From positions 172,258-236,257 of the forward strand of contig NZ_GG700631.1 in NCBI RefSeq assembly GCF_000162875.1: 64,000 nucleotides of DNA. Reading direction: 5' to 3'. The position numbers and the translations under genes were made by a program. Shown piece by piece: positions 1 to 64,000 of this stretch. This DNA comes from Slackia exigua ATCC 700122. Lineage in GTDB: Bacteria > Actinomycetota > Coriobacteriia > Coriobacteriales > Eggerthellaceae. Positions within the stretch are counted from its first letter, which is position 1; the number at the start of each line of letters is the position of its first letter. Below the pieces are notes generated by a model. It searched no databases and had not been told where the DNA came from. It saw only the letters and a list, made by a program, of their open reading frames with translations.

Positions 1-315
1 TCCGTGCTCCTGCACATACCCTATGCCTGCCATGCCGAGTCCAGCGATGAAGACTCCGAGCGCCATAAGCCAGGGCGACGGATGCTTGTCGCCCAGCCAT
101 CCGAACAGAGGCTGGATGACCGCAGACGCGATATTGGCCGCGAATACGAGCATGGTCGCCTCGAAATAGGAGTATCCGCTTCCCACAACGAGAAAAGGAA
201 GGACGGCGGAAAGGGCCCCTTGGTTGATGTCGGAGCACACGTGCCCCGTCATGGTGAGGTAGTTGGCGAGCGCATCGCCGCCCGATCGTTCTGTCGCGTT
301 CTTTCTCGCCGTCAT
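1..315 (-). CDS. MFS efflux transporter, Fsr (fosmidomycin-resistance) type, N-terminal part
   Basis: An open frame with no stop runs off the left edge of the window; the 105 N-terminal residues are visible. After a short cytoplasmic leader comes a GHVCSDINQGALSAVLPFLV stretch, a second membrane segment ending in AVIQPLFGW, then the loop LGDKHPSPW and a third membrane segment. The H-(x)n-D-x-x-Q-G and GW-x-x-DK-x-P-x-PW pattern is that of the Fsr branch of the major facilitator superfamily, 12-helix proton-driven drug exporters. The ATG at 315 follows a weak GGGGAAG and its ATGA overlaps the stop of an upstream 30-codon leader ORF, so translation may be coupled. Substrate cannot be told from this fragment. 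Confidence 0.85.
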   Translation of the reverse strand, partial: MTARKNATERSGGDALANYLTMTGHVCSDINQGALSAVLPFLVVGSGYSYFEATMLVFAANIASAVIQPLFGWLGDKHPSPWLMALGVFIAGLGMAGIGYVQEHG

Positions 316-404
316 CCGCGCAATCTTCCCCATAGATCCGCTATTCGCATTCGCATTCGCATTCGCATTCGCATTCGCATTCGCATTCGCATTCGCATTC
401 GCAT
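312..404 (-). CDS. 30-codon leader ORF of (Met-Arg) repeats, overlapping the MFS start
   Basis: Reading the hexamer repeat on the minus strand gives ATG-CGA repeated ten times, then IADLWGRLRG and a TGA whose bases overlap the ATG of the MFS gene (ATGA). A GGAGGA sits at 414-419, nine bases before the first ATG, which is a better Shine-Dalgarno than the MFS gene has itself. This looks like a translated, translationally coupled leader whose length in whole codon pairs depends on repeat number. No homologue is claimed; it could be fortuitous. Confidence 0.4.
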   Translation of the reverse strand: MRMRMRMRMRMRMRMRMRMRIADLWGRLRG

Positions 405-407
405 TCG
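343..407. repeat. ATTCGC hexanucleotide tandem repeat, ten full copies
   Basis: Ten perfect ATTCGC units followed by a partial unit, with no interruptions. The tract begins 28 bp upstream of the MFS start. Such pure short repeats change length by slipped-strand mispairing. Because the unit is six bases, gain or loss keeps the frame of the leader ORF but shifts spacing between any promoter and the MFS gene. Confidence 0.95.
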
Positions 408-635
408 ATGGTATCCTCCGCACTCATCGGAGGCTATCCCTGCAGTTTCAGGTTTTTCAAAATATCGTCAGAGCTGGACCTGACGCGCGTGCGTTCGAGC
501 GCCATTCCTCCACGCCTCGACGCCATGCCGAGGGCTTTCCGAAGAGACCGGAAGAAACCAGGCATCCGAATTTCGCGACGCCGCTGCCTGATGGATTATT
601 CATCGGATTTATCCGATGACGCAGGGCTCTTGGGG

Positions 636-641
636 TATAAT
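636..641 (+). promoter_or_regulatory. -10 box of the tRNA-Gly promoter
   Basis: A perfect TATAAT lies 12 bp before the first base of the tRNA. The -35 region (about 613-618) is weak and overlaps the right arm of an 8-bp palindrome, CATCGGAT-TT-ATCCGATG at 601-618. Confidence 0.7.
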
Positions 642-652
642 CCCTCTGTTTC

Positions 653-726
653 GCGGGTGTAGTTCAATGGTAGAACCTGAGCCTTCCAAGCTCATGACGC
701 GGGTTCGATTCCCGTCACCCGCTCCA
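653..726 (+). tRNA. tRNA-Gly(TCC)
   Basis: A complete cloverleaf can be drawn. The acceptor arms GCGGGTG and CACCCGC pair, the D-arm contains AGTTCAATGGTAGAA, the anticodon loop is CTTCCAA with anticodon TCC, and the T-arm is GGGTTCGATTCCC. The discriminator is T and CCA is encoded (724-726). A -10 box lies upstream and a terminator directly downstream, so it is a single-gene transcript. Confidence 0.97.
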
Positions 727-737
727 CGAATGCACGA

Positions 738-763
738 GAGCCGCCTTCTTCGGGCGGCTCTTT
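738..763 (+). terminator. Rho-independent terminator of tRNA-Gly
   Basis: The stem GAGCCGCC / GGCGGCTC (738-745 and 753-760) with a 7-nt loop is followed by TTTCTC. It lies between the tRNA and the convergent rdgB stop. On the minus strand no T tract follows, so it mainly serves the tRNA. Confidence 0.8.
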
Positions 764-764
764 C

Positions 765-1370
765 TCATTGCAGTCCCGTCTGGAGCTTCGCCTTTAACGC
801 ACGCAGCGCGTTTCCTCGGTGCGATATCGCGTTCTTTTCATCCTGACCCACTTCGGCAAGCGTCTTCTTCTGCCCGAAGGCATCGGGCAGAAACAGCGGG
901 TCGTAACCGAACCCTTCGCTTCCCCGCAGTTCATGGCCGATGCGCCCCTCGATGAAGCCCATCGCATCGGTTCGCGTGCCGTCTTCGTCGATGAAGACGA
1001 GCGCGCAGGCGAATCGCGCCGTGCGCGCGTCATCGGCCACGTCTTCGAGCCCGGCCAGCACCTTCGCATTGTTCGCCGCATCGTCGCCGTGCACCCCGGC
1101 ATAGCGTGCGGAGAAGACGCCCGGCTCGCCGCCGAGCGCATCCACGATGAGGCCCGAGTCGTCCGCAAGCGCGGCAAGACCCGTATGCATATGCGCCGCC
1201 TGCGCCTTGATGAAGGCGTTGCCGGTGAAGTCGTCGGCGTCCTCCGCAGGTTCGGGGTATGGCTCGCATTCCGCAAGCGTCACGAAGCGCCAGCCGGGAA
1301 AGTCGAGCGCGGTGCGGATCTCTTCGACCTTATGCGCGTTGTTGGTCGCGATGACGACGATCTTTTCCAT
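765..1370 (-). CDS. rdgB: XTP/dITP diphosphatase (RdgB/HAM1 family)
   Basis: 201 residues, the usual length of this family, which hydrolyses non-canonical purine nucleoside triphosphates (dITP, XTP) to the monophosphate so they are not built into DNA or RNA. The N-terminal IATNNAHKVEEI is the nucleotide-binding TxN-x-x-K signature. LADDSGLIVDALGG-x-PG-x-FSARYAG is the family's catalytic block, and GFGYDPLF and AISHRG follow in order. A longer reading frame exists upstream, but the ATG at 1370 has an AAGGAG ten bases before it. It is the last gene of the murI-rph-rdgB group, a neighbourhood conserved in many actinobacteria. Confidence 0.95.
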   Translation of the reverse strand: MEKIVVIATNNAHKVEEIRTALDFPGWRFVTLAECEPYPEPAEDADDFTGNAFIKAQAAHMHTGLAALADDSGLIVDALGGEPGVFSARYAGVHGDDAANNAKVLAGLEDVADDARTARFACALVFIDEDGTRTDAMGFIEGRIGHELRGSEGFGYDPLFLPDAFGQKKTLAEVGQDEKNAISHRGNALRALKAKLQTGLQ

Positions 1371-1535
1371 ATCTGCCGATCTCCTTCGTTGAATGGCAGG
1401 CGATCGCATGCCCCGATCGCCGCGGTCGGGACGATGATCGGATGAGATGCGCCGTGCAACGGCTGCATCTCGGTGCCTGCGATGCCCGTACGACCTGAGA
1501 ATGCCCTTATGATGAAGACATCTCTGTAGCGGACG

Positions 1536-2258
1536 CTATCTCCCGACAGCGGCGCGCTGTTTCTCGAGCAGACCGTCGATGCCCGCCTGCGCCATGTCGA
1601 GCATCTCATTCAGCGTCGCCCGCGAGAACGAGACCTGTTCGCCCGTACCCTGAACCTCGACGAGCTCGCCCTTTCCGTTCATGACGACGTTCATGTCTAT
1701 CTCTGCCTGGGAATCCTCGCGATAGTCGAGATCGAGCAGCAGACGTCCGCCCACCATGCCGACGCTTACAGCCGCTACCTGGCCGAACAGCGGATTCGTC
1801 TTGCAACGTCCAGCCATGCGCCACATCTCGAACGCATCCCATGCCGCCACCCAAGCGCCCGTGATGGATGCCGTGCGCGTACCGCCATCGGCCTGAAGGA
1901 CGTCGCAGTCGATCGTCATCGTGACTTCACCGCCCATGCGGCCCATATCGCAGACGTTGCGCAGAGAACGCCCGATCAGGCGCTCGATTTCCTGGCTGCG
2001 GCCTTTGCGGCCCTTGGTTTCGCGCGGAGTACGCTTGGTGCCCGCGGCGGGAAGCATGGCGTATTCGGCCGTGAGCCAGCCGAGGCCCGAACCCTTGCGC
2101 CAGCCTGCGACGCGGTCTTCGATCGTCGCGCTCACGAGCACATGCGTATCGCCGAATTTCACCAGGCAACTTCCCGAGGCGTTCTTCATGACGCCCCGTT
2201 CGAGCGTGACGTCGCGCATCGCGCGGTCAAGACGATTATCGACCCTCTGTGCGAACAT
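1536..2258 (-). CDS. rph: Ribonuclease PH
   Basis: 240 residues. This phosphorolytic 3'-5' exoribonuclease trims the 3' end of tRNA precursors using inorganic phosphate and works as a hexamer of dimers. Recognisable blocks are RGVMKNASGSCLVKFGDTHV near the N-terminus, GWLTAEYAMLPAAG, the long arginine-rich RTPRETKGRKGRSQEIERLI that shapes the phosphate site, CDVLQADGGTRTASITGA, and DLDYREDSQAEIDMNVVM. The ATG at 2258 is chosen over an upstream ATG pair because it has AGGA just before it and no SD precedes the longer form. It sits between murI and rdgB on the same strand, with about 165 bp to rdgB. Confidence 0.95.
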   Translation of the reverse strand: MFAQRVDNRLDRAMRDVTLERGVMKNASGSCLVKFGDTHVLVSATIEDRVAGWRKGSGLGWLTAEYAMLPAAGTKRTPRETKGRKGRSQEIERLIGRSLRNVCDMGRMGGEVTMTIDCDVLQADGGTRTASITGAWVAAWDAFEMWRMAGRCKTNPLFGQVAAVSVGMVGGRLLLDLDYREDSQAEIDMNVVMNGKGELVEVQGTGEQVSFSRATLNEMLDMAQAGIDGLLEKQRAAVGR

Positions 2259-2494
2259 AGGTTCCTCTTTTCTCATCAACGTGAATCAACGTGCGATCGG
2301 CATGCGTGCGAAGCGTCCGATGCCGAGGCTCGGCTATCGCGCGGTTTCGACAAGCCGGCACAGGTCAGCAAACGCGACGCAGTCTCCTTCGCTGCATTCC
2401 CTTCCAGGATTCCAGCATGCCACCGGCATGGCTTTCATTGCGAATCACAGCATACGTTTCTTCTCAGCCCGCTCGTCGCCGCACCTCGTTCTCT

Positions 2495-2530
2495 CTATTC
2501 CGATTCCGAAAGCTATTCCAATTCCGAAAG
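2495..2530. repeat. 18-bp tandem duplication at the murI stop codon
   Basis: Two 18-bp units, 2495-2512 and 2513-2530, differ at one base (CTATTCCGATTCCGAAAG against CTATTCCAATTCCGAAAG). The murI stop codon is the CTA at 2513-2515 (TAG on the minus strand), so the second unit is the last coding codons and the first is an untranslated copy just beyond the stop. Confidence 0.85.
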
Positions 2531-3805
2531 CGATACGTGGATAGGATGGGCGATCGGCCTGTTGAATACGCGCGAGCCGAAGTCATGGAAGTCGTCGAGC
2601 GCTTCCGAGGTGGTGTAGAACTCGTAGACGGGAACCGCATCGGGCGATGCGGTCTGACGACGGGCCGTCAGCGTTGCGCGCACGTCGTGCGCAAGCGCTT
2701 CGGACGAAGAGACGAGCAGGACCTTATGCCCCATGACGCCGCCGATCAACGCCTTGAGCAGCGGGTAGTGTGTGCATGCGAGCACGAGCGCGTCCACATG
2801 GCATCGGCGCAGGGGCTCCAGATACTCACGTGCGATCGCCTGGAACGAAGGGCGGATGTACGCCTTCGACGCCATGCTCGTCAGGTCTTCGATCGGACCC
2901 TTCGAAAGCCTGATGCCGTTCTCGACGATCTCGACGAAACGAGGAGTGGCGATACTGAAAACCGTGAGACCTGCGTCGATGGCGCGTATGGCGCGCGGAT
3001 AGCAGTCGCTTTCGATCGTGCCTTTCGTGCCGATGACGCCGACGCGGCCGTTATGCGTGGCCCGCGCTGCCGCACGCGCGCCTGGCTCGACGGCTCCGCG
3101 GACAGGCACCGAGAAGGTCTGCTGCGCCCGCTCGAGCCCGGCGGCCGTCGCCGTATTGCAGGCGATGACGAGCATCTTCACGTTCCTGGCCGTGAGCCAA
3201 CGGCCGATCTGCTGCACGAATTCCGCCACCTCATGCGGGTCGCGGGGGCCGTATGGGCAGCGTGCCGTGTCGCCGAAATACACGATGGATTCGTGCGGCA
3301 TGAGCGCGGCGATCTCGCGTGCGACGGTCAGCCCGCCGTATCCCGAGTCGAACACGCCGATGGGAGCGTTGTCGAATTCAGGAGCGTCGGGTTTGAGAAC
3401 GGCGTCGGATTCAGGGACGTCAAGCTCGGGGGCGGCGGACTTGAAAGCGTTGGCTTCGGGGGCATCGGATCCGAAGGCACCAAACCCAAAGCCGGGAACA
3501 CTTTGCCCGAAGTCGCGAATCTCGGAATCATGGAGTTCGAGGTCGTTCCGGCCGGAACCCGCAGCGTTGCCGCACCTGTCAGAACCCGTAGCAGGGTCGG
3601 GCCCATTGGAACTGGAGCCCGCAGCGTTGCCGCGTCCGTCGGAACCCGAGGAGCTGCAATTGGATCCAGCTGCCCCCAACGCATCGTGGGCAGGTATTTT
3701 CAATGCATCATCACCCGACGCGCCTTCAAACAGCAGCGAATGCGACATATATTCAAAGGCCCCCGTCGGTGCGGACGCTTCCCTTATACGCTCTTGTTCT
3801 CTCAT
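2513..3805 (-). CDS. murI: Glutamate racemase with a long disordered N-terminal extension
   Basis: MurI converts L- to D-glutamate for peptidoglycan. The catalytic domain starts near residue 147 with PIGVFDSGYGGLT (catalytic Asp 153 region), followed by YFGDTARCPYG, the first catalytic cysteine in VIACNTATA, and the second in LACTHYPL. At 430 residues the protein is about 150 longer than normal. The extra part is N-terminal and rich in Gly, Ser, Asp, Ala and Pro, with near-repeats such as GSDGRGNAAGSSSNG / GSDRCGNAAGSGRND and several SDAPE-like units. No ATG, GTG or TTG codon lies close to the domain start, so the extension seems to be translated. An alternative start is Met20. Confidence 0.88.
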   Translation of the reverse strand: MREQERIREASAPTGAFEYMSHSLLFEGASGDDALKIPAHDALGAAGSNCSSSGSDGRGNAAGSSSNGPDPATGSDRCGNAAGSGRNDLELHDSEIRDFGQSVPGFGFGAFGSDAPEANAFKSAAPELDVPESDAVLKPDAPEFDNAPIGVFDSGYGGLTVAREIAALMPHESIVYFGDTARCPYGPRDPHEVAEFVQQIGRWLTARNVKMLVIACNTATAAGLERAQQTFSVPVRGAVEPGARAAARATHNGRVGVIGTKGTIESDCYPRAIRAIDAGLTVFSIATPRFVEIVENGIRLSKGPIEDLTSMASKAYIRPSFQAIAREYLEPLRRCHVDALVLACTHYPLLKALIGGVMGHKVLLVSSSEALAHDVRATLTARRQTASPDAVPVYEFYTTSEALDDFHDFGSRVFNRPIAHPIHVSLSELE

Positions 3806-3880
3806 GTCATAAAGGATACCTCATGTGATGCAAGACGACACGCACCCATCCGAGTTCCAGACGCACGCGTCTCCCTGAGT

Positions 3881-4078
3881 TCCAAAATAAGGAAGTTCTG
3901 AGAGAAAGCGCATTCTGATTCGATCGCAAGACGATGATTATCGTTGCGCGCACAACGAATGGCAATTAGTTTCGTTGCTTTGACAACAAGACAAGATTTG
4001 CCTTCTCTCAGGACTTGAAAATACCGACATCGTCGCGCACATTCGCTAAGGCTTCTCTCGGATCTTTCGAATTTTGGA
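3881..4078. repeat. Inverted-repeat element A (about 198 bp) with two GTTG-N6-CAAC dyads
   Basis: The left end (3881-3906) reads TCCAAAATAAGG then AAGTTCTGAGAGAA. The right end (4053-4078), reverse-complemented, matches it at about 21 of 26 positions. A second right-end-like copy lies about 51 bp inside (4001-4018). The interior carries two short dyads, GTTG-CGCGCA-CAAC (3943-3956) and GTTG-CTTTGA-CAAC (3974-3987), 31 bp apart. The same architecture recurs at 4166-4315 and 42058-42250. It encodes nothing visible; a non-autonomous mobile repeat or a regulatory or structured-RNA element are both possible. Confidence 0.6.
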
Positions 4079-4165
4079 ACCCGAACGATCGCCGATGCCA
4101 CGCCCCGTTTCCAAGGCTGAACCTGGCCGCAATGTTGAAGATCGTAAGCTGAATCCTTCTCCAAT

Positions 4166-4315
4166 GCCAAAATATTGAAGCTTAGTATACCCTCAAGGGG
4201 TATATTTTAGACTATTTTGTTGTTAATACAACGCAATAATGCTGTTCTTGGGACTATTTCGTTGTAGAAGCAACGCAAATTGGATTCAAAATTCTCTAAG
4301 CAGCCGTATTTTGAC
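4166..4315. repeat. Inverted-repeat element C (about 150 bp) with two GTTG-N6-CAAC dyads
   Basis: The ends GCCAAAATATTGAAGCTTAG (4166-4185) and the reverse complement of 4296-4315 (GTCAAAATACGGCTGCTTAG) match at 14-15 of 20 positions. Inside are GTTG-TTAATA-CAAC (4219-4232) and GTTG-TAGAAG-CAAC (4261-4274), exactly 42 bp (four helical turns) apart. It lies 88 bp from element A and shares its end sequence core (CCAAAATA). Confidence 0.55.
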
Positions 4316-4495
4316 ACCGGCATCGGATTTAGGAACCGAAAAGGGGCTATACCCCCCTCGATCGTAACGTTCCGTCCCCTTGATGCAGCGCATGCGCATC
4401 CACCGACCCCGCTCACTGAATTGAGCGGCATATAGGTCGTATCTATCCCCCGTGGTACAGCTCATTTGTGCATCTCCCCTGGCGCGGCCCGTCCG

Positions 4496-5617
4496 TCAAT
4501 CCTCGTCGAATTCGCCCTCATCCTCTATACGGCAGGTGACGACGAACGCCTTGGAGAAGCGGCCGTACGGCTGGTCTATGCGGATGCGATAGCCGTGCAT
4601 CCTGACGATACGCGCCGCGATGGCAAGGCCGAGGCCGCTCCCCTCGCCCGAACGGGAGGCGTCCCCACGCACGAACGGATCGAACAGGGATTGCGCATCG
4701 CCCTCTATGGGTCTGCCTGTGTCGGCCACGACGACATCCGCGACGCCGGCTTTCCGCACGAGCGAAACCAGGATCTCCGTCCCCTCATCGGTATGCCGCA
4801 CGGCATTGGAGATCAGGTTGCCGATCACGCGCTTCAGCTGGACGGCGTCGGCGAAGACGGGAACCGGCTCCTCGGACACCTCGAGCGAAAGCTCCATACC
4901 CGCCGCCTCTACATCGGCATACAGGGCGGCCGCCTCCGCAAGCACAAGCTGCGGAAGATCGACGGTCGCGCGATCAAGATGGAATCCTTCGCTATCGAGC
5001 TTGACGAAATCGAAAAGCGTATTGACCAGGTCGGCCATCTTCGTCGCCTTCGCGACGATCGATTTCAGGTATCGATGCCGGTCGACGGGATCGTCCACCA
5101 TGCCGTCGGCGAGAGCCTGGGACATGCCGACGACGGTCGTGATAGGCGTGCGCAGATCGTGCGCCATATCGCTGATCAGGAGGTTGCGGCGTTCGTAGAA
5201 CAAGGCGCGCTCCTCCTCGCGCGCACGCTGCTCGGCATCGATCCTCCGCTGCGTGAGGGAAGCGAACGCGAAGGCTCCGGCGACGATCGGAAGAACGAGG
5301 AGCGCCACGCAGAAGGCGAGCATGAGGAATATGCCGGACATCTCCGCCAAAGCCACCGGAACGTTGTTTCCTCCGGCGATGGCATCCGACACGGCAGCGA
5401 GCGCAAGGCGCGCCACCTCTCCGAGGCTCGCCTTGCCGATATCCCCCTGGACCAGAATGGTCAACCATGGAATGAGGAAGCCTTGCTCGAGGGACGTCAC
5501 CAGGATTTCGAGCACGGCGATGGCGACGGCGACGGCGATGAACCGTTGAACGAGAAACGCACGCAGGCTCGACGGCGCATCGGCCGCATCCGGCAAAGCC
5601 GCCCGTCTTCTCCCCAT
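4496..5617 (-). CDS. Sensor histidine kinase
   Basis: 373 residues. Two hydrophobic spans (about 24-50 and 108-137) flank a short extracytoplasmic loop, so the protein is membrane-bound. The H box is ISDMAHDLRTPITTVVG, with the phosphorylatable His in HDLRTP. The ATPase domain shows the N box NLISNAVRHTDEG, the D/F box DTGRPIEGDAQSLFDPF and the G box GEGSGLGLAIAARI. It starts two bases after the stop of the response regulator upstream, so the two form an operon. The signal sensed is unknown; the small extracytoplasmic region suggests envelope or membrane stress sensing. Confidence 0.9.
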   Translation of the reverse strand: MGRRRAALPDAADAPSSLRAFLVQRFIAVAVAIAVLEILVTSLEQGFLIPWLTILVQGDIGKASLGEVARLALAAVSDAIAGGNNVPVALAEMSGIFLMLAFCVALLVLPIVAGAFAFASLTQRRIDAEQRAREEERALFYERRNLLISDMAHDLRTPITTVVGMSQALADGMVDDPVDRHRYLKSIVAKATKMADLVNTLFDFVKLDSEGFHLDRATVDLPQLVLAEAAALYADVEAAGMELSLEVSEEPVPVFADAVQLKRVIGNLISNAVRHTDEGTEILVSLVRKAGVADVVVADTGRPIEGDAQSLFDPFVRGDASRSGEGSGLGLAIAARIVRMHGYRIRIDQPYGRFSKAFVVTCRIEDEGEFDED

Positions 5618-5619
5618 GC

Positions 5620-6354
5620 CTACGCCTCCATCCGGTAGCCGAGCCCACGCACCGTGGCGATATAGGCGCCCGGATCGTCCGAAAGCTTCGCGCGCAGCTT
5701 GCTGATCCCTACCATGACGTTATTGCCCGATGCGACGTATTCCTCTCCCCAGCCTTCCTCGAAAATCTGCTGCTTGGTGAAAACACGGCCAGGATGGCTC
5801 ATGAACAGGGAAAGCATGCGGAATTCGACGGGCGTGAGATCGAGGGGCTCATCGCCTCGATGCAACACGCAGGCATCGAGGTCGAGCGTGAGATCGCGCA
5901 CCGAAAGCACGCGCGCGACGCGAAGCGGAGCCTTCGCGGACGGGTCGTCGGGCGATGCGCCGGCAGGCATGCCGTAGGCGCGGCGCAAACACGAGCGCAC
6001 GCGCGCGAGCGCTTCGAGCGGATTGAACGGCTTGGTCAGATAGTCGTCCGCACCCAGATCGAGCCCGATGATCTTGTCGGGATCCTGTCCTTTGGCCGAC
6101 ACCATGATGACGGGCAGGGCGCTCGTCTCGCGCACACGCCTCAGCACCTGGTAGCCGTCTATGCGCGGCATCATGATATCGAGCAGCACCAGGTCGATGC
6201 CGCCCGCCTTGACGGCCCCGAGGGCTTCGGCGCCGTCGACGGCTTCCCGCACGCGATATCCCTCGCTTTCGAGATATAAGCGCAGAAGCTCACGGATATC
6301 CTGATCGTCGTCGGCGATCAGGATGCAACGGGACGATGGGGACCCATAGGTCAT
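5620..6354 (-). CDS. OmpR-family response regulator
   Basis: 244 residues. The receiver domain has the acidic pair in LIADDDQDIRELL, the phosphoacceptor Asp in LVLLDIMMPRIDGYQVL, and the conserved Lys in LTKPFNPLEAL. A winged-helix DNA-binding domain of OmpR/PhoB type follows, with LTPVEFRMLSLFMSHPG and TVRGLGYRMEA. The start at 6354 is set by GAGGAG just upstream; a longer frame upstream has no SD. It is cotranscribed with the histidine kinase two bases downstream and presumably phosphorylated by it. Confidence 0.92.
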   Translation of the reverse strand: MTYGSPSSRCILIADDDQDIRELLRLYLESEGYRVREAVDGAEALGAVKAGGIDLVLLDIMMPRIDGYQVLRRVRETSALPVIMVSAKGQDPDKIIGLDLGADDYLTKPFNPLEALARVRSCLRRAYGMPAGASPDDPSAKAPLRVARVLSVRDLTLDLDACVLHRGDEPLDLTPVEFRMLSLFMSHPGRVFTKQQIFEEGWGEEYVASGNNVMVGISKLRAKLSDDPGAYIATVRGLGYRMEA

Positions 6355-6821
6355 GGCAGCTCCTCGAAATCCGATAGGGGAAACGGGATGTCCTGCGACC
6401 GCACGCGCGGGACGCACCGAATGCTTGCAGGCAATCGATATCTATCGAAGCGGACGGCTTCCACCATACCGCACGGGACGCTCCATGCCCACGCGGCGAA
6501 TCGATCGTCCCCATCATCGAAGACGCATCCGGCTCCAAGCGCTCCGGATGTGCAGGGCTAATCGCACCCTGCGCTTTCATTCGATGCCATAAGCGAAGAT
6601 CCCGGACGCGCATGGCGGAGCGACACCGTTTTCCGCGCGCTCCGCGTCTATGGAGGAGCGCTCGAACGCGCAGGCAAATCGAGGAATGCGCCGATCCTGC
6701 GATAGGAACGCGAGAGACGTCCCGGCCGCGCAGGGCGGCTCGGGACATCGGGACATCGATCGGGCATCGTTCGGCTCTCGCCCGATCGACCGGGGCGGAA
6801 AGCGCCCCGAGGTTCAGCGGC
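6355..6821. other. Intergenic stretch with no gene seen
   Basis: 467 bp between the response-regulator start and the DUF975 stop. I see no credible gene on either strand. It contains the response-regulator promoter and, near its right end, the hairpin listed at 6791-6809. Confidence 0.5.
6791..6809 (-). terminator. Hairpin just downstream of the DUF975 gene
   Basis: CGGGGCG-GAAAG-CGCCCCG, seven GC pairs with a five-base loop, 13 bp beyond the stop of the DUF975 gene. No clear T tract follows, so termination efficiency is uncertain. Confidence 0.45.
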
Positions 6822-7733
6822 TTAGGCCGCCGGGATCTCGGCAGCGGCCGGCATCCCCTCGCCATAGCGCAGCGCCTCGAAGAGGGCGGCGTTCGTCATG
6901 CCGCGGTACGGCTCGACATAGAGAACGCTCAGCAGGCCGAACGTTGGGATGGATAGGATTTCCCAGCCGATGAACGACAGATCGAGGACGAAGGTGCGCC
7001 ATTTCTGGCCCTGCATCATGCGACGGCTCTCGTCAAGCGCCTCGCGCCAGGCCATATCGGGCTTCTCGGTCAGCAGGTATGAAACCATACGGTACTGGTA
7101 GAGCTTCACGATGCCGGGAACCACGAGCACGAGCGTCCAGAGGAAGATGAAGACGTCGCGCAGGATCATGGTCTTGACGATATTGAGATAGGAATGGTCG
7201 AAGCCGAATGCGACCTCCTTGACTCGAGCGGCATCGTTCAGGTTGCGCACGAAGAACCGACGCACGCCCACTTCGACCGGATTGGCGACGAACGCCTGCA
7301 GCAGAATGGCGAAGGCCACGACCACGACGCCTATGATGATGCCTGCATAGAGCAGCGACCTGAGAAGGAGCGACCTCTCTTCGTCGGTCAGGCCGTCGGT
7401 CGTCTCCGTCGCCGATCCGTCGTTCGTCGATGCCAGGTCGGCATCGGATGCCGAAGCGTTCTCGCGCGCCATTCCGCCGTCCGCGACAGCAGCCGTGTCA
7501 GCGGCCGCGCCATCCGACGTATCGGCGGCCGTGCCGTCTTCTACCGCGCCGACCGACGTGATGCCATCCGCCATGAGAGATTCTCCCACCGCGGGATTCG
7601 AAGGCATACCCCCGGCCGAGTAGGCGCCTCCGCCGCAGGCGATCGCGAGGATCAGCGCGACGAACACGGTCTTCCAATAATTCGCTTTGAAAGTCGCCTT
7701 TCCCTTGGCCTTCAAATCCCTACGCGTCCACAT
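6822..7733 (-). CDS. DUF975 family integral membrane protein
   Basis: 303 residues. The N-terminal MWTRRDLKAKGKATFKANYWK followed by a membrane helix is the start seen in DUF975 proteins. The later block, with a membrane span ending VVPGIVKLYQYRMV, then LLTEKPDM-x-WREALDESRRMM-x-GQKWRTF-x-LDLSFIGWEIL, is the most diagnostic part. Between helix 1 and helix 2 (about residues 41-125) is an acidic Ala/Asp/Thr/Ser-rich loop that most family members lack. AGGAGG seven bases upstream supports the ATG at 7733. The family's molecular function is unknown; no operon partner is evident. Confidence 0.85.
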   Translation of the reverse strand: MWTRRDLKAKGKATFKANYWKTVFVALILAIACGGGAYSAGGMPSNPAVGESLMADGITSVGAVEDGTAADTSDGAAADTAAVADGGMARENASASDADLASTNDGSATETTDGLTDEERSLLLRSLLYAGIIIGVVVVAFAILLQAFVANPVEVGVRRFFVRNLNDAARVKEVAFGFDHSYLNIVKTMILRDVFIFLWTLVLVVPGIVKLYQYRMVSYLLTEKPDMAWREALDESRRMMQGQKWRTFVLDLSFIGWEILSIPTFGLLSVLYVEPYRGMTNAALFEALRYGEGMPAAAEIPAA

Positions 7734-8039
7734 GATTGCCTCCTGTGCCGAATGCCAACGCTTTGCGATGTCCCAAGCATACGAAGCGAATCTTTCCGAA
7801 GCCCGAAGGCGACCTTAACGCTTCCTTAATACGAGGAGCATATCGCGCATGCCGAGGAGGCGATAGGCGCACGGGCGACGGCATGTCCCTCTTCCAGGAA
7901 CCTCCGCACGGAAGAGCCCCCTCGAGACCGTCGATCGGACGGCCCTCGGATCTGATCGGCAGGCAGCTTGTTGGAATCGCCCCATCGCAGCCGCGCATGA
8001 ACGGCTCCTCCGGCAGGGCGGATGCCGCGATGCGGACGC
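7734..8039. other. Intergenic stretch with no gene seen
   Basis: 306 bp that carry the DUF975 promoter region and the downstream end of the ABC exporter transcript. I see no gene, repeat or strong hairpin here. Confidence 0.5.
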
Positions 8040-9785
8040 CTATGCGATGCGCCAGCCTATGGCGCGCTCGCGCATCTGGACGAAGTCGGCATAGAGGCCC
8101 GGCGTCCCCATGAGCGCGTCATGCGTCCCCTGCTGGACGATGCGCCCATCATCCAACACGACGATCTGGTCGGCATGACGCACCGTCTTCAGGCGATGGG
8201 CGATCATGATGACCGTCTTGTCGTGGGTCAACGACTCGATCGCACGCTGCAGATCGCGTTCGTTCTCAGGGTCGACGTTGGCGGTCGCCTCGTCGAGGAT
8301 GATGACGGGCGCATCCTTGAGCATCGCGCGGGCGATGGAGATGCGCTGGCGCTCGCCACCCGACAGGCGCGCCCCGCCCTCGCCGATCATCGTGTCGTAG
8401 CCGTCAGGCAGCTCGGAGATGAACGCATCGCAGCATGCGCGGCGCGCGGCTTCGACCACCTGCTCGTGCGTCGCGGCGGGCGACCCGAATTTGATGTTGT
8501 TCTCGATCGTGTCGTCGAACAGATACACGTTCTGGAACACCATCGAGAACTTCGCCAGAAGATCATCGAGCGCCCAGGAGCGCACGTCTTGCCCTCCGAC
8601 CGTCACGCACCCGGCATCAACGTCCCAGAAGCGCGCGATAAGCTGGGAAAGCGTCGTCTTGCCCGAACCCGATGGACCGACAAGGGCACAGGTCGTCTTC
8701 GCAGGTATGGAAAGGCTCACGTCCTTGATGACGTCGCGCCCGCCGTACGAGAACGTCACATGGGAAAGCTCCACGTCAAGCCCTTCGGCATCGGCCTCGC
8801 CGCCGACGCGGTACGACCCTTCCGGCATCGCGGGAGTCGCGAGCATCGCGTTCACCTTATCCATCTGGATGTCTATCTGGCGCAGCAGGCTCGAGAAGAG
8901 CCCCGATATCTCGAGCTTGCTGAACACCATGAACGAGCATGCGATCAGGACCAGGCATGATCCTGCATCCATGGTCCCCGAGACCCAGAACCACGAGGAC
9001 ATCAGGCAGACGGCCACCGACGCCGCCTTCGTCGCGAGCGCTTGCGCGATGGCGAACCGGAGGAATTTGACTTCGGTCCGGAAGTTCATGCGCTCGCACT
9101 CGTCGATCGCGCCGACGAGCCCCGCCTCGACGCGGCCGACGAGCGAGAACGAGCGCACGACGGAAATGCCCTGCAGGTAGGCGAGCACGGCGCCGACCAA
9201 CGCGTTCTGGGCCACGACGCGTTCGCTCGATATCGCCTGCGCGACGCGCTGCAGGGCCGCGGATAGGGCGAGCACGGCCGCACCCGCGGCAACGCAGACC
9301 GCACCGACGCGCCAATCGAAGGCGAGCATCATGAGCGTCACGATGCCGCTGAATACGAATCCTGAAATGACCTGCATGTACACGATGCCGCCGATGTTCT
9401 GCACGTCATCGAGCGTATTCGACATCGTGGACGTGATCTCGCCCAGGCTGTTCGCGTTGAAAAACCCCATGGGGAGATATCGCATGCGATCGCCTACCTG
9501 CCCGCGCTTCTCCCCGACCATCGAGTAGTTGCCGAAGCAGAAGTTCTTGCTCTTGAAGTGCGCGGAAACGAACGTCCCCGCTATGCAGACGACCATGGCC
9601 GCAAGGGCCTCCCAGGCCGTCGCCGCGGACAGCGTGCCGTTCGCTAGGGCGAAAAGCACGATGGCAAGCGCCATCATCTGCATGCCCTCGAAGAAGGAGC
9701 TGACGATCGACCACGCCATGCCGCGCTTCATCCAAGGCGAGAAGTTTCCGGCGAAGGCGAAGTACTTCCTGAACGTCTTAAGCAT
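8040..9785 (-). CDS. ABC exporter half-transporter (permease fused to ATPase), second subunit
   Basis: 581 residues. An N-terminal six-helix ABC type-1 membrane domain (about 15-310) is fused to a nucleotide-binding domain. The latter has Walker A GPSGSGKTT, the Q-loop region SMVFQNVYLFDDT, the signature LSGGERQR, Walker B VIILDEAT and the switch His in IAHRLKTV. The ABC signature and Walker motifs look intact. It begins nine bases after the stop of the sister gene, and its AAGGAGG overlaps that stop, so the two are translated together and probably form a heterodimer. Substrate is unknown; drug or peptide export is the usual guess. Confidence 0.9.
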   Translation of the reverse strand: MLKTFRKYFAFAGNFSPWMKRGMAWSIVSSFFEGMQMMALAIVLFALANGTLSAATAWEALAAMVVCIAGTFVSAHFKSKNFCFGNYSMVGEKRGQVGDRMRYLPMGFFNANSLGEITSTMSNTLDDVQNIGGIVYMQVISGFVFSGIVTLMMLAFDWRVGAVCVAAGAAVLALSAALQRVAQAISSERVVAQNALVGAVLAYLQGISVVRSFSLVGRVEAGLVGAIDECERMNFRTEVKFLRFAIAQALATKAASVAVCLMSSWFWVSGTMDAGSCLVLIACSFMVFSKLEISGLFSSLLRQIDIQMDKVNAMLATPAMPEGSYRVGGEADAEGLDVELSHVTFSYGGRDVIKDVSLSIPAKTTCALVGPSGSGKTTLSQLIARFWDVDAGCVTVGGQDVRSWALDDLLAKFSMVFQNVYLFDDTIENNIKFGSPAATHEQVVEAARRACCDAFISELPDGYDTMIGEGGARLSGGERQRISIARAMLKDAPVIILDEATANVDPENERDLQRAIESLTHDKTVIMIAHRLKTVRHADQIVVLDDGRIVQQGTHDALMGTPGLYADFVQMRERAIGWRIA

Positions 9786-9794
9786 ATGGCCTCC

Positions 9795-11573
9795 TTACGC
9801 CGCATCCTTCGCGCTGATGTGAGCGCGGTACATGTCCGCGTAGAGCGGGCAGTTCTCCATGAGCTCGGCATGCGTGCCCCGAGCGCGCACGGCGCCGTCG
9901 TCGACCACGACGATCTCGTCGGCACCGACGATGGTGGACAAACGATGCGCGATGACGATGAGCGTGCGGCCGGCGACGAGCCGTCCGACGGCTTCTTCGA
10001 TGACCGCCTCGTTCTCGGGATCGGTGTACGCCGTGGCCTCGTCGAGGATGACGATAGGCGCATCCTTGAGCATCGCACGGGCGATGGCTATGCGCTGGCG
10101 CTCTCCGCCCGATAGATGCCCTCCCGCGCCTCCGACGCGCGTCCGATACCCCTCGTCGAGCCCGCGGATGAACTCGTCGCATCCGCTCGCCTCGGCGATT
10201 GCGACGACCTCTTCGTCGCTCGCCCCGGGACGCCCCATGCGGATGTTGTCCATGATGGTCTCGTCGAACAGATAATTATCCTGGGAAACGTAGGCGATGA
10301 GCCCTGCCTGCTGGTCGGGCGTCATATCTTCGAGCGGAACGCCGCCGATGGAGACGGTGCCCGCATCGGCGTCCCAGAAGCCCGCGAGCAGACGGCCGAG
10401 CGTGGACTTCCCCGAGCCCGACGGCCCGACGAGAGCGACCATGCTTCCCGGCTCGATGCTCAGATCGATCCCATGGATGACTTCCTCGTCCCCATAGGAG
10501 AACCGCACGCCCGCGAGTTCGATGCGGCTGCCGGAAAGATCGGCCTTCGTCGTCGAGCGACGCTGATCAGGCAGGTCGAGAACCTTGGATATATCGCCGA
10601 CGATGGTGCCGATCTGCGCAAGGTTGTCGGCCAGCGACATGGAGGCCATCAGCGGAGGGAAGATGCCGAGCGCGAGCACGGCGATCAGAACCAGATCGGA
10701 CGATGAGAGCGATCCGTCGAGCACGAAGAAGCAGCCGACGGGAAGCACCGTCACGAGCGTCGCAGGCCAGATGGAGATCGCGCCGTCCTGGAATATCTGC
10801 ACCTTCGCCATCCAATCGATCGCCGAATGAGCGGCGTCGTGCACGGCCTTCGCGAACTTCTCGTACGACGACGCCTCCTGCCCGAACGCCTTGATGACCT
10901 CGATGCCGTTGACGTATTCGACGGCAGTCGCGTTCATGTGCGCGTTCGCGCTCACATACGCGCCGTACATCGTCTCGTAATCCCTCATCATCCCCATATA
11001 GCACAATGCGCCCACAGGCAGCGTGGCAAGGGCGACGAGCCCCATGCGCCAATCGAGGGCGAAGATGTATCCGACGACGGCAAGAGGCACGATCAGGCCC
11101 GACGTGAGCTCGGGAACCGCGTGCGCGAGCGTCGTCTCGATGGCGTCGGCCTTCTCCACGATGACGTTCTTGAGCGTGCCCGAAGGCGTGTCGAGCACAT
11201 GGCCCATCTCCACGCGCGCAAGCTTCTCGGTCAGGCGCCGGCGGATCTTGCTGATCGTCGAGAACGTCGCCCTATGGGAAATCACGGTCGAAAGGTTATG
11301 GAACACGAGATAGACCGCGTGCCCTGCCGCCGCGACGAACGCCCATTGCACGTAGAACCCGAAATCGCGCATGCCGGAAAGCACACCGTTGATCATGGAT
11401 CCCGCCGCGAAATACGGCACGACCGACCCTGCCACGCCTATGATGGCGAGCACGACGGAAAGCACGTAGCGGATCCTGTTCTCTTCGGACCATTCGAGCA
11501 GAAGCGCCACGGGATTCGGCCCCTTTTCCGTTGGCTTGTCTTTCACCTGGGATTTCTCTTCGTCCTTCGCCAT
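9795..11573 (-). CDS. ABC exporter half-transporter (permease fused to ATPase), first subunit
   Basis: 592 residues with the same plan as its downstream partner. A charged N-terminal tail is followed by a six-helix membrane domain and an ATPase with Walker A GPSGSGKST, signature LSGGERQR, Walker B VILDEATAYTDPE and the switch His in VIAHRLST. All catalytic motifs are present in both subunits, so neither site looks degenerate. A TetR-family gene lies 146 bp upstream on the same strand, and an operator-like dyad with a -10 box lies in that gap (11628-11646). This suggests substrate-inducible export. Confidence 0.9.
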   Translation of the reverse strand: MAKDEEKSQVKDKPTEKGPNPVALLLEWSEENRIRYVLSVVLAIIGVAGSVVPYFAAGSMINGVLSGMRDFGFYVQWAFVAAAGHAVYLVFHNLSTVISHRATFSTISKIRRRLTEKLARVEMGHVLDTPSGTLKNVIVEKADAIETTLAHAVPELTSGLIVPLAVVGYIFALDWRMGLVALATLPVGALCYMGMMRDYETMYGAYVSANAHMNATAVEYVNGIEVIKAFGQEASSYEKFAKAVHDAAHSAIDWMAKVQIFQDGAISIWPATLVTVLPVGCFFVLDGSLSSSDLVLIAVLALGIFPPLMASMSLADNLAQIGTIVGDISKVLDLPDQRRSTTKADLSGSRIELAGVRFSYGDEEVIHGIDLSIEPGSMVALVGPSGSGKSTLGRLLAGFWDADAGTVSIGGVPLEDMTPDQQAGLIAYVSQDNYLFDETIMDNIRMGRPGASDEEVVAIAEASGCDEFIRGLDEGYRTRVGGAGGHLSGGERQRIAIARAMLKDAPIVILDEATAYTDPENEAVIEEAVGRLVAGRTLIVIAHRLSTIVGADEIVVVDDGAVRARGTHAELMENCPLYADMYRAHISAKDAA

Positions 11574-11627
11574 CGCATGCGTCCTTCCCTGCTGCGCGAA
11601 AAAGTTTCCCTCGACTTACGGCACACG

Positions 11628-11646
11628 AGTATAACATCGTTATCTC
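11628..11646 (-). promoter_or_regulatory. Probable TetR operator overlapping the ABC exporter -10 box
   Basis: On the minus strand GAGATAAC-GAT-GTTAT-A-CTC forms a dyad whose core is ATAAC-GAT-GTTAT (11631-11643). It overlaps TATACT (complement of 11628-11633), a good -10 for the ABC genes. A repressor bound here would block that promoter. The size fits a TetR site. Confidence 0.5.
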
Positions 11647-11719
11647 TTACGCGAAGGAAAAGGCGGAAGATTCCCGAGGAACCTGCCGCCTTCGCGATCG
11701 CGCTCCCACGAGCGCAACC

Positions 11720-12397
11720 CTACGAAGAGGATCTTCCGGTCAGGATGTGCTCGAAGCCTGCATGGAAGAAATCCGCATAGACGCCGCAGCGTGCGACGGC
11801 CTCTTCGACGTCGGACACGTGCGCAGCGGCTTCGAGGAACGATTTCACTGCATATGCGGAAAGCGTGCGGATGACCTCGTCGGGCACGACCGCATAGTCC
11901 ATGCCCGCCGCCCGCATCGATTCGATGTAGCGCATCGTGCCGTCTACTTCCAGCTCCACGAAACGCTCGTGGAAATCGGCCCAGCCCGTTCCGGAGGAAC
12001 ACTCCTCTATCAGGCGCACCTCGTCGGGATGGCGGTGGATGAATTCGATGAGCTCGCGCCGGACGCCGCGGTCGTAGACGACCATCTCGTCAAAGCCTTT
12101 GCGTTCAGGCGCCCGCCCCTGGAAATCGGAATCGAATGCCACGCAGCGCGAGAACAGCTCGTCTGCGAACGGACGCACGAGCGCATCGAAGAGATCCTCC
12201 TTGCTGGAGAAATACCCATAGATGGCGCCCGTGGTCATGCCGGCCGCAGACGCGATGGCGCGCATCGACGCGCCCTGGAACCCCTTTTCAAGGAATTCGG
12301 CGCGCGCCGCATCCAAGATGCGTTCCTTCGAGCTTCCGGCCGGTGCGCCGTGCGCGCCTGAACCTTTGGATTGCGTCGCGACCCTGCCCCTCGTCAT
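11720..12397 (-). CDS. TetR-family transcriptional regulator
   Basis: 225 residues. The N-terminal helix-turn-helix is typical: SKERILDAARAEFLEKGFQG-x-SMRAIASAAGMTTGAIYGYFSSKEDLFDALV. The rest is the helical ligand-binding and dimerisation domain, which is not alignable by eye. It precedes the two ABC exporter genes on the same strand, and the gap holds a dyad overlapping a -10 box, so the likely job is repression of the exporter with release by the exported compound. The first 20 residues are a low-complexity Gly/Ser/Ala tail. Confidence 0.9.
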   Translation of the reverse strand: MTRGRVATQSKGSGAHGAPAGSSKERILDAARAEFLEKGFQGASMRAIASAAGMTTGAIYGYFSSKEDLFDALVRPFADELFSRCVAFDSDFQGRAPERKGFDEMVVYDRGVRRELIEFIHRHPDEVRLIEECSSGTGWADFHERFVELEVDGTMRYIESMRAAGMDYAVVPDEVIRTLSAYAVKSFLEAAAHVSDVEEAVARCGVYADFFHAGFEHILTGRSSS

Positions 12398-12610
12398 GAC
12401 GAACCGCCCCCTTCTGCCGCGAACATGTCCACGTATTGTAGCCGTTCGCGAAGACGCGTGGCTCGCGCGAAAACGGAGCAGCGCGCTCGCACGCGACGGA
12501 CGGCTCTGGGAACGGCGCGCGCCGCGGCCGCCGTCCGTGACGGATTCGCATGGCCGAACGCGAGCGCCGAGACGCGAAACGTCATCCTCCGGCGCAGTTC
12601 CGCGCCCGCG

Positions 12611-14023
12611 CTACGACCGCTTTCTGCAAGATGGTGCCTGCGCCGGGAGCACGACCTGGCAGGCGGATCCGCCCGATTCGTTGTTGAAGAACCGCGCGCG
12701 TCCGCCGTGGGCGTGCGCGATGCGCCGCACGATGACGAGCCCCAGGCCATGCTCAGGCATATCGCGACCGGGACGCCTGTTCAAGAACGAAAGCTCGTCG
12801 GCACCGAATCCCACGCCGTCGTCGCGGATCTCGATGACGCACCGCATGCCGATCGACGATCCGAAAATGCCCGGCTTCACGCGCACGCTCGCCGCGATGG
12901 AGCAGCCGCGCGGATTATGCCTGACCGCATTGCCGACGAGGTTCGCCACCATGCGGCGCAGAAGCTTCTCGCTGCCGCGCACGACGGCGCCTTCGGCATC
13001 GGGTTCGACCGCAAGCTCGAACGCATGCGCGCCGGCCTCGACGGCCCCCATGCCGTCCGCATCGCGGGAATCGCCCGGAACATCCGCCGCGCTTTCCCGA
13101 AACGTTTCGCCCGCAACTCGATTGCGCGCCGATGCCGCAGACGAAGCCTCCATCCATGCCGATTCCTCGTCGTTCATCGCATCGACGACGACGCCGCGCA
13201 CCACGGCCGCGATGCACACGTCGGATGCATCGACGGGCTGCATGGCGTAGCGAAGGCGGTTCGCCGCATTCAGATCGGAAATGAGCGCCGACATCTCGCC
13301 CGCCTTGCCCACGATGCGCTCGGCGCGGCGGCGATCTTCGACGGACGCCCTGCGTGCATCCGCAAGCGCCGACGCCTCCGCCATCACGACCGACAAAGGC
13401 GTGCGCACGTCATGCGACACGGCGGCGACCCATTCGGTGCGCGCCTCGTCGCGGCGTTTCCAGCGTCTTCGAGCGAACGCTCCGCCCACGACGACGGCGA
13501 GCACGAAATCGACGAGCGTCAGAAGCGCAAGGAATTCGAGGATGGTGCCCAGGGAGTCGACCGGAAAGGAGATCGGATACTTCCAGATCGTATCCGGCGG
13601 CGCGCCCACGACCATGATGCCATCCTCGTACACCCAGGTGGTAACCGGATAGTCATCCAAATACCATCGCGAGAACGACGCGACGTCCTGCAGGCCGTAA
13701 TGCCGGTTCAAGGCATCGGGAACATTTCTCGACCAAACGACCTCGCCCGTCGCGTCGACGACCATGGCCCATTCATCCTGAGCATCGAGCGCGTCCGCGA
13801 CATCGTCGGCCAGAACGTACGTCGACCCCTGGCCGCCCGTCCGATCGAGCGCGGCGGCGACCCGCTCGGCGGAAGGTTCGTCGGGGTTCAGGCCGGAAGA
13901 TCCGCCGAACATCACGATCCCGGCAGCCGCCATGATGAGGTTCACGACGAGAGCAGCCATGGTCGCTACGACGGCGAAGGCGACGATGCGCCCGCTCTCA
14001 CGCACGGGGATTCCGAGATTCAT
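12611..14023 (-). CDS. Sensor histidine kinase
   Basis: 470 residues. Two membrane spans (about 14-37 and 160-185) enclose an extracytoplasmic sensor domain of about 120 residues. The H box is AAVSHDVRTPLSVVMAEA; the ATPase domain has NLVGNAVRHNP, DDGVGFGADELSFL and HGLGLVIVRRIAHAHGG. Between the dimerisation helices and the ATPase domain (about residues 265-330) is an acidic, Ala/Asp/Glu-rich insert that ordinary kinases lack. Its start overlaps the response-regulator gene by 26 bp. The pair is divergent from an immunity-type ABC transporter at 14942-17430, which it probably controls in response to a peptide antibiotic. Confidence 0.88.
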   Translation of the reverse strand: MNLGIPVRESGRIVAFAVVATMAALVVNLIMAAAGIVMFGGSSGLNPDEPSAERVAAALDRTGGQGSTYVLADDVADALDAQDEWAMVVDATGEVVWSRNVPDALNRHYGLQDVASFSRWYLDDYPVTTWVYEDGIMVVGAPPDTIWKYPISFPVDSLGTILEFLALLTLVDFVLAVVVGGAFARRRWKRRDEARTEWVAAVSHDVRTPLSVVMAEASALADARRASVEDRRRAERIVGKAGEMSALISDLNAANRLRYAMQPVDASDVCIAAVVRGVVVDAMNDEESAWMEASSAASARNRVAGETFRESAADVPGDSRDADGMGAVEAGAHAFELAVEPDAEGAVVRGSEKLLRRMVANLVGNAVRHNPRGCSIAASVRVKPGIFGSSIGMRCVIEIRDDGVGFGADELSFLNRRPGRDMPEHGLGLVIVRRIAHAHGGRARFFNNESGGSACQVVLPAQAPSCRKRS

Positions 14024-14732
14024 GCTCTTCTTCCGTCTCTTTCATCAGTCGGTATCCCAATCCGCGCACCGTGACGATCCAACGCGGATCGGAAGGGTCG
14101 TGCTCTATCTTCTCCCTCAGGCGCCGCACGAGGATCGCAAGCGCATTCGCGTTGCCGAACTCGTCGCCATACACGCTGCGCGCAAGCTCGTCGGACGTGA
14201 CGATGAGCCCACGGCTGTCGGCAAGCCGCTTCAGGAGCGCATGCTCCTTCGCGGTGAGCATGACCGCATCCCCTCCCTCGCGCCGAACCTCCCCGGTCGA
14301 GAAATCGATCGAAGCGCCGCCCAGATGCAGAGGCGGCTGGTGTTCGGGCAGGTTGTAGCTGCGGCGAAGCACGGCGGTCATGCGAAGGATGAGCTCAGCC
14401 GGCAGAAACGGCTTCGCCACGTAATCGTCGGCGCCGAGGCCCAAACCCCTCAGGCGGTTTTCGTCCTCGTCGCGCGCCGACAGGAAGAGCGCCGGTGCCG
14501 CAGATGCCGCACGCACGCGCCGAAGCAGGTCGAACCCGTTGCCGTCGGGAAGCATCACGTCGAGCACGTAGAGCTCGGGCCGCCAGGTCGATGACGCGGC
14601 CATCGCATCGGCGACCGTTCCCGCCACATGCACGTCGTGAAATCCCTCACGCGCGAGCAGATCGGAAAGCACCGATGCAAGCGCCGGGTCGTCCTCGACC
14701 ACGAGCACCCGAGCTTCATGCACGTCCCTCAT
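13998..14732 (-). CDS. OmpR-family response regulator
   Basis: 244 residues. The receiver domain contains VLVVEDDPALASVL, the phosphoacceptor in LYVLDVMLPDGNGFDLL, and KPFLPAEL with the conserved Lys. The winged-helix effector has LTAKEHALLKRLADSRG and ends in TVRGLGYRLM. The start at 14732 follows GGAAGG; the frame stays open 42 codons further upstream but that part lacks family similarity. It overlaps the kinase gene downstream and is divergent, across about 209 bp, from the ABC transporter genes, an arrangement usual for self-contained detoxification modules. Confidence 0.9.
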   Translation of the reverse strand: MRDVHEARVLVVEDDPALASVLSDLLAREGFHDVHVAGTVADAMAASSTWRPELYVLDVMLPDGNGFDLLRRVRAASAAPALFLSARDEDENRLRGLGLGADDYVAKPFLPAELILRMTAVLRRSYNLPEHQPPLHLGGASIDFSTGEVRREGGDAVMLTAKEHALLKRLADSRGLIVTSDELARSVYGDEFGNANALAILVRRLREKIEHDPSDPRWIVTVRGLGYRLMKETEEEHESRNPRA

Positions 14733-14941
14733 GCCATACGCCTTCCATCGTCTGTCGCCCGATGCGAGAACGACCGCGCCTTCTCGCTTCTCCAGTGTAT
14801 GCGCTGCACGGCGGATCTCCGGTCGAAACCTCGCAGTTCCCGCAAACGAAAGGTTCATGAAAGGCTGCGGAAAGGTCTGCGAAAAACGCGCGTCCTATCC
14901 TCGAGGCATCGCGAAGGACATGAGACGAAAGGATCGAATCC

Positions 14942-15841
14942 ATGGCAGCGAATGCGATCGTCACGCGAAACCTGACGAAAACCTACGGAACCGCACGAGT
15001 CGTCGATTCCATCGACCTCAACGTGCCTGAAGGGGCCGTCTTCGGATTCCTCGGGCCGAACGGCGCTGGAAAGACCACGACGATGAAGATGATGCTCGGG
15101 CTTGCCGCCCCGACCGAAGGCGAGGTGGAGCTGCTCGGCCGCACGATGGACCGCGCGACGCGCATAGAGACGCTGCGCGAGGTCGGATCGCTGATAGAAG
15201 TTCCCGGATGCTATGCGCACCTGACGGCACGCGAGAACCTCGACATCGTGCGGCGCCTGAAAGGCCTGCCCGCCTCGAGCATCGACGAGGCCTTGGAAAC
15301 CGTCGGGCTCGATGGCGTCGGGCGCAAGCGGGCGGGACAGTTCTCGCTCGGCATGAAGCAGCGTCTCGGGCTTGCGGCCGCGCTGCTCGGACGCCCTAGG
15401 CTCGTGCTGCTCGACGAACCCACCAACGGGCTCGATCCGGCCGGCATCCACGAGATGCGAGAGCTCATCCGCAGCCTCCCGCGCACCCGAGGCGTGACCG
15501 TGCTCGTCTCGAGCCACTTGCTCTCGGAGATCGATCAGATGAGCGACCACGTCGGCATCATCGCGAAGGGCCGCATGGTCTGGCAGGGCCCCATAGGCGA
15601 CCTGCGCGCGCAGGCCAAACGGACGATTGCGCTGCGCACCACCGACGACGACCGCGCCATACAGGTGGTTCCGGGGCTTTCCTACGACGGCGATTGGCTC
15701 GTATCCACGCGTGCCGACGATGCCTGGTGCGCCCGCGCCTCCCTTGCGCTCGCCCAGGCGGGCATCGGCGTCATCCGCATGGAGGAGCATGCCGACGCGC
15801 TCGAAGACATCTTCCTGCGCCTGACCGGAAGCGAGGCGTAG
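14942..15841 (+). CDS. ABC transporter ATPase, bacteriocin-immunity (BcrA/LanF) type
   Basis: 299 residues. Walker A is GPNGAGKTTTMKMML, the Q-loop region reads EVGSLIEVPGCYAHLTARENL, the signature is FSLGMKQRLGLAAALLG with a degenerate first position (SLGMKQR), and Walker B is LVLLDEPTNGLDPAG. GSLIE-x-P-x-Y-x-x-LTA-x-ENL is the hallmark of the LanF/BcrA subgroup. The C-terminal 80 residues form the regulatory extension of that subgroup. Two permease genes follow at 5 bp and 0 bp spacing. The complex probably expels lantibiotic-like or bacitracin-like peptides from the membrane. Confidence 0.9.
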   Translation: MAANAIVTRNLTKTYGTARVVDSIDLNVPEGAVFGFLGPNGAGKTTTMKMMLGLAAPTEGEVELLGRTMDRATRIETLREVGSLIEVPGCYAHLTARENLDIVRRLKGLPASSIDEALETVGLDGVGRKRAGQFSLGMKQRLGLAAALLGRPRLVLLDEPTNGLDPAGIHEMRELIRSLPRTRGVTVLVSSHLLSEIDQMSDHVGIIAKGRMVWQGPIGDLRAQAKRTIALRTTDDDRAIQVVPGLSYDGDWLVSTRADDAWCARASLALAQAGIGVIRMEEHADALEDIFLRLTGSEA

Positions 15842-15846
15842 ACGCC

Positions 15847-16593
15847 ATGACCGCATTGAGATTGGAATTCGCCAAGCTGCGCCGCAAGCATATCTGGCTC
15901 ATCGCCTTCGCCTGCATGGCCGCCGCGCTGCTCTGGGTCGGCTCGACGGCCGCGCACGACGGTATCGGCGCGGAGAACGGGGCGCGCTCGGCGTTCTTCG
16001 GCGCGCCGTTCGTGAACGCCATGATCCTCACGGTGCTCGCGACGGTGGTGACTTCGCGCGTCTGCGACGTCGACCACGAGGCGAGGGCTTGGAACCAGCT
16101 CCTATGCCACGAGCGCGCATCCCAGGCCTACCTGGCCAAGTTCGCCTGCATCGCGATCGTGCTGTTCGCCGCCGCCGCGCTTGAGACGGCAGGCATCGGG
16201 GCGCTCGTGCATGCGTTCGCCTTTCCCGATATCCCCGGCGCATCGGAATTCGCCGCGCTCTTCGTCGCGCAGTACGTCCCTGCGCTCGGCGTGGCGGCCC
16301 TGACCGAATTCATCGCGCTCAAGTGGGAAAACCAGTTCATCACGCTTTCGGTCGGATTGCTGCTCGCGCTCGCGGGGCTCTTCGGGCTCTATCTGCCCGC
16401 CCCCTTCCCCCTGCTGATTCCAAGCGGGTATTTCGGAACGCTGTCGACCGTCGCCATGGACTGGAACCGCGATGCTGAGGTCTTGACCTTCTATTTCATA
16501 CCCTTCGCCTGGCATTACCTCGGCATCCTCGCCGGCATGACCGCGGCCACGCTCGCAGGAGCCACCGCCTGGTTCGCGAGAAAGGACCTTTAG
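15847..16593 (+). CDS. ABC-2 type permease, lantibiotic-immunity (LanE/MutE) type
   Basis: 248 residues with six predicted membrane spans. It opens with MTALRLEFAKLRRKHIWLI, the short amphipathic start seen in LanE/LanG-type permeases, and includes the CDVDHEARAWNQLLCHE loop between helices 2 and 3. It sits five bases after the ATPase stop and is followed without a gap by a paralogous permease, so the three genes form a LanFEG-like operon. No lantibiotic structural or modification genes are in view, so this is probably self-protection against peptides made by others. Confidence 0.85.
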   Translation: MTALRLEFAKLRRKHIWLIAFACMAAALLWVGSTAAHDGIGAENGARSAFFGAPFVNAMILTVLATVVTSRVCDVDHEARAWNQLLCHERASQAYLAKFACIAIVLFAAAALETAGIGALVHAFAFPDIPGASEFAALFVAQYVPALGVAALTEFIALKWENQFITLSVGLLLALAGLFGLYLPAPFPLLIPSGYFGTLSTVAMDWNRDAEVLTFYFIPFAWHYLGILAGMTAATLAGATAWFARKDL

Positions 16594-17430
16594 ATGAACG
16601 CACCGTCGACGAATCCGCACGCGATGCACGCGCGCGCAGAGGCGAACGCCGCCTTGCAGGGGCATGATCCCAATCGGGGGGCGCGCGTATCCTCCACTCC
16701 CGTCGCCGCCGAGCTCGAGAAGCTGAAACACGCGCCCATTTGGAGCGCCTATATCGCGCTTCCCCTGCTCGCCGCCGCCATCGGCACCTTCAACTACCAG
16801 AACAACCTTGAAATGCTCACGCCCGGCTGGGAAAACCTCTGGACGCAGCACACCCTGTTCAGCTTCGTATTCTTCCTGCCGGCGCTCATCGGCGTGGGAA
16901 GCTCGTGGCTCATGAGGATCGAGCATACGGGCGGGAACTGGAACCAGCTCGCAGCCCAGCCCGTAGCCGCCTGGCGCATCGCGCTCGGCAAGGTTATCGT
17001 CGGCATGGCGATGCTGGCGATAGGGCTCGTCGCCACCGGAGCGTATTTCGTCATGGCGGGAAAGGCGATCGGCATCGACGGCATGCCGGGACCTGAATAC
17101 CTGGGATACCTGGCATGCACATGGGTCGGCGGAGGCGCTGTCGTCGCGGTGCAGCTCGTGGTATCGCTCGTGATCCGCAATTTCGCGCTTCCCGTCGGCA
17201 TCGCGCTCGCCGGCGGCGTGACGGGCCTCCTCGTCGAATTCAAGGCGAAGGCGTTCGCGATCGCGTTTCCCTATTCCCTGCCGCAGATAGCCTCGAACAG
17301 CACCGGCGGCGGAGGGCTTGCCGGCGCGGAGCTGGCGGCGTTCTTCGTCTCCTGCATCGCGTTCGCCGCGATCGCGATCGTCGCATTCTCGCTCATCGTC
17401 GAGCGAAACGACGTGAAGGCCGGCAGTTAG
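16594..17430 (+). CDS. ABC-2 type permease, lantibiotic-immunity (LanG/MutG) type
   Basis: 278 residues. A hydrophilic N-terminal segment of about 45 residues precedes LEKLKHAPIWSAYIALPLLAAAIG, then five further membrane spans. The loop IEHTGGNWNQLAAQPV mirrors DHEARAWNQLLCHE in the preceding gene, showing that the two permeases are paralogues. The ATG follows the TAG of the previous gene with no spacer. It is the second membrane subunit of the immunity transporter. Confidence 0.85.
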   Translation: MNAPSTNPHAMHARAEANAALQGHDPNRGARVSSTPVAAELEKLKHAPIWSAYIALPLLAAAIGTFNYQNNLEMLTPGWENLWTQHTLFSFVFFLPALIGVGSSWLMRIEHTGGNWNQLAAQPVAAWRIALGKVIVGMAMLAIGLVATGAYFVMAGKAIGIDGMPGPEYLGYLACTWVGGGAVVAVQLVVSLVIRNFALPVGIALAGGVTGLLVEFKAKAFAIAFPYSLPQIASNSTGGGGLAGAELAAFFVSCIAFAAIAIVAFSLIVERNDVKAGS

Positions 17431-17580
17431 CCGCTACGCGTCGATGATGGCGAGAGCTATCGTCCGATGGGCTTTCGGCTTCCGATACGCCGCTACGCGA
17501 AGAGAACGGCGTCGTATCGCCGCTCGGCGGGCTTTTCTCCGTCGCCCCATTTGGCGAAACTATAGGGACACCCCGTATAT

Positions 17581-17610
17581 GAGAGGAGGACGGCGAACCG
17601 TCCTCCTCTC
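17581..17610. terminator. Strong hairpin between convergent operons
   Basis: A perfect 13-bp stem (GAGAGGAGGACGG, loop CGAA, complement) lies between the permease stop (17430) and the nifJ stop (17654). It has no U tract on either side but is well placed to end both transcripts. Confidence 0.65.
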
Positions 17611-17653
17611 GTTCCCACGTATGAACGTCCCCTCGCGAAACGCTGGAACGGCC

Positions 17654-20600
17654 CTACACCTCGGCGTAGAGGTCCTTGAGCTTGGCCAGATGCTGCCAGC
17701 GCGCCATGGCGTCCGCCTCGTTACGGTCGAAGAGCTCCTGGGCGCGATCGGGGAACTCGCGCGTCAGGCGGCTGTAGCGCGCCTCGTTCATCAGGAATTC
17801 CTGGTAGCCGCCCTTCGGCTCCTTGGAGTCGAGCGTGAACTTCTTGCCCACGGGAGCCGCCGGATTGAAGCGGTACAGGTTCCAATAGCCGCAGTCCACC
17901 GCACGCTTCATCTCTTCCTGGGCGTTCTTCATGCCGCCTTTGATGGAGTGCATCTCGCACGGCGAGTAGCCGATGATCAGCGACGGACCGGGATACGCCT
18001 CGGCCTCGGTGATGGCCTTGATGGTCTGGGCGGGCTTGGCGCCCATGGCCACCTGCGCGACGTAGACGTAGCCGTAGGCCATCGCGATTTCCGCCAGGCT
18101 CTTCTTCTTGATGTCCTTGCCGGCTGCAGCGAACTGGGCCACCTGGCCGATGTTCGATGCCTTGGAGGCCTGGCCGCCGGTGTTGGAATAGACTTCGGTG
18201 TCGAAGACGAAGATGTTGACGTCCTCGCCCGATGCGAGCACGTGGTCGAGTCCGCCGTAGCCGATATCGTAGGCCCAGCCGTCGCCGCCGAAGATCCAGA
18301 CCGACTTCTTGGTCAGGAAGTCCTTGTGGCCGAGGATGGCCATCGCGTCGAGCACGTGCGCGCCGCCGCGTTCGACCTCGGCCTCGAGCTCGGCAATGTA
18401 TGCCGTCGACGTCTCCTTGCTGGCCTCGGCATCGTCGCGTGCATCGAGCCACGCCTGCGCCGCCGCCTTAAGGGATTCGGAGGCCAGAGCGGATGCGAGG
18501 ATGGCCTGCGTACGTTCGACCTGGCCGTTGCGCACGGCCTCATGGCCGAGCAGCATGCCCATGCCGAATTCGGCGTTGTCTTCGAACAGGGAGTTGCACC
18601 ATGCCGGGCCGCGGCCGTCGGCATCGGTCGTGTACGGCGAGGTCGCCGCCGGATTGCCCCAGATGGACGAGCAGCCGGTGGAGTTCGCAACATACATGCG
18701 GTCGCCGTAGAGCTGGGTCACGAGACGCGCGTACGATGTCTCGGCGCAGCCGGCGCACGCACCGGAGAATTCAAGCAATGGCTTTCTGAACTGGCTGTCC
18801 TTGATGCCCATGCCCTCGAACTCGGGCTTGCGCGACACCTTGTCCACGCAGTAGTCGAAGGCGTTCTGCTTAGGCGTCTCCACCGCGATAGGCGACATGG
18901 AAAGGGAGTTCGTGGGACACTGATGCACGCAGACCTCGCAGCCCATGCAGTCGAGTGGCGAGACGACGAGCGTGTACTTCATGCCGCGCATCTTGCCGCC
19001 CTTGGCATCGATCGCGGTGACGGTATCGGGTGCCGCATCCGCCTCCTCGTCGGTGAGGAGGAACGGACGGATCGTGGCGTGCGGGCAGACGTACGAGCAC
19101 ATGTTGCACTGGGTGCAGGTGGATGCATCCCATGTCGGCACGTTCACGGCCACGCCGCGCTTCTCGTAGGCGGCGGCGCCGGTTTCGAACTGGCCGTCGA
19201 CATGGTTCATGAAGGCGGAGACCGGCAGGCTGTCACCGTTCATGAGGCCGATGGGCTCCATGATCTCGGTCACCATCTTCACGAGCTCGGGGCGTCCGGC
19301 ATGCGCGGAACCTGCAGGCTCGTCCGTCGCGTCGGCCCAAGAGGCAGGCACGTCGATCTTGCGATACGCGGTGGCGCCCGCATCGATCGCGCGATGGTTC
19401 ATGTCGACGATGTCCTGGCCCTTCTTCAGATACGACTTCGTCGCCGCGTCCTTCATGTAGCGGATCGCATCTTCGGCGGGCAGAACCTTCGCCAGCGAGA
19501 AGAACGCCGACTGAAGGATGGTGTTGGTGCGCTTGCCCATGCCGATCTCGATCGCAAGGTCGATCGCGTTGATCGTGTAAAGCTGAATGCCGTTGCGTGC
19601 GATATAGCGCTTGGCCTCGGCATTCAGGTGATGCTCGAGCTCTTCGGGCGTCCACTGGCAGTTGATCATGAACACGCCGCCGGGCTTGACGTCCTGCACC
19701 ATCTTGAAGCCCTTCGTGACGTACGAAGGATTATGGCAGGCCACGAAGTCGGCCTTGTTGATGTAGTAGGAGCTGCGGATCGGGGAATCGCCGAAGCGCA
19801 GATGGCTGATCGTCACGCCGCCGGTCTTCTTCGAGTCGTACTGGAAGTAGGCTTGGACGTATTTGTCGGTATGGTCGCCGATGATCTTGACGGAGTTCTT
19901 GTTCGCACCGACCGTGCCGTCGCCACCGAGACCCCAGAACTTGCTCTCGATGGTGTCGGGGGCCGCGGTGTTGGGGGCCGCGGGATCCTCGGGAAGCGAC
20001 AGGTTCGTCACGTCGTCGACGATGCCGACCGTGAACTCGCGCTTCGGCGCGTCCTTCTTGAGCTCTTCGAAGATGGCGAAGACCGATGCGGGCGGGGTGT
20101 CCTTGGAACCCAGGCCGTAGCGGCCGCCGACGATGGTGATCCCCGCGCGTCCGATCTCATGGAGACCGCAGACGACGTCCAGGTACAGAGGCTCGCCGAC
20201 GCTGCCAGGCTCCTTGGTGCGGTCCATGACGGCGACCTTGGTGACCGTCTCGGGAATGGCGGCGGCCAGTTTCTCGGGCACGAACGGGCGATACAGGCGG
20301 ACCTTCACCAGACCGACCTTCTCGCCGTGCGCGTTCAGGTAATCGACGACCTCTTCGGCCACGTCGCAGATGGAGCCCATGGCCACGATGACGCGGTCGG
20401 CATCCGGCGCGCCATAGTAGTTGAAGAGGTCGTAGTTCGTGCCGATCTTGTCGTTGACCTGCTGCATGCAGCTCTCGACGATCGCCGGGAGCGCGTCGTA
20501 ATGGCCGTTGCAGGACTCGCGATGCTGGAAGAAGATGTCGCCGTTCTCGTGCGAACCGCGCATGGCCGGATGCTCCGGGTTGAGCGCGTGGTCGCGGAAC

Positions 20601-21205
20601 GCCTGGACGGCATCCATGTCGCACATATCGGCGAGGTCTTCGTAGTCCCATGCGGCGACCTTCTGCACCTCATGCGAGGTGCGGAAGCCGTCGAAGAAGT
20701 TCAGGAACGGAACGCCGCCCTTGATCGCCGCGAGATGAGCGACGGCGGCGAGATCCATGACTTCCTGGACGTTGCCTTCGGCCAGCATGCCGAAACCGGT
20801 CTGGCGGCACGACATGACGTCGGAGTGGTCGCCGAAGATGTTCAGGGCCTGCGTGGCCACGGTACGGGCGCTTACATGGAAAACGGCCGGAAGCTGCTCG
20901 GCCGCGATCTTGTACATATTCGGAATCATGAGGAGCAGGCCCTGGGACGCCGTGTAGGTGGTGGTCAGCGCGCCTGCGGAAAGAGAGCCGTGCACGGTGC
21001 CCGCCGCACCGCCCTCGGATTCCATCTCGGCGACCCTGACCGTGGTGCCGAAGATGTTCTTGCGGCCCTGCGCCGACCACTGGTCGACGAAGTCCGCCAT
21101 GGGGCTCGACGGGGTGATCGGGTAGATGCCCGCCACCTCGGTGAACGCATAGGACACATGCGCCGCCGCCGTGTTGCCGTCCATGGATTTGAAAGCTCTG
21201 GCCAT
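17654..21205 (-). CDS. nifJ: Pyruvate:ferredoxin (flavodoxin) oxidoreductase
   Basis: 1183 residues, the standard single-chain length. The enzyme oxidises pyruvate with CoA to acetyl-CoA and CO2 using thiamine diphosphate and passes electrons to ferredoxin. The N-terminal pyrimidine domain has AFTEVAGIYPITPSSPMADF; the gamma-like domain has GLGGDGTVGANKNSVKIIGD; the two-cluster domain has CTQCNMCSYVCPHATIRP and CMGCEVCVHQCPTNSL; the C-terminal ThDP-binding domain has GDGWAYDIGYGGLDHVLASG and DTEVYSNTGGQ. The start at 21205 (MARAFKSMDGNTAAAH) has AAGGGG nine bases upstream; the open frame extends 99 codons further without similarity. It is monocistronic and supplies reduced ferredoxin, a plausible electron source for the hydrogenase at 59.8 kb. 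Confidence 0.97.
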   Translation of the reverse strand: MARAFKSMDGNTAAAHVSYAFTEVAGIYPITPSSPMADFVDQWSAQGRKNIFGTTVRVAEMESEGGAAGTVHGSLSAGALTTTYTASQGLLLMIPNMYKIAAEQLPAVFHVSARTVATQALNIFGDHSDVMSCRQTGFGMLAEGNVQEVMDLAAVAHLAAIKGGVPFLNFFDGFRTSHEVQKVAAWDYEDLADMCDMDAVQAFRDHALNPEHPAMRGSHENGDIFFQHRESCNGHYDALPAIVESCMQQVNDKIGTNYDLFNYYGAPDADRVIVAMGSICDVAEEVVDYLNAHGEKVGLVKVRLYRPFVPEKLAAAIPETVTKVAVMDRTKEPGSVGEPLYLDVVCGLHEIGRAGITIVGGRYGLGSKDTPPASVFAIFEELKKDAPKREFTVGIVDDVTNLSLPEDPAAPNTAAPDTIESKFWGLGGDGTVGANKNSVKIIGDHTDKYVQAYFQYDSKKTGGVTISHLRFGDSPIRSSYYINKADFVACHNPSYVTKGFKMVQDVKPGGVFMINCQWTPEELEHHLNAEAKRYIARNGIQLYTINAIDLAIEIGMGKRTNTILQSAFFSLAKVLPAEDAIRYMKDAATKSYLKKGQDIVDMNHRAIDAGATAYRKIDVPASWADATDEPAGSAHAGRPELVKMVTEIMEPIGLMNGDSLPVSAFMNHVDGQFETGAAAYEKRGVAVNVPTWDASTCTQCNMCSYVCPHATIRPFLLTDEEADAAPDTVTAIDAKGGKMRGMKYTLVVSPLDCMGCEVCVHQCPTNSLSMSPIAVETPKQNAFDYCVDKVSRKPEFEGMGIKDSQFRKPLLEFSGACAGCAETSYARLVTQLYGDRMYVANSTGCSSIWGNPAATSPYTTDADGRGPAWCNSLFEDNAEFGMGMLLGHEAVRNGQVERTQAILASALASESLKAAAQAWLDARDDAEASKETSTAYIAELEAEVERGGAHVLDAMAILGHKDFLTKKSVWIFGGDGWAYDIGYGGLDHVLASGEDVNIFVFDTEVYSNTGGQASKASNIGQVAQFAAAGKDIKKKSLAEIAMAYGYVYVAQVAMGAKPAQTIKAITEAEAYPGPSLIIGYSPCEMHSIKGGMKNAQEEMKRAVDCGYWNLYRFNPAAPVGKKFTLDSKEPKGGYQEFLMNEARYSRLTREFPDRAQELFDRNEADAMARWQHLAKLKDLYAEV

Positions 21206-21555
21206 ACGAGAATTCCCCTTCTTCGCTCTGTACGTCGCGAATATTAACGCGACCAGATGAACGCGCATCCGCGAACCAAGCGCGGGCGCGAAACTTCTCA
21301 TAGAAGCGTTGATAATCATATCGAGCGCACGCGCGCGGACGCGGCCAAGAGCCGCGGCGCTTGCGCAAGCTTTCGGCAAGCGGAAGCCGCCCCCGACGAG
21401 AGATTCCTCCCGAAATGACCCTCTCTCCCGCAGCCTAGGGCGGCCATTCTCGGTGTTTGACGAGCCGTTCTTCTCGTGCATACGTACCCGCCGCTTCAGC
21501 AAGAGGTCTAGAATCCATGCGAACGCGCATCAATGGAACGTCGAAAGGGGGCAGC
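21206..21555. other. Divergent promoter region between nifJ and a hydrolase gene
   Basis: 350 bp with no gene. It must hold the minus-strand nifJ promoter (TAATAT on the minus strand at 21241-21246 is a candidate -10) and the plus-strand hydrolase promoter (TAGAAT near 21508). No repeat or strong hairpin was seen. Confidence 0.4.
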
Positions 21556-22317
21556 ATGAACGCACGGAGACTTGCATCGAGAATCGCCCTGGGAATCGCC
21601 GCGGCACTCGCCGTCGCCGTCGTCGCCTTCCTCGTATGGGCCTCGCAGGCATACCATGCCGATGGGGTCTTCGACCAGGTCGAAAGTGTGAGTCAGGGCG
21701 CGTCCGTCCAAGACGGCCCGCGCATCGCCGTCTCGCAGGACGATCGAACAATCGCCGTTGCGGCCGACGGCGCGACAACCGGCATCATCCTCTATCCTGG
21801 AGCCAAGGTGGACGCCGATGCCTACACGCCCCTCGCCTACGACATCGCAGCGCGGGGGTATTGCTGCGTCATCGCGAAGATGCCTCTTGATCTTGCGATG
21901 TTCGACATCGATGCGGCGAGCGATATCGCGGCGGCGCATCCTGAAATCGACTCGTGGTGGATCGGCGGGCATTCGCTCGGCGGGGCAATGGCGGCCCAGT
22001 ATGCGAGCAGCCATCCGGAAGACCTGCGCGGCGTCGTCCTGCTCGCCTCGTATTCCGCTACCGACATCTCCGACACGGACCTTTCGGCGCTGACCATCTA
22101 CGGCACGCAAGACGGCGTGCTCGATCGCGACCGCCTCGAGAAAAATGCGGCGAACCTGCCGACCGACAGCCAGACCGCCATCATCGACGGCGGCAACCAT
22201 GCGGGATTCGGCAGCTACGGCGTCCAAAGCGGCGACGGCGACGCATCGATCGCCCCCGAAGACCAGCAGCAACGCACGGCGGACGCCATTGCCGACTTTA
22301 TCGAAACACGGGGTTGA
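21556..22317 (+). CDS. Membrane-anchored alpha/beta hydrolase
   Basis: 253 residues. One N-terminal membrane helix (about 11-33) is followed by an extracytoplasmic alpha/beta hydrolase of the 'hydrolase 5' type (PF12695-like). ILYPGAKVDADAYTPLAYDIA is the family's opening strand and loop, GGHSLGG carries the nucleophilic Ser, TIYGTQDGVL supplies the Asp region and DGGNHAGFG the catalytic His. AAAGGGGG precedes the ATG at 21556; the open frame upstream lacks homology. The substrate (an ester or lipid) is unknown. Transcribed divergently from nifJ. Confidence 0.85.
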   Translation: MNARRLASRIALGIAAALAVAVVAFLVWASQAYHADGVFDQVESVSQGASVQDGPRIAVSQDDRTIAVAADGATTGIILYPGAKVDADAYTPLAYDIAARGYCCVIAKMPLDLAMFDIDAASDIAAAHPEIDSWWIGGHSLGGAMAAQYASSHPEDLRGVVLLASYSATDISDTDLSALTIYGTQDGVLDRDRLEKNAANLPTDSQTAIIDGGNHAGFGSYGVQSGDGDASIAPEDQQQRTADAIADFIETRG

Positions 22318-22458
22318 GCCGCAGCCTTCTGCGAGCAGGGCTCCCAGACGTAACGGATACCCGCCTCGAAGGCTGCGTTATCGAAGCCTCTGCCCCCGAC
22401 CCCCTCTATCTTTCTTGCCGCCGAATCCTATCGCTGAATGAATCCGCGCTCTCAATCC

Positions 22459-22480
22459 GTATGTTGTTGCAACAACATAC
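22459..22480. promoter_or_regulatory. Perfect 22-bp palindrome upstream of the cupin gene
   Basis: The half-site is GTATGTTGTTG, with its exact complement following directly. The core is GTTG-TTGCAA-CAAC, the same GTTG-N6-CAAC spacing found twice in each of the three inverted-repeat elements. It lies about 105 bp before the cupin start and 142 bp after the hydrolase stop. A transcription-factor operator is the simplest reading; the absence of a loop or T tract argues against a terminator. Confidence 0.55.
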
Positions 22481-22583
22481 ATGCACCCGTCCGCATGCTA
22501 ACGTCGAATAAAACCGATGCATCGCAGCACGCAGCGACACGCAAGCATGTGCGGCGATGCGATACCGAAGGAAAGGGAGCATC

Positions 22584-22883
22584 ATGCGCTACATTCACGG
22601 CAACCCGAACGCAGAACTCTGGGAGAACCTCGTTGAGGAAGACAGCCTCACGGTGACCCATCTCGTGATCCCCGCCGGCGAGGATATTCCCGAGCACTTC
22701 GCGAAGGCCGACGTCGTCGTCGTGCCCGTCAAGGGCAAGGTCGACTTCATCGATACGAAGGCGGACACGAGCGAGCCTATCGAGCCGGGCGACATCGTCC
22801 GCATGGTTCCGGGCGAGCACCATGCGCTCCATGCAATCGAAGACGCCGAGCTCATGGTCGTGAAATCCCAGCTGCGGCCTTAA
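22584..22883 (+). CDS. Small single-domain cupin protein
   Basis: 99 residues forming one beta-barrel. HLVIPAGEDIPEHFAKADVVVVPVKGKVDF is cupin motif 1, although the usual HxH(x)3-4E set is reduced (PEHFAKADVV), and IEPGDIVRMVPGEHHALHAIEDAELMV is motif 2 with the conserved His pair. The ATG has AAAGGGAG nine bases upstream. Small cupins of this sort bind metal or small ligands in the cytoplasm; none of the neighbours fixes its role. A perfect palindrome lies upstream. Confidence 0.85.
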   Translation: MRYIHGNPNAELWENLVEEDSLTVTHLVIPAGEDIPEHFAKADVVVVPVKGKVDFIDTKADTSEPIEPGDIVRMVPGEHHALHAIEDAELMVVKSQLRP

Positions 22884-22951
22884 AGGCCCAGTCGAGGCAC
22901 GCGTTGAGCGCCGCCGAAAAGCCCGGCGCCCGCGATGCCGTGCCGTCTCTT

Positions 22952-22980
22952 CCTGAGGCGCATCCCATCTGCGCCTCAGG
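22952..22980. terminator. Hairpin between convergent cupin and glycosyltransferase genes
   Basis: CCTGAGGCGCA with its exact complement (11 bp) around a 7-base loop, directly beyond both stops. No U tract on either side. Confidence 0.6.
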
Positions 22981-22984
22981 CCCT

Positions 22985-24793
22985 CTATTTGAAGCGCCCG
23001 AACAGGCCCTTCCGCTTTGCGGGCTTTTTCCCGGATTTCTTCTGAGGCGCCGTCCGGGACGAAGCCGCGGCCGCATCCCCGTTCGCTTCGCCCATGCTGA
23101 AAACGAACGTGTCGCGAAGCCCGATCGAAAGCGTGACGCGTGCGGTCGAGAAATCGCCCACGGCTGCCGCGGATGCCGCATTCGTCGGGCCACCCGCGGA
23201 TGACGCGTTCGCCGAACCGCCCAGCGGTTCCGCACCGGCGCGAGAGCCGCTCGCACGATCTGCAGGGGCAAGCGTGACGTCGGCGGCAAACCCTTTGGCC
23301 TTGGCCTTCGCCGCCTTCCGCGCGCCGCGCACGATGCACTCTCCCGCGAAGAAACGGTTCTCGAAGCCAAGAATGACGAAATTCGCACCCATGAAGCGCT
23401 CCGACAGCCCGAGTGCGAAGAAGTCAAGCGAGATCTCGAAGCCCGTTCCGTCGTAGTTGTATCGATAGGTGCGATAGTCGTCGCAGTTCACCATCGTGCC
23501 CTGCTCGACCGTAAGCGTATGGAACTCGATAGGCTTGGCAGGAAGCTCCCTGCGCTCGCCCGATTCCTCGTTATAAAGCCATGCACGAATCCGCTGGTCG
23601 CCGACATTGGGCATGCTGATGCGGCGCGTGTACAGGTGGCCGCGCAATACCATCTTCCCCTCGCCCGTCTCGACCGCATCGACCTGGCAGCGCGGCGGCA
23701 CGTTCTCGAGCTCGCGGCCGGCGTCTCGGTCGGGAATGGTGAATATGTCGGACGAAAGCACCATGACGGGCGCTTCTCCGCTTGTGACGATGGGCGCGGT
23801 GGCATAGTTCGCCCTCTTATAATTCACGACGCGACGCAGATGGTCGACATCGCGGGCGAGCACGTCGTGAAAGACCTGGCGCTCCTTGAGCTGGACTTCG
23901 CGTAGACGCTCGGGCGCTATGTTGCGCTCCACGAATCCGGCAATCAGGTCGACGTAATCCGCCGCCTGCTCGTCGGAAAAGTCGTTCATGGCATTCAGGT
24001 ACACCGTGAAGTCGACGGTAAGGGCCTTGAGCTCGACGGCACGACGCACGCCCGCATCGCCGACTTCGGCATCCACCCAGGACATGAGACGCTCGATCAT
24101 CGCAATCTTGTCGGTCAGGTTCTTTCGGTTCGCGAAGCTTTGCGTGGTCGAAGCGCCCGACGTGCGAATGCGCCACCGGTATCCGATGCTGCGCACGACC
24201 GCGACGCGGTTCGCCTTGCAGTCGAGTGCGAACGCCACGGGAATGTCCTCGAAATACATCCCTTCAGGAAATTGGAACGCCTGCTCCTCGTAGTACGCAC
24301 GACGAATGAGCTTGTTCATCACGAGAGAATCGTATGCGAGGCTCGGTGATTCCACCGCACTCGTGACCGTGCCCTTGATACCCGCGAACGCGCGGACATG
24401 GATGTCCGAAGCCGATATCTTGCCGTCGGTCGTGCGCACCACGTCGCACACCGTGACGTCGGCGTCGTATCGCTCGGCAACGCGGAAGAGCTTCTCGAAG
24501 AGACCGGGTTCGACGATGTCGTCGGAATCGACGAATTGCAGATACTTCCCCGTTACTCGAGCGGCGCCGAGATTGCGGGCATGCGCGACACCTTGATTCA
24601 CGATCTTCACGTAACGAAAGCGCGGATGCTCGTCGGCGAAGTTCTTCGCCAACTCGGAGCTACCGTCCGTCGACCCATCGTCTATGATCAGGACCTCGCC
24701 TTCGAGAGACCCGAAACCCGCATCGACCGAGTTCAGGCACTCGATCAAATAATCCTTCACGTTGTAGACCGGAATGACGATGCTGACATCCAT
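22985..24793 (-). CDS. Family 2 glycosyltransferase with a long C-terminal domain
   Basis: 602 residues. Residues 1-230 are a GT-A catalytic domain: MDVSIVIPVYNVKDYL, LIIDDGSTDGSSELA, VNQGVAHARNLGAARVTGKY, FVDSDDIVEPGLF with the DxD metal site, and an acceptor region with FPEGMYFEDIP. Such enzymes transfer a sugar from a nucleotide sugar at the cytoplasmic membrane face. Residues 300-510 form a second domain I do not recognise, seen in glycosyltransferases linked to wall-polymer synthesis. The tail (about 520-602) is low-complexity Ala/Gly/Ser followed by a basic cluster. GGAG precedes the ATG. It stands alone, with no polysaccharide cluster around it. Confidence 0.88.
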   Translation of the reverse strand: MDVSIVIPVYNVKDYLIECLNSVDAGFGSLEGEVLIIDDGSTDGSSELAKNFADEHPRFRYVKIVNQGVAHARNLGAARVTGKYLQFVDSDDIVEPGLFEKLFRVAERYDADVTVCDVVRTTDGKISASDIHVRAFAGIKGTVTSAVESPSLAYDSLVMNKLIRRAYYEEQAFQFPEGMYFEDIPVAFALDCKANRVAVVRSIGYRWRIRTSGASTTQSFANRKNLTDKIAMIERLMSWVDAEVGDAGVRRAVELKALTVDFTVYLNAMNDFSDEQAADYVDLIAGFVERNIAPERLREVQLKERQVFHDVLARDVDHLRRVVNYKRANYATAPIVTSGEAPVMVLSSDIFTIPDRDAGRELENVPPRCQVDAVETGEGKMVLRGHLYTRRISMPNVGDQRIRAWLYNEESGERRELPAKPIEFHTLTVEQGTMVNCDDYRTYRYNYDGTGFEISLDFFALGLSERFMGANFVILGFENRFFAGECIVRGARKAAKAKAKGFAADVTLAPADRASGSRAGAEPLGGSANASSAGGPTNAASAAAVGDFSTARVTLSIGLRDTFVFSMGEANGDAAAASSRTAPQKKSGKKPAKRKGLFGRFK

Positions 24794-24873
24794 GAGGGCT
24801 CTCCTTCGTAGGCGATAGAAGGACTATACTTTGTATGCCCGACACGACGTGCGTTATGCCGGGCGGAGCCACG

Positions 24874-24913
24874 AAAAAACTCCCCGTACGCGGCAACGGC
24901 AGCGTACGGGGAG
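24874..24913 (-). terminator. Rho-independent terminator of the Tat flavoprotein gene
   Basis: Minus strand: a 12-bp stem CTCCCCGTACGC with its complement around a 10-base loop, followed by GTTTTTTCG. Located about 65 bp beyond the flavoprotein stop. A textbook terminator. Confidence 0.9.
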
Positions 24914-24978
24914 CAGATCATGGTTTTAAGGGAGCGGACGATTCGCCTTCTCCGACCGAACGGCCCCGCGCATACCTC

Positions 24979-26769
24979 CTATGCGTCCGACTTCCCATCT
25001 TCGGCCATGATGCCTCCGGCCGCCATGTAGCCTCCGACGAACGCAAGGCCAAGATCGGCATACATGCCGGTCAGAGGCTTGCCGGCGGCGTTGCCGTCGC
25101 CCGCCGAGCCGCCGGCCGTATGCCAGCCCGCGTAGAGGCCCTCGATGGCCGACCCGTCCTTGGCAAGGACCTGCATCGAGGGATTCACGCGCAGGCCGCA
25201 CTTCGACCCGAACACGTGGCCGCCCAGCTTCGATCCGTAGTAGGGCGGCTCGTCGATCTTGATCAGCCATTCGGGCGGATACTTGTACGACGCCGCATAG
25301 TCCTCGCCGGCGTCGCACGCCTCGTTCCACTTCTTCACCGCGTCCACGAGCGTGCCCGCCGTCAGGCCGAGCGCCGCCTCGAGCTCCTCGATCGTATCGG
25401 CCTTCACGATGGCGCCTGCATCCACCATGGTATTGAAGCCGGTATGCCAGTCGCGCAGAGCCTCGGGCACGCGGTCGATGAAAGGATCGTCCGGCGCGAC
25501 GATCTTCGCTTTGCGGCAGATGACCTGACCGAAGAAGTTGTCGGTCACGAGCTGGTCGTACTTGGAGTCGAAGCAGACGAAGGTCTTGCCGCCGGGCTGA
25601 GCCATCTCGATGCCGGCCGTGTCGCACAGGCCCGCCGACGACGGCGGGGCGTCGGTCACGTACGGGAAGCTGCGCGCGGAGGTGGAGATATAGGGCACGC
25701 GGTCGCCGTAGACGTTGATGCGCAGCCACGGCTGGCGCAGCGCCTGGTTGCCGTCCTTGTTGATATGGCAATCCATCTGCGTGTCGAATTCCTCGTAGTC
25801 GCGCCACCACACGCCGCCGTCGAACGCGCCCGTGGAATCGTAGCCGGCCAGATCGGCGCCGACGCCCTGGCCCATGCGGATGCACTCGCCCGTGCCGTTC
25901 GGAGGCGTGGCGATATTCGCGATGCCTCTGAGGCAGGTGGCGGAGTATTTGGCCATCATCGCGCGATTGACCTCCATGCCGCCCGCCGTGAGCACGACGG
26001 CCCGCGCGGCGCCGACGAACGACTGCTCATCGCCCTTGGCCACGCGTACGCCGACCACCCGCGCGCCATCGTAGACGAGCGCATCGATCGGAGAGCTCAC
26101 GCGGACATCGACCCCGGCGGCCTTCGCCGTCTCCGCAAGTTCCTGCAAGGGAACGAGGTTCACGTTGATGCCGTTGGTCTCGGTCGCCATGCCTTCCCAC
26201 TGAAGCAGGCCGTTTCCTGCAGGCGACGGATTCATCGGCACCCACTTGGCGCCGGCCTTCTCGTTCATCCAGTCGATGCACTTCGGGCCTTCGACCGCCA
26301 TCGCACGCATGAGTTCGGGGTCGCCCGTCATCTGCTGGCAGTCGAGCATGAACTCGACGATGTTGTCGACATCGTAGGGATAGCTCGGGTACGCCCACTG
26401 CGCGGCTTCGGCCTGGGAATGCCCGCCGAAGTTGGAAAACACCGACGAATGCTGCGAGTTGCCGCCGGTCTCGGGATTGCGCTCGAGCATGACGACGGAA
26501 TATCCGGCCTGCGCGAGGCGGATGGATGCGTTCATGCCGCCCGCGCCCGATCCAACGACCACGATATCGAATTCCTCATCCCAGCTGGCAGGCGGTTCGA
26601 CGGGATCTATCGGAGCAGCGGCGGCCTCGAACGCCGCGCGTGCGTCCGCCGCCTCGTCCGATGCGGACGAGGCGGACGTGCCCGTCGCGCATCCCGCAAG
26701 CCCGGCAAGCACGCCGGCACCGCCTACGAGCGCGGCGCCCTTGACGAAATTCCTGCGATCCATATCCAT
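24979..26769 (-). CDS. Tat-exported lipoprotein FAD-dependent reductase (fumarate reductase family)
   Basis: 596 residues. The N-terminus has a twin-arginine motif (DRRNFVKG), a hydrophobic stretch and a lipobox (LAGLAGC), so the folded, FAD-loaded protein is exported and lipid-anchored outside. FAD binding is shown by DIVVVGSGAGGMNASIRLAQ and VMLERNPETGGNSQHSS. The family includes soluble fumarate, urocanate and other organic-acceptor reductases. No heme or iron-sulfur motif is present and no cytochrome gene adjoins, so its electron donor lies elsewhere. The start at 26769 follows AAGGAGGG. A LysR regulator is divergent from it, a layout often seen for reductases of specific exogenous acceptors in Eggerthellaceae. 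Confidence 0.9.
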   Translation of the reverse strand: MDMDRRNFVKGAALVGGAGVLAGLAGCATGTSASSASDEAADARAAFEAAAAPIDPVEPPASWDEEFDIVVVGSGAGGMNASIRLAQAGYSVVMLERNPETGGNSQHSSVFSNFGGHSQAEAAQWAYPSYPYDVDNIVEFMLDCQQMTGDPELMRAMAVEGPKCIDWMNEKAGAKWVPMNPSPAGNGLLQWEGMATETNGINVNLVPLQELAETAKAAGVDVRVSSPIDALVYDGARVVGVRVAKGDEQSFVGAARAVVLTAGGMEVNRAMMAKYSATCLRGIANIATPPNGTGECIRMGQGVGADLAGYDSTGAFDGGVWWRDYEEFDTQMDCHINKDGNQALRQPWLRINVYGDRVPYISTSARSFPYVTDAPPSSAGLCDTAGIEMAQPGGKTFVCFDSKYDQLVTDNFFGQVICRKAKIVAPDDPFIDRVPEALRDWHTGFNTMVDAGAIVKADTIEELEAALGLTAGTLVDAVKKWNEACDAGEDYAASYKYPPEWLIKIDEPPYYGSKLGGHVFGSKCGLRVNPSMQVLAKDGSAIEGLYAGWHTAGGSAGDGNAAGKPLTGMYADLGLAFVGGYMAAGGIMAEDGKSDA

Positions 26770-26954
26770 GGGGTCCCTCCTTGTTCTTGCGTGCCGACGC
26801 CTCCCTTTGGCGCCGGCGTTCCCACCATGCAATGCTAGGGATGCTGAGCAGGACGTATGATGTAGACGCTTTTCGAGACGTGACGTAAAATCAGCTTCGA
26901 CGCAGGAATTTTCGAACAAGGCGCAGGTTTTTCGCACGCCTTGCAGGAGGACGC

Positions 26955-27917
26955 ATGAACACGCAGCACCTCGAGGAGTTCCTCATCCTCGCTCGCGAGC
27001 TGAACTGCACGATCGCCGCCCAACAGGCGTTCGTCGCACGCGCCACCCTCATCGAGCACATGGGCGAGCTCGAATCGGAGCTCGGATGCCGCCTCTTCGC
27101 GCGCAACGAGGGACGATACCGCCTCACGCCGATAGGACGACGATTCGTGCGCACGGCATCGGGCATGCTCGAAAACGTCAAGACCGTATGCGACGAATAC
27201 CGCGATCTCGCCGGCAACTTCCTTTCGGTGCGCATCGCCGCGACCAACCTGCCATGGCTCGAGACGCTCGTGCATCGCGCTCGCAAGGCTCTCGCCGCCG
27301 AGAATCCGCGCATCGTCATCGAGATCACGCCCATGCCTGGCGCGTCGAGCACGCTCGAAGCGCTGTCCGACGACGACAACGACATCGTGGTCTGCGGCCG
27401 CAAGCATTGGGACGGAGACGTGACGAGCGAATCCATCCCCTGCGGGTTCGACGGCTTCAAGATCAGCGAGGAGACGATCGAGCTTTGGGTGACCGAAGGC
27501 AATCCCCTCTTCGAACGCGCATGCATACGGGCGCGAGATCTGGACGGATGCACCATCCTGCTTCCACCCGACATCTACGCCGGATACGTGCGCGACGGCG
27601 TGGCCGACCGATTCGCCGAACGCGGAGCGCACGTCACGCTCAGGTCCATGCCGCCGGGCGATCACTTCGATTATTTCGCCAACGGATTCGACGCCGACGT
27701 ACGCGTGGTGCCGACGACGCTCAAACCGCGGTTCGGACTCGACCGACGCGAGGAATGCCGCACGTTCAATCTGGTCGATCTCCCGTTCGTAACCGATTTC
27801 TACGCGATCTACCGCTCGGCGCTTCTCAACGATCCCCTCGCTCGGAAGCTCGTCGAGACGATGCGGTCGCTGGCGCAGGAAGACGACCGGAAACGGCGGG
27901 CGCGCGCCTCCGCATAA
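26955..27917 (+). CDS. LysR-family transcriptional regulator
   Basis: 320 residues. The N-terminal winged helix reads NTQHLEEFLILARELNCTIAAQQAFVARATLIEHMGELESELGCRLFARNEGRYRLTPIGRRF in outline, close to the LysR consensus (shown here in segments of the 1-70 region). The effector-binding domain occupies about residues 90-300. GGAGG precedes the ATG. It is divergent from the Tat flavoprotein across 185 bp, which contains TTTTCGAGACGTGACGTAAAA-like dyad ends near 26867-26888. The probable role is induction of that reductase by its substrate; the ligand is unknown. Confidence 0.92.
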   Translation: MNTQHLEEFLILARELNCTIAAQQAFVARATLIEHMGELESELGCRLFARNEGRYRLTPIGRRFVRTASGMLENVKTVCDEYRDLAGNFLSVRIAATNLPWLETLVHRARKALAAENPRIVIEITPMPGASSTLEALSDDDNDIVVCGRKHWDGDVTSESIPCGFDGFKISEETIELWVTEGNPLFERACIRARDLDGCTILLPPDIYAGYVRDGVADRFAERGAHVTLRSMPPGDHFDYFANGFDADVRVVPTTLKPRFGLDRREECRTFNLVDLPFVTDFYAIYRSALLNDPLARKLVETMRSLAQEDDRKRRARASA

Positions 27918-28040
27918 GCCCGACGGGCCGCATATCGGGCGTTGAGCATAATGAAGCATGCGGCATGCCGAGACATCGACAATTGCGGAAGATGGGCGGC
28001 ATGCGACAGGTCCCGACGAATTCCCGCGTGCGTTCTCGCC

Positions 28041-28046
28041 TATAAT
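28041..28046 (+). promoter_or_regulatory. -10 box of the B3/B4 gene
   Basis: TATAAT, 34 bp before the ATG. No good -35 is visible. Confidence 0.5.
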
Positions 28047-28079
28047 CAACGGAACGAAGCCTCGATCAAGGAGCGGCGC

Positions 28080-28808
28080 ATGAAGAAGAGCATCATCATC
28101 GACGAATCGTTCTGGAACATCTTCCCCGATGCGAGCATCGCCTATGCCATCGTCCGCGACTTCAAGGCAGACGGCGACGTCCCGGAAAACGAGCGGGTGG
28201 AAATCGCCGCGCTGCTCAAGGAAGCGAACGAGATCGCCAACGGCAACCTCGTCAGCAGCACCATCTCGCAGAACCCCTGCGTCGCCGTCTGGCGCGACGC
28301 CTACACCAAGTTCAAGAAGAAGAAGGGTGCGCGCTGCAGCATGGAGAACCTCATGAAGCGCACGCTCAACGGCAATCCGGTCGGCAGCATCGCCCCGACG
28401 GTCGATATCTCAAACGCCATCTCCCTCAAGTACGCCTTTCCCGTCGGCCAGGAAGACCTCGACAGCATCGCCGAGGCGTTGCACCTGGGCGTGAGCGAAG
28501 AACCGCTCCCCTTCCTTCCTATCGGCGAAGAGAGCGAAGAGCCGTCGCTTCCCGGCGAGATGCTCTACTACGACGCGGAAGGCGCCGTATGCCGTTGCAT
28601 GAACTGGCGCGACGGCCAACGCACCGCCGTCACCGACGCCACGCGCAACGCCACGTTGCTCATGGAGAACATCGAGCCCGACCGCATCGGCGATCTTCAA
28701 GCCGCGCTCGACGAATACTGCATGCTTGCCAAGAAGTACCTGGATGCCGACATCGTCGTCGCCGGCATCCTCGTCAAGGACGACCCGGCGGTCGAATTCG
28801 ACTACTAG
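28080..28808 (+). CDS. Free-standing B3/B4-domain protein
   Basis: 242 residues. It resembles the B3/B4 domain of phenylalanyl-tRNA synthetase beta subunit, found alone in many bacteria. VWRDAYTKFKKKKGARCSMENLMKR and the following IAPTVDISNAISLKYAFPVGQEDLD are the recognisable core, and YYDAEGAVCRCMNWRDGQRTAVTDATRNA the second half (all quoted in parts). Freestanding versions are thought to act in editing or amino-acid recognition, but no role is established. AAGGAG lies upstream of the ATG at 28080 and a TATAAT at 28041. It is a single gene. Confidence 0.85.
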   Translation: MKKSIIIDESFWNIFPDASIAYAIVRDFKADGDVPENERVEIAALLKEANEIANGNLVSSTISQNPCVAVWRDAYTKFKKKKGARCSMENLMKRTLNGNPVGSIAPTVDISNAISLKYAFPVGQEDLDSIAEALHLGVSEEPLPFLPIGEESEEPSLPGEMLYYDAEGAVCRCMNWRDGQRTAVTDATRNATLLMENIEPDRIGDLQAALDEYCMLAKKYLDADIVVAGILVKDDPAVEFDY

Positions 28809-29277
28809 ACCGGTCGCTATAAGCGGCCCCCATGCATCTGCCCACGCGAAAAACGGAAAACGAAAACCTCCGAAACGGAAGGCGCAACCGAATCCGCGTC
28901 GGATCGAGCATGCCGACCCATTACGTGCCCTCGAAAAGACAGGCCCTCGCCGGCAGCGAAGCATAATTGAGCGAATAGAGGAAAGACGTGATGCGGGAAT
29001 AGAAATCCCCTGGCCCGCGGACCGGCGATTATGGAGATGCTCGAAGACCCGCATGAACGTTTCTTGTACGGCATTCGGCGGTTACGTGAATGTCAGGGCC
29101 GTACGCCCGGGACGAGTATCCTAGCACCTGTTCGAGATTGACACGAAGGCACCGTGTTCGAGAAGCCGCATCGTACGGAACGATGCCTTCCGAAACGCGG
29201 CCGTCGTGACTATCGAGACGCTCGGATGGAAGCGGCGATCCGTGCCGCGCGAAACGATCGAAAGGACTGATTCCTCC
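28809..29277. other. Gene-free stretch upstream of lrgAB
   Basis: 469 bp without a credible gene. Two direct repeats GTTCGAGA (29130-29137 and 29156-29163) lie 26 bp apart and overlap a TTGACA (29138-29143), about 135-150 bp before lrgA. They may be activator sites; lrgAB operons are often controlled by LytTR regulators that bind direct repeats. Confidence 0.4.
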
Positions 29278-29787
29278 ATGACGCAGCAGTCGCATGCCGA
29301 ACGCGACAAAACGATGATCGGAAAGGCGGCCGCACGCTTCCTTCCCAGCCGCACGGATGCGCGCAAGAAAACGCGGCGCGGTGCGCTCATCGCCCTTCAG
29401 CTCGTGCTGCTCGTCGGAATCTACGAAGCCGGATGCCTCGTCGCGAAAGCGCTGCCCATAGATCTGCCCGGCAATATCGTCGGCATGGCGCTCCTGCTCA
29501 CGCTTTTGGCGACGCGTGTGCTCAAGCACAAGCACGTCGGCGCTGCCTGCGATTACCTGATCGACAACATGTCGATCTTCTTCATCCCCGCCGGAGTCGG
29601 CATCATGGGATGCTTCAGCATGCTCGAGGATCAGGCGCTCAAGTTCGCCTTCGTCTGCGTGGCCACCACGATCATCGTGTTTCTGGCCACGAGCTACACG
29701 GTCATCGCAGTCCAACGCCTGATGGAACGCCGCGCCCGCCGCACCGCCCGCACGCTCGACGGCGCCGGCCTCGAGATCGAGGCGTAA
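29278..29787 (+). CDS. lrgA: LrgA/CidA family holin-like membrane protein
   Basis: 169 residues. After a basic N-terminal tail of about 35 residues come four membrane spans. GIYEAGCLVAKALPIDLPGNIVGMALLL is the conserved core of the CidA/LrgA family (LPG-x-IVGM), and MSIFFIPAGVGIM is the second signature. These proteins with LrgB modulate murein hydrolase activity and may export pyruvate or other small metabolites. The start is uncertain: the ATG at 29278 has AAAGGA 13 bases away, and Met13 is an alternative without SD. lrgB follows after 5 bp. Confidence 0.9.
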   Translation: MTQQSHAERDKTMIGKAAARFLPSRTDARKKTRRGALIALQLVLLVGIYEAGCLVAKALPIDLPGNIVGMALLLTLLATRVLKHKHVGAACDYLIDNMSIFFIPAGVGIMGCFSMLEDQALKFAFVCVATTIIVFLATSYTVIAVQRLMERRARRTARTLDGAGLEIEA

Positions 29788-29792
29788 GACCC

Positions 29793-30497
29793 ATGATCGA
29801 TCTCAACCTCCCGCTGCCCGCGGTCCTCATTCTCGGCACGCTCATATCCCTCGGCGTCTTCGAGCTTTCGGTCCTTCTCTATAAGAAGGTGAAGACCCCG
29901 CTCCTCAACCCGCTTCTGGTCACGCTTGTCGGCATCATCGTCGCGCTGAGCCTCCTGCGCATCCCCGTGGATTCGTTCGAGGCGAGCGTCCAGCTCTTCT
30001 CGTTCATGCTCGGCCCCGCGACGGTCGCCCTCGCCTACTCCGTCTACCGTCAGCGCCGCATATTGAAGGAGCACTTCATTCCCATCGTTGCCGGATGCCT
30101 GGTGGGAAGCATCGTCTCCATGGTGAGCGCCTATACGCTCTGCCGCCTGCTCGGGCTCGGCAACGACCTTGCGCTTTCGTTCATTCCCAAGTCGGTCACC
30201 ACCCCGATCGCCATCGCGGCGTCCCAGGAGCTCGGCGGCATCACGTCGATCACCGTGGCGGCCGTCATCATCACGGGCATTCTTGGCGCCATCTTCTCGC
30301 CTATCATGGCGAAGGTGTTCCGCGTGCATGACAAGGTGGCGACCGGCGTCGCCATCGGTGCCTGCTCGCATGCCGTCGGCACCACCAAGGCACTTGAGAT
30401 GGGATCGCTCGAAGGAGCCATGAGCGGCGTTGCCTTGGCTGTATCCGGCCTCATGACCACCGCCATCGTCATAGCGGCGCATATCCTCTTCCAATAG
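29793..30497 (+). CDS. lrgB: LrgB/CidB family membrane protein
   Basis: 234 residues, hydrophobic throughout, about seven spans. Diagnostic blocks are KKVKTPLLNPLLV, MLGPATVALA, SFIPKSVTTPIAIAAS and GACSHAVGTTKALEMGSLEGAMSG. It forms a membrane pair with LrgA. The ATG lies five bases after the lrgA stop. Confidence 0.93.
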   Translation: MIDLNLPLPAVLILGTLISLGVFELSVLLYKKVKTPLLNPLLVTLVGIIVALSLLRIPVDSFEASVQLFSFMLGPATVALAYSVYRQRRILKEHFIPIVAGCLVGSIVSMVSAYTLCRLLGLGNDLALSFIPKSVTTPIAIAASQELGGITSITVAAVIITGILGAIFSPIMAKVFRVHDKVATGVAIGACSHAVGTTKALEMGSLEGAMSGVALAVSGLMTTAIVIAAHILFQ

Positions 30498-30832
30498 GCT
30501 CAGGCCCCTTCCTGCACAGGCGTTCCGGCAGGATGCATCCGGGCGCGCATCCGAGCCGAATCATCGGAAACGGTCCTCGGCCATTGAATGCGACCCTCGC
30601 CGCCTGGCCATCTTTGACGCATGCAGCCGAAGCGAATCGCAGGGACCTCGGTGCGCGACGCGCCGTCTCCAGCACGCATCCCGCCCTATAGCCCCTGTCT
30701 GCATTCGAAAGCGCCGTTGCGCATGAACAAGGAGGCCGGCCCCGAAACATTCGGGGCCGGCCTCCTTCGCCGTTCGGTCTGGAAAACGGCTGCAACGTAC
30801 ATGCCGCTGCAGCCGCAGCCTTGTTCGAAATC
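30498..30832. other. Gene-free stretch between convergent lrgB and ahpC
   Basis: 335 bp. Besides the strong terminator hairpin at 30729-30767 I see no gene or repeat. Confidence 0.5.
30729..30767 (-). terminator. Terminator of ahpC
   Basis: An 18-bp perfect stem (AAGGAGGCCGGCCCCGAA and its complement) around a 3-base loop, about 65 bp beyond the ahpC stop. The 3' end on the minus strand is CCTTGTTC. It may also end the lrgAB transcript coming from the other side. Confidence 0.8.
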
Positions 30833-31396
30833 CTACAGAGCACCCACCAGATCGGCACCGGGCTTGAGCGTGTCGGCGCCCGGCTCCCAGCGTGCAGGGC
30901 AGACCTGATCGCCATGCTCGGCGACGAACTGGCATGCACGCACGAGGCGCAGCAGTTCGGCGGCATTGCGGCCGACGCCGCCGGCGTTCACCTGATACGA
31001 CTGGATGCGACCCTCGGGGTCGACGATGAAGGCACCGCGCTCGGCCTGGCCGGCGCCGTCGATCAGAACCTCGAAATCGCGCGCAAGCGCCTGCGCCGGA
31101 TCGGCGAGCATCGGGTAGTCGACCTTGCCGATGGCCTTGGATTCCTGGTGCCACGCCATGTGGACGAACTCGGTATCGCAGGAGACGGAATACACTTCGC
31201 AACCGGCGGCTTTGAACTCGTCGTACGAATTCGCGAGATCTTCGAGCTCCGTCGGGCAGACGAAGGTGAAGTCGGCCGGATAGAAGAAGAACACCGACCA
31301 ATGGCCAAGCGTGTCAGCCTTGGTGACGGTTTTGAATTCATTGTTCTGGTAGGCCTGGACGGAAAAATCGGATACTTCCTTGCCGATGAGTGACAT
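30833..31396 (-). CDS. ahpC: Peroxiredoxin (AhpC type)
   Basis: 187 residues, the normal length for typical 2-Cys AhpC. It reduces hydrogen peroxide and organic hydroperoxides. The peroxidatic Cys is in FYPADFTFVCPTELED, the resolving Cys in GDQVCPARWEPG, and HMAWHQESKAIG is a further signature. GGAGG precedes the ATG. No ahpF adjoins, so reduction must come from another thioredoxin-like donor. Two dyads with peroxide- or iron-regulator character lie upstream (31490-31512 and 31671-31693). Confidence 0.96.
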   Translation of the reverse strand: MSLIGKEVSDFSVQAYQNNEFKTVTKADTLGHWSVFFFYPADFTFVCPTELEDLANSYDEFKAAGCEVYSVSCDTEFVHMAWHQESKAIGKVDYPMLADPAQALARDFEVLIDGAGQAERGAFIVDPEGRIQSYQVNAGGVGRNAAELLRLVRACQFVAEHGDQVCPARWEPGADTLKPGADLVGAL

Positions 31397-31489
31397 GGAT
31401 CCTCCTTGAGGTCGTGATGGCGGGTACCCGCACGCATCGTGCGGGTACGTTCGATACCGAAGCGATCGAACTCTTCGGATGCCGTTATT

Positions 31490-31512
31490 TTAATAGGAAT
31501 GAATCTCATTAA
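31490..31512. promoter_or_regulatory. Operator-like dyad upstream of ahpC
   Basis: Imperfect inverted repeat with ends TTAAT and ATTAA (TTAATAGGAAT / GAATCTCATTAA), about 94-116 bp before the ahpC start, in an AT-rich patch. A Fur/PerR-family site is plausible for a peroxidase gene but the match is not decisive. Confidence 0.4.
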
Positions 31513-31670
31513 GAAATGGGAGCGCTGAATTCACGATTTCCGCATGGCGGATTCGATAGGCCTGGTTTCCAAGGAACCACGCCGGACGAGCCGCATCCGT
31601 CGCATCCCTGCATGCCCGAATGCCGAAATTCGCAACGATTCAGGTATTCCCTTCCACCCGGCACTTACGA

Positions 31671-31693
31671 TATAATATTCTCATTCGAGAATA
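31671..31693. promoter_or_regulatory. TATAAT overlapping an ATTCTC-N4-GAGAAT dyad
   Basis: Plus-strand TATAAT (31671-31676) runs into ATTCTC-ATTC-GAGAAT (31677-31692), flanked by AT-rich arms (TAAT on one side and AATTA on the other). It looks like a repressed promoter, yet no gene follows on the plus strand; it could drive a short RNA ending at the 31840-31879 hairpin. Confidence 0.35.
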
Positions 31694-31839
31694 ATTACGT
31701 TCGACACGAGATCGAGCCCAAGGAAATCTCGAAGCAAAAGGGGATTTCAAGACCGCATAACCCATGGCCGGCGCCGATTCCCCCGAGCGCACCGATTCCC
31801 CCCGTGTCGCGCTTGCACTCGGCGCACGGGCGCCATTAC

Positions 31840-31879
31840 GGCCACGCTCGCACCCATCGTCGTCTCGGCGAGCGTGGCC
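31840..31879. terminator. GC-rich hairpin downstream of the monoglyceride-lipase-like gene
   Basis: GGCCACGCTCGC and its exact complement (12 bp) around a 16-base loop, starting 21 bp beyond the hydrolase stop. On the plus strand it is followed by CCCCCCTCTCTCT. Confidence 0.5.
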
Positions 31880-31899
31880 CCCCCTCTCTCTGCGGATCG

Positions 31900-32760
31900 C
31901 TATACCGCGGAATCCTCCTCATCGCACTCGTGCGCGTCGAGATAATAGGCGTCGGCATGTGCGTTCAGCCAATCGAGGGCGTCTTCGATGACGGCGTCCT
32001 TGTCGTATTCGTTGAAAATCTCATGGAGCAGGCCCGCGTAGATGCGCAGGCTCTTATCCTCTGCGGCGATCTGCTCGTAGAGCTCCAGGGAATCCTTCGG
32101 AGCTACCAAGCCGTCGTCGCCGCCGTGCAGGATGAGCACCGGGTCGACGAAATCGGCCGTATGGGCGCGCATGTATTCGTGACCTTCATGCAGCGCGCGG
32201 AAAAGTCCGAGCGACATCTCCTTGACGACCAGCGGATCGGCCATGTAGCGCTCGCCGACCGAGGGATCCGAGCATACGCCGCCGGATAGCTCGTTCTGCA
32301 TATAGGTCAGATCGGGTTCGTCGGTCGTAAGGGCGCCGTCGCACATATGCTTGTTGTCGCGCGTCCAGGCTCCCGACAGAACGAAACCGTCCACCTTGCC
32401 CGGGAACAGGTGCGCATAGAGCGCGGCGCAGTACCCGCCCATGCTGTGACCCACCATGAAGACCGGCAGGTCGGGATTCTCCGCAATGGCGCGATCGACC
32501 ACGACGTCGGCATCCTTCGCGATCTCGTCGAAGGACGCGTAATAGACCTTCTGGCCGCCGCTGCGCCCGTGCCCGCGATGGTCGAAGCGGTACACCGTGT
32601 ATCCTTGCGCGTTCAGACGCATGGTCAGATAATCGTAGCGCCCCTGATGCTCGCACAGCCCGTGCACGATGACGACGGCCGCGAGCGGCGTGTCGACCGC
32701 ATCGGTCTTGCCGAAGAGCTCCGTGCCGTCGAATGACGCGAACGTGTATTCCTCTGCCAT
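31900..32760 (-). CDS. Alpha/beta hydrolase, monoacylglycerol-lipase-like (serine aminopeptidase S33 / hydrolase 4)
   Basis: 286 residues, no signal peptide, so cytoplasmic. VVIVHGLCEHQGRYDYL is the oxyanion region; YRFDHRGHGRSGG is the family hallmark; GHSMGGYCAALYAH carries the nucleophile; VLILHGGDDGLVAPKDS the Asp; GLLHEIFNE the catalytic His. The family hydrolyses monoglycerides and lysophospholipids. The ATG at 32760 lies in ATGGCAGAGG; upstream GAAAGGATTCCC is the SD and TATACT a likely -10. Single gene; physiological substrate unknown. Confidence 0.92.
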   Translation of the reverse strand: MAEEYTFASFDGTELFGKTDAVDTPLAAVVIVHGLCEHQGRYDYLTMRLNAQGYTVYRFDHRGHGRSGGQKVYYASFDEIAKDADVVVDRAIAENPDLPVFMVGHSMGGYCAALYAHLFPGKVDGFVLSGAWTRDNKHMCDGALTTDEPDLTYMQNELSGGVCSDPSVGERYMADPLVVKEMSLGLFRALHEGHEYMRAHTADFVDPVLILHGGDDGLVAPKDSLELYEQIAAEDKSLRIYAGLLHEIFNEYDKDAVIEDALDWLNAHADAYYLDAHECDEEDSAV

Positions 32761-33379
32761 GGGAATCCTTTCTCGAGGATGTGCCGATGGCTCAAAGTAT
32801 AGGTTGTGGAATCCTTGTGCGCACGTGCTATTCTTCCCTGTTTTAAATTGTATGCAATTTTATTTTGTACTATCTTTATGAAACCGAGAGGAAATGAGCG
32901 GATGCAGCTGAGCGCACGTACGGATGCGCGCAAGCCATACGCCTCGCACCCTTTCGGCCGGCGCACGGCGCCGGCTCGATCCTTGCATACCCGAAAGCCG
33001 CATGCATCGCGACCCCCTTTCCTCCCCTTTCCCGCGATGCAGACGGCGCCCCTTGAAGACGGACGGCTCTCATCCCCTAAGCGAGCCGTCCGTCTTTTTC
33101 ATGCGTGGGAGATCTCGAGGCCATAGGGGCCTATCCGAAGCATCGGCTCCCCTTCCTCATTTTCGATTGCATTTGATGTAATTGTGACCAATTCAATAGC
33201 ATCTTCGAATCCCATATGAGTGCGGCGGAAAACGAGCGATAATGAGCGTGATGGATTCGGGGATGAAACGCATGGATTCCATCCGCGAACCGATCCCGCG
33301 ACATCTGTGCGATTCCCAGGCGCGCTGTTGCGGGGAATCCCATGAAAGGTCCGTATGGGCCGGAAAAAAGGAGGACATC
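32761..33379. other. Gene-free stretch with promoter-like AT block and plus-strand terminator
   Basis: 619 bp. An AT-rich block at 32836-32880 contains TTGTAT and TACTAT; a strong terminator follows at 33057-33099. The only open frame between them runs through that terminator and looks non-coding. The interval is a candidate small-RNA locus of about 180-220 nt. The right part (33160-33379) holds the superoxide reductase promoter. Confidence 0.4.
33057..33099 (+). terminator. Rho-independent terminator without an assigned upstream gene
   Basis: A 13-bp stem AGACGGACGGCTC and complement around a 13-base loop, followed by TTTTTC. It ends a plus-strand transcript that must begin after 32760. Confidence 0.8.
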
Positions 33380-33754
33380 ATGAAGTTCTATTCCAGCGCC
33401 GATTGCGGCAACATCATCATGTATTTCGTCGAGAAGGGCCCGCGCGTCGTCTGCTGCGGCACGGAGATGACCGAGCTTATCCCCAACACGACCGACGCGG
33501 CTACCGAGAAGCACGTCCCCGTCGTCACGATCGAGGGCTCTAAGGTCACCGTCAAGGTCGGCGAAGTCGCCCACCCGATGCTCGAGGAGCACCACATCTC
33601 CTGGGTCGTCCTCGAGACCAAGAACGGCTTCCAGAAGGTCGAGCTTTCCGCCGGACAGGAGCCCGTCGCCGAGTTCGCGCTCGTCGAGGGCGACGAAGCC
33701 GTCGCGGCCTACGAGTACTGCAACCTCCACGGCCTCTGGAAGGCCGAGATCTAA
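33380..33754 (+). CDS. dfx: Superoxide reductase (desulfoferrodoxin type, incomplete centre I)
   Basis: 124 residues. It reduces superoxide to peroxide in anaerobes without releasing oxygen. The catalytic Fe(His)4Cys site is present: EKHVPVV, the two His in AHPMLEEHHISWV, and YCNLHGLW. The N-terminal domain should bind a desulforedoxin-type Fe(Cys)4 centre, but only Cys9, Cys25 and Cys26 remain; Ser6 stands where the first Cys is expected. Centre I is therefore probably not formed, as in class III enzymes. AAGGAGG precedes the ATG. Peroxide made here can be removed by AhpC (30.8 kb). Confidence 0.93.
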   Translation: MKFYSSADCGNIIMYFVEKGPRVVCCGTEMTELIPNTTDAATEKHVPVVTIEGSKVTVKVGEVAHPMLEEHHISWVVLETKNGFQKVELSAGQEPVAEFALVEGDEAVAAYEYCNLHGLWKAEI

Positions 33755-33796
33755 GGCATCTCAAGCCTTAACGGCGATCGAGGGGCGGCACGCGAC

Positions 33797-34636
33797 TTAA
33801 GCGGGCCGCCCCTCGTCTATGCAGAAGCCCATCATCACGACGGCGGTCTCGATATGCTCGCGCACGATGCCTTCCTGCGCGATCGACCGAAGGTATTCTT
33901 CGACGACGGCTTTCCGCCCTTCGTCGAGAGATGTCGATACCAGACGGTCGGCATACAGGCGAATCGCCTCCTCAAGCGGCCGATCGGTATTCCACACGTC
34001 GTGATACCGACGTATTTCGGGCGTATATCCCCGTAGCCATGCAAGCGAGAACGCGCTGAGGAAATCCGTATCGAAGGGATCGCGGGACTCCGGAAGGCCG
34101 CAGCGCCTGCGCGCCTCGAAGAGGACTTCGTCGGTTCTGCGGACGGGCCGCGCGAAACAGCACCATCGCTTCGCCAGCGACATCATCTTCAGGAACGCCT
34201 CGGCATCCCCGATCGCCGGCGTCATATGCGCGAACACGAGGTCGAAGCCCTCATCGAACGCCATGTCTCGAAAATCGCTCTGGACGAACCGCACGTTGCG
34301 CACATCGAGGGCGCATGCCTTCTCGCGGGCGGCCTCTATCATCTTCGGGGAGATGTCGATGCCGACCACTTCTCCCACCCGCGATGCGAGGGCAAGGCCG
34401 TAGATGCCGCTTCCGCATCCGATATCCAGAACCCTCATGTCCGGCGTGAACTCAACCTCGTCGTCAAGCATGCGTATGAACGGGTCGTCGCCGGTCGGAA
34501 TCGGCATCTTCGCGAAGTTCGGCGCGGCGGCATCCCATACCTCCTGCCCGCGATAGCCGGCATCCTCGCTCTTCCAGCTGAGCGCGATGCGTTCCTCGTC
34601 GAACAGAATCGCGGTATCGTACCTCTCGATGTTCAT
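33797..34636 (-). CDS. Class I SAM-dependent methyltransferase
   Basis: 279 residues. The SAM site is clear: VLDIGCGSGIYGLALAS (motif I), EVVGIDISPKMIEAAREKA (motif post-I), FVQSDFRDMAF, and the motif II-like FDLVFAHMTPAIGD. The N-terminal YDTAILFDEERIALSWKSED and the C-terminal helical part resemble methyltransferases that sit beside iron/corrinoid ABC transporters. It is 19 bp downstream of the ATPase and last in a permease-ATPase-methyltransferase operon. The methyl acceptor is unknown; modification or release of the imported chelate is a guess. Confidence 0.87.
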   Translation of the reverse strand: MNIERYDTAILFDEERIALSWKSEDAGYRGQEVWDAAAPNFAKMPIPTGDDPFIRMLDDEVEFTPDMRVLDIGCGSGIYGLALASRVGEVVGIDISPKMIEAAREKACALDVRNVRFVQSDFRDMAFDEGFDLVFAHMTPAIGDAEAFLKMMSLAKRWCCFARPVRRTDEVLFEARRRCGLPESRDPFDTDFLSAFSLAWLRGYTPEIRRYHDVWNTDRPLEEAIRLYADRLVSTSLDEGRKAVVEEYLRSIAQEGIVREHIETAVVMMGFCIDEGRPA

Positions 34637-34655
34637 GACCGTATCCTTTCTCTCT

Positions 34656-35429
34656 TCAGCAGGCCGCAGGAAGCGCGATGCGCATCCCGTCGACTTCGAT
34701 CACGTTGAACGAAGCGCCATAGGTCTCGGACAAGTTCCGCGAATCCACGACCTCACGACCGCCGCAGGCCACAGGGACGCCGTTTCTCACGAGCAGGAAC
34801 TCGTCGCAGAAGCGCAACGCCAGGTTGACGTCATGGAGCACGGCGATGGTCGCAAGGCCGTCCCGATGCGTGACGTCGCGGATGAGCCGCAGCACCTCGA
34901 GCTGGTTCTTGGGGTCGAGCGCGCTTGTAGGTTCATCCAGGATCAGGACCTTCGGTTCTTGGGCGAGGGCGCGCGCGATGAACGCCTTCTGACGTTCGCC
35001 TCCCGAAAGCTCGTCGCAGTACCTCCGGGAATACCCCTCGAATCCGAGACGGGCGATGGCTCGCGCGGCGACTTCCCTGTCGTGATCGGTCAACCCCCAG
35101 CCGACATGCGGGCGCCTTCCCAAGAGCACCTCGTCGTACACGGTGAGGTGCGGCACGGTTTGCTGCTGGCCCACATAGGCGATATGCCGGGCTATCTGCC
35201 GACGGCTCATCGAGGCGATCGCCTGTCCGCAAACCGACACCTCGCCCGCAGAGGGGCGTGCGATACCGGCAAGCAGGTCGAGCAACGTGGACTTCCCTGC
35301 CCCGTTATTGCCGAGGATCGCCATGAACGACCCCGGTTCGACATGCACGTCGATATCCTCGAACACGTTGCATGCGCAGCGCGGATAGGAATACGCGAGC
35401 CCGCATGCGGTCATGGATTCCCTATTCAT
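34656..35429 (-). CDS. FecE/BtuD-type ABC importer ATPase
   Basis: 257 residues. Walker A is GNNGAGKSTLLDLL, the Q-loop region is AYVGQQQTVPHLTVYDEVLLGRRPH, the signature is LSGGERQKAFIARALAQ, Walker B is VLILDEPTSALDPKN and the switch His is in AVLHDVNLALRF. VYDEVLLGRRPH is typical of siderophore, heme and cobalamin importers. The ATG overlaps the TGA of the permease gene (ATGA), so translation is coupled. Confidence 0.93.
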   Translation of the reverse strand: MNRESMTACGLAYSYPRCACNVFEDIDVHVEPGSFMAILGNNGAGKSTLLDLLAGIARPSAGEVSVCGQAIASMSRRQIARHIAYVGQQQTVPHLTVYDEVLLGRRPHVGWGLTDHDREVAARAIARLGFEGYSRRYCDELSGGERQKAFIARALAQEPKVLILDEPTSALDPKNQLEVLRLIRDVTHRDGLATIAVLHDVNLALRFCDEFLLVRNGVPVACGGREVVDSRNLSETYGASFNVIEVDGMRIALPAAC

Positions 35430-36520
35430 CGCGCATACCCCCGATACAGAAGCACGAGGAAGAACGGCGCGCCCAGGAAGGATGTGATCGCCCCGATAGG
35501 AAGGATCACGGGCGAGATGACCATGCGGGCCGCAAGATCGCTTCCCAGCATGATCACGGCACCGAGCACGAGCGACGCCGGAAGCAGATACCGATAGTCG
35601 CTGCCTACGACCCTGCGGGCGATATGGGGTGCGATAAGGCCGATGAAGCTGATGAGACCGACGAATGAGACCACGGCCGCCGCCGCGAGCGAGGCGACGG
35701 CCACGCTCGCCACGCGCGTGCGCGCAAGATCCACGCCCAAGCCGCTGGCCGCGTGGGCGCCGTTCTGCAGCGCGTTGTAGTTCCATCGGTTCATGAAGAA
35801 GTATGCGCCGCAGCACGCGCATACGGCTGCCATGAATCCTATCTGGCTCCAGGTCGCCCGTCCCAGATCGCCGAACTGCCAGAAGACGGCCTTCGTAAGC
35901 TCGACGTCGCTGGCGAAGTACTGCATGATGGTCGACGAGCCGCCCCAGAGCGCGGAGAGGGCGACGCCGACGAGCACGATGCTTTCCGGACGCATGCCGC
36001 CGAGCCGGGAGAACAGAAGCACGATGATGCTCGACGCCATGGCGCCCGCAAACGCGAACAGCGCGATCGCGCCCATGCCTATGCCGGATGCCGATCCTGC
36101 AAGCGCAGGCACCACGACGATGATGGCGAGGCTGGCGCCGAACGAGGCGCCTTGGGAAATGCCGACCGTGGACGCCGAAGCCAGAGGATTCTCGAGCACG
36201 CTTTGAAGAACCGCACCCGCCAAGGCGAGCCCGGAGCCCGCGACAAGAGCGCATACGACACGCGGAAGCCTGATGGAACGCACGGCCGCGACATCGGTCG
36301 ACTGGCCCTGGCCAAACAGCGCCGCCATGATCTCGCCTATGCCGATGCCCGACGCTCCGCAGGAGAGTTCGGCCGCAGCGGATGCAAGCATGAAAGCGAC
36401 GAGAACCGCTATGGTCGCGATGCATCGCCGCTCGGCCGTTCGCTGGACCCGAAGAATCTCGTCCACCCGACCATCGGCCGGACGACAGGTCGGCACATCA
36501 TCGTCCATCGAGGCGTTCAT
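35426..36520 (-). CDS. FecCD-family ABC importer permease
   Basis: 364 residues with about ten membrane spans. RLPRVVCALVAGSGLALAGAVLQSVLENPLA-x-P-like (here NPLASASTVGISQGASFGA) and GLISFIGLIAPHIARRVVGSDYRYLLP are the two classic FecCD blocks; the latter holds the EAA-like coupling loop. Importers of this family take up ferric siderophores, heme or corrinoids. AAGGAGGG precedes the ATG. The substrate-binding lipoprotein gene is divergent across 121 bp. Confidence 0.93.
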   Translation of the reverse strand: MNASMDDDVPTCRPADGRVDEILRVQRTAERRCIATIAVLVAFMLASAAAELSCGASGIGIGEIMAALFGQGQSTDVAAVRSIRLPRVVCALVAGSGLALAGAVLQSVLENPLASASTVGISQGASFGASLAIIVVVPALAGSASGIGMGAIALFAFAGAMASSIIVLLFSRLGGMRPESIVLVGVALSALWGGSSTIMQYFASDVELTKAVFWQFGDLGRATWSQIGFMAAVCACCGAYFFMNRWNYNALQNGAHAASGLGVDLARTRVASVAVASLAAAAVVSFVGLISFIGLIAPHIARRVVGSDYRYLLPASLVLGAVIMLGSDLAARMVISPVILPIGAITSFLGAPFFLVLLYRGYAR

Positions 36521-36607
36521 GCCGCCCTCCTTATAGCGATGTTACTTTTTTTATTTTCGTATCACTGTACGCAAAAGCATGATAGCATCGCTGAAGTGTT
36601 ACGGAAT

Positions 36608-36613
36608 TATAAT
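36608..36613 (+). promoter_or_regulatory. -10 box in the divergent importer control region
   Basis: TATAAT within an AT-rich tract 28 bp before the GTG of the binding-protein gene. The 121-bp divergent region (36521-36641) also holds the repeated elements GATGTTAC (36538-36545) and GTGTTACG (36597-36604), which may be parts of a shared metal-regulator site. Confidence 0.45.
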
Positions 36614-36641
36614 TCATAATACTTTCGAGAAAGGAGCTCCG

Positions 36642-37784
36642 GTGGAAATCAGACACGGTTGGGCCGCACGAATGGCGGCGATCGCCTGCGCGATCATGCT
36701 CGCCCTCGCGGCGATGGCGTTCGCGGGGTGCGCGGAGACGAACGACGGCGGCGAAACGGAAGATGCCGCGTCCGCCATGATGACGGTCGTGGATATGCGC
36801 GGTCGCACCGTAGATGTGCCGCAGGACGTGCAGAGAATCGTCTGCGTCGGCATCAGCCTGCGCCCCGTGTGCTATCTCCAGGCCGTCGACAAGGTGGTCG
36901 GCGTGGAGGAATCCGAGCACGAAGATTACGTCCAGTGCGCGTACCGGCATGTCAACCATGCGACCTTCGAGAAGCTCCCCGTGATCGGCGACGGAGGGTC
37001 GAAGGGCGTGACGCCGAACGAAGAAGCCATCATGGAGGCGGCACCGCAGGTCATCGTCGCCGACGGCCTTGAAGCCGATGCGGCGGACGCGCTCCAGCAG
37101 AAAACGGGAATCCCCGTGGTCTGCCTCGACCAGCCCGAGACCTTCTTCGGGCAGGACTACTGCGACAATCTCCTCTTCCTCGGAAAGGTGCTCGGCCGCG
37201 AAGAACGCGCGCACGAGGTCGTCGACTATATCAAGGATCTCGAGTCCGATCTGAAAGCCCGTTCGGCGGCATCGAAGTCGGCAGGAACGGTCTCGGCTTA
37301 TGCCGCGGGCATCAGCTTCCGCGGCGGGCACGGGTTCGACGGCACCGAAGCCCTGTTCCCGCCCTTCGACGTCTGCGGCATCGCGAACGTCGCGGACGGC
37401 CAGGGCGCGAACGGGCCCTATTCCATCGATCTGGAAGCGGTTTCGAGCGCGCAGCCTTCATACGTGTTCATAGAAAGCGGCAACCTCCCGCTGGTCAAGG
37501 AAGACTACGCCTCGAACCCCACGTACTTCGACGCGCTGAACGCGGTTAAGGAAGGCAAGACCTATTCGCTCATCTCCTACCGCTTCTACTCGACCAACGT
37601 GGAGCTGGCGCTTGCGAACTGCTACCAGGTCGGATCGGTGGCCTACCCCGATACGTTCTCGGATGTCGATCCCGAGAAGAAGCTCGACGAGATCAGCGAG
37701 TTCATGCTCGGAGCGCCTTTGTCGGCCGAGTTCGCGCAGAAGGAAGGGGCGCGCTTCCAGCAGGTCGACATCACGCAACCATAG
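36642..37784 (+). CDS. Substrate-binding lipoprotein of the FecCD-type ABC importer
   Basis: 380 residues from a GTG start with AAAGGAG eight bases upstream. The signal peptide (AARMAAIACAIMLALAAM) ends in the lipobox FAGC, so it is membrane-anchored outside. The mature part has the helical-backbone binding-protein fold: TVVDMRGRTVDVPQDVQRIVC at the start, VVGVEESE, and a C-terminal lobe with KEGKTYSLISYRFYSTNVELALANCY. That C-terminal stretch is typical of binding proteins for iron or tungstate-like and corrinoid cargo, but the ligand cannot be fixed. It is divergent from its permease and ATPase genes. Confidence 0.9.
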   Translation: MEIRHGWAARMAAIACAIMLALAAMAFAGCAETNDGGETEDAASAMMTVVDMRGRTVDVPQDVQRIVCVGISLRPVCYLQAVDKVVGVEESEHEDYVQCAYRHVNHATFEKLPVIGDGGSKGVTPNEEAIMEAAPQVIVADGLEADAADALQQKTGIPVVCLDQPETFFGQDYCDNLLFLGKVLGREERAHEVVDYIKDLESDLKARSAASKSAGTVSAYAAGISFRGGHGFDGTEALFPPFDVCGIANVADGQGANGPYSIDLEAVSSAQPSYVFIESGNLPLVKEDYASNPTYFDALNAVKEGKTYSLISYRFYSTNVELALANCYQVGSVAYPDTFSDVDPEKKLDEISEFMLGAPLSAEFAQKEGARFQQVDITQP

Positions 37785-37799
37785 GGAAGCCTGCATCCA

Positions 37800-37836
37800 G
37801 GCGGTCGCCGGAATCATCAAGATCCAGGCGACCGCC
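37800..37836 (+). terminator. Hairpin after the binding-lipoprotein gene
   Basis: GGCGGTCGCC and GGCGACCGCC form a 10-bp stem around a 17-base loop, beginning 16 bp after the stop. It is followed by an AT-rich tail (AGAATTATCAAGAATATG) rather than a U run. Confidence 0.5.
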
Positions 37837-37904
37837 AGAATTATCAAGAATATGTGAAGGCACTTGCATGGACGGTGAGAAGGATTCAGTATTTCGCGTC
37901 AGAA

Positions 37905-37920
37905 GTTAGCCAAGGTTAAC
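37905..37920. promoter_or_regulatory. Probable zinc-regulator box upstream of zinT
   Basis: GTTAGCCAAGGTTAAC, a GTTA-N8-TAAC dyad followed by ATTTAA, 35 bp before the zinT start. The site at 46930-46945, upstream of the surface protein, is GTTAGCTAGAGATAAC followed by ATTAAT, matching at 13 of 16 positions. A zur gene lies in the same island, so a Zur operator is the natural reading. Confidence 0.55.
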
Positions 37921-37954
37921 ATTTAACTTCCCCCGACAATGCAAGGAGCATACC

Positions 37955-38611
37955 ATGAAAGCACTCAACAAGGTCTGTCGAGCAACGACGGCCGTCGGCA
38001 TAGCCCTCGCACTGGCAGGATGCGCAGGGCAGGCAGAGAAGGATCAGGCCGAGGATATGTCGCAGGAAACGATGGCCTCCCAGCCCGCCGCCATGGACGA
38101 GGCCTCCGCCGCCAAGACCACCCTCGCCGGATGGAAGGGCACCTGGAACGACTTCAGCTCCTACCTCGACAAGGACGAAGTCGCCGACGCCTACGACGAA
38201 GCCGCGAAAATGAACAAGACCACGGCGGAAGATGTGAAGGCCGAGCTTGAAGAGAAGCGCTCGTGCGAATTCCACGGCCTGAAGATCGAAGGCGACACCG
38301 TGAGCTTCCTTGACGGATTCGAATCCGAGGGCGGCACCGAGATCGCCAAGGCCACCTACGAGTGCGTCGACTCCAAAAAGGTCATGCACGGCGGCCACGA
38401 GCTGGAGTGGGACGTCTTCAAGGCCAAGGAGGCCGACGTGAAATACCCCGTTCTCCTCATGATGCCCGTCCATGGCGAGGAGGAGCTCACGCACTTCCAC
38501 ATGCGCTACGGCAATGACGTCGACGAGCTGATGGGCAAAGACGACTGGTATCCGACCTTCGTAGCCCCCAGCTCCACGATCGACCAGATCAAGGACGAGA
38601 TCAAAGAATAA
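37955..38611 (+). CDS. zinT: ZinT-like zinc-binding lipoprotein
   Basis: 218 residues. A signal peptide ends in the lipobox LALAGC. After an acidic linker the ZinT (YodA) domain follows: LAGWKGTWNDFSSYLDKDEVADAYDEAA, CEFHGLKIEGDTVSFLD, and a C-terminal HFHMRYGNDVDELM with the metal-binding His residues. ZinT captures zinc outside the membrane and hands it to ZnuA. GGAG precedes the ATG and a GTTA-N8-TAAC box lies upstream. It is first in zinT-znuA-znuC-znuB. Confidence 0.92.
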   Translation: MKALNKVCRATTAVGIALALAGCAGQAEKDQAEDMSQETMASQPAAMDEASAAKTTLAGWKGTWNDFSSYLDKDEVADAYDEAAKMNKTTAEDVKAELEEKRSCEFHGLKIEGDTVSFLDGFESEGGTEIAKATYECVDSKKVMHGGHELEWDVFKAKEADVKYPVLLMMPVHGEEELTHFHMRYGNDVDELMGKDDWYPTFVAPSSTIDQIKDEIKE

Positions 38612-38618
38612 CGCAGCG

Positions 38619-38640
38619 AGGGGCGCCGAAAGGCGCCCCT
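38619..38640 (+). terminator. GC hairpin between zinT and znuA
   Basis: AGGGGCGCC-GAAA-GGCGCCCCT, nine pairs with a GNRA-type loop, directly after the zinT stop and followed by TACCG. Probably a partial terminator or RNA-stabilising hairpin that makes zinT more abundant than the transporter. Confidence 0.6.
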
Positions 38641-38665
38641 TACCGTTGAGGAGAACGCACGCATC

Positions 38666-39997
38666 ATGAATCACACGCGCAGAGAATTCCTTCGCGTCTG
38701 CGGCTACGTGGGCGCAGGCATCGCGAGCGCCGCCCTGCTTCCCTCCTGTGCGGACGGCGCCGGTTCCAAGGCCTCCGCCCAGGCACGGCCGGTGGTCTAC
38801 GCCTCTTTCTACCCTGTATACGACCTAGTACGCGAAGTGGCGGGAGATGCCGTAGAGCTGCACGCCTTCATGCCGACGAACAAAGACCCCCACGTCTGGG
38901 AGCCCACGCCCAAGAACCTCAAAGACCTCTCCCGCGCCGATCTGCTGGTCGTGAACGGCGCCAACATGGAGCACTGGGTCGATCAGGTGCGCGACAACCT
39001 TCCCGACCTGCCCGTGCTCACGCTTGCGGACAGCATCGATCTTATCACCTACAAGGGTGCGGCCGCCATGGGCGAGTTCCAATACATCGCGAGCCTCGGG
39101 GTCGGCCCCGGAACCTACGGCTTCGAATTCGGCCACACGCACCAAGACATCATGCGCGTCGCCTTCTTCAGGGCCGATGCGAACACGTCTGAAGCCGAGC
39201 TCGCGAAGCGCGGACGCGCCATCATGAGCGAGAAAGGCCGGACCGTCGCCCAGCACGACACCATCGATGTGGAAGACGGCGCGGTCTACGCCTTGGAGAT
39301 GGGGCACGAGAGCGGATACATCGGCTTCACGCTGCCCGAAGGCGACGACTGGATCCTGCTTTCCGACCGCGCGAGCGCGAACCTGCTTTCTTATCGGCTG
39401 GTGACGCGCGAGAACGGCGACGAGATCCCGACGAAGCAGCTCATGGAAGGATCGTCGTCAGGCACCGACAAGGTAAGCTACGACCCGCATTCCTGGCTGT
39501 CGCTCCTGAACGCCAAGCGTTACTGCAACGCCATCCACGATCGCCTCTGCGAAATCCGGCCCGATCAGAAGTCGGATTTCTACCAGCGCAAAGTCGATGT
39601 CGTGGCGCGCATCACCGAACTCGATGCGTCTTACCAGGAGAAGTTCAAGGGTCTGACGCGCCGCGAATTCGTCGTCACCCACAACGCGTACGCCTACCTC
39701 TGCCGCGACCTCGATATCAAGCACTTCCCCCTGCAGGGGCTCACCTCGACCGAGTCGCCTGCGCTCAAAACCGTGCGCAAGGCCGTGGACTTCTGCAAGG
39801 AGCACGGCACCACCACGGTGTTCTACGAGCTGGGCGCGAATCCCAAAGATGCCGAGACCGTGGCCAACGAAATCGGCGGGAAGGCCGTGCCGCTCGCATC
39901 CATGGAATACGTCAGCGAGGAACAGGGCGCCCAGATGAACGGCTACGTCGAGATCATGCGAGCCAATATCGAGGCCATCTACCAATCCCTGGTATAA
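38666..39997 (+). CDS. znuA: Zinc-binding protein ZnuA with an inserted domain in place of the His loop
   Basis: 443 residues against the usual 300-330. The twin-arginine signal (HTRREFLRV) and lipobox (LLPSC) indicate Tat export and lipid anchoring. VVYASFYPVYDLVREVAGD and KDPHVWEPTPKNLKDLSRADL (first ligand His76) open the cluster A-I fold; DPHSWLSLLNAKRY gives the second His, VVTHNAYAYLCRDL the third, and TVFYELGANPKDAETVA the acidic ligand. Between the first and second ligand blocks, where ZnuA proteins carry a short His-rich loop, residues about 131-268 form an insert with GHTHQDIMRVAFF and TVAQHDTIDVEDGAVYALEMG. The insert is not His-rich and may be a separate beta domain. Confidence 0.9.
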   Translation: MNHTRREFLRVCGYVGAGIASAALLPSCADGAGSKASAQARPVVYASFYPVYDLVREVAGDAVELHAFMPTNKDPHVWEPTPKNLKDLSRADLLVVNGANMEHWVDQVRDNLPDLPVLTLADSIDLITYKGAAAMGEFQYIASLGVGPGTYGFEFGHTHQDIMRVAFFRADANTSEAELAKRGRAIMSEKGRTVAQHDTIDVEDGAVYALEMGHESGYIGFTLPEGDDWILLSDRASANLLSYRLVTRENGDEIPTKQLMEGSSSGTDKVSYDPHSWLSLLNAKRYCNAIHDRLCEIRPDQKSDFYQRKVDVVARITELDASYQEKFKGLTRREFVVTHNAYAYLCRDLDIKHFPLQGLTSTESPALKTVRKAVDFCKEHGTTTVFYELGANPKDAETVANEIGGKAVPLASMEYVSEEQGAQMNGYVEIMRANIEAIYQSLV

Positions 39998-40038
39998 GCG
40001 CGCTTCGACATGGGCTCCCAAAGCGCGCCTTGGGAGCC
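39998..40038 (+). promoter_or_regulatory. Mutually exclusive hairpins between znuA and znuC
   Basis: GCGCGCTT (39998-40005) can pair with AAGCGCGC (40021-40028), while GGCTCCCAA (40013-40021) can pair with TTGGGAGCC (40030-40038). The two stems share bases and cannot form together. This is the geometry of an attenuator, though no U run follows. Confidence 0.35.
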
Positions 40039-40223
40039 TCGGCGTTGTTTCGAAGCACGCATCCCGGTTCGATCGGGAGCGCGAAGCCATGACTCAGGAC
40101 GCATCTCGGCACGGCCTGCCGCGCGCCTCGAACGCCTCGGCGAGCCCCGCAGCGAATCTCGCGGGATGTGCGACGCGCGCATCCCGGCACCCACGAGAAG
40201 AAACCTATCACGAAAGGATACGC

Positions 40224-40898
40224 ATGGATGCCATCAGGGTATCGAACCTCAGCTTCGGCTATACGGCGCAGCCCGTTCTCAAAGACCTGGGGTTCACCGT
40301 CGCCGAGGGAGCGTTCTGCTGCCTGACCGGCGAGAACGGATCGGGCAAGTCGACGCTCATGAAGCTCGTGCTCGGAGAGCTCAAACCGGATGCGGGCGCA
40401 ATCGAGCTCTTCGGGAAGAGCATCAAGGCCTACGACGACCTCACCTGGATCGGCTACGTTCCCCAGGCCAACGTCCTCGGGGCCGTCGCCTTCCCCACCA
40501 CCTGCCGCGAAATCGTCGTGCAGGGGCTCTACCGTCAGTTCGGCATCGTTCGCATACCGCGCAGGCGCCACTACGCCGTGGCTGATGCGGCGCTTGCGCG
40601 CATGGGGCTCGAAGGATACGCACGCACGCCCTTCAACCAGCTCTCCGGCGGCCTGCAGCAGCGCGTCATGATCTGCCGGGCCCTCGTGAACGACCCGAGG
40701 CTCCTCGTGCTCGACGAACCGACCGCGGGCGTGGACAGCGACAGCAAGATCAAGTTCCTCGAGCTTCTGGCGCACATCAAGGAGCAGCGCACGATCACCT
40801 GCCTCATCATCTCGCATGAGTTCCAGCTCATACGCGACTATGTGCCGCTGGACGCAAGCTATCGGATCGTAGACGGAAGGATGGTCGAGCATGCTTGA
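40224..40898 (+). CDS. znuC: Zinc ABC transporter ATPase ZnuC
   Basis: 224 residues. Walker A is GENGSGKSTLMKLVL, the Q-loop region is YVPQANVLGAVAFPTTCREIV, the signature is LSGGLQQRVMICRALVND, and Walker B is LLVLDEPTAGVDSDS, with the switch His in IISHEFQLI. It lacks the C-terminal extension of the second ZnuC at 47.9 kb. AAAGGA precedes the ATG; it overlaps znuB by 8 bp. Confidence 0.92.
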   Translation: MDAIRVSNLSFGYTAQPVLKDLGFTVAEGAFCCLTGENGSGKSTLMKLVLGELKPDAGAIELFGKSIKAYDDLTWIGYVPQANVLGAVAFPTTCREIVVQGLYRQFGIVRIPRRRHYAVADAALARMGLEGYARTPFNQLSGGLQQRVMICRALVNDPRLLVLDEPTAGVDSDSKIKFLELLAHIKEQRTITCLIISHEFQLIRDYVPLDASYRIVDGRMVEHA

Positions 40899-41766
40899 GT
40901 TCGAATTCATGCGACGGACCCTCATGGCGGGGATGATGTTCGCCATCGCCCTGCCGCTCATCGGCATCGTCATGATCAACCGCAAGACCTCCATGGTCAG
41001 CGACGCGCTTTCCCACGTATCGCTCACCGGCGTCGGTCTGGGCCTCATCTTCGGGTTCGACCCCGTATGGGGCGCCGTAGCGAGCTGCGTCGTCGCGGGG
41101 TTCTCCATCGAGGCGGTGCGCACGCGCCTTCCCCAGTTCGGCGACATGGCCGTCGCCATCATCATGAGCGCGGGCCTCGGCCTCGCGGTCATCCTCGCAG
41201 ACCTGGCTCCTGGCGGCAACACCTTCGAGTCGTACCTGTTCGGATCCATATCGTCGGTGACCTCCGCCGACCTTGTCGGCACGGCCGCGGCCACCCTGTT
41301 CACGGTGGCCTTGAGCGTCGTGCTGTACGCCGGGCTGTCCGACATCGCCATCGACCGCACGCTCGTCCGCATCGCAGGCGTCGATGCGCGCGTGGTTGAC
41401 GGCCTGTTCACAGCGCTTTCCGCGATTATGATCGGCTTGGCCTGCAAGGTCGTCGGCGCGCTGCTCGTCGTATCGTTGGTGACGCTGCCGGTGGCGACCG
41501 CGCTCATCCTCTGCCGCAGCTATCGGCAGACCTGCATCGTCGCGGTGCTGCTCGGCATCGTCTACACCATGTCGGGGCTCGTGTTCTCGTACCAATACGA
41601 CGTGCGGCCCGGCGGATCGATCGTCATGGCCGCCATCGTCGGCATCCTGGCATTCCTTGCGATCAAGCAGATAAGAAAGCGCATGAAATCGACTCGAACG
41701 AAAAACACGGATACGGCGTCGATGGAAGGCATCATTCCTTCGTCGGCAGAGGAGGCGCAGATATGA
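40891..41766 (+). CDS. znuB: Zinc ABC transporter permease ZnuB
   Basis: 291 residues, an ABC-3 family permease with about eight spans. FEFMRRTLMAGMMFAIALPLIGIVMI opens the protein, KTSMVSDALSHVSLTGVGLGLIFG is the family signature, and KVVGALLVVSLVTLPVATALIL the third block. The C-terminal 30 residues are basic then acidic and cytoplasmic. It overlaps znuC by 8 bp and a 49-codon ORF downstream by ATGA. Confidence 0.93.
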   Translation: MLEFEFMRRTLMAGMMFAIALPLIGIVMINRKTSMVSDALSHVSLTGVGLGLIFGFDPVWGAVASCVVAGFSIEAVRTRLPQFGDMAVAIIMSAGLGLAVILADLAPGGNTFESYLFGSISSVTSADLVGTAAATLFTVALSVVLYAGLSDIAIDRTLVRIAGVDARVVDGLFTALSAIMIGLACKVVGALLVVSLVTLPVATALILCRSYRQTCIVAVLLGIVYTMSGLVFSYQYDVRPGGSIVMAAIVGILAFLAIKQIRKRMKSTRTKNTDTASMEGIIPSSAEEAQI

Positions 41767-41912
41767 GGAACATGGAGGAGAAGGTGCAGAAAGAGGAATC
41801 GCACCAAAGCGTTTCGACAACGCACGACGAACAAGCGATCAAGGAGCGCATCATGGGACGCCTGCTCGCCCACGAGCTATCCTACATCGCACTGCGCAAT
41901 GGAGCGATGTAG
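41763..41912 (+). CDS. Small 49-residue ORF coupled to znuB
   Basis: The ATG overlaps the znuB TGA as ATGA, with GGCAGAGGAGG-like purines just upstream (in AGAGGAGGCGCAG). The product is hydrophilic and charged: MRNMEEKVQKEESHQS, then DEQAIKERIMGRLLAHELSYIALRNGAM. It has no signal peptide, Cys or metal motif, and only three His. It could be a genuine small operon protein or the remnant of a larger gene; I do not recognise it. Confidence 0.45.
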   Translation: MRNMEEKVQKEESHQSVSTTHDEQAIKERIMGRLLAHELSYIALRNGAM

Positions 41913-42057
41913 CGCTAGGTTTGGCGCCGAGTCTTGCCGGGTCTGTCGCCAGGTATGGCTGAACCCATAAGCTGGATTTGCCTGGGCCTCTCACGTGCCT
42001 CTGAAATTGCGACGACGTCTGATTCACATGTTCCGACGTCACCGGGTTCGCATCGAT

Positions 42058-42250
42058 GCCAAAATAATCGAGCTTTGAGAAAAACATCCCCTCTTTCTCG
42101 TCTCGATGCCAAAATAATCGAGTTCTGAGAGTCTAAAGGACTGAATTCGTTGTATACACAACGAATTCAGTCTTGTTTTATATACAACGAAAATGAGGCC
42201 TACGCGGCGAAATTAAGTCGTAATTATTCTCAGAACTCCCGTATTTTGGC
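42058..42250. repeat. Inverted-repeat element B (about 193 bp) with GTTG-N6-CAAC dyads
   Basis: The left end occurs twice, 50 bp apart: GCCAAAATAATCGAG followed by CTTTGAGA (42058-42080) or TTCTGAGA (42108-42130). The right end (42227-42250), reverse-complemented, is GCCAAAATACGGGAG then TTCTGAGA. Inside, GACTGAATTCGTTGT and its exact complement flank ATAC (42139-42172), containing GTTG-TATACA-CAAC, and a weaker GTTT-TATATA-CAAC follows at 42175-42188. It is the mirror image of element A, which has the doubled end on the right. Confidence 0.65.
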
Positions 42251-42383
42251 AACGGAGGCTGCATTCACGATCGGTTTTCTCCGAACCTTTGATTATTGGA
42301 ATTACATACATTGTATATCCAGTACATCAGCCATCTATCGACAGCGCCGAGCGACCTTGCCTTGGAAACTCGACCAAAACGAA

Positions 42384-42415
42384 GGCCCGGAACCCCCTCA
42401 AGGGGGGTCCGGGCC
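42384..42415 (-). terminator. Hairpin downstream of the surface-protein gene
   Basis: A 14-bp stem (GGCCCGGAACCCCC and near-complement, one mismatch) with a TCAA loop. On the minus strand it is followed by TTCGTTTTGG. It lies about 320 bp beyond the surface-protein stop and is the best terminator candidate for that gene. Confidence 0.6.
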
Positions 42416-42524
42416 TGAAACCAGGCGCGTCAATCGGCGAAATCCGCGATCCGGGCAAACCACCCGCATCCGTCACCCAGGCATGCCACCTTCCGAACAT
42501 GCCGTCCGGACTCACCATCCGCGC

Positions 42525-42630
42525 ACTTCAACCGAATCCGTCGTCCAGGCGCGTCAACCAAATCCGCCATCCGCACACGTCAGCTGGACTCGCCATCCGC
42601 ACGCGTCAACTGAACCCGTCATCCAAACGC
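42525..42630. repeat. Degenerate tandem repeat with 26-bp period
   Basis: Four copies anchored on TCAAC/TCAGC at 42528, 42554, 42580 and 42606, exactly 26 bp apart, with the second half resembling ATCCGCCATCCGCA. Weaker, out-of-phase copies extend left to about 42425. There are no spacers, so it is not a CRISPR array. Confidence 0.7.
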
Positions 42631-42732
42631 GACTGCCCGAGACACAGCCGAGATGCCAACCAGCTACATTAGGCCGAGGCATCATCCTGAACTCATCCGG
42701 AACACATCCGGAATGGCAGCCAAGGGCGTCGG

Positions 42733-45700
42733 CTAACGCATGCGACGCCTCAGAGCAACGGCCCCACCCGCCACGAGAGAGGCACCGAGCATGACGCAGA
42801 CAGCAGGCAGAACATTCGTGGCGTCGCTGGTCCGAGGAATGGCCGAACCCTTCCTCTTGGTGTCGGGATGCGTCGACTTGGCGGAACCGTCGGGCTTGGA
42901 GCCGTCGGGCTTATCGGCAGAACCACCGGGCTTGTCCGTGCCGCTCGGAGGATTCGAAGGAGGCTTCGAATCGGGTGCGGGCGTCTTGGCCTTCTTCACG
43001 ACAAGCGTGCCGGAAGCGTAGGAGAAGTCGTAGTCGTCGGCAGCGCCGCCTGCGGGCGAGAGCTCGAAGGACCCCTCGGACGCAAGCGAGGCGGCGGGCA
43101 GGGGCGTGACGGCGGGAGCCGTGTAACCCGATGCCGTTGCGGCATCTTCTCCGCCGACGAATCCCGTAACGGACACGGCGTAGGCCGGGCTTCCGCCAGG
43201 CTCGACGGTCTCTCCCGCATAGGAGGCCGTGAGGGTCGCCTTACCTATGGACCAGGGAATGCTCATGGTGCTCGCACCGCCCCCAGGTCCGCGCAGCGCC
43301 GCCGCATAGGCGACGAGGCCGGCGCGCGCAGGAGCCCACTCGAGATTATCGGCATCGGCGATCGTGGCCGTAGCCACGTAATCGCCGGCGTGCGTCGCTT
43401 TCCAATCGCCGGAAAGCTCGTAGTCGTCGGAAGACGCGACGCCCTGCTGCTCGACGCCCGTGTAGGTCAGCCCCGACGCAGCCTGCGGACGAGCGACCTT
43501 CTTCTTGGCGATGGACCATGCGATATCGCGGCTCGCAGACTCATGCCCGTCGGCCCATACGTAGCCGGGCTTCAAGGTTGCCGTAGCAACGTAATCGCCG
43601 GCGTTGGTGGCAACCACATCGCCCGAGAGCTCGTAAGCCCCGCTCGTCGCGACGCCCTGCTGCTCGGCCCCCGTGTACGCCAGGCCCTCGATGGGTGCCG
43701 GGGCAGGAGCCTCGCCGGCAGGAAGCACGGTGAGCGTGCCGCCCTCGTAAGAGGCGAACTCGTAGTTGTCTGCCGAACCGCCGGACGCCTCAAGCTCGTA
43801 GGTGCCGGGCGCAAGCGTAGCGAGGTCTTCGTCCTCATGGCCCTTGACGGAAACCTTCGGCGCCTTATAGCCCTTTGCCGTGGAAGCGTCCTGCCCGCCG
43901 ACGAAGCCCGTCACCACGGAGTCGGGAAGCTGAGCGGATGCATCGCCGTAGGACATCTCCATGTCAGGCGCCTTCGCCGTCAGAGGCGCAGGCGTGATCT
44001 TGATGAGCACCAGCACGCCATCGGTCGTACCATCCTTCCAGGCGAAGTTGCCCCCCTCGGCAACAACGTAAGGAGCAGCGGCTGCAGGATACAGACTCGC
44101 GTCGTAGGGCACGAACCGTTCAGCTCTTTGACCTACGCCTTGCCATGCTTCATGAATGAAAGGCTTCTTGAGTGACAATCTATCGCGAAGCGCAACATTC
44201 TCACCGAAGTTGAGGTACGGAGCCAAATCGATATCCTCGCCCGTATAGACGATGCTCACCTCGGTGGGATTCACGACGGACTGCTCGACATCCACCGTGC
44301 GCGGCGCGATGTCGAAAGCTACCTGCTTATCCTCCGTCGTCCCATCCGACCAGGTGCAGCCTTCGATGAGGTGCAGCGTCGTCTCGTAGCTCCCCGCATT
44401 GACCGCATGCGTATTGACGACCAGATACCCCTCGCCCGCCTCGACGGCGTTGTGCTCTTGATTATCGAACACCACGTTCGTTCCCGTCGGAATAGGGATG
44501 GTCTTGTTGCTCGGAGCCGACGGTCCGGAGATGCTCCAATCGTACGTGACGGGCGCGGTCGTGCCGTCTGACCAGGCGTAACCATCCTTCAACGTGGCGG
44601 TGACGGAGTAATGCCCGGGATAGAGGGCCGACGCCTCGCCCGAAAGGGTGTAGCCGGTGTTCTCGTAAACAGGAACGCCCTGCTCGTTGCCGTTGTAGGC
44701 GAACGAGGTCTCCTTGACCGCAGGTTTGTTCACCACGGTCTTATCCGTGACGAGCACCGGCACGTCGACGGAATCCGACTTCTTCGTCGCGGAATCGTAG
44801 TCTATATCGAGCTGCATCGCGATATCTCCGTCGGGGGCAAGCGAATACTGAAGCGGCACGATATAAAAGGAACTGCCCTTGAAATTGTACGTCGCCGTGC
44901 CGGTCGTCTGGGCATCGGTGAGCTTCACGAGCATCTTGTGGATGCGCGAGTCCTTGCCGTTGTAGCCAGGCTTGTTCCAGAGCGTCTTGCCGGTCGCGGT
45001 CACGCGCTCGATCGCGGTGTCGGGCAAGTCGGTGCATGTCCCCGCGTCCTGAAGCGTGAAGGCGGGATTGTACACCCTGAGATACAGGTAACGGGTGCCG
45101 TCTTGCTTGACGATAAGCGTCGCGTTGTCCTTCATGGGGCTCATGGGCAGGCAATGCATGGGAAAGTTCTTGGGATCGAGGGTCTCGCCCGGAGCGAGCG
45201 TGTGCACCTCGACATCCACGCCGTAGTCGGGGGTGTTCTCATCGTAGACGCCGAACGGGTTGTTGGGGTTGTTCGCATACACCGTGACGTCGGAAAGGAT
45301 GGGATTGTACTTTCCCGGCATGGAGAAGTTCGCCGTCACCGTGTAGGTGCCGGGCGCAAGGGTTCCGGGTTCCTGCTTCGTGCCGGGCTTCTTCGCGGCA
45401 TCGAAGGCTGCCACGGCCTGGTCGAGGGCATCCTTGGCGGCGGTCAGGGACTCGGAGGTCGGGTTCTGCGCGGCAAGGGATGCCTTCGCGGCGGCGACGG
45501 CGTCTTTAAGCTCCTGCGCCGCGGTTGAAGTCACCCATTGCGCATCGGGAGAGATGTCGGAGCCGTCGGCGGATTCGGCCACGCTCTCGAGATCTGCCTG
45601 CGCGGCATCGATGGATGCCTGCAAGGCTGCCTTGGCCTTATCGAGGGCGTTCGCCTCGATCGTGTATTCGATGGACTTGGGACCGGTCGTGCCGTCGGCC

Positions 45701-46785
45701 CACACGTAGCCGTCCTTGAGCGTCGCGGTTGCGGTATGCACGCCGGCATCGGCGGCCTTCTCGCCCGTCAGGGTGAAGCCTTGGGTACCCTTGCCCATAA
45801 GGACGCCCGTCTGCTCGGACCCGTTCGAGACGAGCCCTTCGACAGCCTTGGGCGTATTCACGACGATCCTGCCCTGCTCAAGCGCGGGAGCCGCCGTCGT
45901 GTCGCCCGTCCTGACCGCGCTGCCGTAGTCGATCGCGAGCTGCAGGGCGATATTCCCGTTCGGGGCGAGCTCGATGTTCAACGGCACCGCATAGAGCTTG
46001 CTGCCCTTGAAGTCGTAGGTCTTGGTGCCGGCAGTCTGGGTTTCGGGAAGCGTGAGCGCGACCTTATGGATGCGGCTGGTCCTGGCATTGTAGTTGCCTT
46101 CCCATATGCCGCCGCCACCCCAATCGGTAGGCGACACGCGCTCGACGGCCGCATCGGGCAGCGCGGCGCAGGTGCCGAGGTCCTGCAACGTGAAGATCGG
46201 ATTCGGGAAGGGAACGAGAAGCGTGGCCTTGCCGTCGGTTCCCACATAGAGCGTCGCGTTGGCGCTGACCGGAACCTGCGGAATCGCGTTCTGCACGTCA
46301 AGCCCCACGTTCTCGTCGATCGTCGGGCCGAAGGGATTGTGCTGCGTGGTCGGATAGACCGTAAGCCCCGGAATCAGGGGATTGTACTGCCCCGGCATGC
46401 TCACGTTGGCCGTGACCGAATAGGTTCCGGGCGCGAGCGTCGCGGCCGGGGCGCGCAGGATGCCTGCGGATGCCGCCATGCCTGAAGCCTCCTCGCTCAG
46501 GCTGCCGTCCTGGTTGCCGGATGCCGCTCCCGCAGCTTCGTTCGCACCCTCGTCAGCAAGTTCGTCGGCAGGTTCGCCGGCGTTTTCACCCGCCGAGTCC
46601 GCGCCGTCCTGCCCGTCGGCGACGCGTGCCGCCGCCACGCCCGACGACGGTTCCGTCCCCGCATCCGCCCCTGGCGAAGCGGATGCAGGGGTCGGCACCA
46701 TCGACACGGCCAAGACCACGGCGAAGACCGTGGCAAGCAGCCCGTCGAGGAATCTGCCTCGTGCCTTCATGCCCATGAGAGCCAT
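42733..46785 (-). CDS. Large wall-anchored surface protein with duplicated beta domain, FIVAR and Ig-like (MBG) repeats
   Basis: 1350 residues. A signal peptide (about 1-37, ending SASA) is followed by an acidic linker. Two copies of a domain of about 175 residues (about 116-292 and 475-663) share TLAPGTY-x-VTA-x-x-SMPG-x-YNP, NPF, FTLQD-x-GTC, RIHK, and Y-x-FKGS-x-x-Y-x-VPL. I cannot name it; its size and strand pattern recall NEAT-type binding domains but this is unproven. A FIVAR domain (about 379-466) lies between them. Residues 680-1270 are Ig-like repeats with DGY-x-W-x-DGT and MBG units (DNYEFASYEGGTLTV, DDYDFSYASGTLVV). The C-terminus is a sorting signal variant, IPRTSD, then a hydrophobic span and RRRMR. 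It sits between two zinc uptake operons. Confidence 0.88.
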   Translation of the reverse strand: MALMGMKARGRFLDGLLATVFAVVLAVSMVPTPASASPGADAGTEPSSGVAAARVADGQDGADSAGENAGEPADELADEGANEAAGAASGNQDGSLSEEASGMAASAGILRAPAATLAPGTYSVTANVSMPGQYNPLIPGLTVYPTTQHNPFGPTIDENVGLDVQNAIPQVPVSANATLYVGTDGKATLLVPFPNPIFTLQDLGTCAALPDAAVERVSPTDWGGGGIWEGNYNARTSRIHKVALTLPETQTAGTKTYDFKGSKLYAVPLNIELAPNGNIALQLAIDYGSAVRTGDTTAAPALEQGRIVVNTPKAVEGLVSNGSEQTGVLMGKGTQGFTLTGEKAADAGVHTATATLKDGYVWADGTTGPKSIEYTIEANALDKAKAALQASIDAAQADLESVAESADGSDISPDAQWVTSTAAQELKDAVAAAKASLAAQNPTSESLTAAKDALDQAVAAFDAAKKPGTKQEPGTLAPGTYTVTANFSMPGKYNPILSDVTVYANNPNNPFGVYDENTPDYGVDVEVHTLAPGETLDPKNFPMHCLPMSPMKDNATLIVKQDGTRYLYLRVYNPAFTLQDAGTCTDLPDTAIERVTATGKTLWNKPGYNGKDSRIHKMLVKLTDAQTTGTATYNFKGSSFYIVPLQYSLAPDGDIAMQLDIDYDSATKKSDSVDVPVLVTDKTVVNKPAVKETSFAYNGNEQGVPVYENTGYTLSGEASALYPGHYSVTATLKDGYAWSDGTTAPVTYDWSISGPSAPSNKTIPIPTGTNVVFDNQEHNAVEAGEGYLVVNTHAVNAGSYETTLHLIEGCTWSDGTTEDKQVAFDIAPRTVDVEQSVVNPTEVSIVYTGEDIDLAPYLNFGENVALRDRLSLKKPFIHEAWQGVGQRAERFVPYDASLYPAAAAPYVVAEGGNFAWKDGTTDGVLVLIKITPAPLTAKAPDMEMSYGDASAQLPDSVVTGFVGGQDASTAKGYKAPKVSVKGHEDEDLATLAPGTYELEASGGSADNYEFASYEGGTLTVLPAGEAPAPAPIEGLAYTGAEQQGVATSGAYELSGDVVATNAGDYVATATLKPGYVWADGHESASRDIAWSIAKKKVARPQAASGLTYTGVEQQGVASSDDYELSGDWKATHAGDYVATATIADADNLEWAPARAGLVAYAAALRGPGGGASTMSIPWSIGKATLTASYAGETVEPGGSPAYAVSVTGFVGGEDAATASGYTAPAVTPLPAASLASEGSFELSPAGGAADDYDFSYASGTLVVKKAKTPAPDSKPPSNPPSGTDKPGGSADKPDGSKPDGSAKSTHPDTKRKGSAIPRTSDATNVLPAVCVMLGASLVAGGAVALRRRMR

Positions 46786-46929
46786 CCTTTCCCTGCGCCG
46801 CGCGCATCCACGATCGCGCGGCCGAAATCCTTATCCCCTGCCGCATGTCGATTCCCTGCGAGTTGCGGCAGGTCCTTTGCTTCTCCGCCTGGCTGTCGGA
46901 CGAACGATGCCCCGGCGTCCCTGGCGATA

Positions 46930-46945
46930 GTTAGCTAGAGATAAC
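46930..46945. promoter_or_regulatory. Probable zinc-regulator box upstream of the surface-protein gene
   Basis: GTTAGCTAGAGATAAC, followed by ATTAAT; 145 bp before the start. It matches the zinT box (37905-37920) at 13 of 16 positions and lies 3' of a minus-strand TTGCAT (-35-like), with the dyad in the spacer/-10 region, a repressor position. Confidence 0.5.
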
Positions 46946-46989
46946 ATTAATGGATGCAAACGCACGGAAAGGTTGCAGTGGTTACCCCG

Positions 46990-47024
46990 AAAAAGAAAAA
47001 AATCGCCCCTCGGAAAGGAGCGAT
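46990..47024 (-). terminator. Terminator of the zur-znuACB operon
   Basis: Minus strand: ATCGCTCCT-TTCCG-AGGGGCGAT stem with one mismatch, followed by TTTTTTTCTTTTTC. It lies about 65 bp beyond the znuB stop. Confidence 0.8.
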
Positions 47025-47088
47025 GCGATGCGCTGCATCAATGGGAATGCGCGATGTCAGAATGAGGCTCGGCTTCGACGACCGTTCC

Positions 47089-47898
47089 CTACGCCCGCCG
47101 TGTCACGAGGGCGACGGCCTTCTTCACGACGAAGATGGCCAGCAGCAATGCCACGGAAAGCAGCACGATGGTTCCGCCGGGCTTCAGGCCGAGGACGTAC
47201 GAAAGGATGAGCCCGAGCACAGCCGAGCCGACGCCGACAACGCTCGAGATGACGCAGGTCTGACGCCAGCTGCGCGCGACCTGAAGCGCGCATGCCACGG
47301 GAACGACCATCATGGACGACACCATGAGCGAGCCTACGGTGCGCGCCGCCACCGCGACGACGAGGGCCACGACGAACACGTAGAGCGCGTTGATAAGCGA
47401 GACCCGCACGCCCGATACGCGCGCATGGCGCTCGTCGAAGGCCATGAGGAAGAGCTCGCGGTCGAGCAGCACGCAGAACGCGAGCGCAAGGATGCTGATG
47501 CCGAGGACCGAGACGACCTCTCCCTCGCTGATGGTGAGGATGCTGCCGAACAGGAAGCTGTTGAAGCTCGCGGAATTGGGCACGAAGCCCGACAAGACGC
47601 CCGCCAAGCCGATGCCCGCCGCAAGCACGATGGCGACCGCGAGCTCGGACTGGTCCTTGAAGCGTTTGCGCACGCCTTCGACGCACATCGCGCCGGCCAC
47701 GCACGCGACGGCCGCGCCGGCCACGGGGTTGATGCCTGCGATCAGGCCGCCCGCCACGCCGGCAAGCGACGTATGGGAAAGGGCGTCGCCGATCATGGAC
47801 AGGCGGCGCAGGACGATGGTGACGCCGACCAAGGGCACGACGATGCCGAGCAGGATGCCGACGACGAGACCGCGCTGCATGAACACGTATTCGAACAT
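47089..47898 (-). CDS. znuB: Zinc ABC transporter permease ZnuB (second copy)
   Basis: 269 residues, ABC-3 family. MFEYVFMQRGLVVGILLGIVVPLVGVTIVLRRLSMIGDALSHTSLAGVAGG is the N-terminal signature block (read in parts), and ARTVGSLMVSSMMVVPVACALQVARSWRQT the third. It is a paralogue of the permease at 40.9 kb (both have SRSWRQT/CRSYRQT-like loops) but only distantly similar. It follows znuC by 3 bp and ends the operon before a terminator. Confidence 0.93.
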   Translation of the reverse strand: MFEYVFMQRGLVVGILLGIVVPLVGVTIVLRRLSMIGDALSHTSLAGVAGGLIAGINPVAGAAVACVAGAMCVEGVRKRFKDQSELAVAIVLAAGIGLAGVLSGFVPNSASFNSFLFGSILTISEGEVVSVLGISILALAFCVLLDRELFLMAFDERHARVSGVRVSLINALYVFVVALVVAVAARTVGSLMVSSMMVVPVACALQVARSWRQTCVISSVVGVGSAVLGLILSYVLGLKPGGTIVLLSVALLLAIFVVKKAVALVTRRA

Positions 47899-47901
47899 GG
47901 C

Positions 47902-48735
47902 CTAACGCACCCCCTTGGATGAAGCACCGGCGCCTGCGGCGGTTTCGGCCTCGCAGGCACGCGATTCGTCGGCGTCTACGACGAGATCTTCCTCGCTCGC
48001 AGGAGACTCGCAGGCCGCCGCATCTGCGAGCGAGGCGGCGCCGGCCGCAGCGCCCGTACCGTCCTCGATGACGCCCTCTTCAAGGCGCATGACGGAGCAC
48101 CCGAGCGACGGCAGCGCGTCCAGATCATGCGTGATGAGGAAGACCGCGATGCCCGCCTCGTCGTGCGCGCGGCGTACCAGGCCGTAGAACTTCGCGCGAC
48201 CCTCCTTGTCGAGCCCGTTCACCGGCTCGTCCAACACGAGCAGATCAGGCGCGCCCACAAGCGCGCACGCAAGGCGGACGCGCTGCAGCTGGCCGCCTGA
48301 AAGCTCGCGAATGAGACGCTTGGAGAACGACGCCATATCCACCGCGTCGAGCGCGGAGAGCGCGGCATCGCGAAACGAACGGAATGCCGGACGGAAGCGC
48401 GGCATGGAAGCATGCTGGCTTGCACGCACGAGCTCGAGCACGGTGGCGGGAAACCGTCCGATGGCAGTCGGCGCCAGTTGCGAGACGTAGCCGATGCGCG
48501 CCCAGTCCTCGAACCGTTCGGGCGCGACGCCGAAGAGGCGGGCGACGCCCGAACGGGGCGTCGCCTCGCCTACGATGATCCTGGCTATGGTCGACTTGCC
48601 CGCGCCGTTGTCGCCGACGAGCGCGCGCATCTCTCCCGCCTCGATCGAAAACGACACGCCGCGCAGCACGTCGGTTCCACGGTAGGAGAACGTCACGTCG
48701 TCGAAGACGACGGGGTTGTCGAGCGATTCGATCAC
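47902..48735 (-). CDS. znuC: Zinc ABC transporter ATPase ZnuC (second copy) with a C-terminal tail
   Basis: 277 residues from a GTG start that overlaps the znuA stop (GTGA). Walker A is GDNGAGKSTIARII, the Q-loop region is IGYVSQLAPTAIGRFPATVLELV, the signature is LSGGQLQRVRLACALVG, Walker B is LLVLDEPVNGLDKEG, and the switch His is in LITHDLDAL. After about residue 225 there is a 50-residue low-complexity tail rich in Ala, Glu, Asp and Ser, with two Cys and no His. Such a tail is absent from the first ZnuC and from most homologues. Confidence 0.92.
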   Translation of the reverse strand: MIESLDNPVVFDDVTFSYRGTDVLRGVSFSIEAGEMRALVGDNGAGKSTIARIIVGEATPRSGVARLFGVAPERFEDWARIGYVSQLAPTAIGRFPATVLELVRASQHASMPRFRPAFRSFRDAALSALDAVDMASFSKRLIRELSGGQLQRVRLACALVGAPDLLVLDEPVNGLDKEGRAKFYGLVRRAHDEAGIAVFLITHDLDALPSLGCSVMRLEEGVIEDGTGAAAGAASLADAAACESPASEEDLVVDADESRACEAETAAGAGASSKGVR

Positions 48736-49751
48736 GCAAGCGCCTTCTTCAACGCATCGAGATTGCTGCGCATGACGGAAAAGTACTCCTCGCCGGCGGC
48801 GAGCTCTTCGTCGGATAGTCCTTCAAGCGGATTGAGCTCTTCCACCTGGGCGCCGGACGCATCGGCGATGGCCTGGGCGACCTTCGGGCTCACGAGCTCC
48901 TCGCTGAAGATGGTCTTGACGTTGTTCTGCTTGACGAAGTCGACGATCTTGGCCATCTGGTCGGCATCGGGCTCGGCATCGGCTTCGATGCCTTCGATCG
49001 GCATCTGGGTCAGGCCGTACGCATCGCACAGATAGCCGAATGCCTCATGGGAGACGACGATCGAATGATTCGACACGCCGGAAAGCCCCTTGGTGAATTC
49101 GGAGTCCAGAGCGTCGCATTCGGCCGCCCACTTCTCGTAGTTCGCCTCGTAGGTTTCCCTGCCGTCGGGATCGATCTCGATGAGGGCCTCCTTGATGTTA
49201 TTCATCTCGATCTTGGCGTTCTCGGGCGCAAGCCAGACATGCGGATCGGTCTTGGAATCCTCGCCCTCGTGCTCGTGGGCATGGGCGTGGGCGCCGCCCT
49301 CGGCCGCATGCTCGGCCGCTTCCTCGGCAAGCGCCTCGGGAGAAAGCTCGAGCAGGTGCGCGCCCTTGCTCGCTTCCACGGCCACGAGCTTGTCGTTGGT
49401 GGTGGATTCGAGCACATCATGCACCCAATGCTCCATGCCCGCGCCGTTGTAGACGAGCATATCGGCCGTCTCGAAGGTCTTGAGATCGGCCGTGGAGGGC
49501 TCCCAGTCGTGCGGCTCGGTGCCGGCAGGCACGAGGCACGTCACCTGAACGCGGTCACCGCCGATCTTGCTCGCGAAATCGTACATGGGATAGAAGCTCG
49601 CGACCACCTGGACCCTCGAGTCGTCGACGGGCTTGGCGGGCGAAGACGTGCCGCATCCGCCAAGCACGAAGCTCGCGGAAAGGGCGCAGACGGCGGCACC
49701 GGCCACCAGGAACGTGCGACGGGAATACATCCCGGAAACATCAACAGACAT
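48732..49751 (-). CDS. znuA: Zinc-binding protein ZnuA (second copy) with His-rich loop
   Basis: 339 residues. A twin-arginine-like signal (YSRRTFLVAGAA) and lipobox (LGGC) indicate Tat export and lipid anchoring. VVASFYPMYDFASKIGGD, EPHDWEPSTADLKTFETADML (ligand His), a metal-capturing His/Glu loop (AHAHAHEHEGED), TDPHVWLAPENA, VVSHEAFGYLCDAY and TIFSEELVSPK follow in order, the standard zinc-binding cluster A-I layout. GGGAGG precedes the ATG at 49751. Unlike the other ZnuA (38.7 kb) it has the classic His loop and no inserted domain. Confidence 0.94.
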   Translation of the reverse strand: MSVDVSGMYSRRTFLVAGAAVCALSASFVLGGCGTSSPAKPVDDSRVQVVASFYPMYDFASKIGGDRVQVTCLVPAGTEPHDWEPSTADLKTFETADMLVYNGAGMEHWVHDVLESTTNDKLVAVEASKGAHLLELSPEALAEEAAEHAAEGGAHAHAHEHEGEDSKTDPHVWLAPENAKIEMNNIKEALIEIDPDGRETYEANYEKWAAECDALDSEFTKGLSGVSNHSIVVSHEAFGYLCDAYGLTQMPIEGIEADAEPDADQMAKIVDFVKQNNVKTIFSEELVSPKVAQAIADASGAQVEELNPLEGLSDEELAAGEEYFSVMRSNLDALKKALA

Positions 49752-49874
49752 GAATCCTCCCAGATTCTCTCTCAATGGACAGAAGCCTCCCCGCCCTCTG
49801 CGAGGAAGCGGGCGTCCGAACGCAGGCGTCCGACGCCGCATTCGCCGCTTCGACAACGGCGCGCGGCGGCGGCA

Positions 49875-50180
49875 TCAGACGATCAGGCGCGTCCCCTGGG
49901 AGACAGGCGTAAGGAATGCAGCAGACGATGCGATGCGGCTGATCCAGGCATGCACGCGTTCGGCCTCGCGGCGCGCGGCGATGCATGCGCGTCGCACGTC
50001 CGCGGCAACGCGGTCTTCGATGCGGCGAAACGCGCGCATCGCCTCGCATACGGGGCAGTGAGGCCCGACGCAGCGATGGTCGGCAAGGGAGGCGGCGGAG
50101 ACATGAGCGCAGGCATCGCGCGCTGCCAGACATGCCGCAAGGCCGAATGCGCGACGGGCGCCATGGAGAGATGCGGTCAT
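49875..50180 (-). CDS. Small protein with HxCxGxxCPxC motif in the zinc operon
   Basis: 101 residues. Its ATG overlaps the zur stop (ATGA) and znuA follows 123 bp later. The centre contains ADHRCVGPHCPVCEAM, an H-x-C-x-G-x-x-C-P-x-C pattern. Small proteins with this pattern occur beside fur/zur and znuA-like genes in other anaerobes, by my recollection. C-terminal half (about 60-101) is partly hydrophobic. A zinc chaperone or sensor is a possibility; no function is established. Codon usage and coupling make it more credible than the competing frames here. Confidence 0.65.
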   Translation of the reverse strand: MTASLHGARRAFGLAACLAARDACAHVSAASLADHRCVGPHCPVCEAMRAFRRIEDRVAADVRRACIAARREAERVHAWISRIASSAAFLTPVSQGTRLIV

Positions 50181-50602
50181 CGTTCGCCTTCCCGCCTTGC
50201 AGCGCACGCGGAGCAGTAACCGTAAAGCACCGTGCGAGAACGATCGATGACGAACCCATGGTGGGATTCGACATGCTCGGAAAAGCCTTTGAGCATGGAA
50301 CAGTCGAGAGGAAGCGCGCAGCCGCAATCCAGGCACAGAAGCTGGCCCTCGTCGGTGCCGTCCGTCTCGAGGATCCGGTAGCGCGACTCTCCGGTGCCGG
50401 GCGTCACGACCTTGGCCGCCACGCCTTCGTCGACGAGCGTCTGCAGCGTGCGATACACCGTCGTGCGGCCGACCGAGGCGCCGCCGTCGCGCAGAATATC
50501 GTAGACCTCGTCCACGCTCAAGAAACGACGCGACTGCTCGGTCAGGCAGGAAAGAACCGCAGCGCGCTGCTTGGTGTTGTACGAGCGTCTCTGCTGCGCC
50601 AT
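50177..50602 (-). CDS. zur: Fur-family regulator, probable zinc regulator Zur
   Basis: 141 residues. Winged helix: YNTKQRAAVLSCL, FLSVDEVYDILRDGGASVGRTTVYRTLQTLVDEGVAAKV. Metal-binding half: LLCLDCGCALPLDCSM and GYCSACAARR (structural Cys4-type zinc site) with EHVESHHGFVIDRSRTVLYG. Position at the head of a small-ORF/znuA/znuC/znuB operon supports zinc rather than iron or peroxide as the signal. AAGGAGG precedes the ATG at 50602, and a good promoter lies just upstream. Confidence 0.9.
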   Translation of the reverse strand: MAQQRRSYNTKQRAAVLSCLTEQSRRFLSVDEVYDILRDGGASVGRTTVYRTLQTLVDEGVAAKVVTPGTGESRYRILETDGTDEGQLLCLDCGCALPLDCSMLKGFSEHVESHHGFVIDRSRTVLYGYCSACAARREGER

Positions 50603-50647
50603 GCCTGCCTCCTTGAATTTGAATTCAAAAACGGATTTCGATTCCGA

Positions 50648-50675
50648 ATTATAGAACCGCACTGGCGGTCGTCAA
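50648..50675 (-). promoter_or_regulatory. Promoter of the zur-znu operon
   Basis: Minus strand: TTGACG (complement of 50670-50675), 16-base spacer, TATAAT (complement of 50648-50653). Between it and the SD lies TTTGAATTCAAA (50618-50629), a perfect 12-bp palindrome that might be an autoregulatory site. Confidence 0.75.
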
Positions 50676-50853
50676 GGACGAGGGGCCTCGCCCGCGTCCT
50701 TCGGCACAAGACCGATACATTCTTGCAATCCTCGAAACAACAGCTCATATTCATCCTGATGCGGAGCAACGGCCCGTATTCATCCTGGCATAGGAACGCG
50801 AGGGGCGATGCAGACAGAAAGGCTTCGCATCTCGCCGCCGAAGGGAAACGCCC

Positions 50854-51534
50854 ATGTCCATGCCCATACGAGACAGGCTCTTCGAGCTGCAGGATTCGGA
50901 TTACGCCGCCTTCCAGGCGAAGCTTACGCCCGGCGTGCCGCTCGAGCGGTTCATCGGCGTCCGCGTGCCCGACGCGCGCAGGCTTGCGAAGACTATCGCC
51001 TCGAACCCGGAAACGGCCGAATTCCTGACCGACCTGCCGCACGGCTGCTTCGACGAGGACATGCTGCATGCCCTGCTGATTTCCGAAATCAAGGATTACG
51101 AGACCTGCATCGCTGCGGTGGATGCGTTTTTGCCCTACATGGATAACTGGGCGGTATGCGACGTCATGTCCCCGAAGGCGTTCAAGAAGCACAAAGCCGA
51201 ACTGCTCGGAAAGATCCGGATCTGGGCTTCCTCCAAGGAAGCGTATACCTGCCGCTTCGGTCTTGAGATGCTGATGACGCACTTCCTCGACGAGGATTTC
51301 GAGGCGGAGCTTCTGGAGATTCCCGCCGCCGTCCGCTCGGAGGAATACTACGTCAATATGATGATCGCCTGGTTCTTCGCGACGGCGCTCGCGAAGCAGT
51401 GGGACGCGGCCATCCCCTACCTGCAGCAAAGCGCGCTTGATTCCTGGGTTCACAACAAAACGATCCAGAAAGCGCGCGAGAGCCGTAGGATCGTCGACGA
51501 GCGGAAAGCCTATCTCAAGACGCTGAAGCGATAG
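50854..51534 (+). CDS. AlkD-like DNA alkylation repair protein
   Basis: 226 residues, all helical HEAT-like repeats: DYAAFQAKLTPGVPLERFIGVRVPDARRLAK is the family opening, DNWAVCDVMSPKAFKKHKAEL the most conserved block with WAVCD, and YYVNMMIAWFFATALAKQWD the following repeats. AlkD-type glycosylases remove bulky or charged N3/N7-alkyl purines. GAAAGGG-like purines (CGAAGGGAAA) precede the ATG. Single gene. Confidence 0.9.
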   Translation: MSMPIRDRLFELQDSDYAAFQAKLTPGVPLERFIGVRVPDARRLAKTIASNPETAEFLTDLPHGCFDEDMLHALLISEIKDYETCIAAVDAFLPYMDNWAVCDVMSPKAFKKHKAELLGKIRIWASSKEAYTCRFGLEMLMTHFLDEDFEAELLEIPAAVRSEEYYVNMMIAWFFATALAKQWDAAIPYLQQSALDSWVHNKTIQKARESRRIVDERKAYLKTLKR

Positions 51535-51595
51535 CATATCGAAAGAATGTCCGCAGACCGCATCTATGCGATGCGGTCTGCGCCTATCGTTCCAT

Positions 51596-52534
51596 CTACT
51601 TGTACGTGTAGAAGCCCTCGCCGGCGGCGACGCCGGTCTTGCCTTCGTCGATGTATTTCTTGAGAACTGCGGCGATCTTGCCCGGAGTGGTCTCGGGATC
51701 CTTCGCGAGAGGATTCATGATCACGATGTTGTACGCGGTCACGAGCCCGACGATGTCGAGGATACGGAACGGGCCGACGGGCGCGCCGGTGCCGAGCATC
51801 CAGGTCTTGTCGATCGTCTCGGGGTCGGCCACTTCGTTGGCGTACAGGGCCTCGGCGGCGCTCAGGAACGGCACGAGCATGCTGTTCAGGATATAGCCGG
51901 GCTGCTCCTTATGCAGCTTGAGGGGAACCATGCCGATGGCCGCGGCGAATTCGACGACCTGGTCGTACGCCGCCTGGTCGGTGCCGGGATGCCCCATGAC
52001 CTCGGCGGTGTTGTTGCGCCAGATCTCGTTGGCGAAATGCAGGGCCAGGTACTTGGCGGGACGCCCGGTATGTTCCGCGAAGGCGCTTGGCAGCATCGTG
52101 GAGGAATTGGTGACCAGGATGGTCTTCTCCGGCATATGCTTGGCAAGCTCCTCGTAGAAGGCGATCTTCTGCTGCGGATCTTCGGCGATCGCCTCGATGA
52201 TAAGATCGGCGTCCCGCGCGGCCTCTTCGTAGCTCGTCGTGAACGCGATGCCCTCGAACGCGGGCACGACCTTCGCCTTGAGCTCGTCGATCTGCTCGGG
52301 CGTGGCCTTCGGATCGTCCGCCAAACCGCGGCAATAGGCGGCAGGATTCGTCTTCATGGCCTCGAGCGTGGCCAGATAGGTGTTCTTCAGGACTTCGAAC
52401 TTGGGCTTCGCACGATCGATCGACCCTTCGGAGCGAACCCATACCGTGACGTTGAATCCCTTGTAGGCGGACTGGAAGGCGATCTGGCTTCCCAGGACCC
52501 CGCCACCGGCCACGACGACGTTCTTGATCTCCAT
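51596..52534 (-). CDS. 3-hydroxyacyl-CoA dehydrogenase
   Basis: 312 residues. The NAD site is VVVAGGGVLGSQIAFQSAYKG; the catalytic region has TILVTNSSTMLPSAFA and the His in ALHFANEIWRNNTAEVMGHPGT; the C-terminal dimer domain begins at PGYILNSMLVPFLSAAEAL. It is 30 residues longer than classical 3-hydroxybutyryl-CoA dehydrogenase and belongs to a related branch. It oxidises or forms 3-hydroxyacyl-CoA, which fits butyrate formation with the butyrate kinase at the right edge, though thiolase and crotonase are not in view. AAAGGAG precedes the ATG at 52534; a promoter is at 52617-52645. Confidence 0.9.
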   Translation of the reverse strand: MEIKNVVVAGGGVLGSQIAFQSAYKGFNVTVWVRSEGSIDRAKPKFEVLKNTYLATLEAMKTNPAAYCRGLADDPKATPEQIDELKAKVVPAFEGIAFTTSYEEAARDADLIIEAIAEDPQQKIAFYEELAKHMPEKTILVTNSSTMLPSAFAEHTGRPAKYLALHFANEIWRNNTAEVMGHPGTDQAAYDQVVEFAAAIGMVPLKLHKEQPGYILNSMLVPFLSAAEALYANEVADPETIDKTWMLGTGAPVGPFRILDIVGLVTAYNIVIMNPLAKDPETTPGKIAAVLKKYIDEGKTGVAAGEGFYTYK

Positions 52535-52969
52535 GCTCTGCTCCTTTCGCCAGAAAGCGGTTGAACGCTTCCCTTCCTCGAGGCCTTTTCGAGCCTTTTT
52601 AATTGTGTGCAATCGAATTGTAGGTTTGCAATCGTCTCTGTGCAACGGAAAACGCGCGCTGGGCGCATTTCGCGCGGCAAGCGGAGAGGCTCACGAACGC
52701 GGGGCGGATCGCCTCGCATGCGAACCCTCGCACAGCTTCGGGCCGTAAGACCCCGTCGCACTCGGATACCGAAACGCGCAATCGCACAAGCCCGAAACGA
52801 GAGGGGCGATCCCGTCGGCGCACGAACGTATCCCGCATGCAGCTCGACGCGCGGAATCGTTCGCCGAACGTCTATAGTGATAGCTCGACTCGAAGCACGG
52901 CGATCGCGCGGCGAAGACTCCGCGAGAACGCAGGCGACCGCACGTCGCACCTCATCACGAACGGAACCT
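52535..52969. other. Divergent region between 3-hydroxyacyl-CoA dehydrogenase and helicase genes
   Basis: 435 bp with no gene. Its left part is the dehydrogenase promoter with repeated CGATTGCA-AAC / CGATTGCA-CAC sequences on the minus strand. The right part is GC-rich with no evident structure. Confidence 0.45.
52617..52645 (-). promoter_or_regulatory. Promoter of the 3-hydroxyacyl-CoA dehydrogenase gene
   Basis: Minus strand: TTGCAC (complement of 52640-52645), 17-base spacer, TACAAT (complement of 52617-52622). Direct repeats CGATTGCAAAC (in the spacer) and CGATTGCACAC (downstream of -10) suggest a regulator site. Confidence 0.7.
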
Positions 52970-55702
52970 ATGGACACCATCGCTGGAAACAACAGTCCGA
53001 GCACCGACGGCGGCCTTCAGGCAGGCGGCCCGATCTCCGGAGCAAACTTCGAAGCAGACGGCCCGACTGCCGGCAGCGGCCCCGAAGCGGAAGGCCCGAT
53101 CGCCGCCGACGGAGCCCAGGCCATCGGCTCGGCCGCCGACGGCGCGTGCGCGCCGCGCAATCCGACCGCATATGGCGAGCTGGGACGCAGGGCGCTCGAG
53201 CTCAACGACCGCGAGGAACTCTCGGCCGACGAGGTCATAGACGCATTCCTCGACTGGACGATCGAAGCCGGCATCGAGCTCTGGCCGCACCAGGAAGAGG
53301 CCTGCATGAGCCTCATGATGGGCGACCATGTCATCCTGGGCACGCCCACCGGATCGGGCAAATCCATGGTCGCGCTTGCGATGCACTTCCTCGCGCTTGC
53401 CATGGGGCGCCGCGCCTATTACACGGCTCCCATCAAAGCCCTCGTCAACGAGAAATTCTTCGATCTGGTCGAGCTGCTCGGCCGCGAGAACGTCGGCATG
53501 ATCACAGGCGATACCCGCATCAACACCGACGCGCCCATCGTCTGCTGCACGGCGGAGATCCTGGCGAACCAGGCGCTGCGCGAAGGCGACGCGTGCGATA
53601 TCGACTACGTCGCCATGGACGAGTTCCATTTCTTCGCCGACCCCGATCGCGGGTGGGCCTGGCAGGTGCCGTTGCTCACGATGCCTCGCACCCGGTTCCT
53701 GCTCATGAGCGCCACGCTCGGCGATATGACGCAGATCGCCGACGCCTTGGAAGCGCAGACCGGACGCACGGTGGATGCGATCCTTGACGCCGAACGCCCC
53801 GTGCCCCTGACGTACGAATACGTCGAAACCCCGCTCGAAGGGACGGTCGAGCTTGCGGTGCGCGCCGGCGATGCGCCCATCTATATCGTGCATTTCTCCC
53901 AAGACGCGGCGCTCGCCTGCGCGCAGTCGCTGTCGAGCTTCGGTCTGGCCAGCAAGGACCAGCGCGTCGCCATCAAAGAGGCCATGTCCGGCACGCGCTT
54001 TTCCACGGCATTCGGCAAGACGCTCAAACGCCTGCTCGAAGCCGGTATCGGCGTGCACCACGCCGGCATGCTCCCCCGCTATCGACTGCTGGTCGAAAAG
54101 CTCGCCCAGCAAGGGCTCGTCCCGATCATCTGCGGCACCGACACGCTCGGCGTAGGCATCAACGTGCCTATTCGCACCGTCGTGCTCACGGCGCTCTCCA
54201 AATACGACGGACGGCGCATGCGTCGCCTCCGCTCGCGCGAATTCCACCAGATCGTCGGACGGGCGGGGCGTTCGGGATTCGATACCGAAGGCAGGGTCAT
54301 CGCCGAGGCGCCCGAGCAGGATATCGAGTATGCCAAAGCGCTCGCGAAAGCCGGCAACGACGAGAAGAAGCGCAAGCGCGTGAAACGCAAAGCGGCGCCC
54401 GAAGGCTTCGTCGGCTGGAACAAGCAGACCTTCGAACGCCTGATAGAAGCCGCTCCTGAAACGCTCAAGCCGCGCATGCGCATCACGCACGCCATCGTGC
54501 TGGCCGAAGTCGAGCAGGGCGGCGACGCGTGGGCGCGCACGTGCAGGCTCATCGACGATTCGCTCCAGACGACCGAGGAGAAGACCGCGCTCAAGACACG
54601 TGCCGCCGAGATCTTCCAGACGCTCATGGATGCCGGCGTGGTAGAACGCCTCACGGACGAAGGAGGCGGCACCGCATACGCCACGACGGTCGACCTTCCC
54701 GACGACTTCGCTCTCGATCAGCCGCTCTCTCCCTTCATGCTGGCGGCTCTCGAGCTGCTCGACCCGGAAAGCGAGACCTACGCGCTCGACGTCATCTCCA
54801 TGGTCGAATCCACGCTCGAAGATCCGCGCCAGGTGCTGCGGGCCCAGGAGCGCCGCGCGAAGGACCGCGCGATGGCCGCCATGAAGGCCGAAGGCATCGA
54901 TTACGAGGAGCGTCTGGAAAAGATCGCCGACGTCACCTACCCCAAGCCGCTCGAAGAGCTGCTCGAAGCGGCGTTCGCGCAGTACTGCGAGTCGGTTCCC
55001 TGGGCCAACGACTACGCGCTTCGTCCCAAGTCGGTTCTGCGCGACATGGTGGAGACCGCCGCGAACTTCAAGGGATACGTCACTTCCTACAACATCGCGC
55101 GATCGGAGGGCACGCTTTTACGGTATCTGTCGGACGCCTACCGCGTGCTCGCCAAGACGATTCCGGCAGATAAGCGCGACGAGCGCTTGGAAGACATCGT
55201 GTCGTGGCTCGGCTTCGTCGTGCGCTCGGTCGATTCCTCGCTCATCGATGCATGGGAATCCGCCGGCAAGGCGGAAGGCATCGCGGCCCCCGAGGCGGCA
55301 GACGTCGTCGTGCATGACCGGCGCGCCGTCACGCTGCTCGTGCGCAACGCGCTTTTCGCCCGCGTTCGCCTGGTCGCCCGCGGACGCGCCGTAGAGCTCG
55401 GCGAACTCGATGCAGACTGGGGCTATGGCACCCGCGCCTGGCAGCAGGCGCTCGACGGGCTTTTCGAGGCGCATGAGGAGATCCTGACCGATGCCGACGC
55501 GCGCTCGGCCGCTTATTTCACCATCGATGAATCCGACGAGGCTTCCCGCCATCTCTGGCATGTCATGCAGACCTTTTGCGATGCGGACGGCGACCGCGAC
55601 TTCGGCATTCGCGCCGACGTCGATCTGGATGCAACCCAGGAAAGCGGCGAGGTCGTCTTCTCGCGCTATCGGGTAGGAGCGTTCGAAGATCTGCAGAATT
55701 AG
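52970..55702 (+). CDS. Superfamily II DEAD/DEAH helicase, Ski2-like, with DUF3516 C-terminal region
   Basis: 910 residues. ATP site: LGTPTGSGKSMVALAMHF (motif I), APIKALVNEKF (Ia), VAMDEFHFF (motif II, DEFH), LLMSATLGD (III), GVHHAGMLPRYR (IV/V region), GTDTLGVGINVPIR and QIVGRAGRSGFD (VI). The C-terminal 400 residues match the actinobacterial DUF3516 type. Probably an RNA helicase in RNA turnover or a DNA repair helicase; unknown in this group. Residues 1-65 are low-complexity with repeated GPxxGxxxEAxGP units. The start at 52970 is the first codon of this tail with GGAA upstream; an in-frame open stretch upstream reads as non-coding. Confidence 0.9.
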   Translation: MDTIAGNNSPSTDGGLQAGGPISGANFEADGPTAGSGPEAEGPIAADGAQAIGSAADGACAPRNPTAYGELGRRALELNDREELSADEVIDAFLDWTIEAGIELWPHQEEACMSLMMGDHVILGTPTGSGKSMVALAMHFLALAMGRRAYYTAPIKALVNEKFFDLVELLGRENVGMITGDTRINTDAPIVCCTAEILANQALREGDACDIDYVAMDEFHFFADPDRGWAWQVPLLTMPRTRFLLMSATLGDMTQIADALEAQTGRTVDAILDAERPVPLTYEYVETPLEGTVELAVRAGDAPIYIVHFSQDAALACAQSLSSFGLASKDQRVAIKEAMSGTRFSTAFGKTLKRLLEAGIGVHHAGMLPRYRLLVEKLAQQGLVPIICGTDTLGVGINVPIRTVVLTALSKYDGRRMRRLRSREFHQIVGRAGRSGFDTEGRVIAEAPEQDIEYAKALAKAGNDEKKRKRVKRKAAPEGFVGWNKQTFERLIEAAPETLKPRMRITHAIVLAEVEQGGDAWARTCRLIDDSLQTTEEKTALKTRAAEIFQTLMDAGVVERLTDEGGGTAYATTVDLPDDFALDQPLSPFMLAALELLDPESETYALDVISMVESTLEDPRQVLRAQERRAKDRAMAAMKAEGIDYEERLEKIADVTYPKPLEELLEAAFAQYCESVPWANDYALRPKSVLRDMVETAANFKGYVTSYNIARSEGTLLRYLSDAYRVLAKTIPADKRDERLEDIVSWLGFVVRSVDSSLIDAWESAGKAEGIAAPEAADVVVHDRRAVTLLVRNALFARVRLVARGRAVELGELDADWGYGTRAWQQALDGLFEAHEEILTDADARSAAYFTIDESDEASRHLWHVMQTFCDADGDRDFGIRADVDLDATQESGEVVFSRYRVGAFEDLQN

Positions 55703-56040
55703 AAGGACGGCCTACCTAGGTCCCGGCGGAAGGGCATGCGCGTGCTCAGACAGTCCTGAGCTCGCACGAACGCGCCACTGGCGCGTTCGGCTCGTGCGGA
55801 ACTGCGCGCGTCGCATGCGCTTCCGTCGGGACCTTTTCGAGATGCGATAGAGCTGCGATAACCGCGATCTCTGCTGAGATGGCGGTTGAACGAACCGGGC
55901 ATTCTGATACTTTGCTTCGTCTCCGCGCGCGCCGCATTTCAGGAAACCCGCATCCATACCTTCGACTCCATGGCCGCCGAAACGCTCGACGTGGTAGTTT
56001 GTAAGCATGCAGCTGGTATGCACGGGGGGGGAGGCGCCGC
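55703..56040. other. Gene-free stretch before the AraC-GH39 gene
   Basis: 338 bp. It has a hairpin GAACGCGCC-ACT-GGCGCGTTC (55768-55788), 66 bp after the helicase stop and within a larger interrupted stem (GCACGAACGCGCC with GGCGCGTTC-GGCT-CGTGC), probably the helicase terminator. The rest holds the regulator promoter; GGGGGGG at 56026-56032 acts as its SD region. Confidence 0.5.
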
Positions 56041-58482
56041 ATGAATCCAGTTAAAGCGTTCCGCAGCAAAAACATCGCCATCGACACCGCTGCGCGCAGA
56101 GAAGGCTTCTGCGCGCATGCCGAACTCTTCTTCGTGCTCGACGGCCATGCGCTGTTTTCCTATGACGGCCGCGACGTCAAGCTCGACAAGATGGGCCTTC
56201 TCGTCATCAACCGCGGCACCGAGTACCGATACGAAGGATCGAGCGATCTCATCCTGGCCTCTCTCGAGCTGACGGGCACGACCTTCGAGACCGCATGCGA
56301 CGGGATGCTGAGAACGATCGAATGCGACAGCAGCCGCGAAGACGACGAGCACCACGCCCGTCTTCGCGCGCTCCTCCGCCAGATGATAGTCGACCAGGAC
56401 TTCGTACGCGACGATGAGTCGACGTATGCGCGTCTGGTGTTCGACTACTATTCTCTCTACTACAAGCTTTTAGAGACGCTCGTCGAGTTCTTCATGCCTA
56501 ACGACCAGCCTCTTGGAAGCGAACGGAACAACCCTCCGAAAGACAGCGACCGCAAGGAGCGGATCGAGCGTTACCTCGACATTCATTACGCCGAGACGAT
56601 CACCCTCGATGCTCTTGCCGAGGAACTCTACTTGTCGAAAGGCTACCTGTCACGTTTTTTCACGAAGAGCTTCGGAGTGAACTTCAACCACTATGTCAGA
56701 GAGCTGAGGTTGAAGCGGGCTCTGAACGAGCTTCTCTATACGGACAAGCCCATAACCCAGATTTCGTTCGACAACGGCTTCAGCGGATCATCGTATTTCA
56801 ATCGAGCCTTCAAGAAGAAATACGGTGCGAGTCCCTCGGAGATGCGTGCCGAGGTTCGCGCGAAAGAACACCGCGAGCAGATGAGCGCCGAAAGCAGGAA
56901 AGCCCTCGACAATCGCATAAGCCGCATCCTGGACGGAAAGACGGAGCCTTTCGATTTCGCATGCGAAAGCCAGACATCCGAGTGCGACGTGCGCGAAAGC
57001 CTTCCGATCAAGCACTGTTGGAACAGCGTCATCAACGTCGGAAGCGCCGCGGATGTTCTGAAGACGGATATCCAGGAGCACATCATGATGCTGCACAAGC
57101 GTATCGGCTGTGCATACATCCGCTTCTGGAATCCCTTTTCCAGCGAGCTCCTGCTCGATGCGAACGAGACCATGGACGCGTACAACTTCATACGGCTCGA
57201 CCAAATATTCGACACGTTGCTCAGCAATGGGATGAAGCCGTTCATCGTGCTGGAACCGAAGGCCGAACGAATCAATAAAACGCTTGATGACGTGATTTTC
57301 AGATCCGACCAAAAACGTTCCCTCGGAAGCGTTGAGTCGTGGAGCAGCATCGTCGTCGCGTTCATGAGGCACGTGACGCAGCGATACGGCGTTGAGGAAG
57401 TCGAAGATTGGATACTCGAGATACCCTTCGATGGATACGTCGTCGACGGCGAGCATCCCCTGGACGGGTATTGCAGCCTGTTCGGGATAGCGCAGCGCGT
57501 CGCACGGGAATACGCGCACGGCATGAAGGTCGGCGGTCCGTCCCTCCCTTCGATAGATGCGAGGATCAAGGGAATCCTCATGGGGCTGCGAGAACGCGGC
57601 CACGAACCGGATTTCGTATCGACGGTCAGCTACGCCTATGAGAAGAAGGAGGATGCATACCGATACTTCAAGCGAAGCGGAGACGAAGACTACCTGATCA
57701 AAGACATCGAGAGGATGGAACAGGCGATCATCGAAACCGGCATGCGCGATGTCCCGTTGTATCTGACCGAATGGAACGAAACCGTCGTCGACCGAAACTG
57801 CCTCAACGATTCGTGCTACCGCGGAGCGTACATCGTGAAGAGCATGATCGAAATCGATGGACGCGTTTCATTGGCGAGTTACTACAGCGGCACCGACCGA
57901 AGAACGGATTTCTTCGATTCGCACCTGCTTCTTCAGGGAGGGAACGGGCTGGTCACCAGGGACGGGATCATGAAGCCGGCGGGATTCGCCCTGACTATGC
58001 TGGGAGGGCTTGCGCACTACCTCGTCTCATCGGGCGACGGCTTCATGGTGACGACCGACCGCAGGCGCAATTACTACATCGTCGCCCATAACAAGAGGAA
58101 GCTCAGCTACCACTACTTCAAAACCGAGGAAGATTCCATCGCCAAAGAGCTGCTGTCCCAATGCTTCGAAGACGATACGGTCATCGAGCGGACTATCGTG
58201 CTTGCAGGTATGGAGAACGGCAGCTACCAGGTTCGGACACGGCGGGTCAACTCGCATGTGGGAAGCGTTCTCGATCTTTGGCGAGAGCTGGGATACAGCG
58301 ATGCCCTCTCGAGCGGCGACGTACGCTACATCGAACACGTCTGCGAGCCGCATCTTCAGATCGAAACCGTGGAAATCCGAGAGGGACGCATGCCCTTGAA
58401 ACTCGTCATGGAGCCTAACGAAATCGCGTTCATGGAAATCAGATGCCAACCCGCGCACCATCACGAGCCGAACCGAGCATGA
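56041..58482 (+). CDS. AraC-family regulator fused to a GH39-like domain
   Basis: 813 residues, no signal peptide or membrane span. An N-terminal cupin-like sensor (about 1-100, FCAHAELFFVLDGHALFSYDG) is followed by a helical linker and two AraC helix-turn-helix motifs (about 175-280; LDALAEELYLSKGYLSRFFTKSFG and ITQISFDNGFSGSSYFNRAFKKKYGASPSEM in parts). Residues about 315-800 look like glycoside hydrolase family 39. The nucleophile is kept (Glu577 in LYLTEWNET), but the acid/base motif W-x-x-E-x-WNEPN reads W457-ILEIP-FDGY, so Asn-Glu became Phe-Asp. It is probably a sugar-binding sensor rather than an enzyme. No sugar-uptake genes adjoin, so its targets lie elsewhere. Confidence 0.85.
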   Translation: MNPVKAFRSKNIAIDTAARREGFCAHAELFFVLDGHALFSYDGRDVKLDKMGLLVINRGTEYRYEGSSDLILASLELTGTTFETACDGMLRTIECDSSREDDEHHARLRALLRQMIVDQDFVRDDESTYARLVFDYYSLYYKLLETLVEFFMPNDQPLGSERNNPPKDSDRKERIERYLDIHYAETITLDALAEELYLSKGYLSRFFTKSFGVNFNHYVRELRLKRALNELLYTDKPITQISFDNGFSGSSYFNRAFKKKYGASPSEMRAEVRAKEHREQMSAESRKALDNRISRILDGKTEPFDFACESQTSECDVRESLPIKHCWNSVINVGSAADVLKTDIQEHIMMLHKRIGCAYIRFWNPFSSELLLDANETMDAYNFIRLDQIFDTLLSNGMKPFIVLEPKAERINKTLDDVIFRSDQKRSLGSVESWSSIVVAFMRHVTQRYGVEEVEDWILEIPFDGYVVDGEHPLDGYCSLFGIAQRVAREYAHGMKVGGPSLPSIDARIKGILMGLRERGHEPDFVSTVSYAYEKKEDAYRYFKRSGDEDYLIKDIERMEQAIIETGMRDVPLYLTEWNETVVDRNCLNDSCYRGAYIVKSMIEIDGRVSLASYYSGTDRRTDFFDSHLLLQGGNGLVTRDGIMKPAGFALTMLGGLAHYLVSSGDGFMVTTDRRRNYYIVAHNKRKLSYHYFKTEEDSIAKELLSQCFEDDTVIERTIVLAGMENGSYQVRTRRVNSHVGSVLDLWRELGYSDALSSGDVRYIEHVCEPHLQIETVEIREGRMPLKLVMEPNEIAFMEIRCQPAHHHEPNRA

Positions 58483-58550
58483 CCTTTCCGATACCTCGAT
58501 CGAACGAGCGCCTTCGTATCCATCGATCGCACAAGGAGGCCGCGCCTGAT

Positions 58551-59255
58551 TCACTCCAGCAGATCGGTTAGGTTCAGCAGCGCGCATACAGGTCGGCTCC
58601 CCCCTGCCGCCACGCAGCATGCAGCGCTGTATCCTTCAGCAACTGCAAGTTCATGGAGAAATCCCGCATCGCCGAGCCCCTCGGCACGCAAACAGCCGTT
58701 TTCGCTACGAATGCCGATGCGCGGCAACCTGTCGTCGATACCGCACCCGACCATCTTCGCGTAGCTTTCCTTCATGGTCCATAGGCGATACAGAAGCCTG
58801 ATACGATCGTCCGCATCCTCCTCACTGGATATGAGCCGCCGTTCTTCTTCGGAGAAATACCGATGCGCCACCGTGAGAATCGCCTCGTCTTCACGGTAAT
58901 GCTCTTGCACGTCGCAGCCTATCGATACCGTCGAAAACCCGCACAGCGCCCATTCTCCGCTATGGGATATGCTGAAGTGCAGATTTTCCCTTTCCGGAAA
59001 AAACGGCTTGCCTGCATCGTTCAACGCGACGTTCAGCCTTCCTTCGGCGTAATCGTCTCCGGCTCCTGCAGCCTTAAGCCCATGCAGCCAGAGCACCGAA
59101 GCAGCAAGCGCCTGCCGACGTTCCGAATCGACCTTTGCGGACTCCACCCTCCTCTTCCTCGACTCGGGAATCATCCTATAGAAGCAGGAAAAGAGCCCCA
59201 CATCTTCAAGCGGGACCGTACGTGCCGCATAGATCGTCGTGCTGCATTCACCCAT
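58551..59255 (-). CDS. 4'-phosphopantetheinyl transferase, Sfp type
   Basis: 234 residues, the length of Sfp-type enzymes, which move phosphopantetheine from CoA to carrier proteins. NLHFSISHSGEWALCGFS, SIGCDVQEHYR (magnesium site; the usual Ile-Asp appears as Cys-Asp), YFSEEERRLI, and LWTMKESYAKMVGCGI (WxxKE-S-x-x-K) are in order. No peptide synthetase or polyketide gene is nearby, so it may activate a carrier protein encoded elsewhere. Its ATG overlaps the stop of the DUF1097 gene by 8 bp. Confidence 0.9.
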   Translation of the reverse strand: MGECSTTIYAARTVPLEDVGLFSCFYRMIPESRKRRVESAKVDSERRQALAASVLWLHGLKAAGAGDDYAEGRLNVALNDAGKPFFPERENLHFSISHSGEWALCGFSTVSIGCDVQEHYREDEAILTVAHRYFSEEERRLISSEEDADDRIRLLYRLWTMKESYAKMVGCGIDDRLPRIGIRSENGCLRAEGLGDAGFLHELAVAEGYSAACCVAAGGSRPVCALLNLTDLLE

Positions 59256-59751
59256 TCAGCCTCCTCAGCAAGGCTTTCTGGAAAACATCGACGCCGGCGC
59301 CGACATACCATACGCCCACCAGCATCGACATACCTATTTGAATGGAGAGGCTGCCGAGTTGGGCAGCCCCGCACGGCGCCATGACGGTAAGGCCGATGGC
59401 CCAGCCGCAAAGCCAGGCAGGAGTGAAGATCAGCTTCGGAAATAGCGCGCCGATGATAACCGCAAGACCGCCCAGAACGAAGAGCAAGATGAAGGTCTCG
59501 AGGCTTTCGTTCAGCGGCATCCAGGCCATGAGCAGAATGGCAAGAACGGCCCATGCGTCGCCGAGAAGAAAACCGACGGAGATCCTGGCCGCATCGGAAA
59601 CCCTGTTCCCGTTCGTCACGTAAAGGCCGGCGCAAATCAGCGCAACCGCACCGGTGGCCACCCCGATATGCGGGGCGGCCACCGCCCAGAGCGGCGGAAG
59701 CAGGGCGATTCCAAGCGCCAAGGTCAGGGTGTTTTTCCACGTCTCGCTCAT
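59248..59751 (-). CDS. DUF1097 family membrane protein
   Basis: 167 residues with about five membrane spans; the domain pattern (NTLTLALGIALLPPLWAV, RISVGFLLGDAWAVLAI, PKLIFTPAWLCGWAIGL, MLVGVWYVGAG) is that of DUF1097. These proteins are small inner-membrane proteins without known function. It starts 18 bp after the [FeFe]-hydrogenase stop and overlaps the transferase gene by 8 bp, so it is probably cotranscribed with the redox operon. Confidence 0.8.
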   Translation of the reverse strand: MSETWKNTLTLALGIALLPPLWAVAAPHIGVATGAVALICAGLYVTNGNRVSDAARISVGFLLGDAWAVLAILLMAWMPLNESLETFILLFVLGGLAVIIGALFPKLIFTPAWLCGWAIGLTVMAPCGAAQLGSLSIQIGMSMLVGVWYVGAGVDVFQKALLRRLNG

Positions 59752-59769
59752 TCGTCCGTCCGTTCGCGC

Positions 59770-61521
59770 CTATCGCATGGCATAGGTCGTATGCAGAAGG
59801 CGATGCGCCCTCTCGCTCCCAGGCTTTTCCAGGTACTCGTCGTACAGAAGCTTGATGTACGGGTTCTCGTGCGACTTCCTGACCTCGCTCTCGCTGTCGT
59901 TGCCGTACAGAGCGGCGGCACGCGCTGCGGGAACGTCGGCCAGCCTGCGCGCATACGCGCCCTGATGGGGCTGCCCGCCGCCGTTGACGCAGCCTCCCGG
60001 GCATGCCATGACCTCGATGAACTGGTAGTCCGCTTCTCCGTTCTTGACTTTGGTCAGCAGCATGTTCGCATTCGCAAGCCCCGACACGACGGCCACGCGC
60101 ACGTCAGCGCCGTCGATATCGACCGACGCCTCCTTGATGCCCGCCATCCCACGCACGGCAGCGAACTCGAAAGCGTCGAGTTCTTTGCCCGATATCGTTT
60201 CGCAGGCGGTGCGCAATGCGGCCTCCATCACGCCGCCCGATGCACCGAAGATGATGCCGGCTCCGGTGCCGAAGCCGAGCGGATGGTCGTATGCCGTGGC
60301 AGGATTCATGGCCTCCAGCTGGATTCCCGCATCCTTGAACATTTTGGCAAGCTCGTTCGTCGTCACGACGATGTCGACATCAGGCACCCCCGCGCCGTCT
60401 TCGTCATTCCTCGTGCACTCGAACTTCTTCGCCGTGCACGGCATGACGCTCACGGTCACGATATCCTCTTTATCGAGGCCCTCCCTTTCGGCAAGGAAAG
60501 ACTTGACGATCGCCCCGTGCATCTGATGCGGCGATTTGCATGATGAGATGTTATCGAGCATATCGGGATAGAAATGCTCGGCGTACTTGATCCAGCCCGG
60601 GCAGCACGAGGTGATCATCGGAAGCACGCCGTCATGCGCAATGCGGTCGACGAGCTCGTTCGCCTCCTCCACAATCGTGAGATCGGCGCCGAACTTGGTG
60701 TCGAACACCTTGTCGAAACCGAGCAGCCTCAAGCCTTCGGCGATCCGGCCCTCCACGTCGATGCCGAGAGGGAACTCGAAATCCTCGCCAAGGGCGGCAC
60801 GCACGGCAGGAGCGACCTGCACCGCGACATATTTCTTCGGGTCGGCGAGCGCCGCATTCACCTCGTCGATGCAGGTTTTCTCGACCAGCGCGCCCACCGG
60901 GCACACCGCCACGCACTGGCCGCAATTCACGCAGCTCGCCGCTGCAAGGCCGGACGGAGACGATGGCGCGATAGTCGCATCGAGTCCCGTTCCGGTGCAG
61001 GCTATGGCAGACACCGCCTGCATCTTCGCGCATACGTTCACGCACCTCTTGCACCTGATGCATTTGTTGTTGTCGCGAATCAGGACGACCGAAGACGTGT
61101 CGATCTCTTCGATGTTATCGTCCGGTATATCGGGCTCGTCGGTAAATCCGTAGTCCTTCAAGAGCGTCTGCAGCTCGCAGCTCGAAGAGCGCAGGCAGTG
61201 CAGGCAGTCCTTGTCGTGAACCGCAAGGATCCTGGAAAGCGCCTCCTTGCGGGCCTCCACGGCCTTCGGACTCATGGTCTCGATCTCCATGCCCTCGCCG
61301 ATTCTCGTTGTCGAGGCGTTGACCAACTTGCCATCTACTTCCGCAACGCATACGCCGGATTCATCGACATCCACGATGCCCTGAAGGTAATAAAGCGTCG
61401 GAATAGGATGATTCAGATACTCCTTCTTGAATTTCATGGTCTCAAAAGAGGCGTCTAGGACGGTCATGCCCTTTTCCATGGCATAATCGTAGCCATTGAG
61501 CTTTATATTCACGACGTTCAT
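59770..61521 (-). CDS. hydA: [FeFe]-hydrogenase, monomeric, with degenerate N-terminal ferredoxin domain
   Basis: 583 residues, CpI-like. The H-cluster motifs are intact: MITSCCPGWIKYAE (L1), VMPCTAKKFE (L2), MACPGGCVNGGGQP (L3). Accessory clusters: His-Cys3 at His102, Cys106, Cys109, Cys115; two [4Fe-4S] in CIRCKRCVNVC and CVNCGQCVAVCPV. The N-terminal plant-type [2Fe-2S] domain keeps its fold region but only one of the four cysteines (Cys58); the others are Tyr/Ser. Electrons must therefore enter at the His-Cys3 or [4Fe-4S] cluster. The ATG overlaps the flavoprotein stop (ATGA). No maturases (HydE/F/G) are in view. Confidence 0.96.
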   Translation of the reverse strand: MNVVNIKLNGYDYAMEKGMTVLDASFETMKFKKEYLNHPIPTLYYLQGIVDVDESGVCVAEVDGKLVNASTTRIGEGMEIETMSPKAVEARKEALSRILAVHDKDCLHCLRSSSCELQTLLKDYGFTDEPDIPDDNIEEIDTSSVVLIRDNNKCIRCKRCVNVCAKMQAVSAIACTGTGLDATIAPSSPSGLAAASCVNCGQCVAVCPVGALVEKTCIDEVNAALADPKKYVAVQVAPAVRAALGEDFEFPLGIDVEGRIAEGLRLLGFDKVFDTKFGADLTIVEEANELVDRIAHDGVLPMITSCCPGWIKYAEHFYPDMLDNISSCKSPHQMHGAIVKSFLAEREGLDKEDIVTVSVMPCTAKKFECTRNDEDGAGVPDVDIVVTTNELAKMFKDAGIQLEAMNPATAYDHPLGFGTGAGIIFGASGGVMEAALRTACETISGKELDAFEFAAVRGMAGIKEASVDIDGADVRVAVVSGLANANMLLTKVKNGEADYQFIEVMACPGGCVNGGGQPHQGAYARRLADVPAARAAALYGNDSESEVRKSHENPYIKLLYDEYLEKPGSERAHRLLHTTYAMR

Positions 61522-63299
61522 TCGGCCTCTCCTTCCGCGAAGAACGTTTCCGGGTCGAATTCATCCACATGGCCATCCGGAATCCGATAGCCCTGAGGCC
61601 TGACCGGGTATCTCCACATCGGGATATCCTCCGTGAACAGTTCCATCTCTCCGTCTTCGCCCTGTCTGATGTTGATCCACTTGAGCCAATGCGCGTTGTC
61701 GGGCTCCGGGTAGTCCTTGCGAAAGTGGGGATACATGATGCCGCGGCTTTCCGTACGCATCTCGGCCGAGCGATAGATCATCTCAAGGCAAAGAATCGTA
61801 TCGGCGGCCTCCAAGCACCTCGCAAGCGTATGCGGATCGTCGGCGGTCAGACGGGGGACGATCTCCTTCATCCTCTTGATGTCGCCGAAAACGTCCTGGA
61901 TCGCGTCTTCGCTCTTAAGAACGCTCTTATTGACGTCGAAGATATACCGCTCGATCGTGTCGTAGATGACTTTCGGGCTGCACCCGTTCGGACGATTCAG
62001 CGGCGCGTAGATCTTCTCCTTGCATTCGGCTATCTGATCGAGCTGCAGATCGTCCCATTCTGCAGCAGCCGCATAAGGAGCTATGCTGTCGCCGGCCATC
62101 ATGCCGGTCGTCGAAGCGTTTCCCAAGCCGTCGCCGCGCGTCCAGCCGAAATATGCATTGCCCTGCGTGGACACCTTTCCGGGGGCCCATAGGCCTTCCA
62201 CATCGGTTCTGATCCCGGCATCGACCTTGACCGGCTCCACCTGAAGCACCGTCTTGATGGTCGTCTCTGGCTTCGTTCCGATGTCTCCGAGGTTCATCGC
62301 CGTCTTCTTGAACACGAGCTCTTCCCAGGCAAGCTTGTCGCGGAACATGCGCTGGGTCGATTCGTCCATGTCCGTGCCGCCGATCATCTCACGGACCTCG
62401 TCGGGCTTCTCGAGATCGACCCAAAGCGGGCCGTTGCCAAGAGCGACTTCCTTCACCATGGCATCCACAAGCGCAGGCGTGACTTCCCATTCGAGATGCC
62501 CGATGTATTTCTGGGTCAGGTTCTCGCCATGCTTGTTGCGAATCATGTTGAATCCGCCGTAAATCGGGGTGTTGGTCTTCTTGAACACGACGTCGACCTG
62601 GGTGGAGAATTCCACGTTGCGCATGATCGCGCCCACACGGTACATGGCGCCGACACCCGTGCCGTACCCCATGAATTCAAGACCGATCTTCTTGAAGTGG
62701 CATCCCTGCGTGGCCATGGCCACCGCCTTCGCATGGAAGACCATGCACTCCATATGATCGGCATCGAACCCGATGGCGCCGATGACCTTCTTCGAGGCGC
62801 TCGTCAGCAGTTCGAAGACATTGACGCGGCTCATGAGGCGAATGCCGAGCTTCAACGCGAAATCGCGAAGCTGCTTGCATACGTCGAGCGAGACGCCGCC
62901 CATATCGAGCGCATCCGGGATGAACGGAAGAGGAGCGGCCTTGCCGTCGTCATCGCAGGACGTGATGACGCCGCAATGCCTCATGTAATCGAGGTTGTCC
63001 CGATGCACGACGAGATAATCCCTGAGGAATTCCTGGTCGTTCAGAAACGGCGTATGCGCGTTAACCAGATAGGCAAGGGCATGCTGCACGCCGTTGGGAT
63101 GTTTGGAAGTGGCGCGGATGCCGTTTCCTGCTTTCGTGGCCTGGCCGTTCCAGCCGATGACCCCCTTGTCGACAACCAGGATATCAAGCGATGGATCATT
63201 CTCTTTCGCCCTGATGGCAGTCACAAGTCCCGACATTCCTCCACCGACCACGAGGATGTCTGCGGTGTGAAGCGTGCCGTAATCTTCTACGTCGGCCAC
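61518..63299 (-). CDS. FAD-dependent reductase flavoprotein of the AprA/fumarate reductase superfamily
   Basis: 593 residues from a GTG start (AAGGGGG nine bases upstream). FAD binding: ADILVVGGGMSGLVTAIRAKE and LVVDKGVIGWNGQATKAGNGI. The C-terminal domain has WAPGKVSTQGNAYFGWTRGDGLGNASTTGMMAGD, the FAD-closing region of the AprA/FrdA group, and HWLKWINIRQGEDG. No signal peptide, so it is cytoplasmic, unlike the Tat flavoprotein at 25 kb. It is followed by the hydrogenase with ATGA overlap and preceded by a two-cluster ferredoxin 14 bp upstream, an AprA/AprB-like gene pair. The natural substrate (a sulfur, acyl or enoate compound) is unknown. Confidence 0.9.
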   Translation of the reverse strand: MADVEDYGTLHTADILVVGGGMSGLVTAIRAKENDPSLDILVVDKGVIGWNGQATKAGNGIRATSKHPNGVQHALAYLVNAHTPFLNDQEFLRDYLVVHRDNLDYMRHCGVITSCDDDGKAAPLPFIPDALDMGGVSLDVCKQLRDFALKLGIRLMSRVNVFELLTSASKKVIGAIGFDADHMECMVFHAKAVAMATQGCHFKKIGLEFMGYGTGVGAMYRVGAIMRNVEFSTQVDVVFKKTNTPIYGGFNMIRNKHGENLTQKYIGHLEWEVTPALVDAMVKEVALGNGPLWVDLEKPDEVREMIGGTDMDESTQRMFRDKLAWEELVFKKTAMNLGDIGTKPETTIKTVLQVEPVKVDAGIRTDVEGLWAPGKVSTQGNAYFGWTRGDGLGNASTTGMMAGDSIAPYAAAAEWDDLQLDQIAECKEKIYAPLNRPNGCSPKVIYDTIERYIFDVNKSVLKSEDAIQDVFGDIKRMKEIVPRLTADDPHTLARCLEAADTILCLEMIYRSAEMRTESRGIMYPHFRKDYPEPDNAHWLKWINIRQGEDGEMELFTEDIPMWRYPVRPQGYRIPDGHVDEFDPETFFAEGEAE

Positions 63300-63313
63300 G
63301 TCGTTTCCCCCTT

Positions 63314-63601
63314 CTATTCCTGGTCCAGCGCAATGAGGCCGGCGCTATATTCCAGCGGGTCGACCTGCAGCGGAGAAATGACCTGAATATCGATGACGCT
63401 ATTCAGGCAATCCATCTCGCACTGATAGCACAGCACGCAATCATCCGGATATCGAGGATAGGCATGCTCCGTGCCCGCATCCCACTGCCAGACGTCTTCC
63501 TGGCACCTCCGTATGCATCTTTTGCAGCCGCAGCAGCGGTCGACGTCCACGACGTAGCGCACGCTCTGCTGCTGGCCTTTGTTCTCGACGATGATTTTCA
63601 T
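63314..63601 (-). CDS. Two-[4Fe-4S] ferredoxin, AprB-like partner of the flavoprotein
   Basis: 95 residues. Two cluster motifs, CCGCKRCIRRCQED and CVLCYQCEMDCLNS, with an extended loop of about 20 residues between and a C-terminal arm (VIDIQVISPLQVDPLEYSAGL). The layout and the position directly before an AprA-like flavoprotein match the beta subunit of adenylylsulfate reductase-type enzymes. AAGGGGG precedes the ATG. It likely passes electrons between the flavin and the hydrogenase or ferredoxin pool. Confidence 0.9.
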   Translation of the reverse strand: MKIIVENKGQQQSVRYVVDVDRCCGCKRCIRRCQEDVWQWDAGTEHAYPRYPDDCVLCYQCEMDCLNSVIDIQVISPLQVDPLEYSAGLIALDQE

Positions 63602-63698
63602 ACGCGGTTCCCCCTTCTTGCAGATCGCGCATCCCGAAGGACGGCAGGACCTACGCGGCTCGGCTGCATTCCTGTTTCAGCTTCGCCGCCGATCGCGT

Positions 63699-64000
63699 TC
63701 AGTCATCCCACTCGAATCCATCCCACACCGGCTTGCCCGTATAGGTCTTGGCTTCCTCTTCGCCGCTCAGAACCCTGATCGCTCCGAAACCGAGCGCTTC
63801 CGTCTCGAAGCTGCCGGGATACACGTGCACAGGAGCGATCCAACCGACATACTCCTTGATCTGATCGCACAGCTCGCCGTCGTGGGCCATGCCTCCCGTA
63901 AGCAGGATGGCGTCGACCTCCCCCTTCATGGCGCCGGCCATCATCGCCGTCCACTTTCCGATGGAATACACCATGGTCCGATACACCAGCGCGGCTTTGC
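63699..64000 (-). CDS. buk: Butyrate kinase, C-terminal part
   Basis: About 99 C-terminal residues; the frame stays open past the window edge (preceding codons read KAAL). MVYSIGKWTAMMAGAMKGEVDAILLTGGMAHDG and YVGWIAPVHVYPGSFETEALGFGAIRVLSGEEEAKTY (quoted in parts) are the family's nucleotide-domain end, with the LTGG phosphate loop and the V-x-V-x-PG-x-x-E-x-EAL signature. It phosphorylates butyrate, or makes ATP from butyryl phosphate. The ferredoxin gene starts 97 bp later on the same strand. Confidence 0.9.
   Translation of the reverse strand, partial: KAALVYRTMVYSIGKWTAMMAGAMKGEVDAILLTGGMAHDGELCDQIKEYVGWIAPVHVYPGSFETEALGFGAIRVLSGEEEAKTYTGKPVWDGFEWDD

Follow-up and report, generated by a model that had tools for sequence, protein, structure and literature searches.

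The redox partners described for [FeFe]-hydrogenases include ferredoxin, NAD(P)H and cytochrome c3 (in passages of PMC8924675), and formate dehydrogenase in the CO2 reductases (in passages of PMC6288185). Among these, the H2-dependent CO2 reductase (HDCR; HydA2–HycB–FdhF) joins an [FeFe]-hydrogenase, small Fe-S subunits and a reductase in a soluble enzyme that does not need NAD(H), as set out in parts of PMC6288185. The locus studied here would similarly join an [FeFe]-hydrogenase through a small Fe-S protein to a reductase. In contrast to HDCR, this putative reductase is an FAD flavoprotein rather than a formate dehydrogenase, and FdhF was not among the operon members scanned, such that we rejected an HDCR assignment. 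The hydrogenase also differs from HydA2 in that its N-terminal region is longer and carries a dead [2Fe-2S] site, and the HydA2 of 7qv7 aligns with it only from query residue 220. Within the window, by which we mean the whole 64-kb (64,000-nucleotide) stretch of DNA analysed, the relevant features are as follows.

58551..59255, minus strand: 4'-phosphopantetheinyl transferase (PF01648), overlapping the DUF1097 gene by 8 bp
59248..59751, minus strand: DUF1097 protein (PF06496), starting 18 bp past the hydrogenase stop
59770..61521, minus strand: group A [FeFe]-hydrogenase, 583 aa, from family score and H-cluster motifs
61518..63299, minus strand: 593-aa FAD flavoprotein (complex II/Apr/PAPS-reductase superfamily) with a GTG start, from domains and fold
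63314..63601, minus strand: small ferredoxin, 95 aa, with two [4Fe-4S] sites (8 Cys), from the [4Fe-4S] motifs
63699..64000, minus strand: 3' end of a butyrate kinase gene, ending 97 bp upstream of the ferredoxin

The trio is ordered ferredoxin, flavoprotein, hydrogenase, and its coordinates bear out the spacing given in the original prediction, with a 14 bp gap followed by a 4 bp overlap of the flavoprotein stop with the hydrogenase start. Purine-rich, Shine-Dalgarno-like stretches are visible by eye upstream of all three starts, and the GTG start of the flavoprotein is consistent with its relatives. The trio had been read as a three-gene operon; the three genes do stand together, but they are the downstream portion of a larger operon that was missed and that extends beyond the window edge, in the order phosphotransacylase, thiolase, zinc-ribbon/ACP protein, butyrate kinase, trio, DUF1097 protein and phosphopantetheinyl transferase, the last a candidate activator of the upstream ACP domain. 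The whole butyrate kinase gene (L003:6957-8072, 371 aa) scores 358.3 bits against the TIGR02707 cut-off of 289.1, and genes for the HydE, HydG and HydF maturases lie upstream of the operon in divergent orientation. In L097 a relative of the DUF1097 protein (55%) is encoded ~7 kb away from a distant copy of the flavoprotein, and Rfam at the gathering threshold finds one tRNA in the 64-kb window.

The closest solved relatives of the hydrogenase are the HydA1 subunits of 7q4v and 8a6t (E 1e-163 and 1e-146), which we take to be the electron-bifurcating HydABC of A. woodii and T. kivui. The enzyme belongs to group A (TIGR02512, 494.6 bits against a cut-off of 405.95) and falls narrowly short of the NADH-dependent group A6 (NF040763, 749.2 against 765). 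Across 10/10 flavoprotein-linked hydrogenases the H-cluster motifs TSCCP[GA]W, MPC[TS]AKK and M[AS]CPGGC are intact, and the window hydrogenase retains its His-Cys3 ligands. However, three of the four N-terminal [2Fe-2S] Cys ligands are lost in all ten (the positions read Y,S,C,S in the window hydrogenase), whereas all four are kept in ten of ten unlinked hydrogenases of the same length class. The loss of these ligands implies that the surface cluster connecting to the NAD(H) module of trimeric enzymes is gone from the linked hydrogenases; this, and the lack of any HydB/HydC-type gene among the operon members scanned, set the trio apart from bifurcating HydABC. The comparison draws on 26 PF02906 matches in five genomes, nine of them flavoprotein-linked and nine unlinked but of the same long type, with the window hydrogenase and the second hydrogenase of the window genome as the tenth member of each set; the unlinked set was picked by its His-Cys3 ligands, whose conservation there is thus by selection. 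Eight matches were left out, namely L080 and L083 (aligned, but without His-Cys3 ligands), L081 and L084-L086 (which start like other hydrogenase types), L087 and L088. Two linked hydrogenases (L021, L023) are without ~30 residues found in the others, and the structural model of the window hydrogenase is of modest confidence (pLDDT 75.6, falling below 50 at residues 48-54 in the region of the lost ligands). L082, a hydrogenase of the unlinked sample, shares its contig with a hydrolase-linked flavoprotein that is ~10 kb away.

Recurrence of the trio was followed through its flavoprotein. Single-sequence searches of 296 genomes of the class (E 1e-60), 12 of the genus (E 1e-40) and 392 of the order of G296 (E 1e-40) matched only the window genome, G296 and the distant G337, and a profile search was needed to reveal the remaining copies. 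That search found at least 21 copies (these searches scored the best 3 to 9 candidates per genome, so copy numbers are lower bounds), four of which are query alignment rows and 17 new: six hydrogenase-linked, nine hydrolase-linked and two neither. A plasmid search gave 67 records, all below 60% identity; of these, 20 were listed at ~24-27%, and the listed matches with a named feature are fumarate/succinate or FAD-binding flavoproteins. Restriction of the gene order to a single strain, which the original prediction had named as grounds for doubt, does hold within the window's family, where only the window genome among 138 carries the flavoprotein, but not overall, as the trio recurs at at least nine further loci in five genomes of another family, one of them a Eubacterium MAG. 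In total there are at least ten loci in six genomes, with two gene orders among them and intergenic distances of -4 to 30 bp (2 to 30 bp at the nine other loci, where start codons were chosen by us from open frames and gaps may shift slightly). Such recurrence at nine other loci suggests an arrangement that is more than chance, and, with one carrier in the window's family but recurrence in a different one, horizontal transfer of the trio is likely. The eight ferredoxin Cys are all invariant in 20/20 aligned sequences. MFS transporters occur at eight of the nine other loci and PucR-type regulators at six; no such transporter, PucR regulator or DAPG hydrolase is found in the window plus L003.

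This co-occurrence at at least ten loci, together with the [2Fe-2S] loss shared by the linked hydrogenases, upholds the proposal that flavoprotein, ferredoxin and hydrogenase form a functional unit, and at the level of sequence a functional linkage is well supported. It is conceivable, if unlikely, that a free ferredoxin-type hydrogenase simply shares the operon, with the small ferredoxin serving the flavoprotein alone and no stable complex being formed. In a sister clade of flavoproteins the ferredoxin and flavoprotein do occur without a hydrogenase, so the pair can use another donor, but the confinement of [2Fe-2S] loss to linked hydrogenases argues against free partners, as does tight linkage kept in two families with several paralogues per genome.

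The flavoprotein itself carries FAD_binding_2 and Succ_DH_flav_C domains, and fold searches run on its model (pLDDT 86.6) place it about equally near two families (VIA Z 42.6 to the PAPS reductase alpha subunit 8a8o, 41.0 to FrdA). PAPS reductase and AprAB flavoproteins have a ferredoxin-type partner with two [4Fe-4S] clusters, 8a8o, from the Methanothermococcus enzyme, is the top PDB match by both sequence and fold, and the ferredoxin's nearest NCBIfam model is aprB, all of which might suggest an H2-dependent reductase of sulfonucleotides (APS/PAPS-type) or other sulfur compounds. We regard this as very improbable, given ~20% identity to 8a8o, scores far below the family cut-offs (aprA 48.9 against 641.75 bits, aprB 28.2 against 135.65), a different operon, and no sulfur-pathway genes named among the operon and trio neighbours scanned; the AprA/AprB label of the original prediction was dropped on these same scores. 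An H2-dependent reductase of fumarate or simple enoates, built on a soluble complex II-like flavoprotein, would agree with the domains and the FrdA fold match, but seems to us improbable, as the best score against fumarate reductase/succinate dehydrogenase flavoprotein models (155.3 against 587 bits, NF006131) led us to reject that assignment. The dicarboxylate-binding residues of E. coli FrdA are His232, Arg287, His355 and Arg390; the position of the last is occupied here by Trp386, invariant in 10/10, and the alignment to FrdA, which has a break from residue 230 to residue 361 of FrdA (chain count), does not cover the other three. The flavoprotein is thus only distantly AprA- or fumarate-reductase-like.

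Phylogeny offers a hint of the substrate. The hydrogenase-linked flavoproteins form a single clade (support 100/99), and members of its sister clade, which have no hydrogenase in the fetched flanks, are mostly clustered with or fused to C-C hydrolases of the DAPG/phloretin-hydrolase type (PF18089) and share the small ferredoxin with two [4Fe-4S] sites; such hydrolase genes accompany 10 of the 21 copies from the profile search, as cluster neighbours or in fusion, a lower-bound count. The original prediction had held that grouping with a characterized family having another partner would speak against it, and another partner there is, but to our knowledge the hydrolase-linked clade is not a characterized reductase family. 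This hydrolase partner hints at phenolic substrates, a reading drawn from relatives only, as the window plus L003 has none of the transporter, regulator or hydrolase genes named above and PF18089 had no match in the window genome, nor in the control genomes. No trio genome here is known to use an aromatic substrate. The flavoprotein tree leaves out an apparently broken copy (L061) and includes long branches (L062, L012, L058). The single origin of the linked hydrogenases is weakly supported (71/63), and the two trees conflict at L047.

The upstream genes, absent from the earlier reading, add a second element: a thiolase, acyl-carrier and kinase module that hints at the breakdown of some acylated compound. 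The pairing of a thiolase-like protein with a zinc-ribbon (ChsH2/DUF35-type) partner resembles the PhlC/PhlB acyltransferase, the BbsAB thiolase and the Ltp2/Sal-DUF35 aldolases; unlike these, the zinc-ribbon protein here has an ACP domain at its C terminus, and phosphotransacylase and butyrate kinase are part of the cluster. Thiolase Cys104/His380 and ACP Ser217 are retained in 5/5 sequences. A high-scoring thiolase subfamily (>=856 against <=493 bits, a split set after the gap was seen) occurs in four of the five trio genomes of the sample and in 0/294 others, with query rows from G296, G876 and the window filling 4/6 high-scoring places by construction. Without the two query-row genomes the counts are 2/3 and 0/294 (Fisher p 7e-5), a value we prefer, with caution, to the p of 1.5e-8 that counted query rows, and one that assumes a single shared set of 299 genomes for the flavoprotein and thiolase searches, as the lists from both suggest. 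The thiolase, zinc-ribbon, ACP, phosphotransacylase and butyrate kinase module also occurs without a hydrogenase at L123 and L128 (likewise at L124, with no ACP listed), so that its substrate is not necessarily what the flavoprotein produces.

Taken as a whole, our best explanation is an H2-linked complex that reduces a phenolic compound, followed by ATP-yielding thiolysis of its acyl group, a scenario that we consider evenly poised between right and wrong. The trio would form a cytosolic complex in which the hydrogenase exchanges electrons with the flavoprotein FAD, along a path from the hydrogenase [4Fe-4S] clusters through the small ferredoxin, wired as in HDCR but with the flavin reductase replacing formate dehydrogenase. 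Most likely H2 oxidation would drive reduction of the phenolic (an enone, or a ring of the phloroglucinol/resorcinol type), permitting removal of the acyl side chain; the thiolase and zinc-ribbon/ACP protein would receive the acyl group in thioester form, on ACP or CoA, for conversion by phosphotransacylase and butyrate kinase into the acid with formation of ATP. Phloretin and DAPG hydrolases merely hydrolyse the acyl bond, whereas this thiolytic route would save the energy as ATP. We infer the physical complex, the substrate class, the direction and the acyl-ACP intermediate. The potentials of flavin-linked oxidations are usually too positive for H2 formation without bifurcation, and the operon members scanned include no NAD or bifurcating module, both of which weigh against the same complex running in reverse, with the flavoprotein oxidizing a secondary alcohol or CH-CH bond, the hydrogenase venting H2 and the thiolase cleaving the resulting ketone to an acyl thioester and ultimately ATP. 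Still, this reversal has a lesser but real chance of being correct, as dehydrogenation followed by thiolase, phosphotransacylase and kinase would make an energy-yielding, beta-oxidation-like oxidative fermentation, and [FeFe]-hydrogenases release reducing equivalents as H2 in anaerobic metabolism (in passages of PMC8924675).

In the open-access literature we found no description of a hydrogenase with such a flavoprotein partner, a weak absence given that scope; a complex II-superfamily flavoprotein tied to a [2Fe-2S]-less hydrogenase group would be a new type of partner. If phenolic reduction driven by H2 is indeed the function, the trio might, quite tentatively, represent a new H2-dependent enzyme class that feeds H2 electrons directly into a flavin reductase dearomatizing or saturating polyphenols of the phloroglucinol or resorcinol type, followed by ACP-based, ATP-conserving C-C cleavage. 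An H2 sink has been proposed for catechin-amended peat microcosms (in parts of PMC12203004), and a trio that consumes H2 with plant phenolics would be a concrete molecular candidate for a sink of this kind, making it testable which organisms could divert H2 from methanogens by a phenolic route. Were the polyphenol reading true, these bacteria would combine a direct H2 sink with an energy-conserving polyphenol fermentation, one that gene transfer has carried between distant families of bacteria (or phyla, if the window is from Eggerthellaceae).

The ferredoxin, flavoprotein and [FeFe]-hydrogenase genes are tightly packed in the window, and each start is preceded by a Shine-Dalgarno-like stretch:

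63601-63314, minus strand: ferredoxin, 95 aa
63299-61518, minus strand: flavoprotein, 593 aa
61521-59770, minus strand: [FeFe]-hydrogenase, 583 aa

The measured spacings (14 bp between ferredoxin and flavoprotein, -4 bp between flavoprotein and hydrogenase) bear out the gap and overlap of the original prediction. A longer same-strand gene run has this trio in its downstream part; it begins beyond the window and contains, in order, a phosphotransacylase, a thiolase, a zinc-ribbon/ACP protein and a butyrate kinase (gaps of 18, 9 and 6 bp, then 97 bp between butyrate kinase and ferredoxin), while a DUF1097 protein lies 18 bp after the hydrogenase and is overlapped by 8 bp by a phosphopantetheinyl transferase. 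Operon GC is 57–61%, slightly below the window's 62.2%. Divergent from the operon are a TM1266-type regulator, HydE, HydG and HydF, all above their own family cut-offs, so that an H-cluster maturation set is at hand. Past the window edge (15596-17869, minus strand, of the longer stretch L003) a 757-aa flavoenzyme of the Old-yellow-enzyme type adjoins HydF; it has what looks by eye like a Tat signal, and is a relative of BaiCD and of bilirubin reductase that scores below the cut-offs of both. Elsewhere in the window we observe an 813-aa protein (56041-58482, plus strand) that combines an AraC-type regulator with a domain of glycosyl hydrolase family 39 and resembles staphylococcal AryK but scores 169.6 against a cut-off of 850, and an open frame of 1350 aa (42733-46785, minus strand) that has MBG and YtkA-like domains and is perhaps a large surface protein.

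The flavoprotein contains FAD_binding_2 and Succ_DH_flav_C domains and falls far below subfamily cut-offs (best 155.3 vs 587; aprA 48.9 vs 641.75). Its predicted model (pLDDT 86.6) is about as near to PAPS reductase 8a8o as to E. coli FrdA (Z 42.6 and 41.0, respectively; ~20% identity), and in a profile alignment Trp386, invariant in 10/10 hydrogenase-linked flavoproteins, occupies the position of FrdA Arg390, a dicarboxylate-binding residue. Given these scores, fold matches and Trp386, the label ‘AprA-like’ first given to this protein is a name for its fold, not its function.

In the window's own family the flavoprotein occurs in the window genome only (1/138 genomes; 1/12 in the genus, 1/296 class genomes drawn); the trio recurs in five genomes of a different family, that of G296. 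A scan of public genome contigs for the flavoprotein gave six loci: one at 77% identity in G296, a Eubacterium sp. MAG (Bacillota) from roe deer rectum, and five in Desulfovibrionaceae MAGs at 28–30% identity. At three Desulfovibrionaceae loci (L010, L011 and a second copy in L012) a GltD-like gene adjoins the flavoprotein. That the window genome's family differs from that of G296 is established by the 1/138 search; that its phylum differs too rests on the Eggerthellaceae assignment in the original prediction. When 299 genomes from the family of G296 were searched with a profile, at most four copies being scored per genome, at least 21 flavoprotein copies turned up in 11 genomes (four of the 21 being query rows), and BLAST mapping of flanking neighbours placed nine of the 21 with a small ferredoxin and a hydrogenase (three each in G296 and G876, the others in G927, G707 and G870). 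Six loci, the window included, have the order ferredoxin-flavoprotein-hydrogenase and four have hydrogenase-ferredoxin-flavoprotein; intergenic distances across the ten range from -4 to 30 bp. A 398-genome sample of G296's phylum yielded, besides G296 and G337, two distant copies with no hydrogenase nearby. Comparison supports a functional link between hydrogenase, ferredoxin and flavoprotein.

Hydrogenase-linked flavoproteins form a single clade (support 100/99) in a tree with long-branch warnings for L058, L062 and L012; hydrolase-linked copies make up a group (91/90), and a copy that has neither partner joins them (98/96). The window flavoprotein is nested among copies from G296's family, nearest to that of G927 (84% identity), which carries on another contig a phosphotransacylase-thiolase-zinc ribbon/ACP-kinase module in the window's order (80, 90, 66 and 81% identity). 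Taken with the lack of the flavoprotein in the family's other genomes, these relationships suggest horizontal transfer. The hydrogenase tree puts the linked enzymes on one side of a weakly supported branch (71/63). At L047 the hydrogenase groups with the window type and the flavoprotein with that of L022; these different sub-branches suggest partner exchange between paralogous trios.

The hydrogenase belongs to group A (TIGR02512, 494.6 bits vs a cut-off of 405.95), is narrowly below the A6 cut-off (749.2 vs 765) and has HydA1 of 7q4v as its nearest PDB relative. H-cluster motifs and His-Cys3 ligands are intact in 10/10 linked hydrogenases, and their [2Fe-2S] ligand positions read Y/N/Q, S, C, S/A, as against C, C, C, C in 10/10 same-type hydrogenases that are unlinked. 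This unlinked set, selected for having His-Cys3 ligands, comprises the window genome's second hydrogenase, which adjoins a NuoF-like/GltD-like fusion on another contig, and a further nine drawn from four of the five genomes with the trio; in G296 all three PF02906 matches are linked. By this ligand loss the linked hydrogenases differ from enzymes serving an NAD(H) module, and the loss is in keeping with a putative electron route that would lead through the [4Fe-4S] clusters still present and on to the small ferredoxin.

Ten of the 21 copies are clustered with or fused to a DAPG/phloretin-hydrolase-type protein, with a ferredoxin present and no hydrogenase in the flanks examined; two have neither partner. 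PF18089 was found in 10/10 proteins scanned (eight separate clustered hydrolases and two near hydrogenase-linked copies) and in the G337 fusion, and L096, from the 398-genome sample, is followed by a weak match (19.6 vs 22.7 bits). Two copies are single-chain fusions, which could help to find the flavoprotein's substrate:

L024:9426-11867: flavoprotein-DAPG/phloretin-hydrolase fusion, 813 aa
L059:8177-10633: flavoprotein-DAPG/phloretin-hydrolase fusion, 818 aa, by BLAST only (62%)

Nitronate-monooxygenase-like proteins, a possible second reductive step, lie near several hydrolase/flavoprotein loci, and URO-D-family proteins recur near hydrogenase- and hydrolase-type clusters alike:

L053:5768-6739: nitronate-monooxygenase-like (PF03060)
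L055:5673-6668, L057:9691-10662, L060:10634-11617, L062:11252-12229: nitronate-monooxygenase-like, by first-residue likeness only
L047:11751-12752, L052:159-1283, L052:15771-16802, L053:820-1806, L057:5736-6764: URO-D family (PF01208)

The URO-D family includes corrinoid methyltransferases, and these neighbours possibly serve O-demethylation of methoxylated phenolics.

Thiolases scoring at least 856 bits occur at six places in the 299-genome sample (two each in G876 and G296, one each in G927 and G870; four of the six are query rows), that is, in four of five trio genomes vs 0/294 others, and 17 further places score at most 493 bits; without the two query-row genomes the association is 2/3 vs 0/294 (Fisher p 7e-5, threshold set post hoc). 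Cys104 and His380, presumably catalytic, are kept in 5/5 thiolases, whose solved relatives include acetyl-CoA acetyltransferases, benzoylsuccinyl-CoA thiolase and PhlC. The zinc-ribbon protein includes an ACP domain, of which two copies have a pair (Pfam score barely below cut-off in L021), with Ser217 invariant in 5/5, and two trio loci (L048, L052) have acyl-ACP thioesterases nearby. A sister module without hydrogenase, thiolase-zinc ribbon-ACP-phosphotransacylase-kinase, occurs in L123 and L128, and in L124 with no ACP among the genes listed. Sister thiolases in L125, L126 and L127 adjoin Gfo/Idh oxidoreductases, with xylose-isomerase-like proteins in two cases; proteins of this kind are known from polyphenol C-deglycosylation and also from ordinary sugar clusters.

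As the original prediction had supposed, no description of the trio's composition was found in searches of open-access literature; the partners of [FeFe]-hydrogenases given in two reviews are ferredoxin, NAD(P)H, cytochrome c3 and formate dehydrogenase (PMC6288185, PMC8924675), and we rate the trio as a multi-subunit [FeFe]-hydrogenase whose partner is of a new type. Most likely, hydrogenase, two-cluster ferredoxin and FAD enzyme would make up an H2-linked oxidoreductase whose wiring resembles that of the H2-dependent CO2 reductase (PMC6288185). The physical complex, its substrate and direction, and the acyl-ACP intermediate are inferred. The main rival runs the other way, a flavin-linked oxidation releasing H2; the operon members scanned include no NAD or bifurcating partner, and direct coupling then favours H2 uptake, by which the flavin's substrate would be reduced. 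That substrate is perhaps a phenolic compound, since phloretin/DAPG-type C-C hydrolases accompany the sister clade. Other trio loci carry MFS transporters (8/9) and PucR-type regulators (6/9), neither of which was found at the window. The window operon would cleave with a thiol the C-C bond that the sister clade would hydrolyse, and phosphotransacylase and kinase would then harvest ATP.
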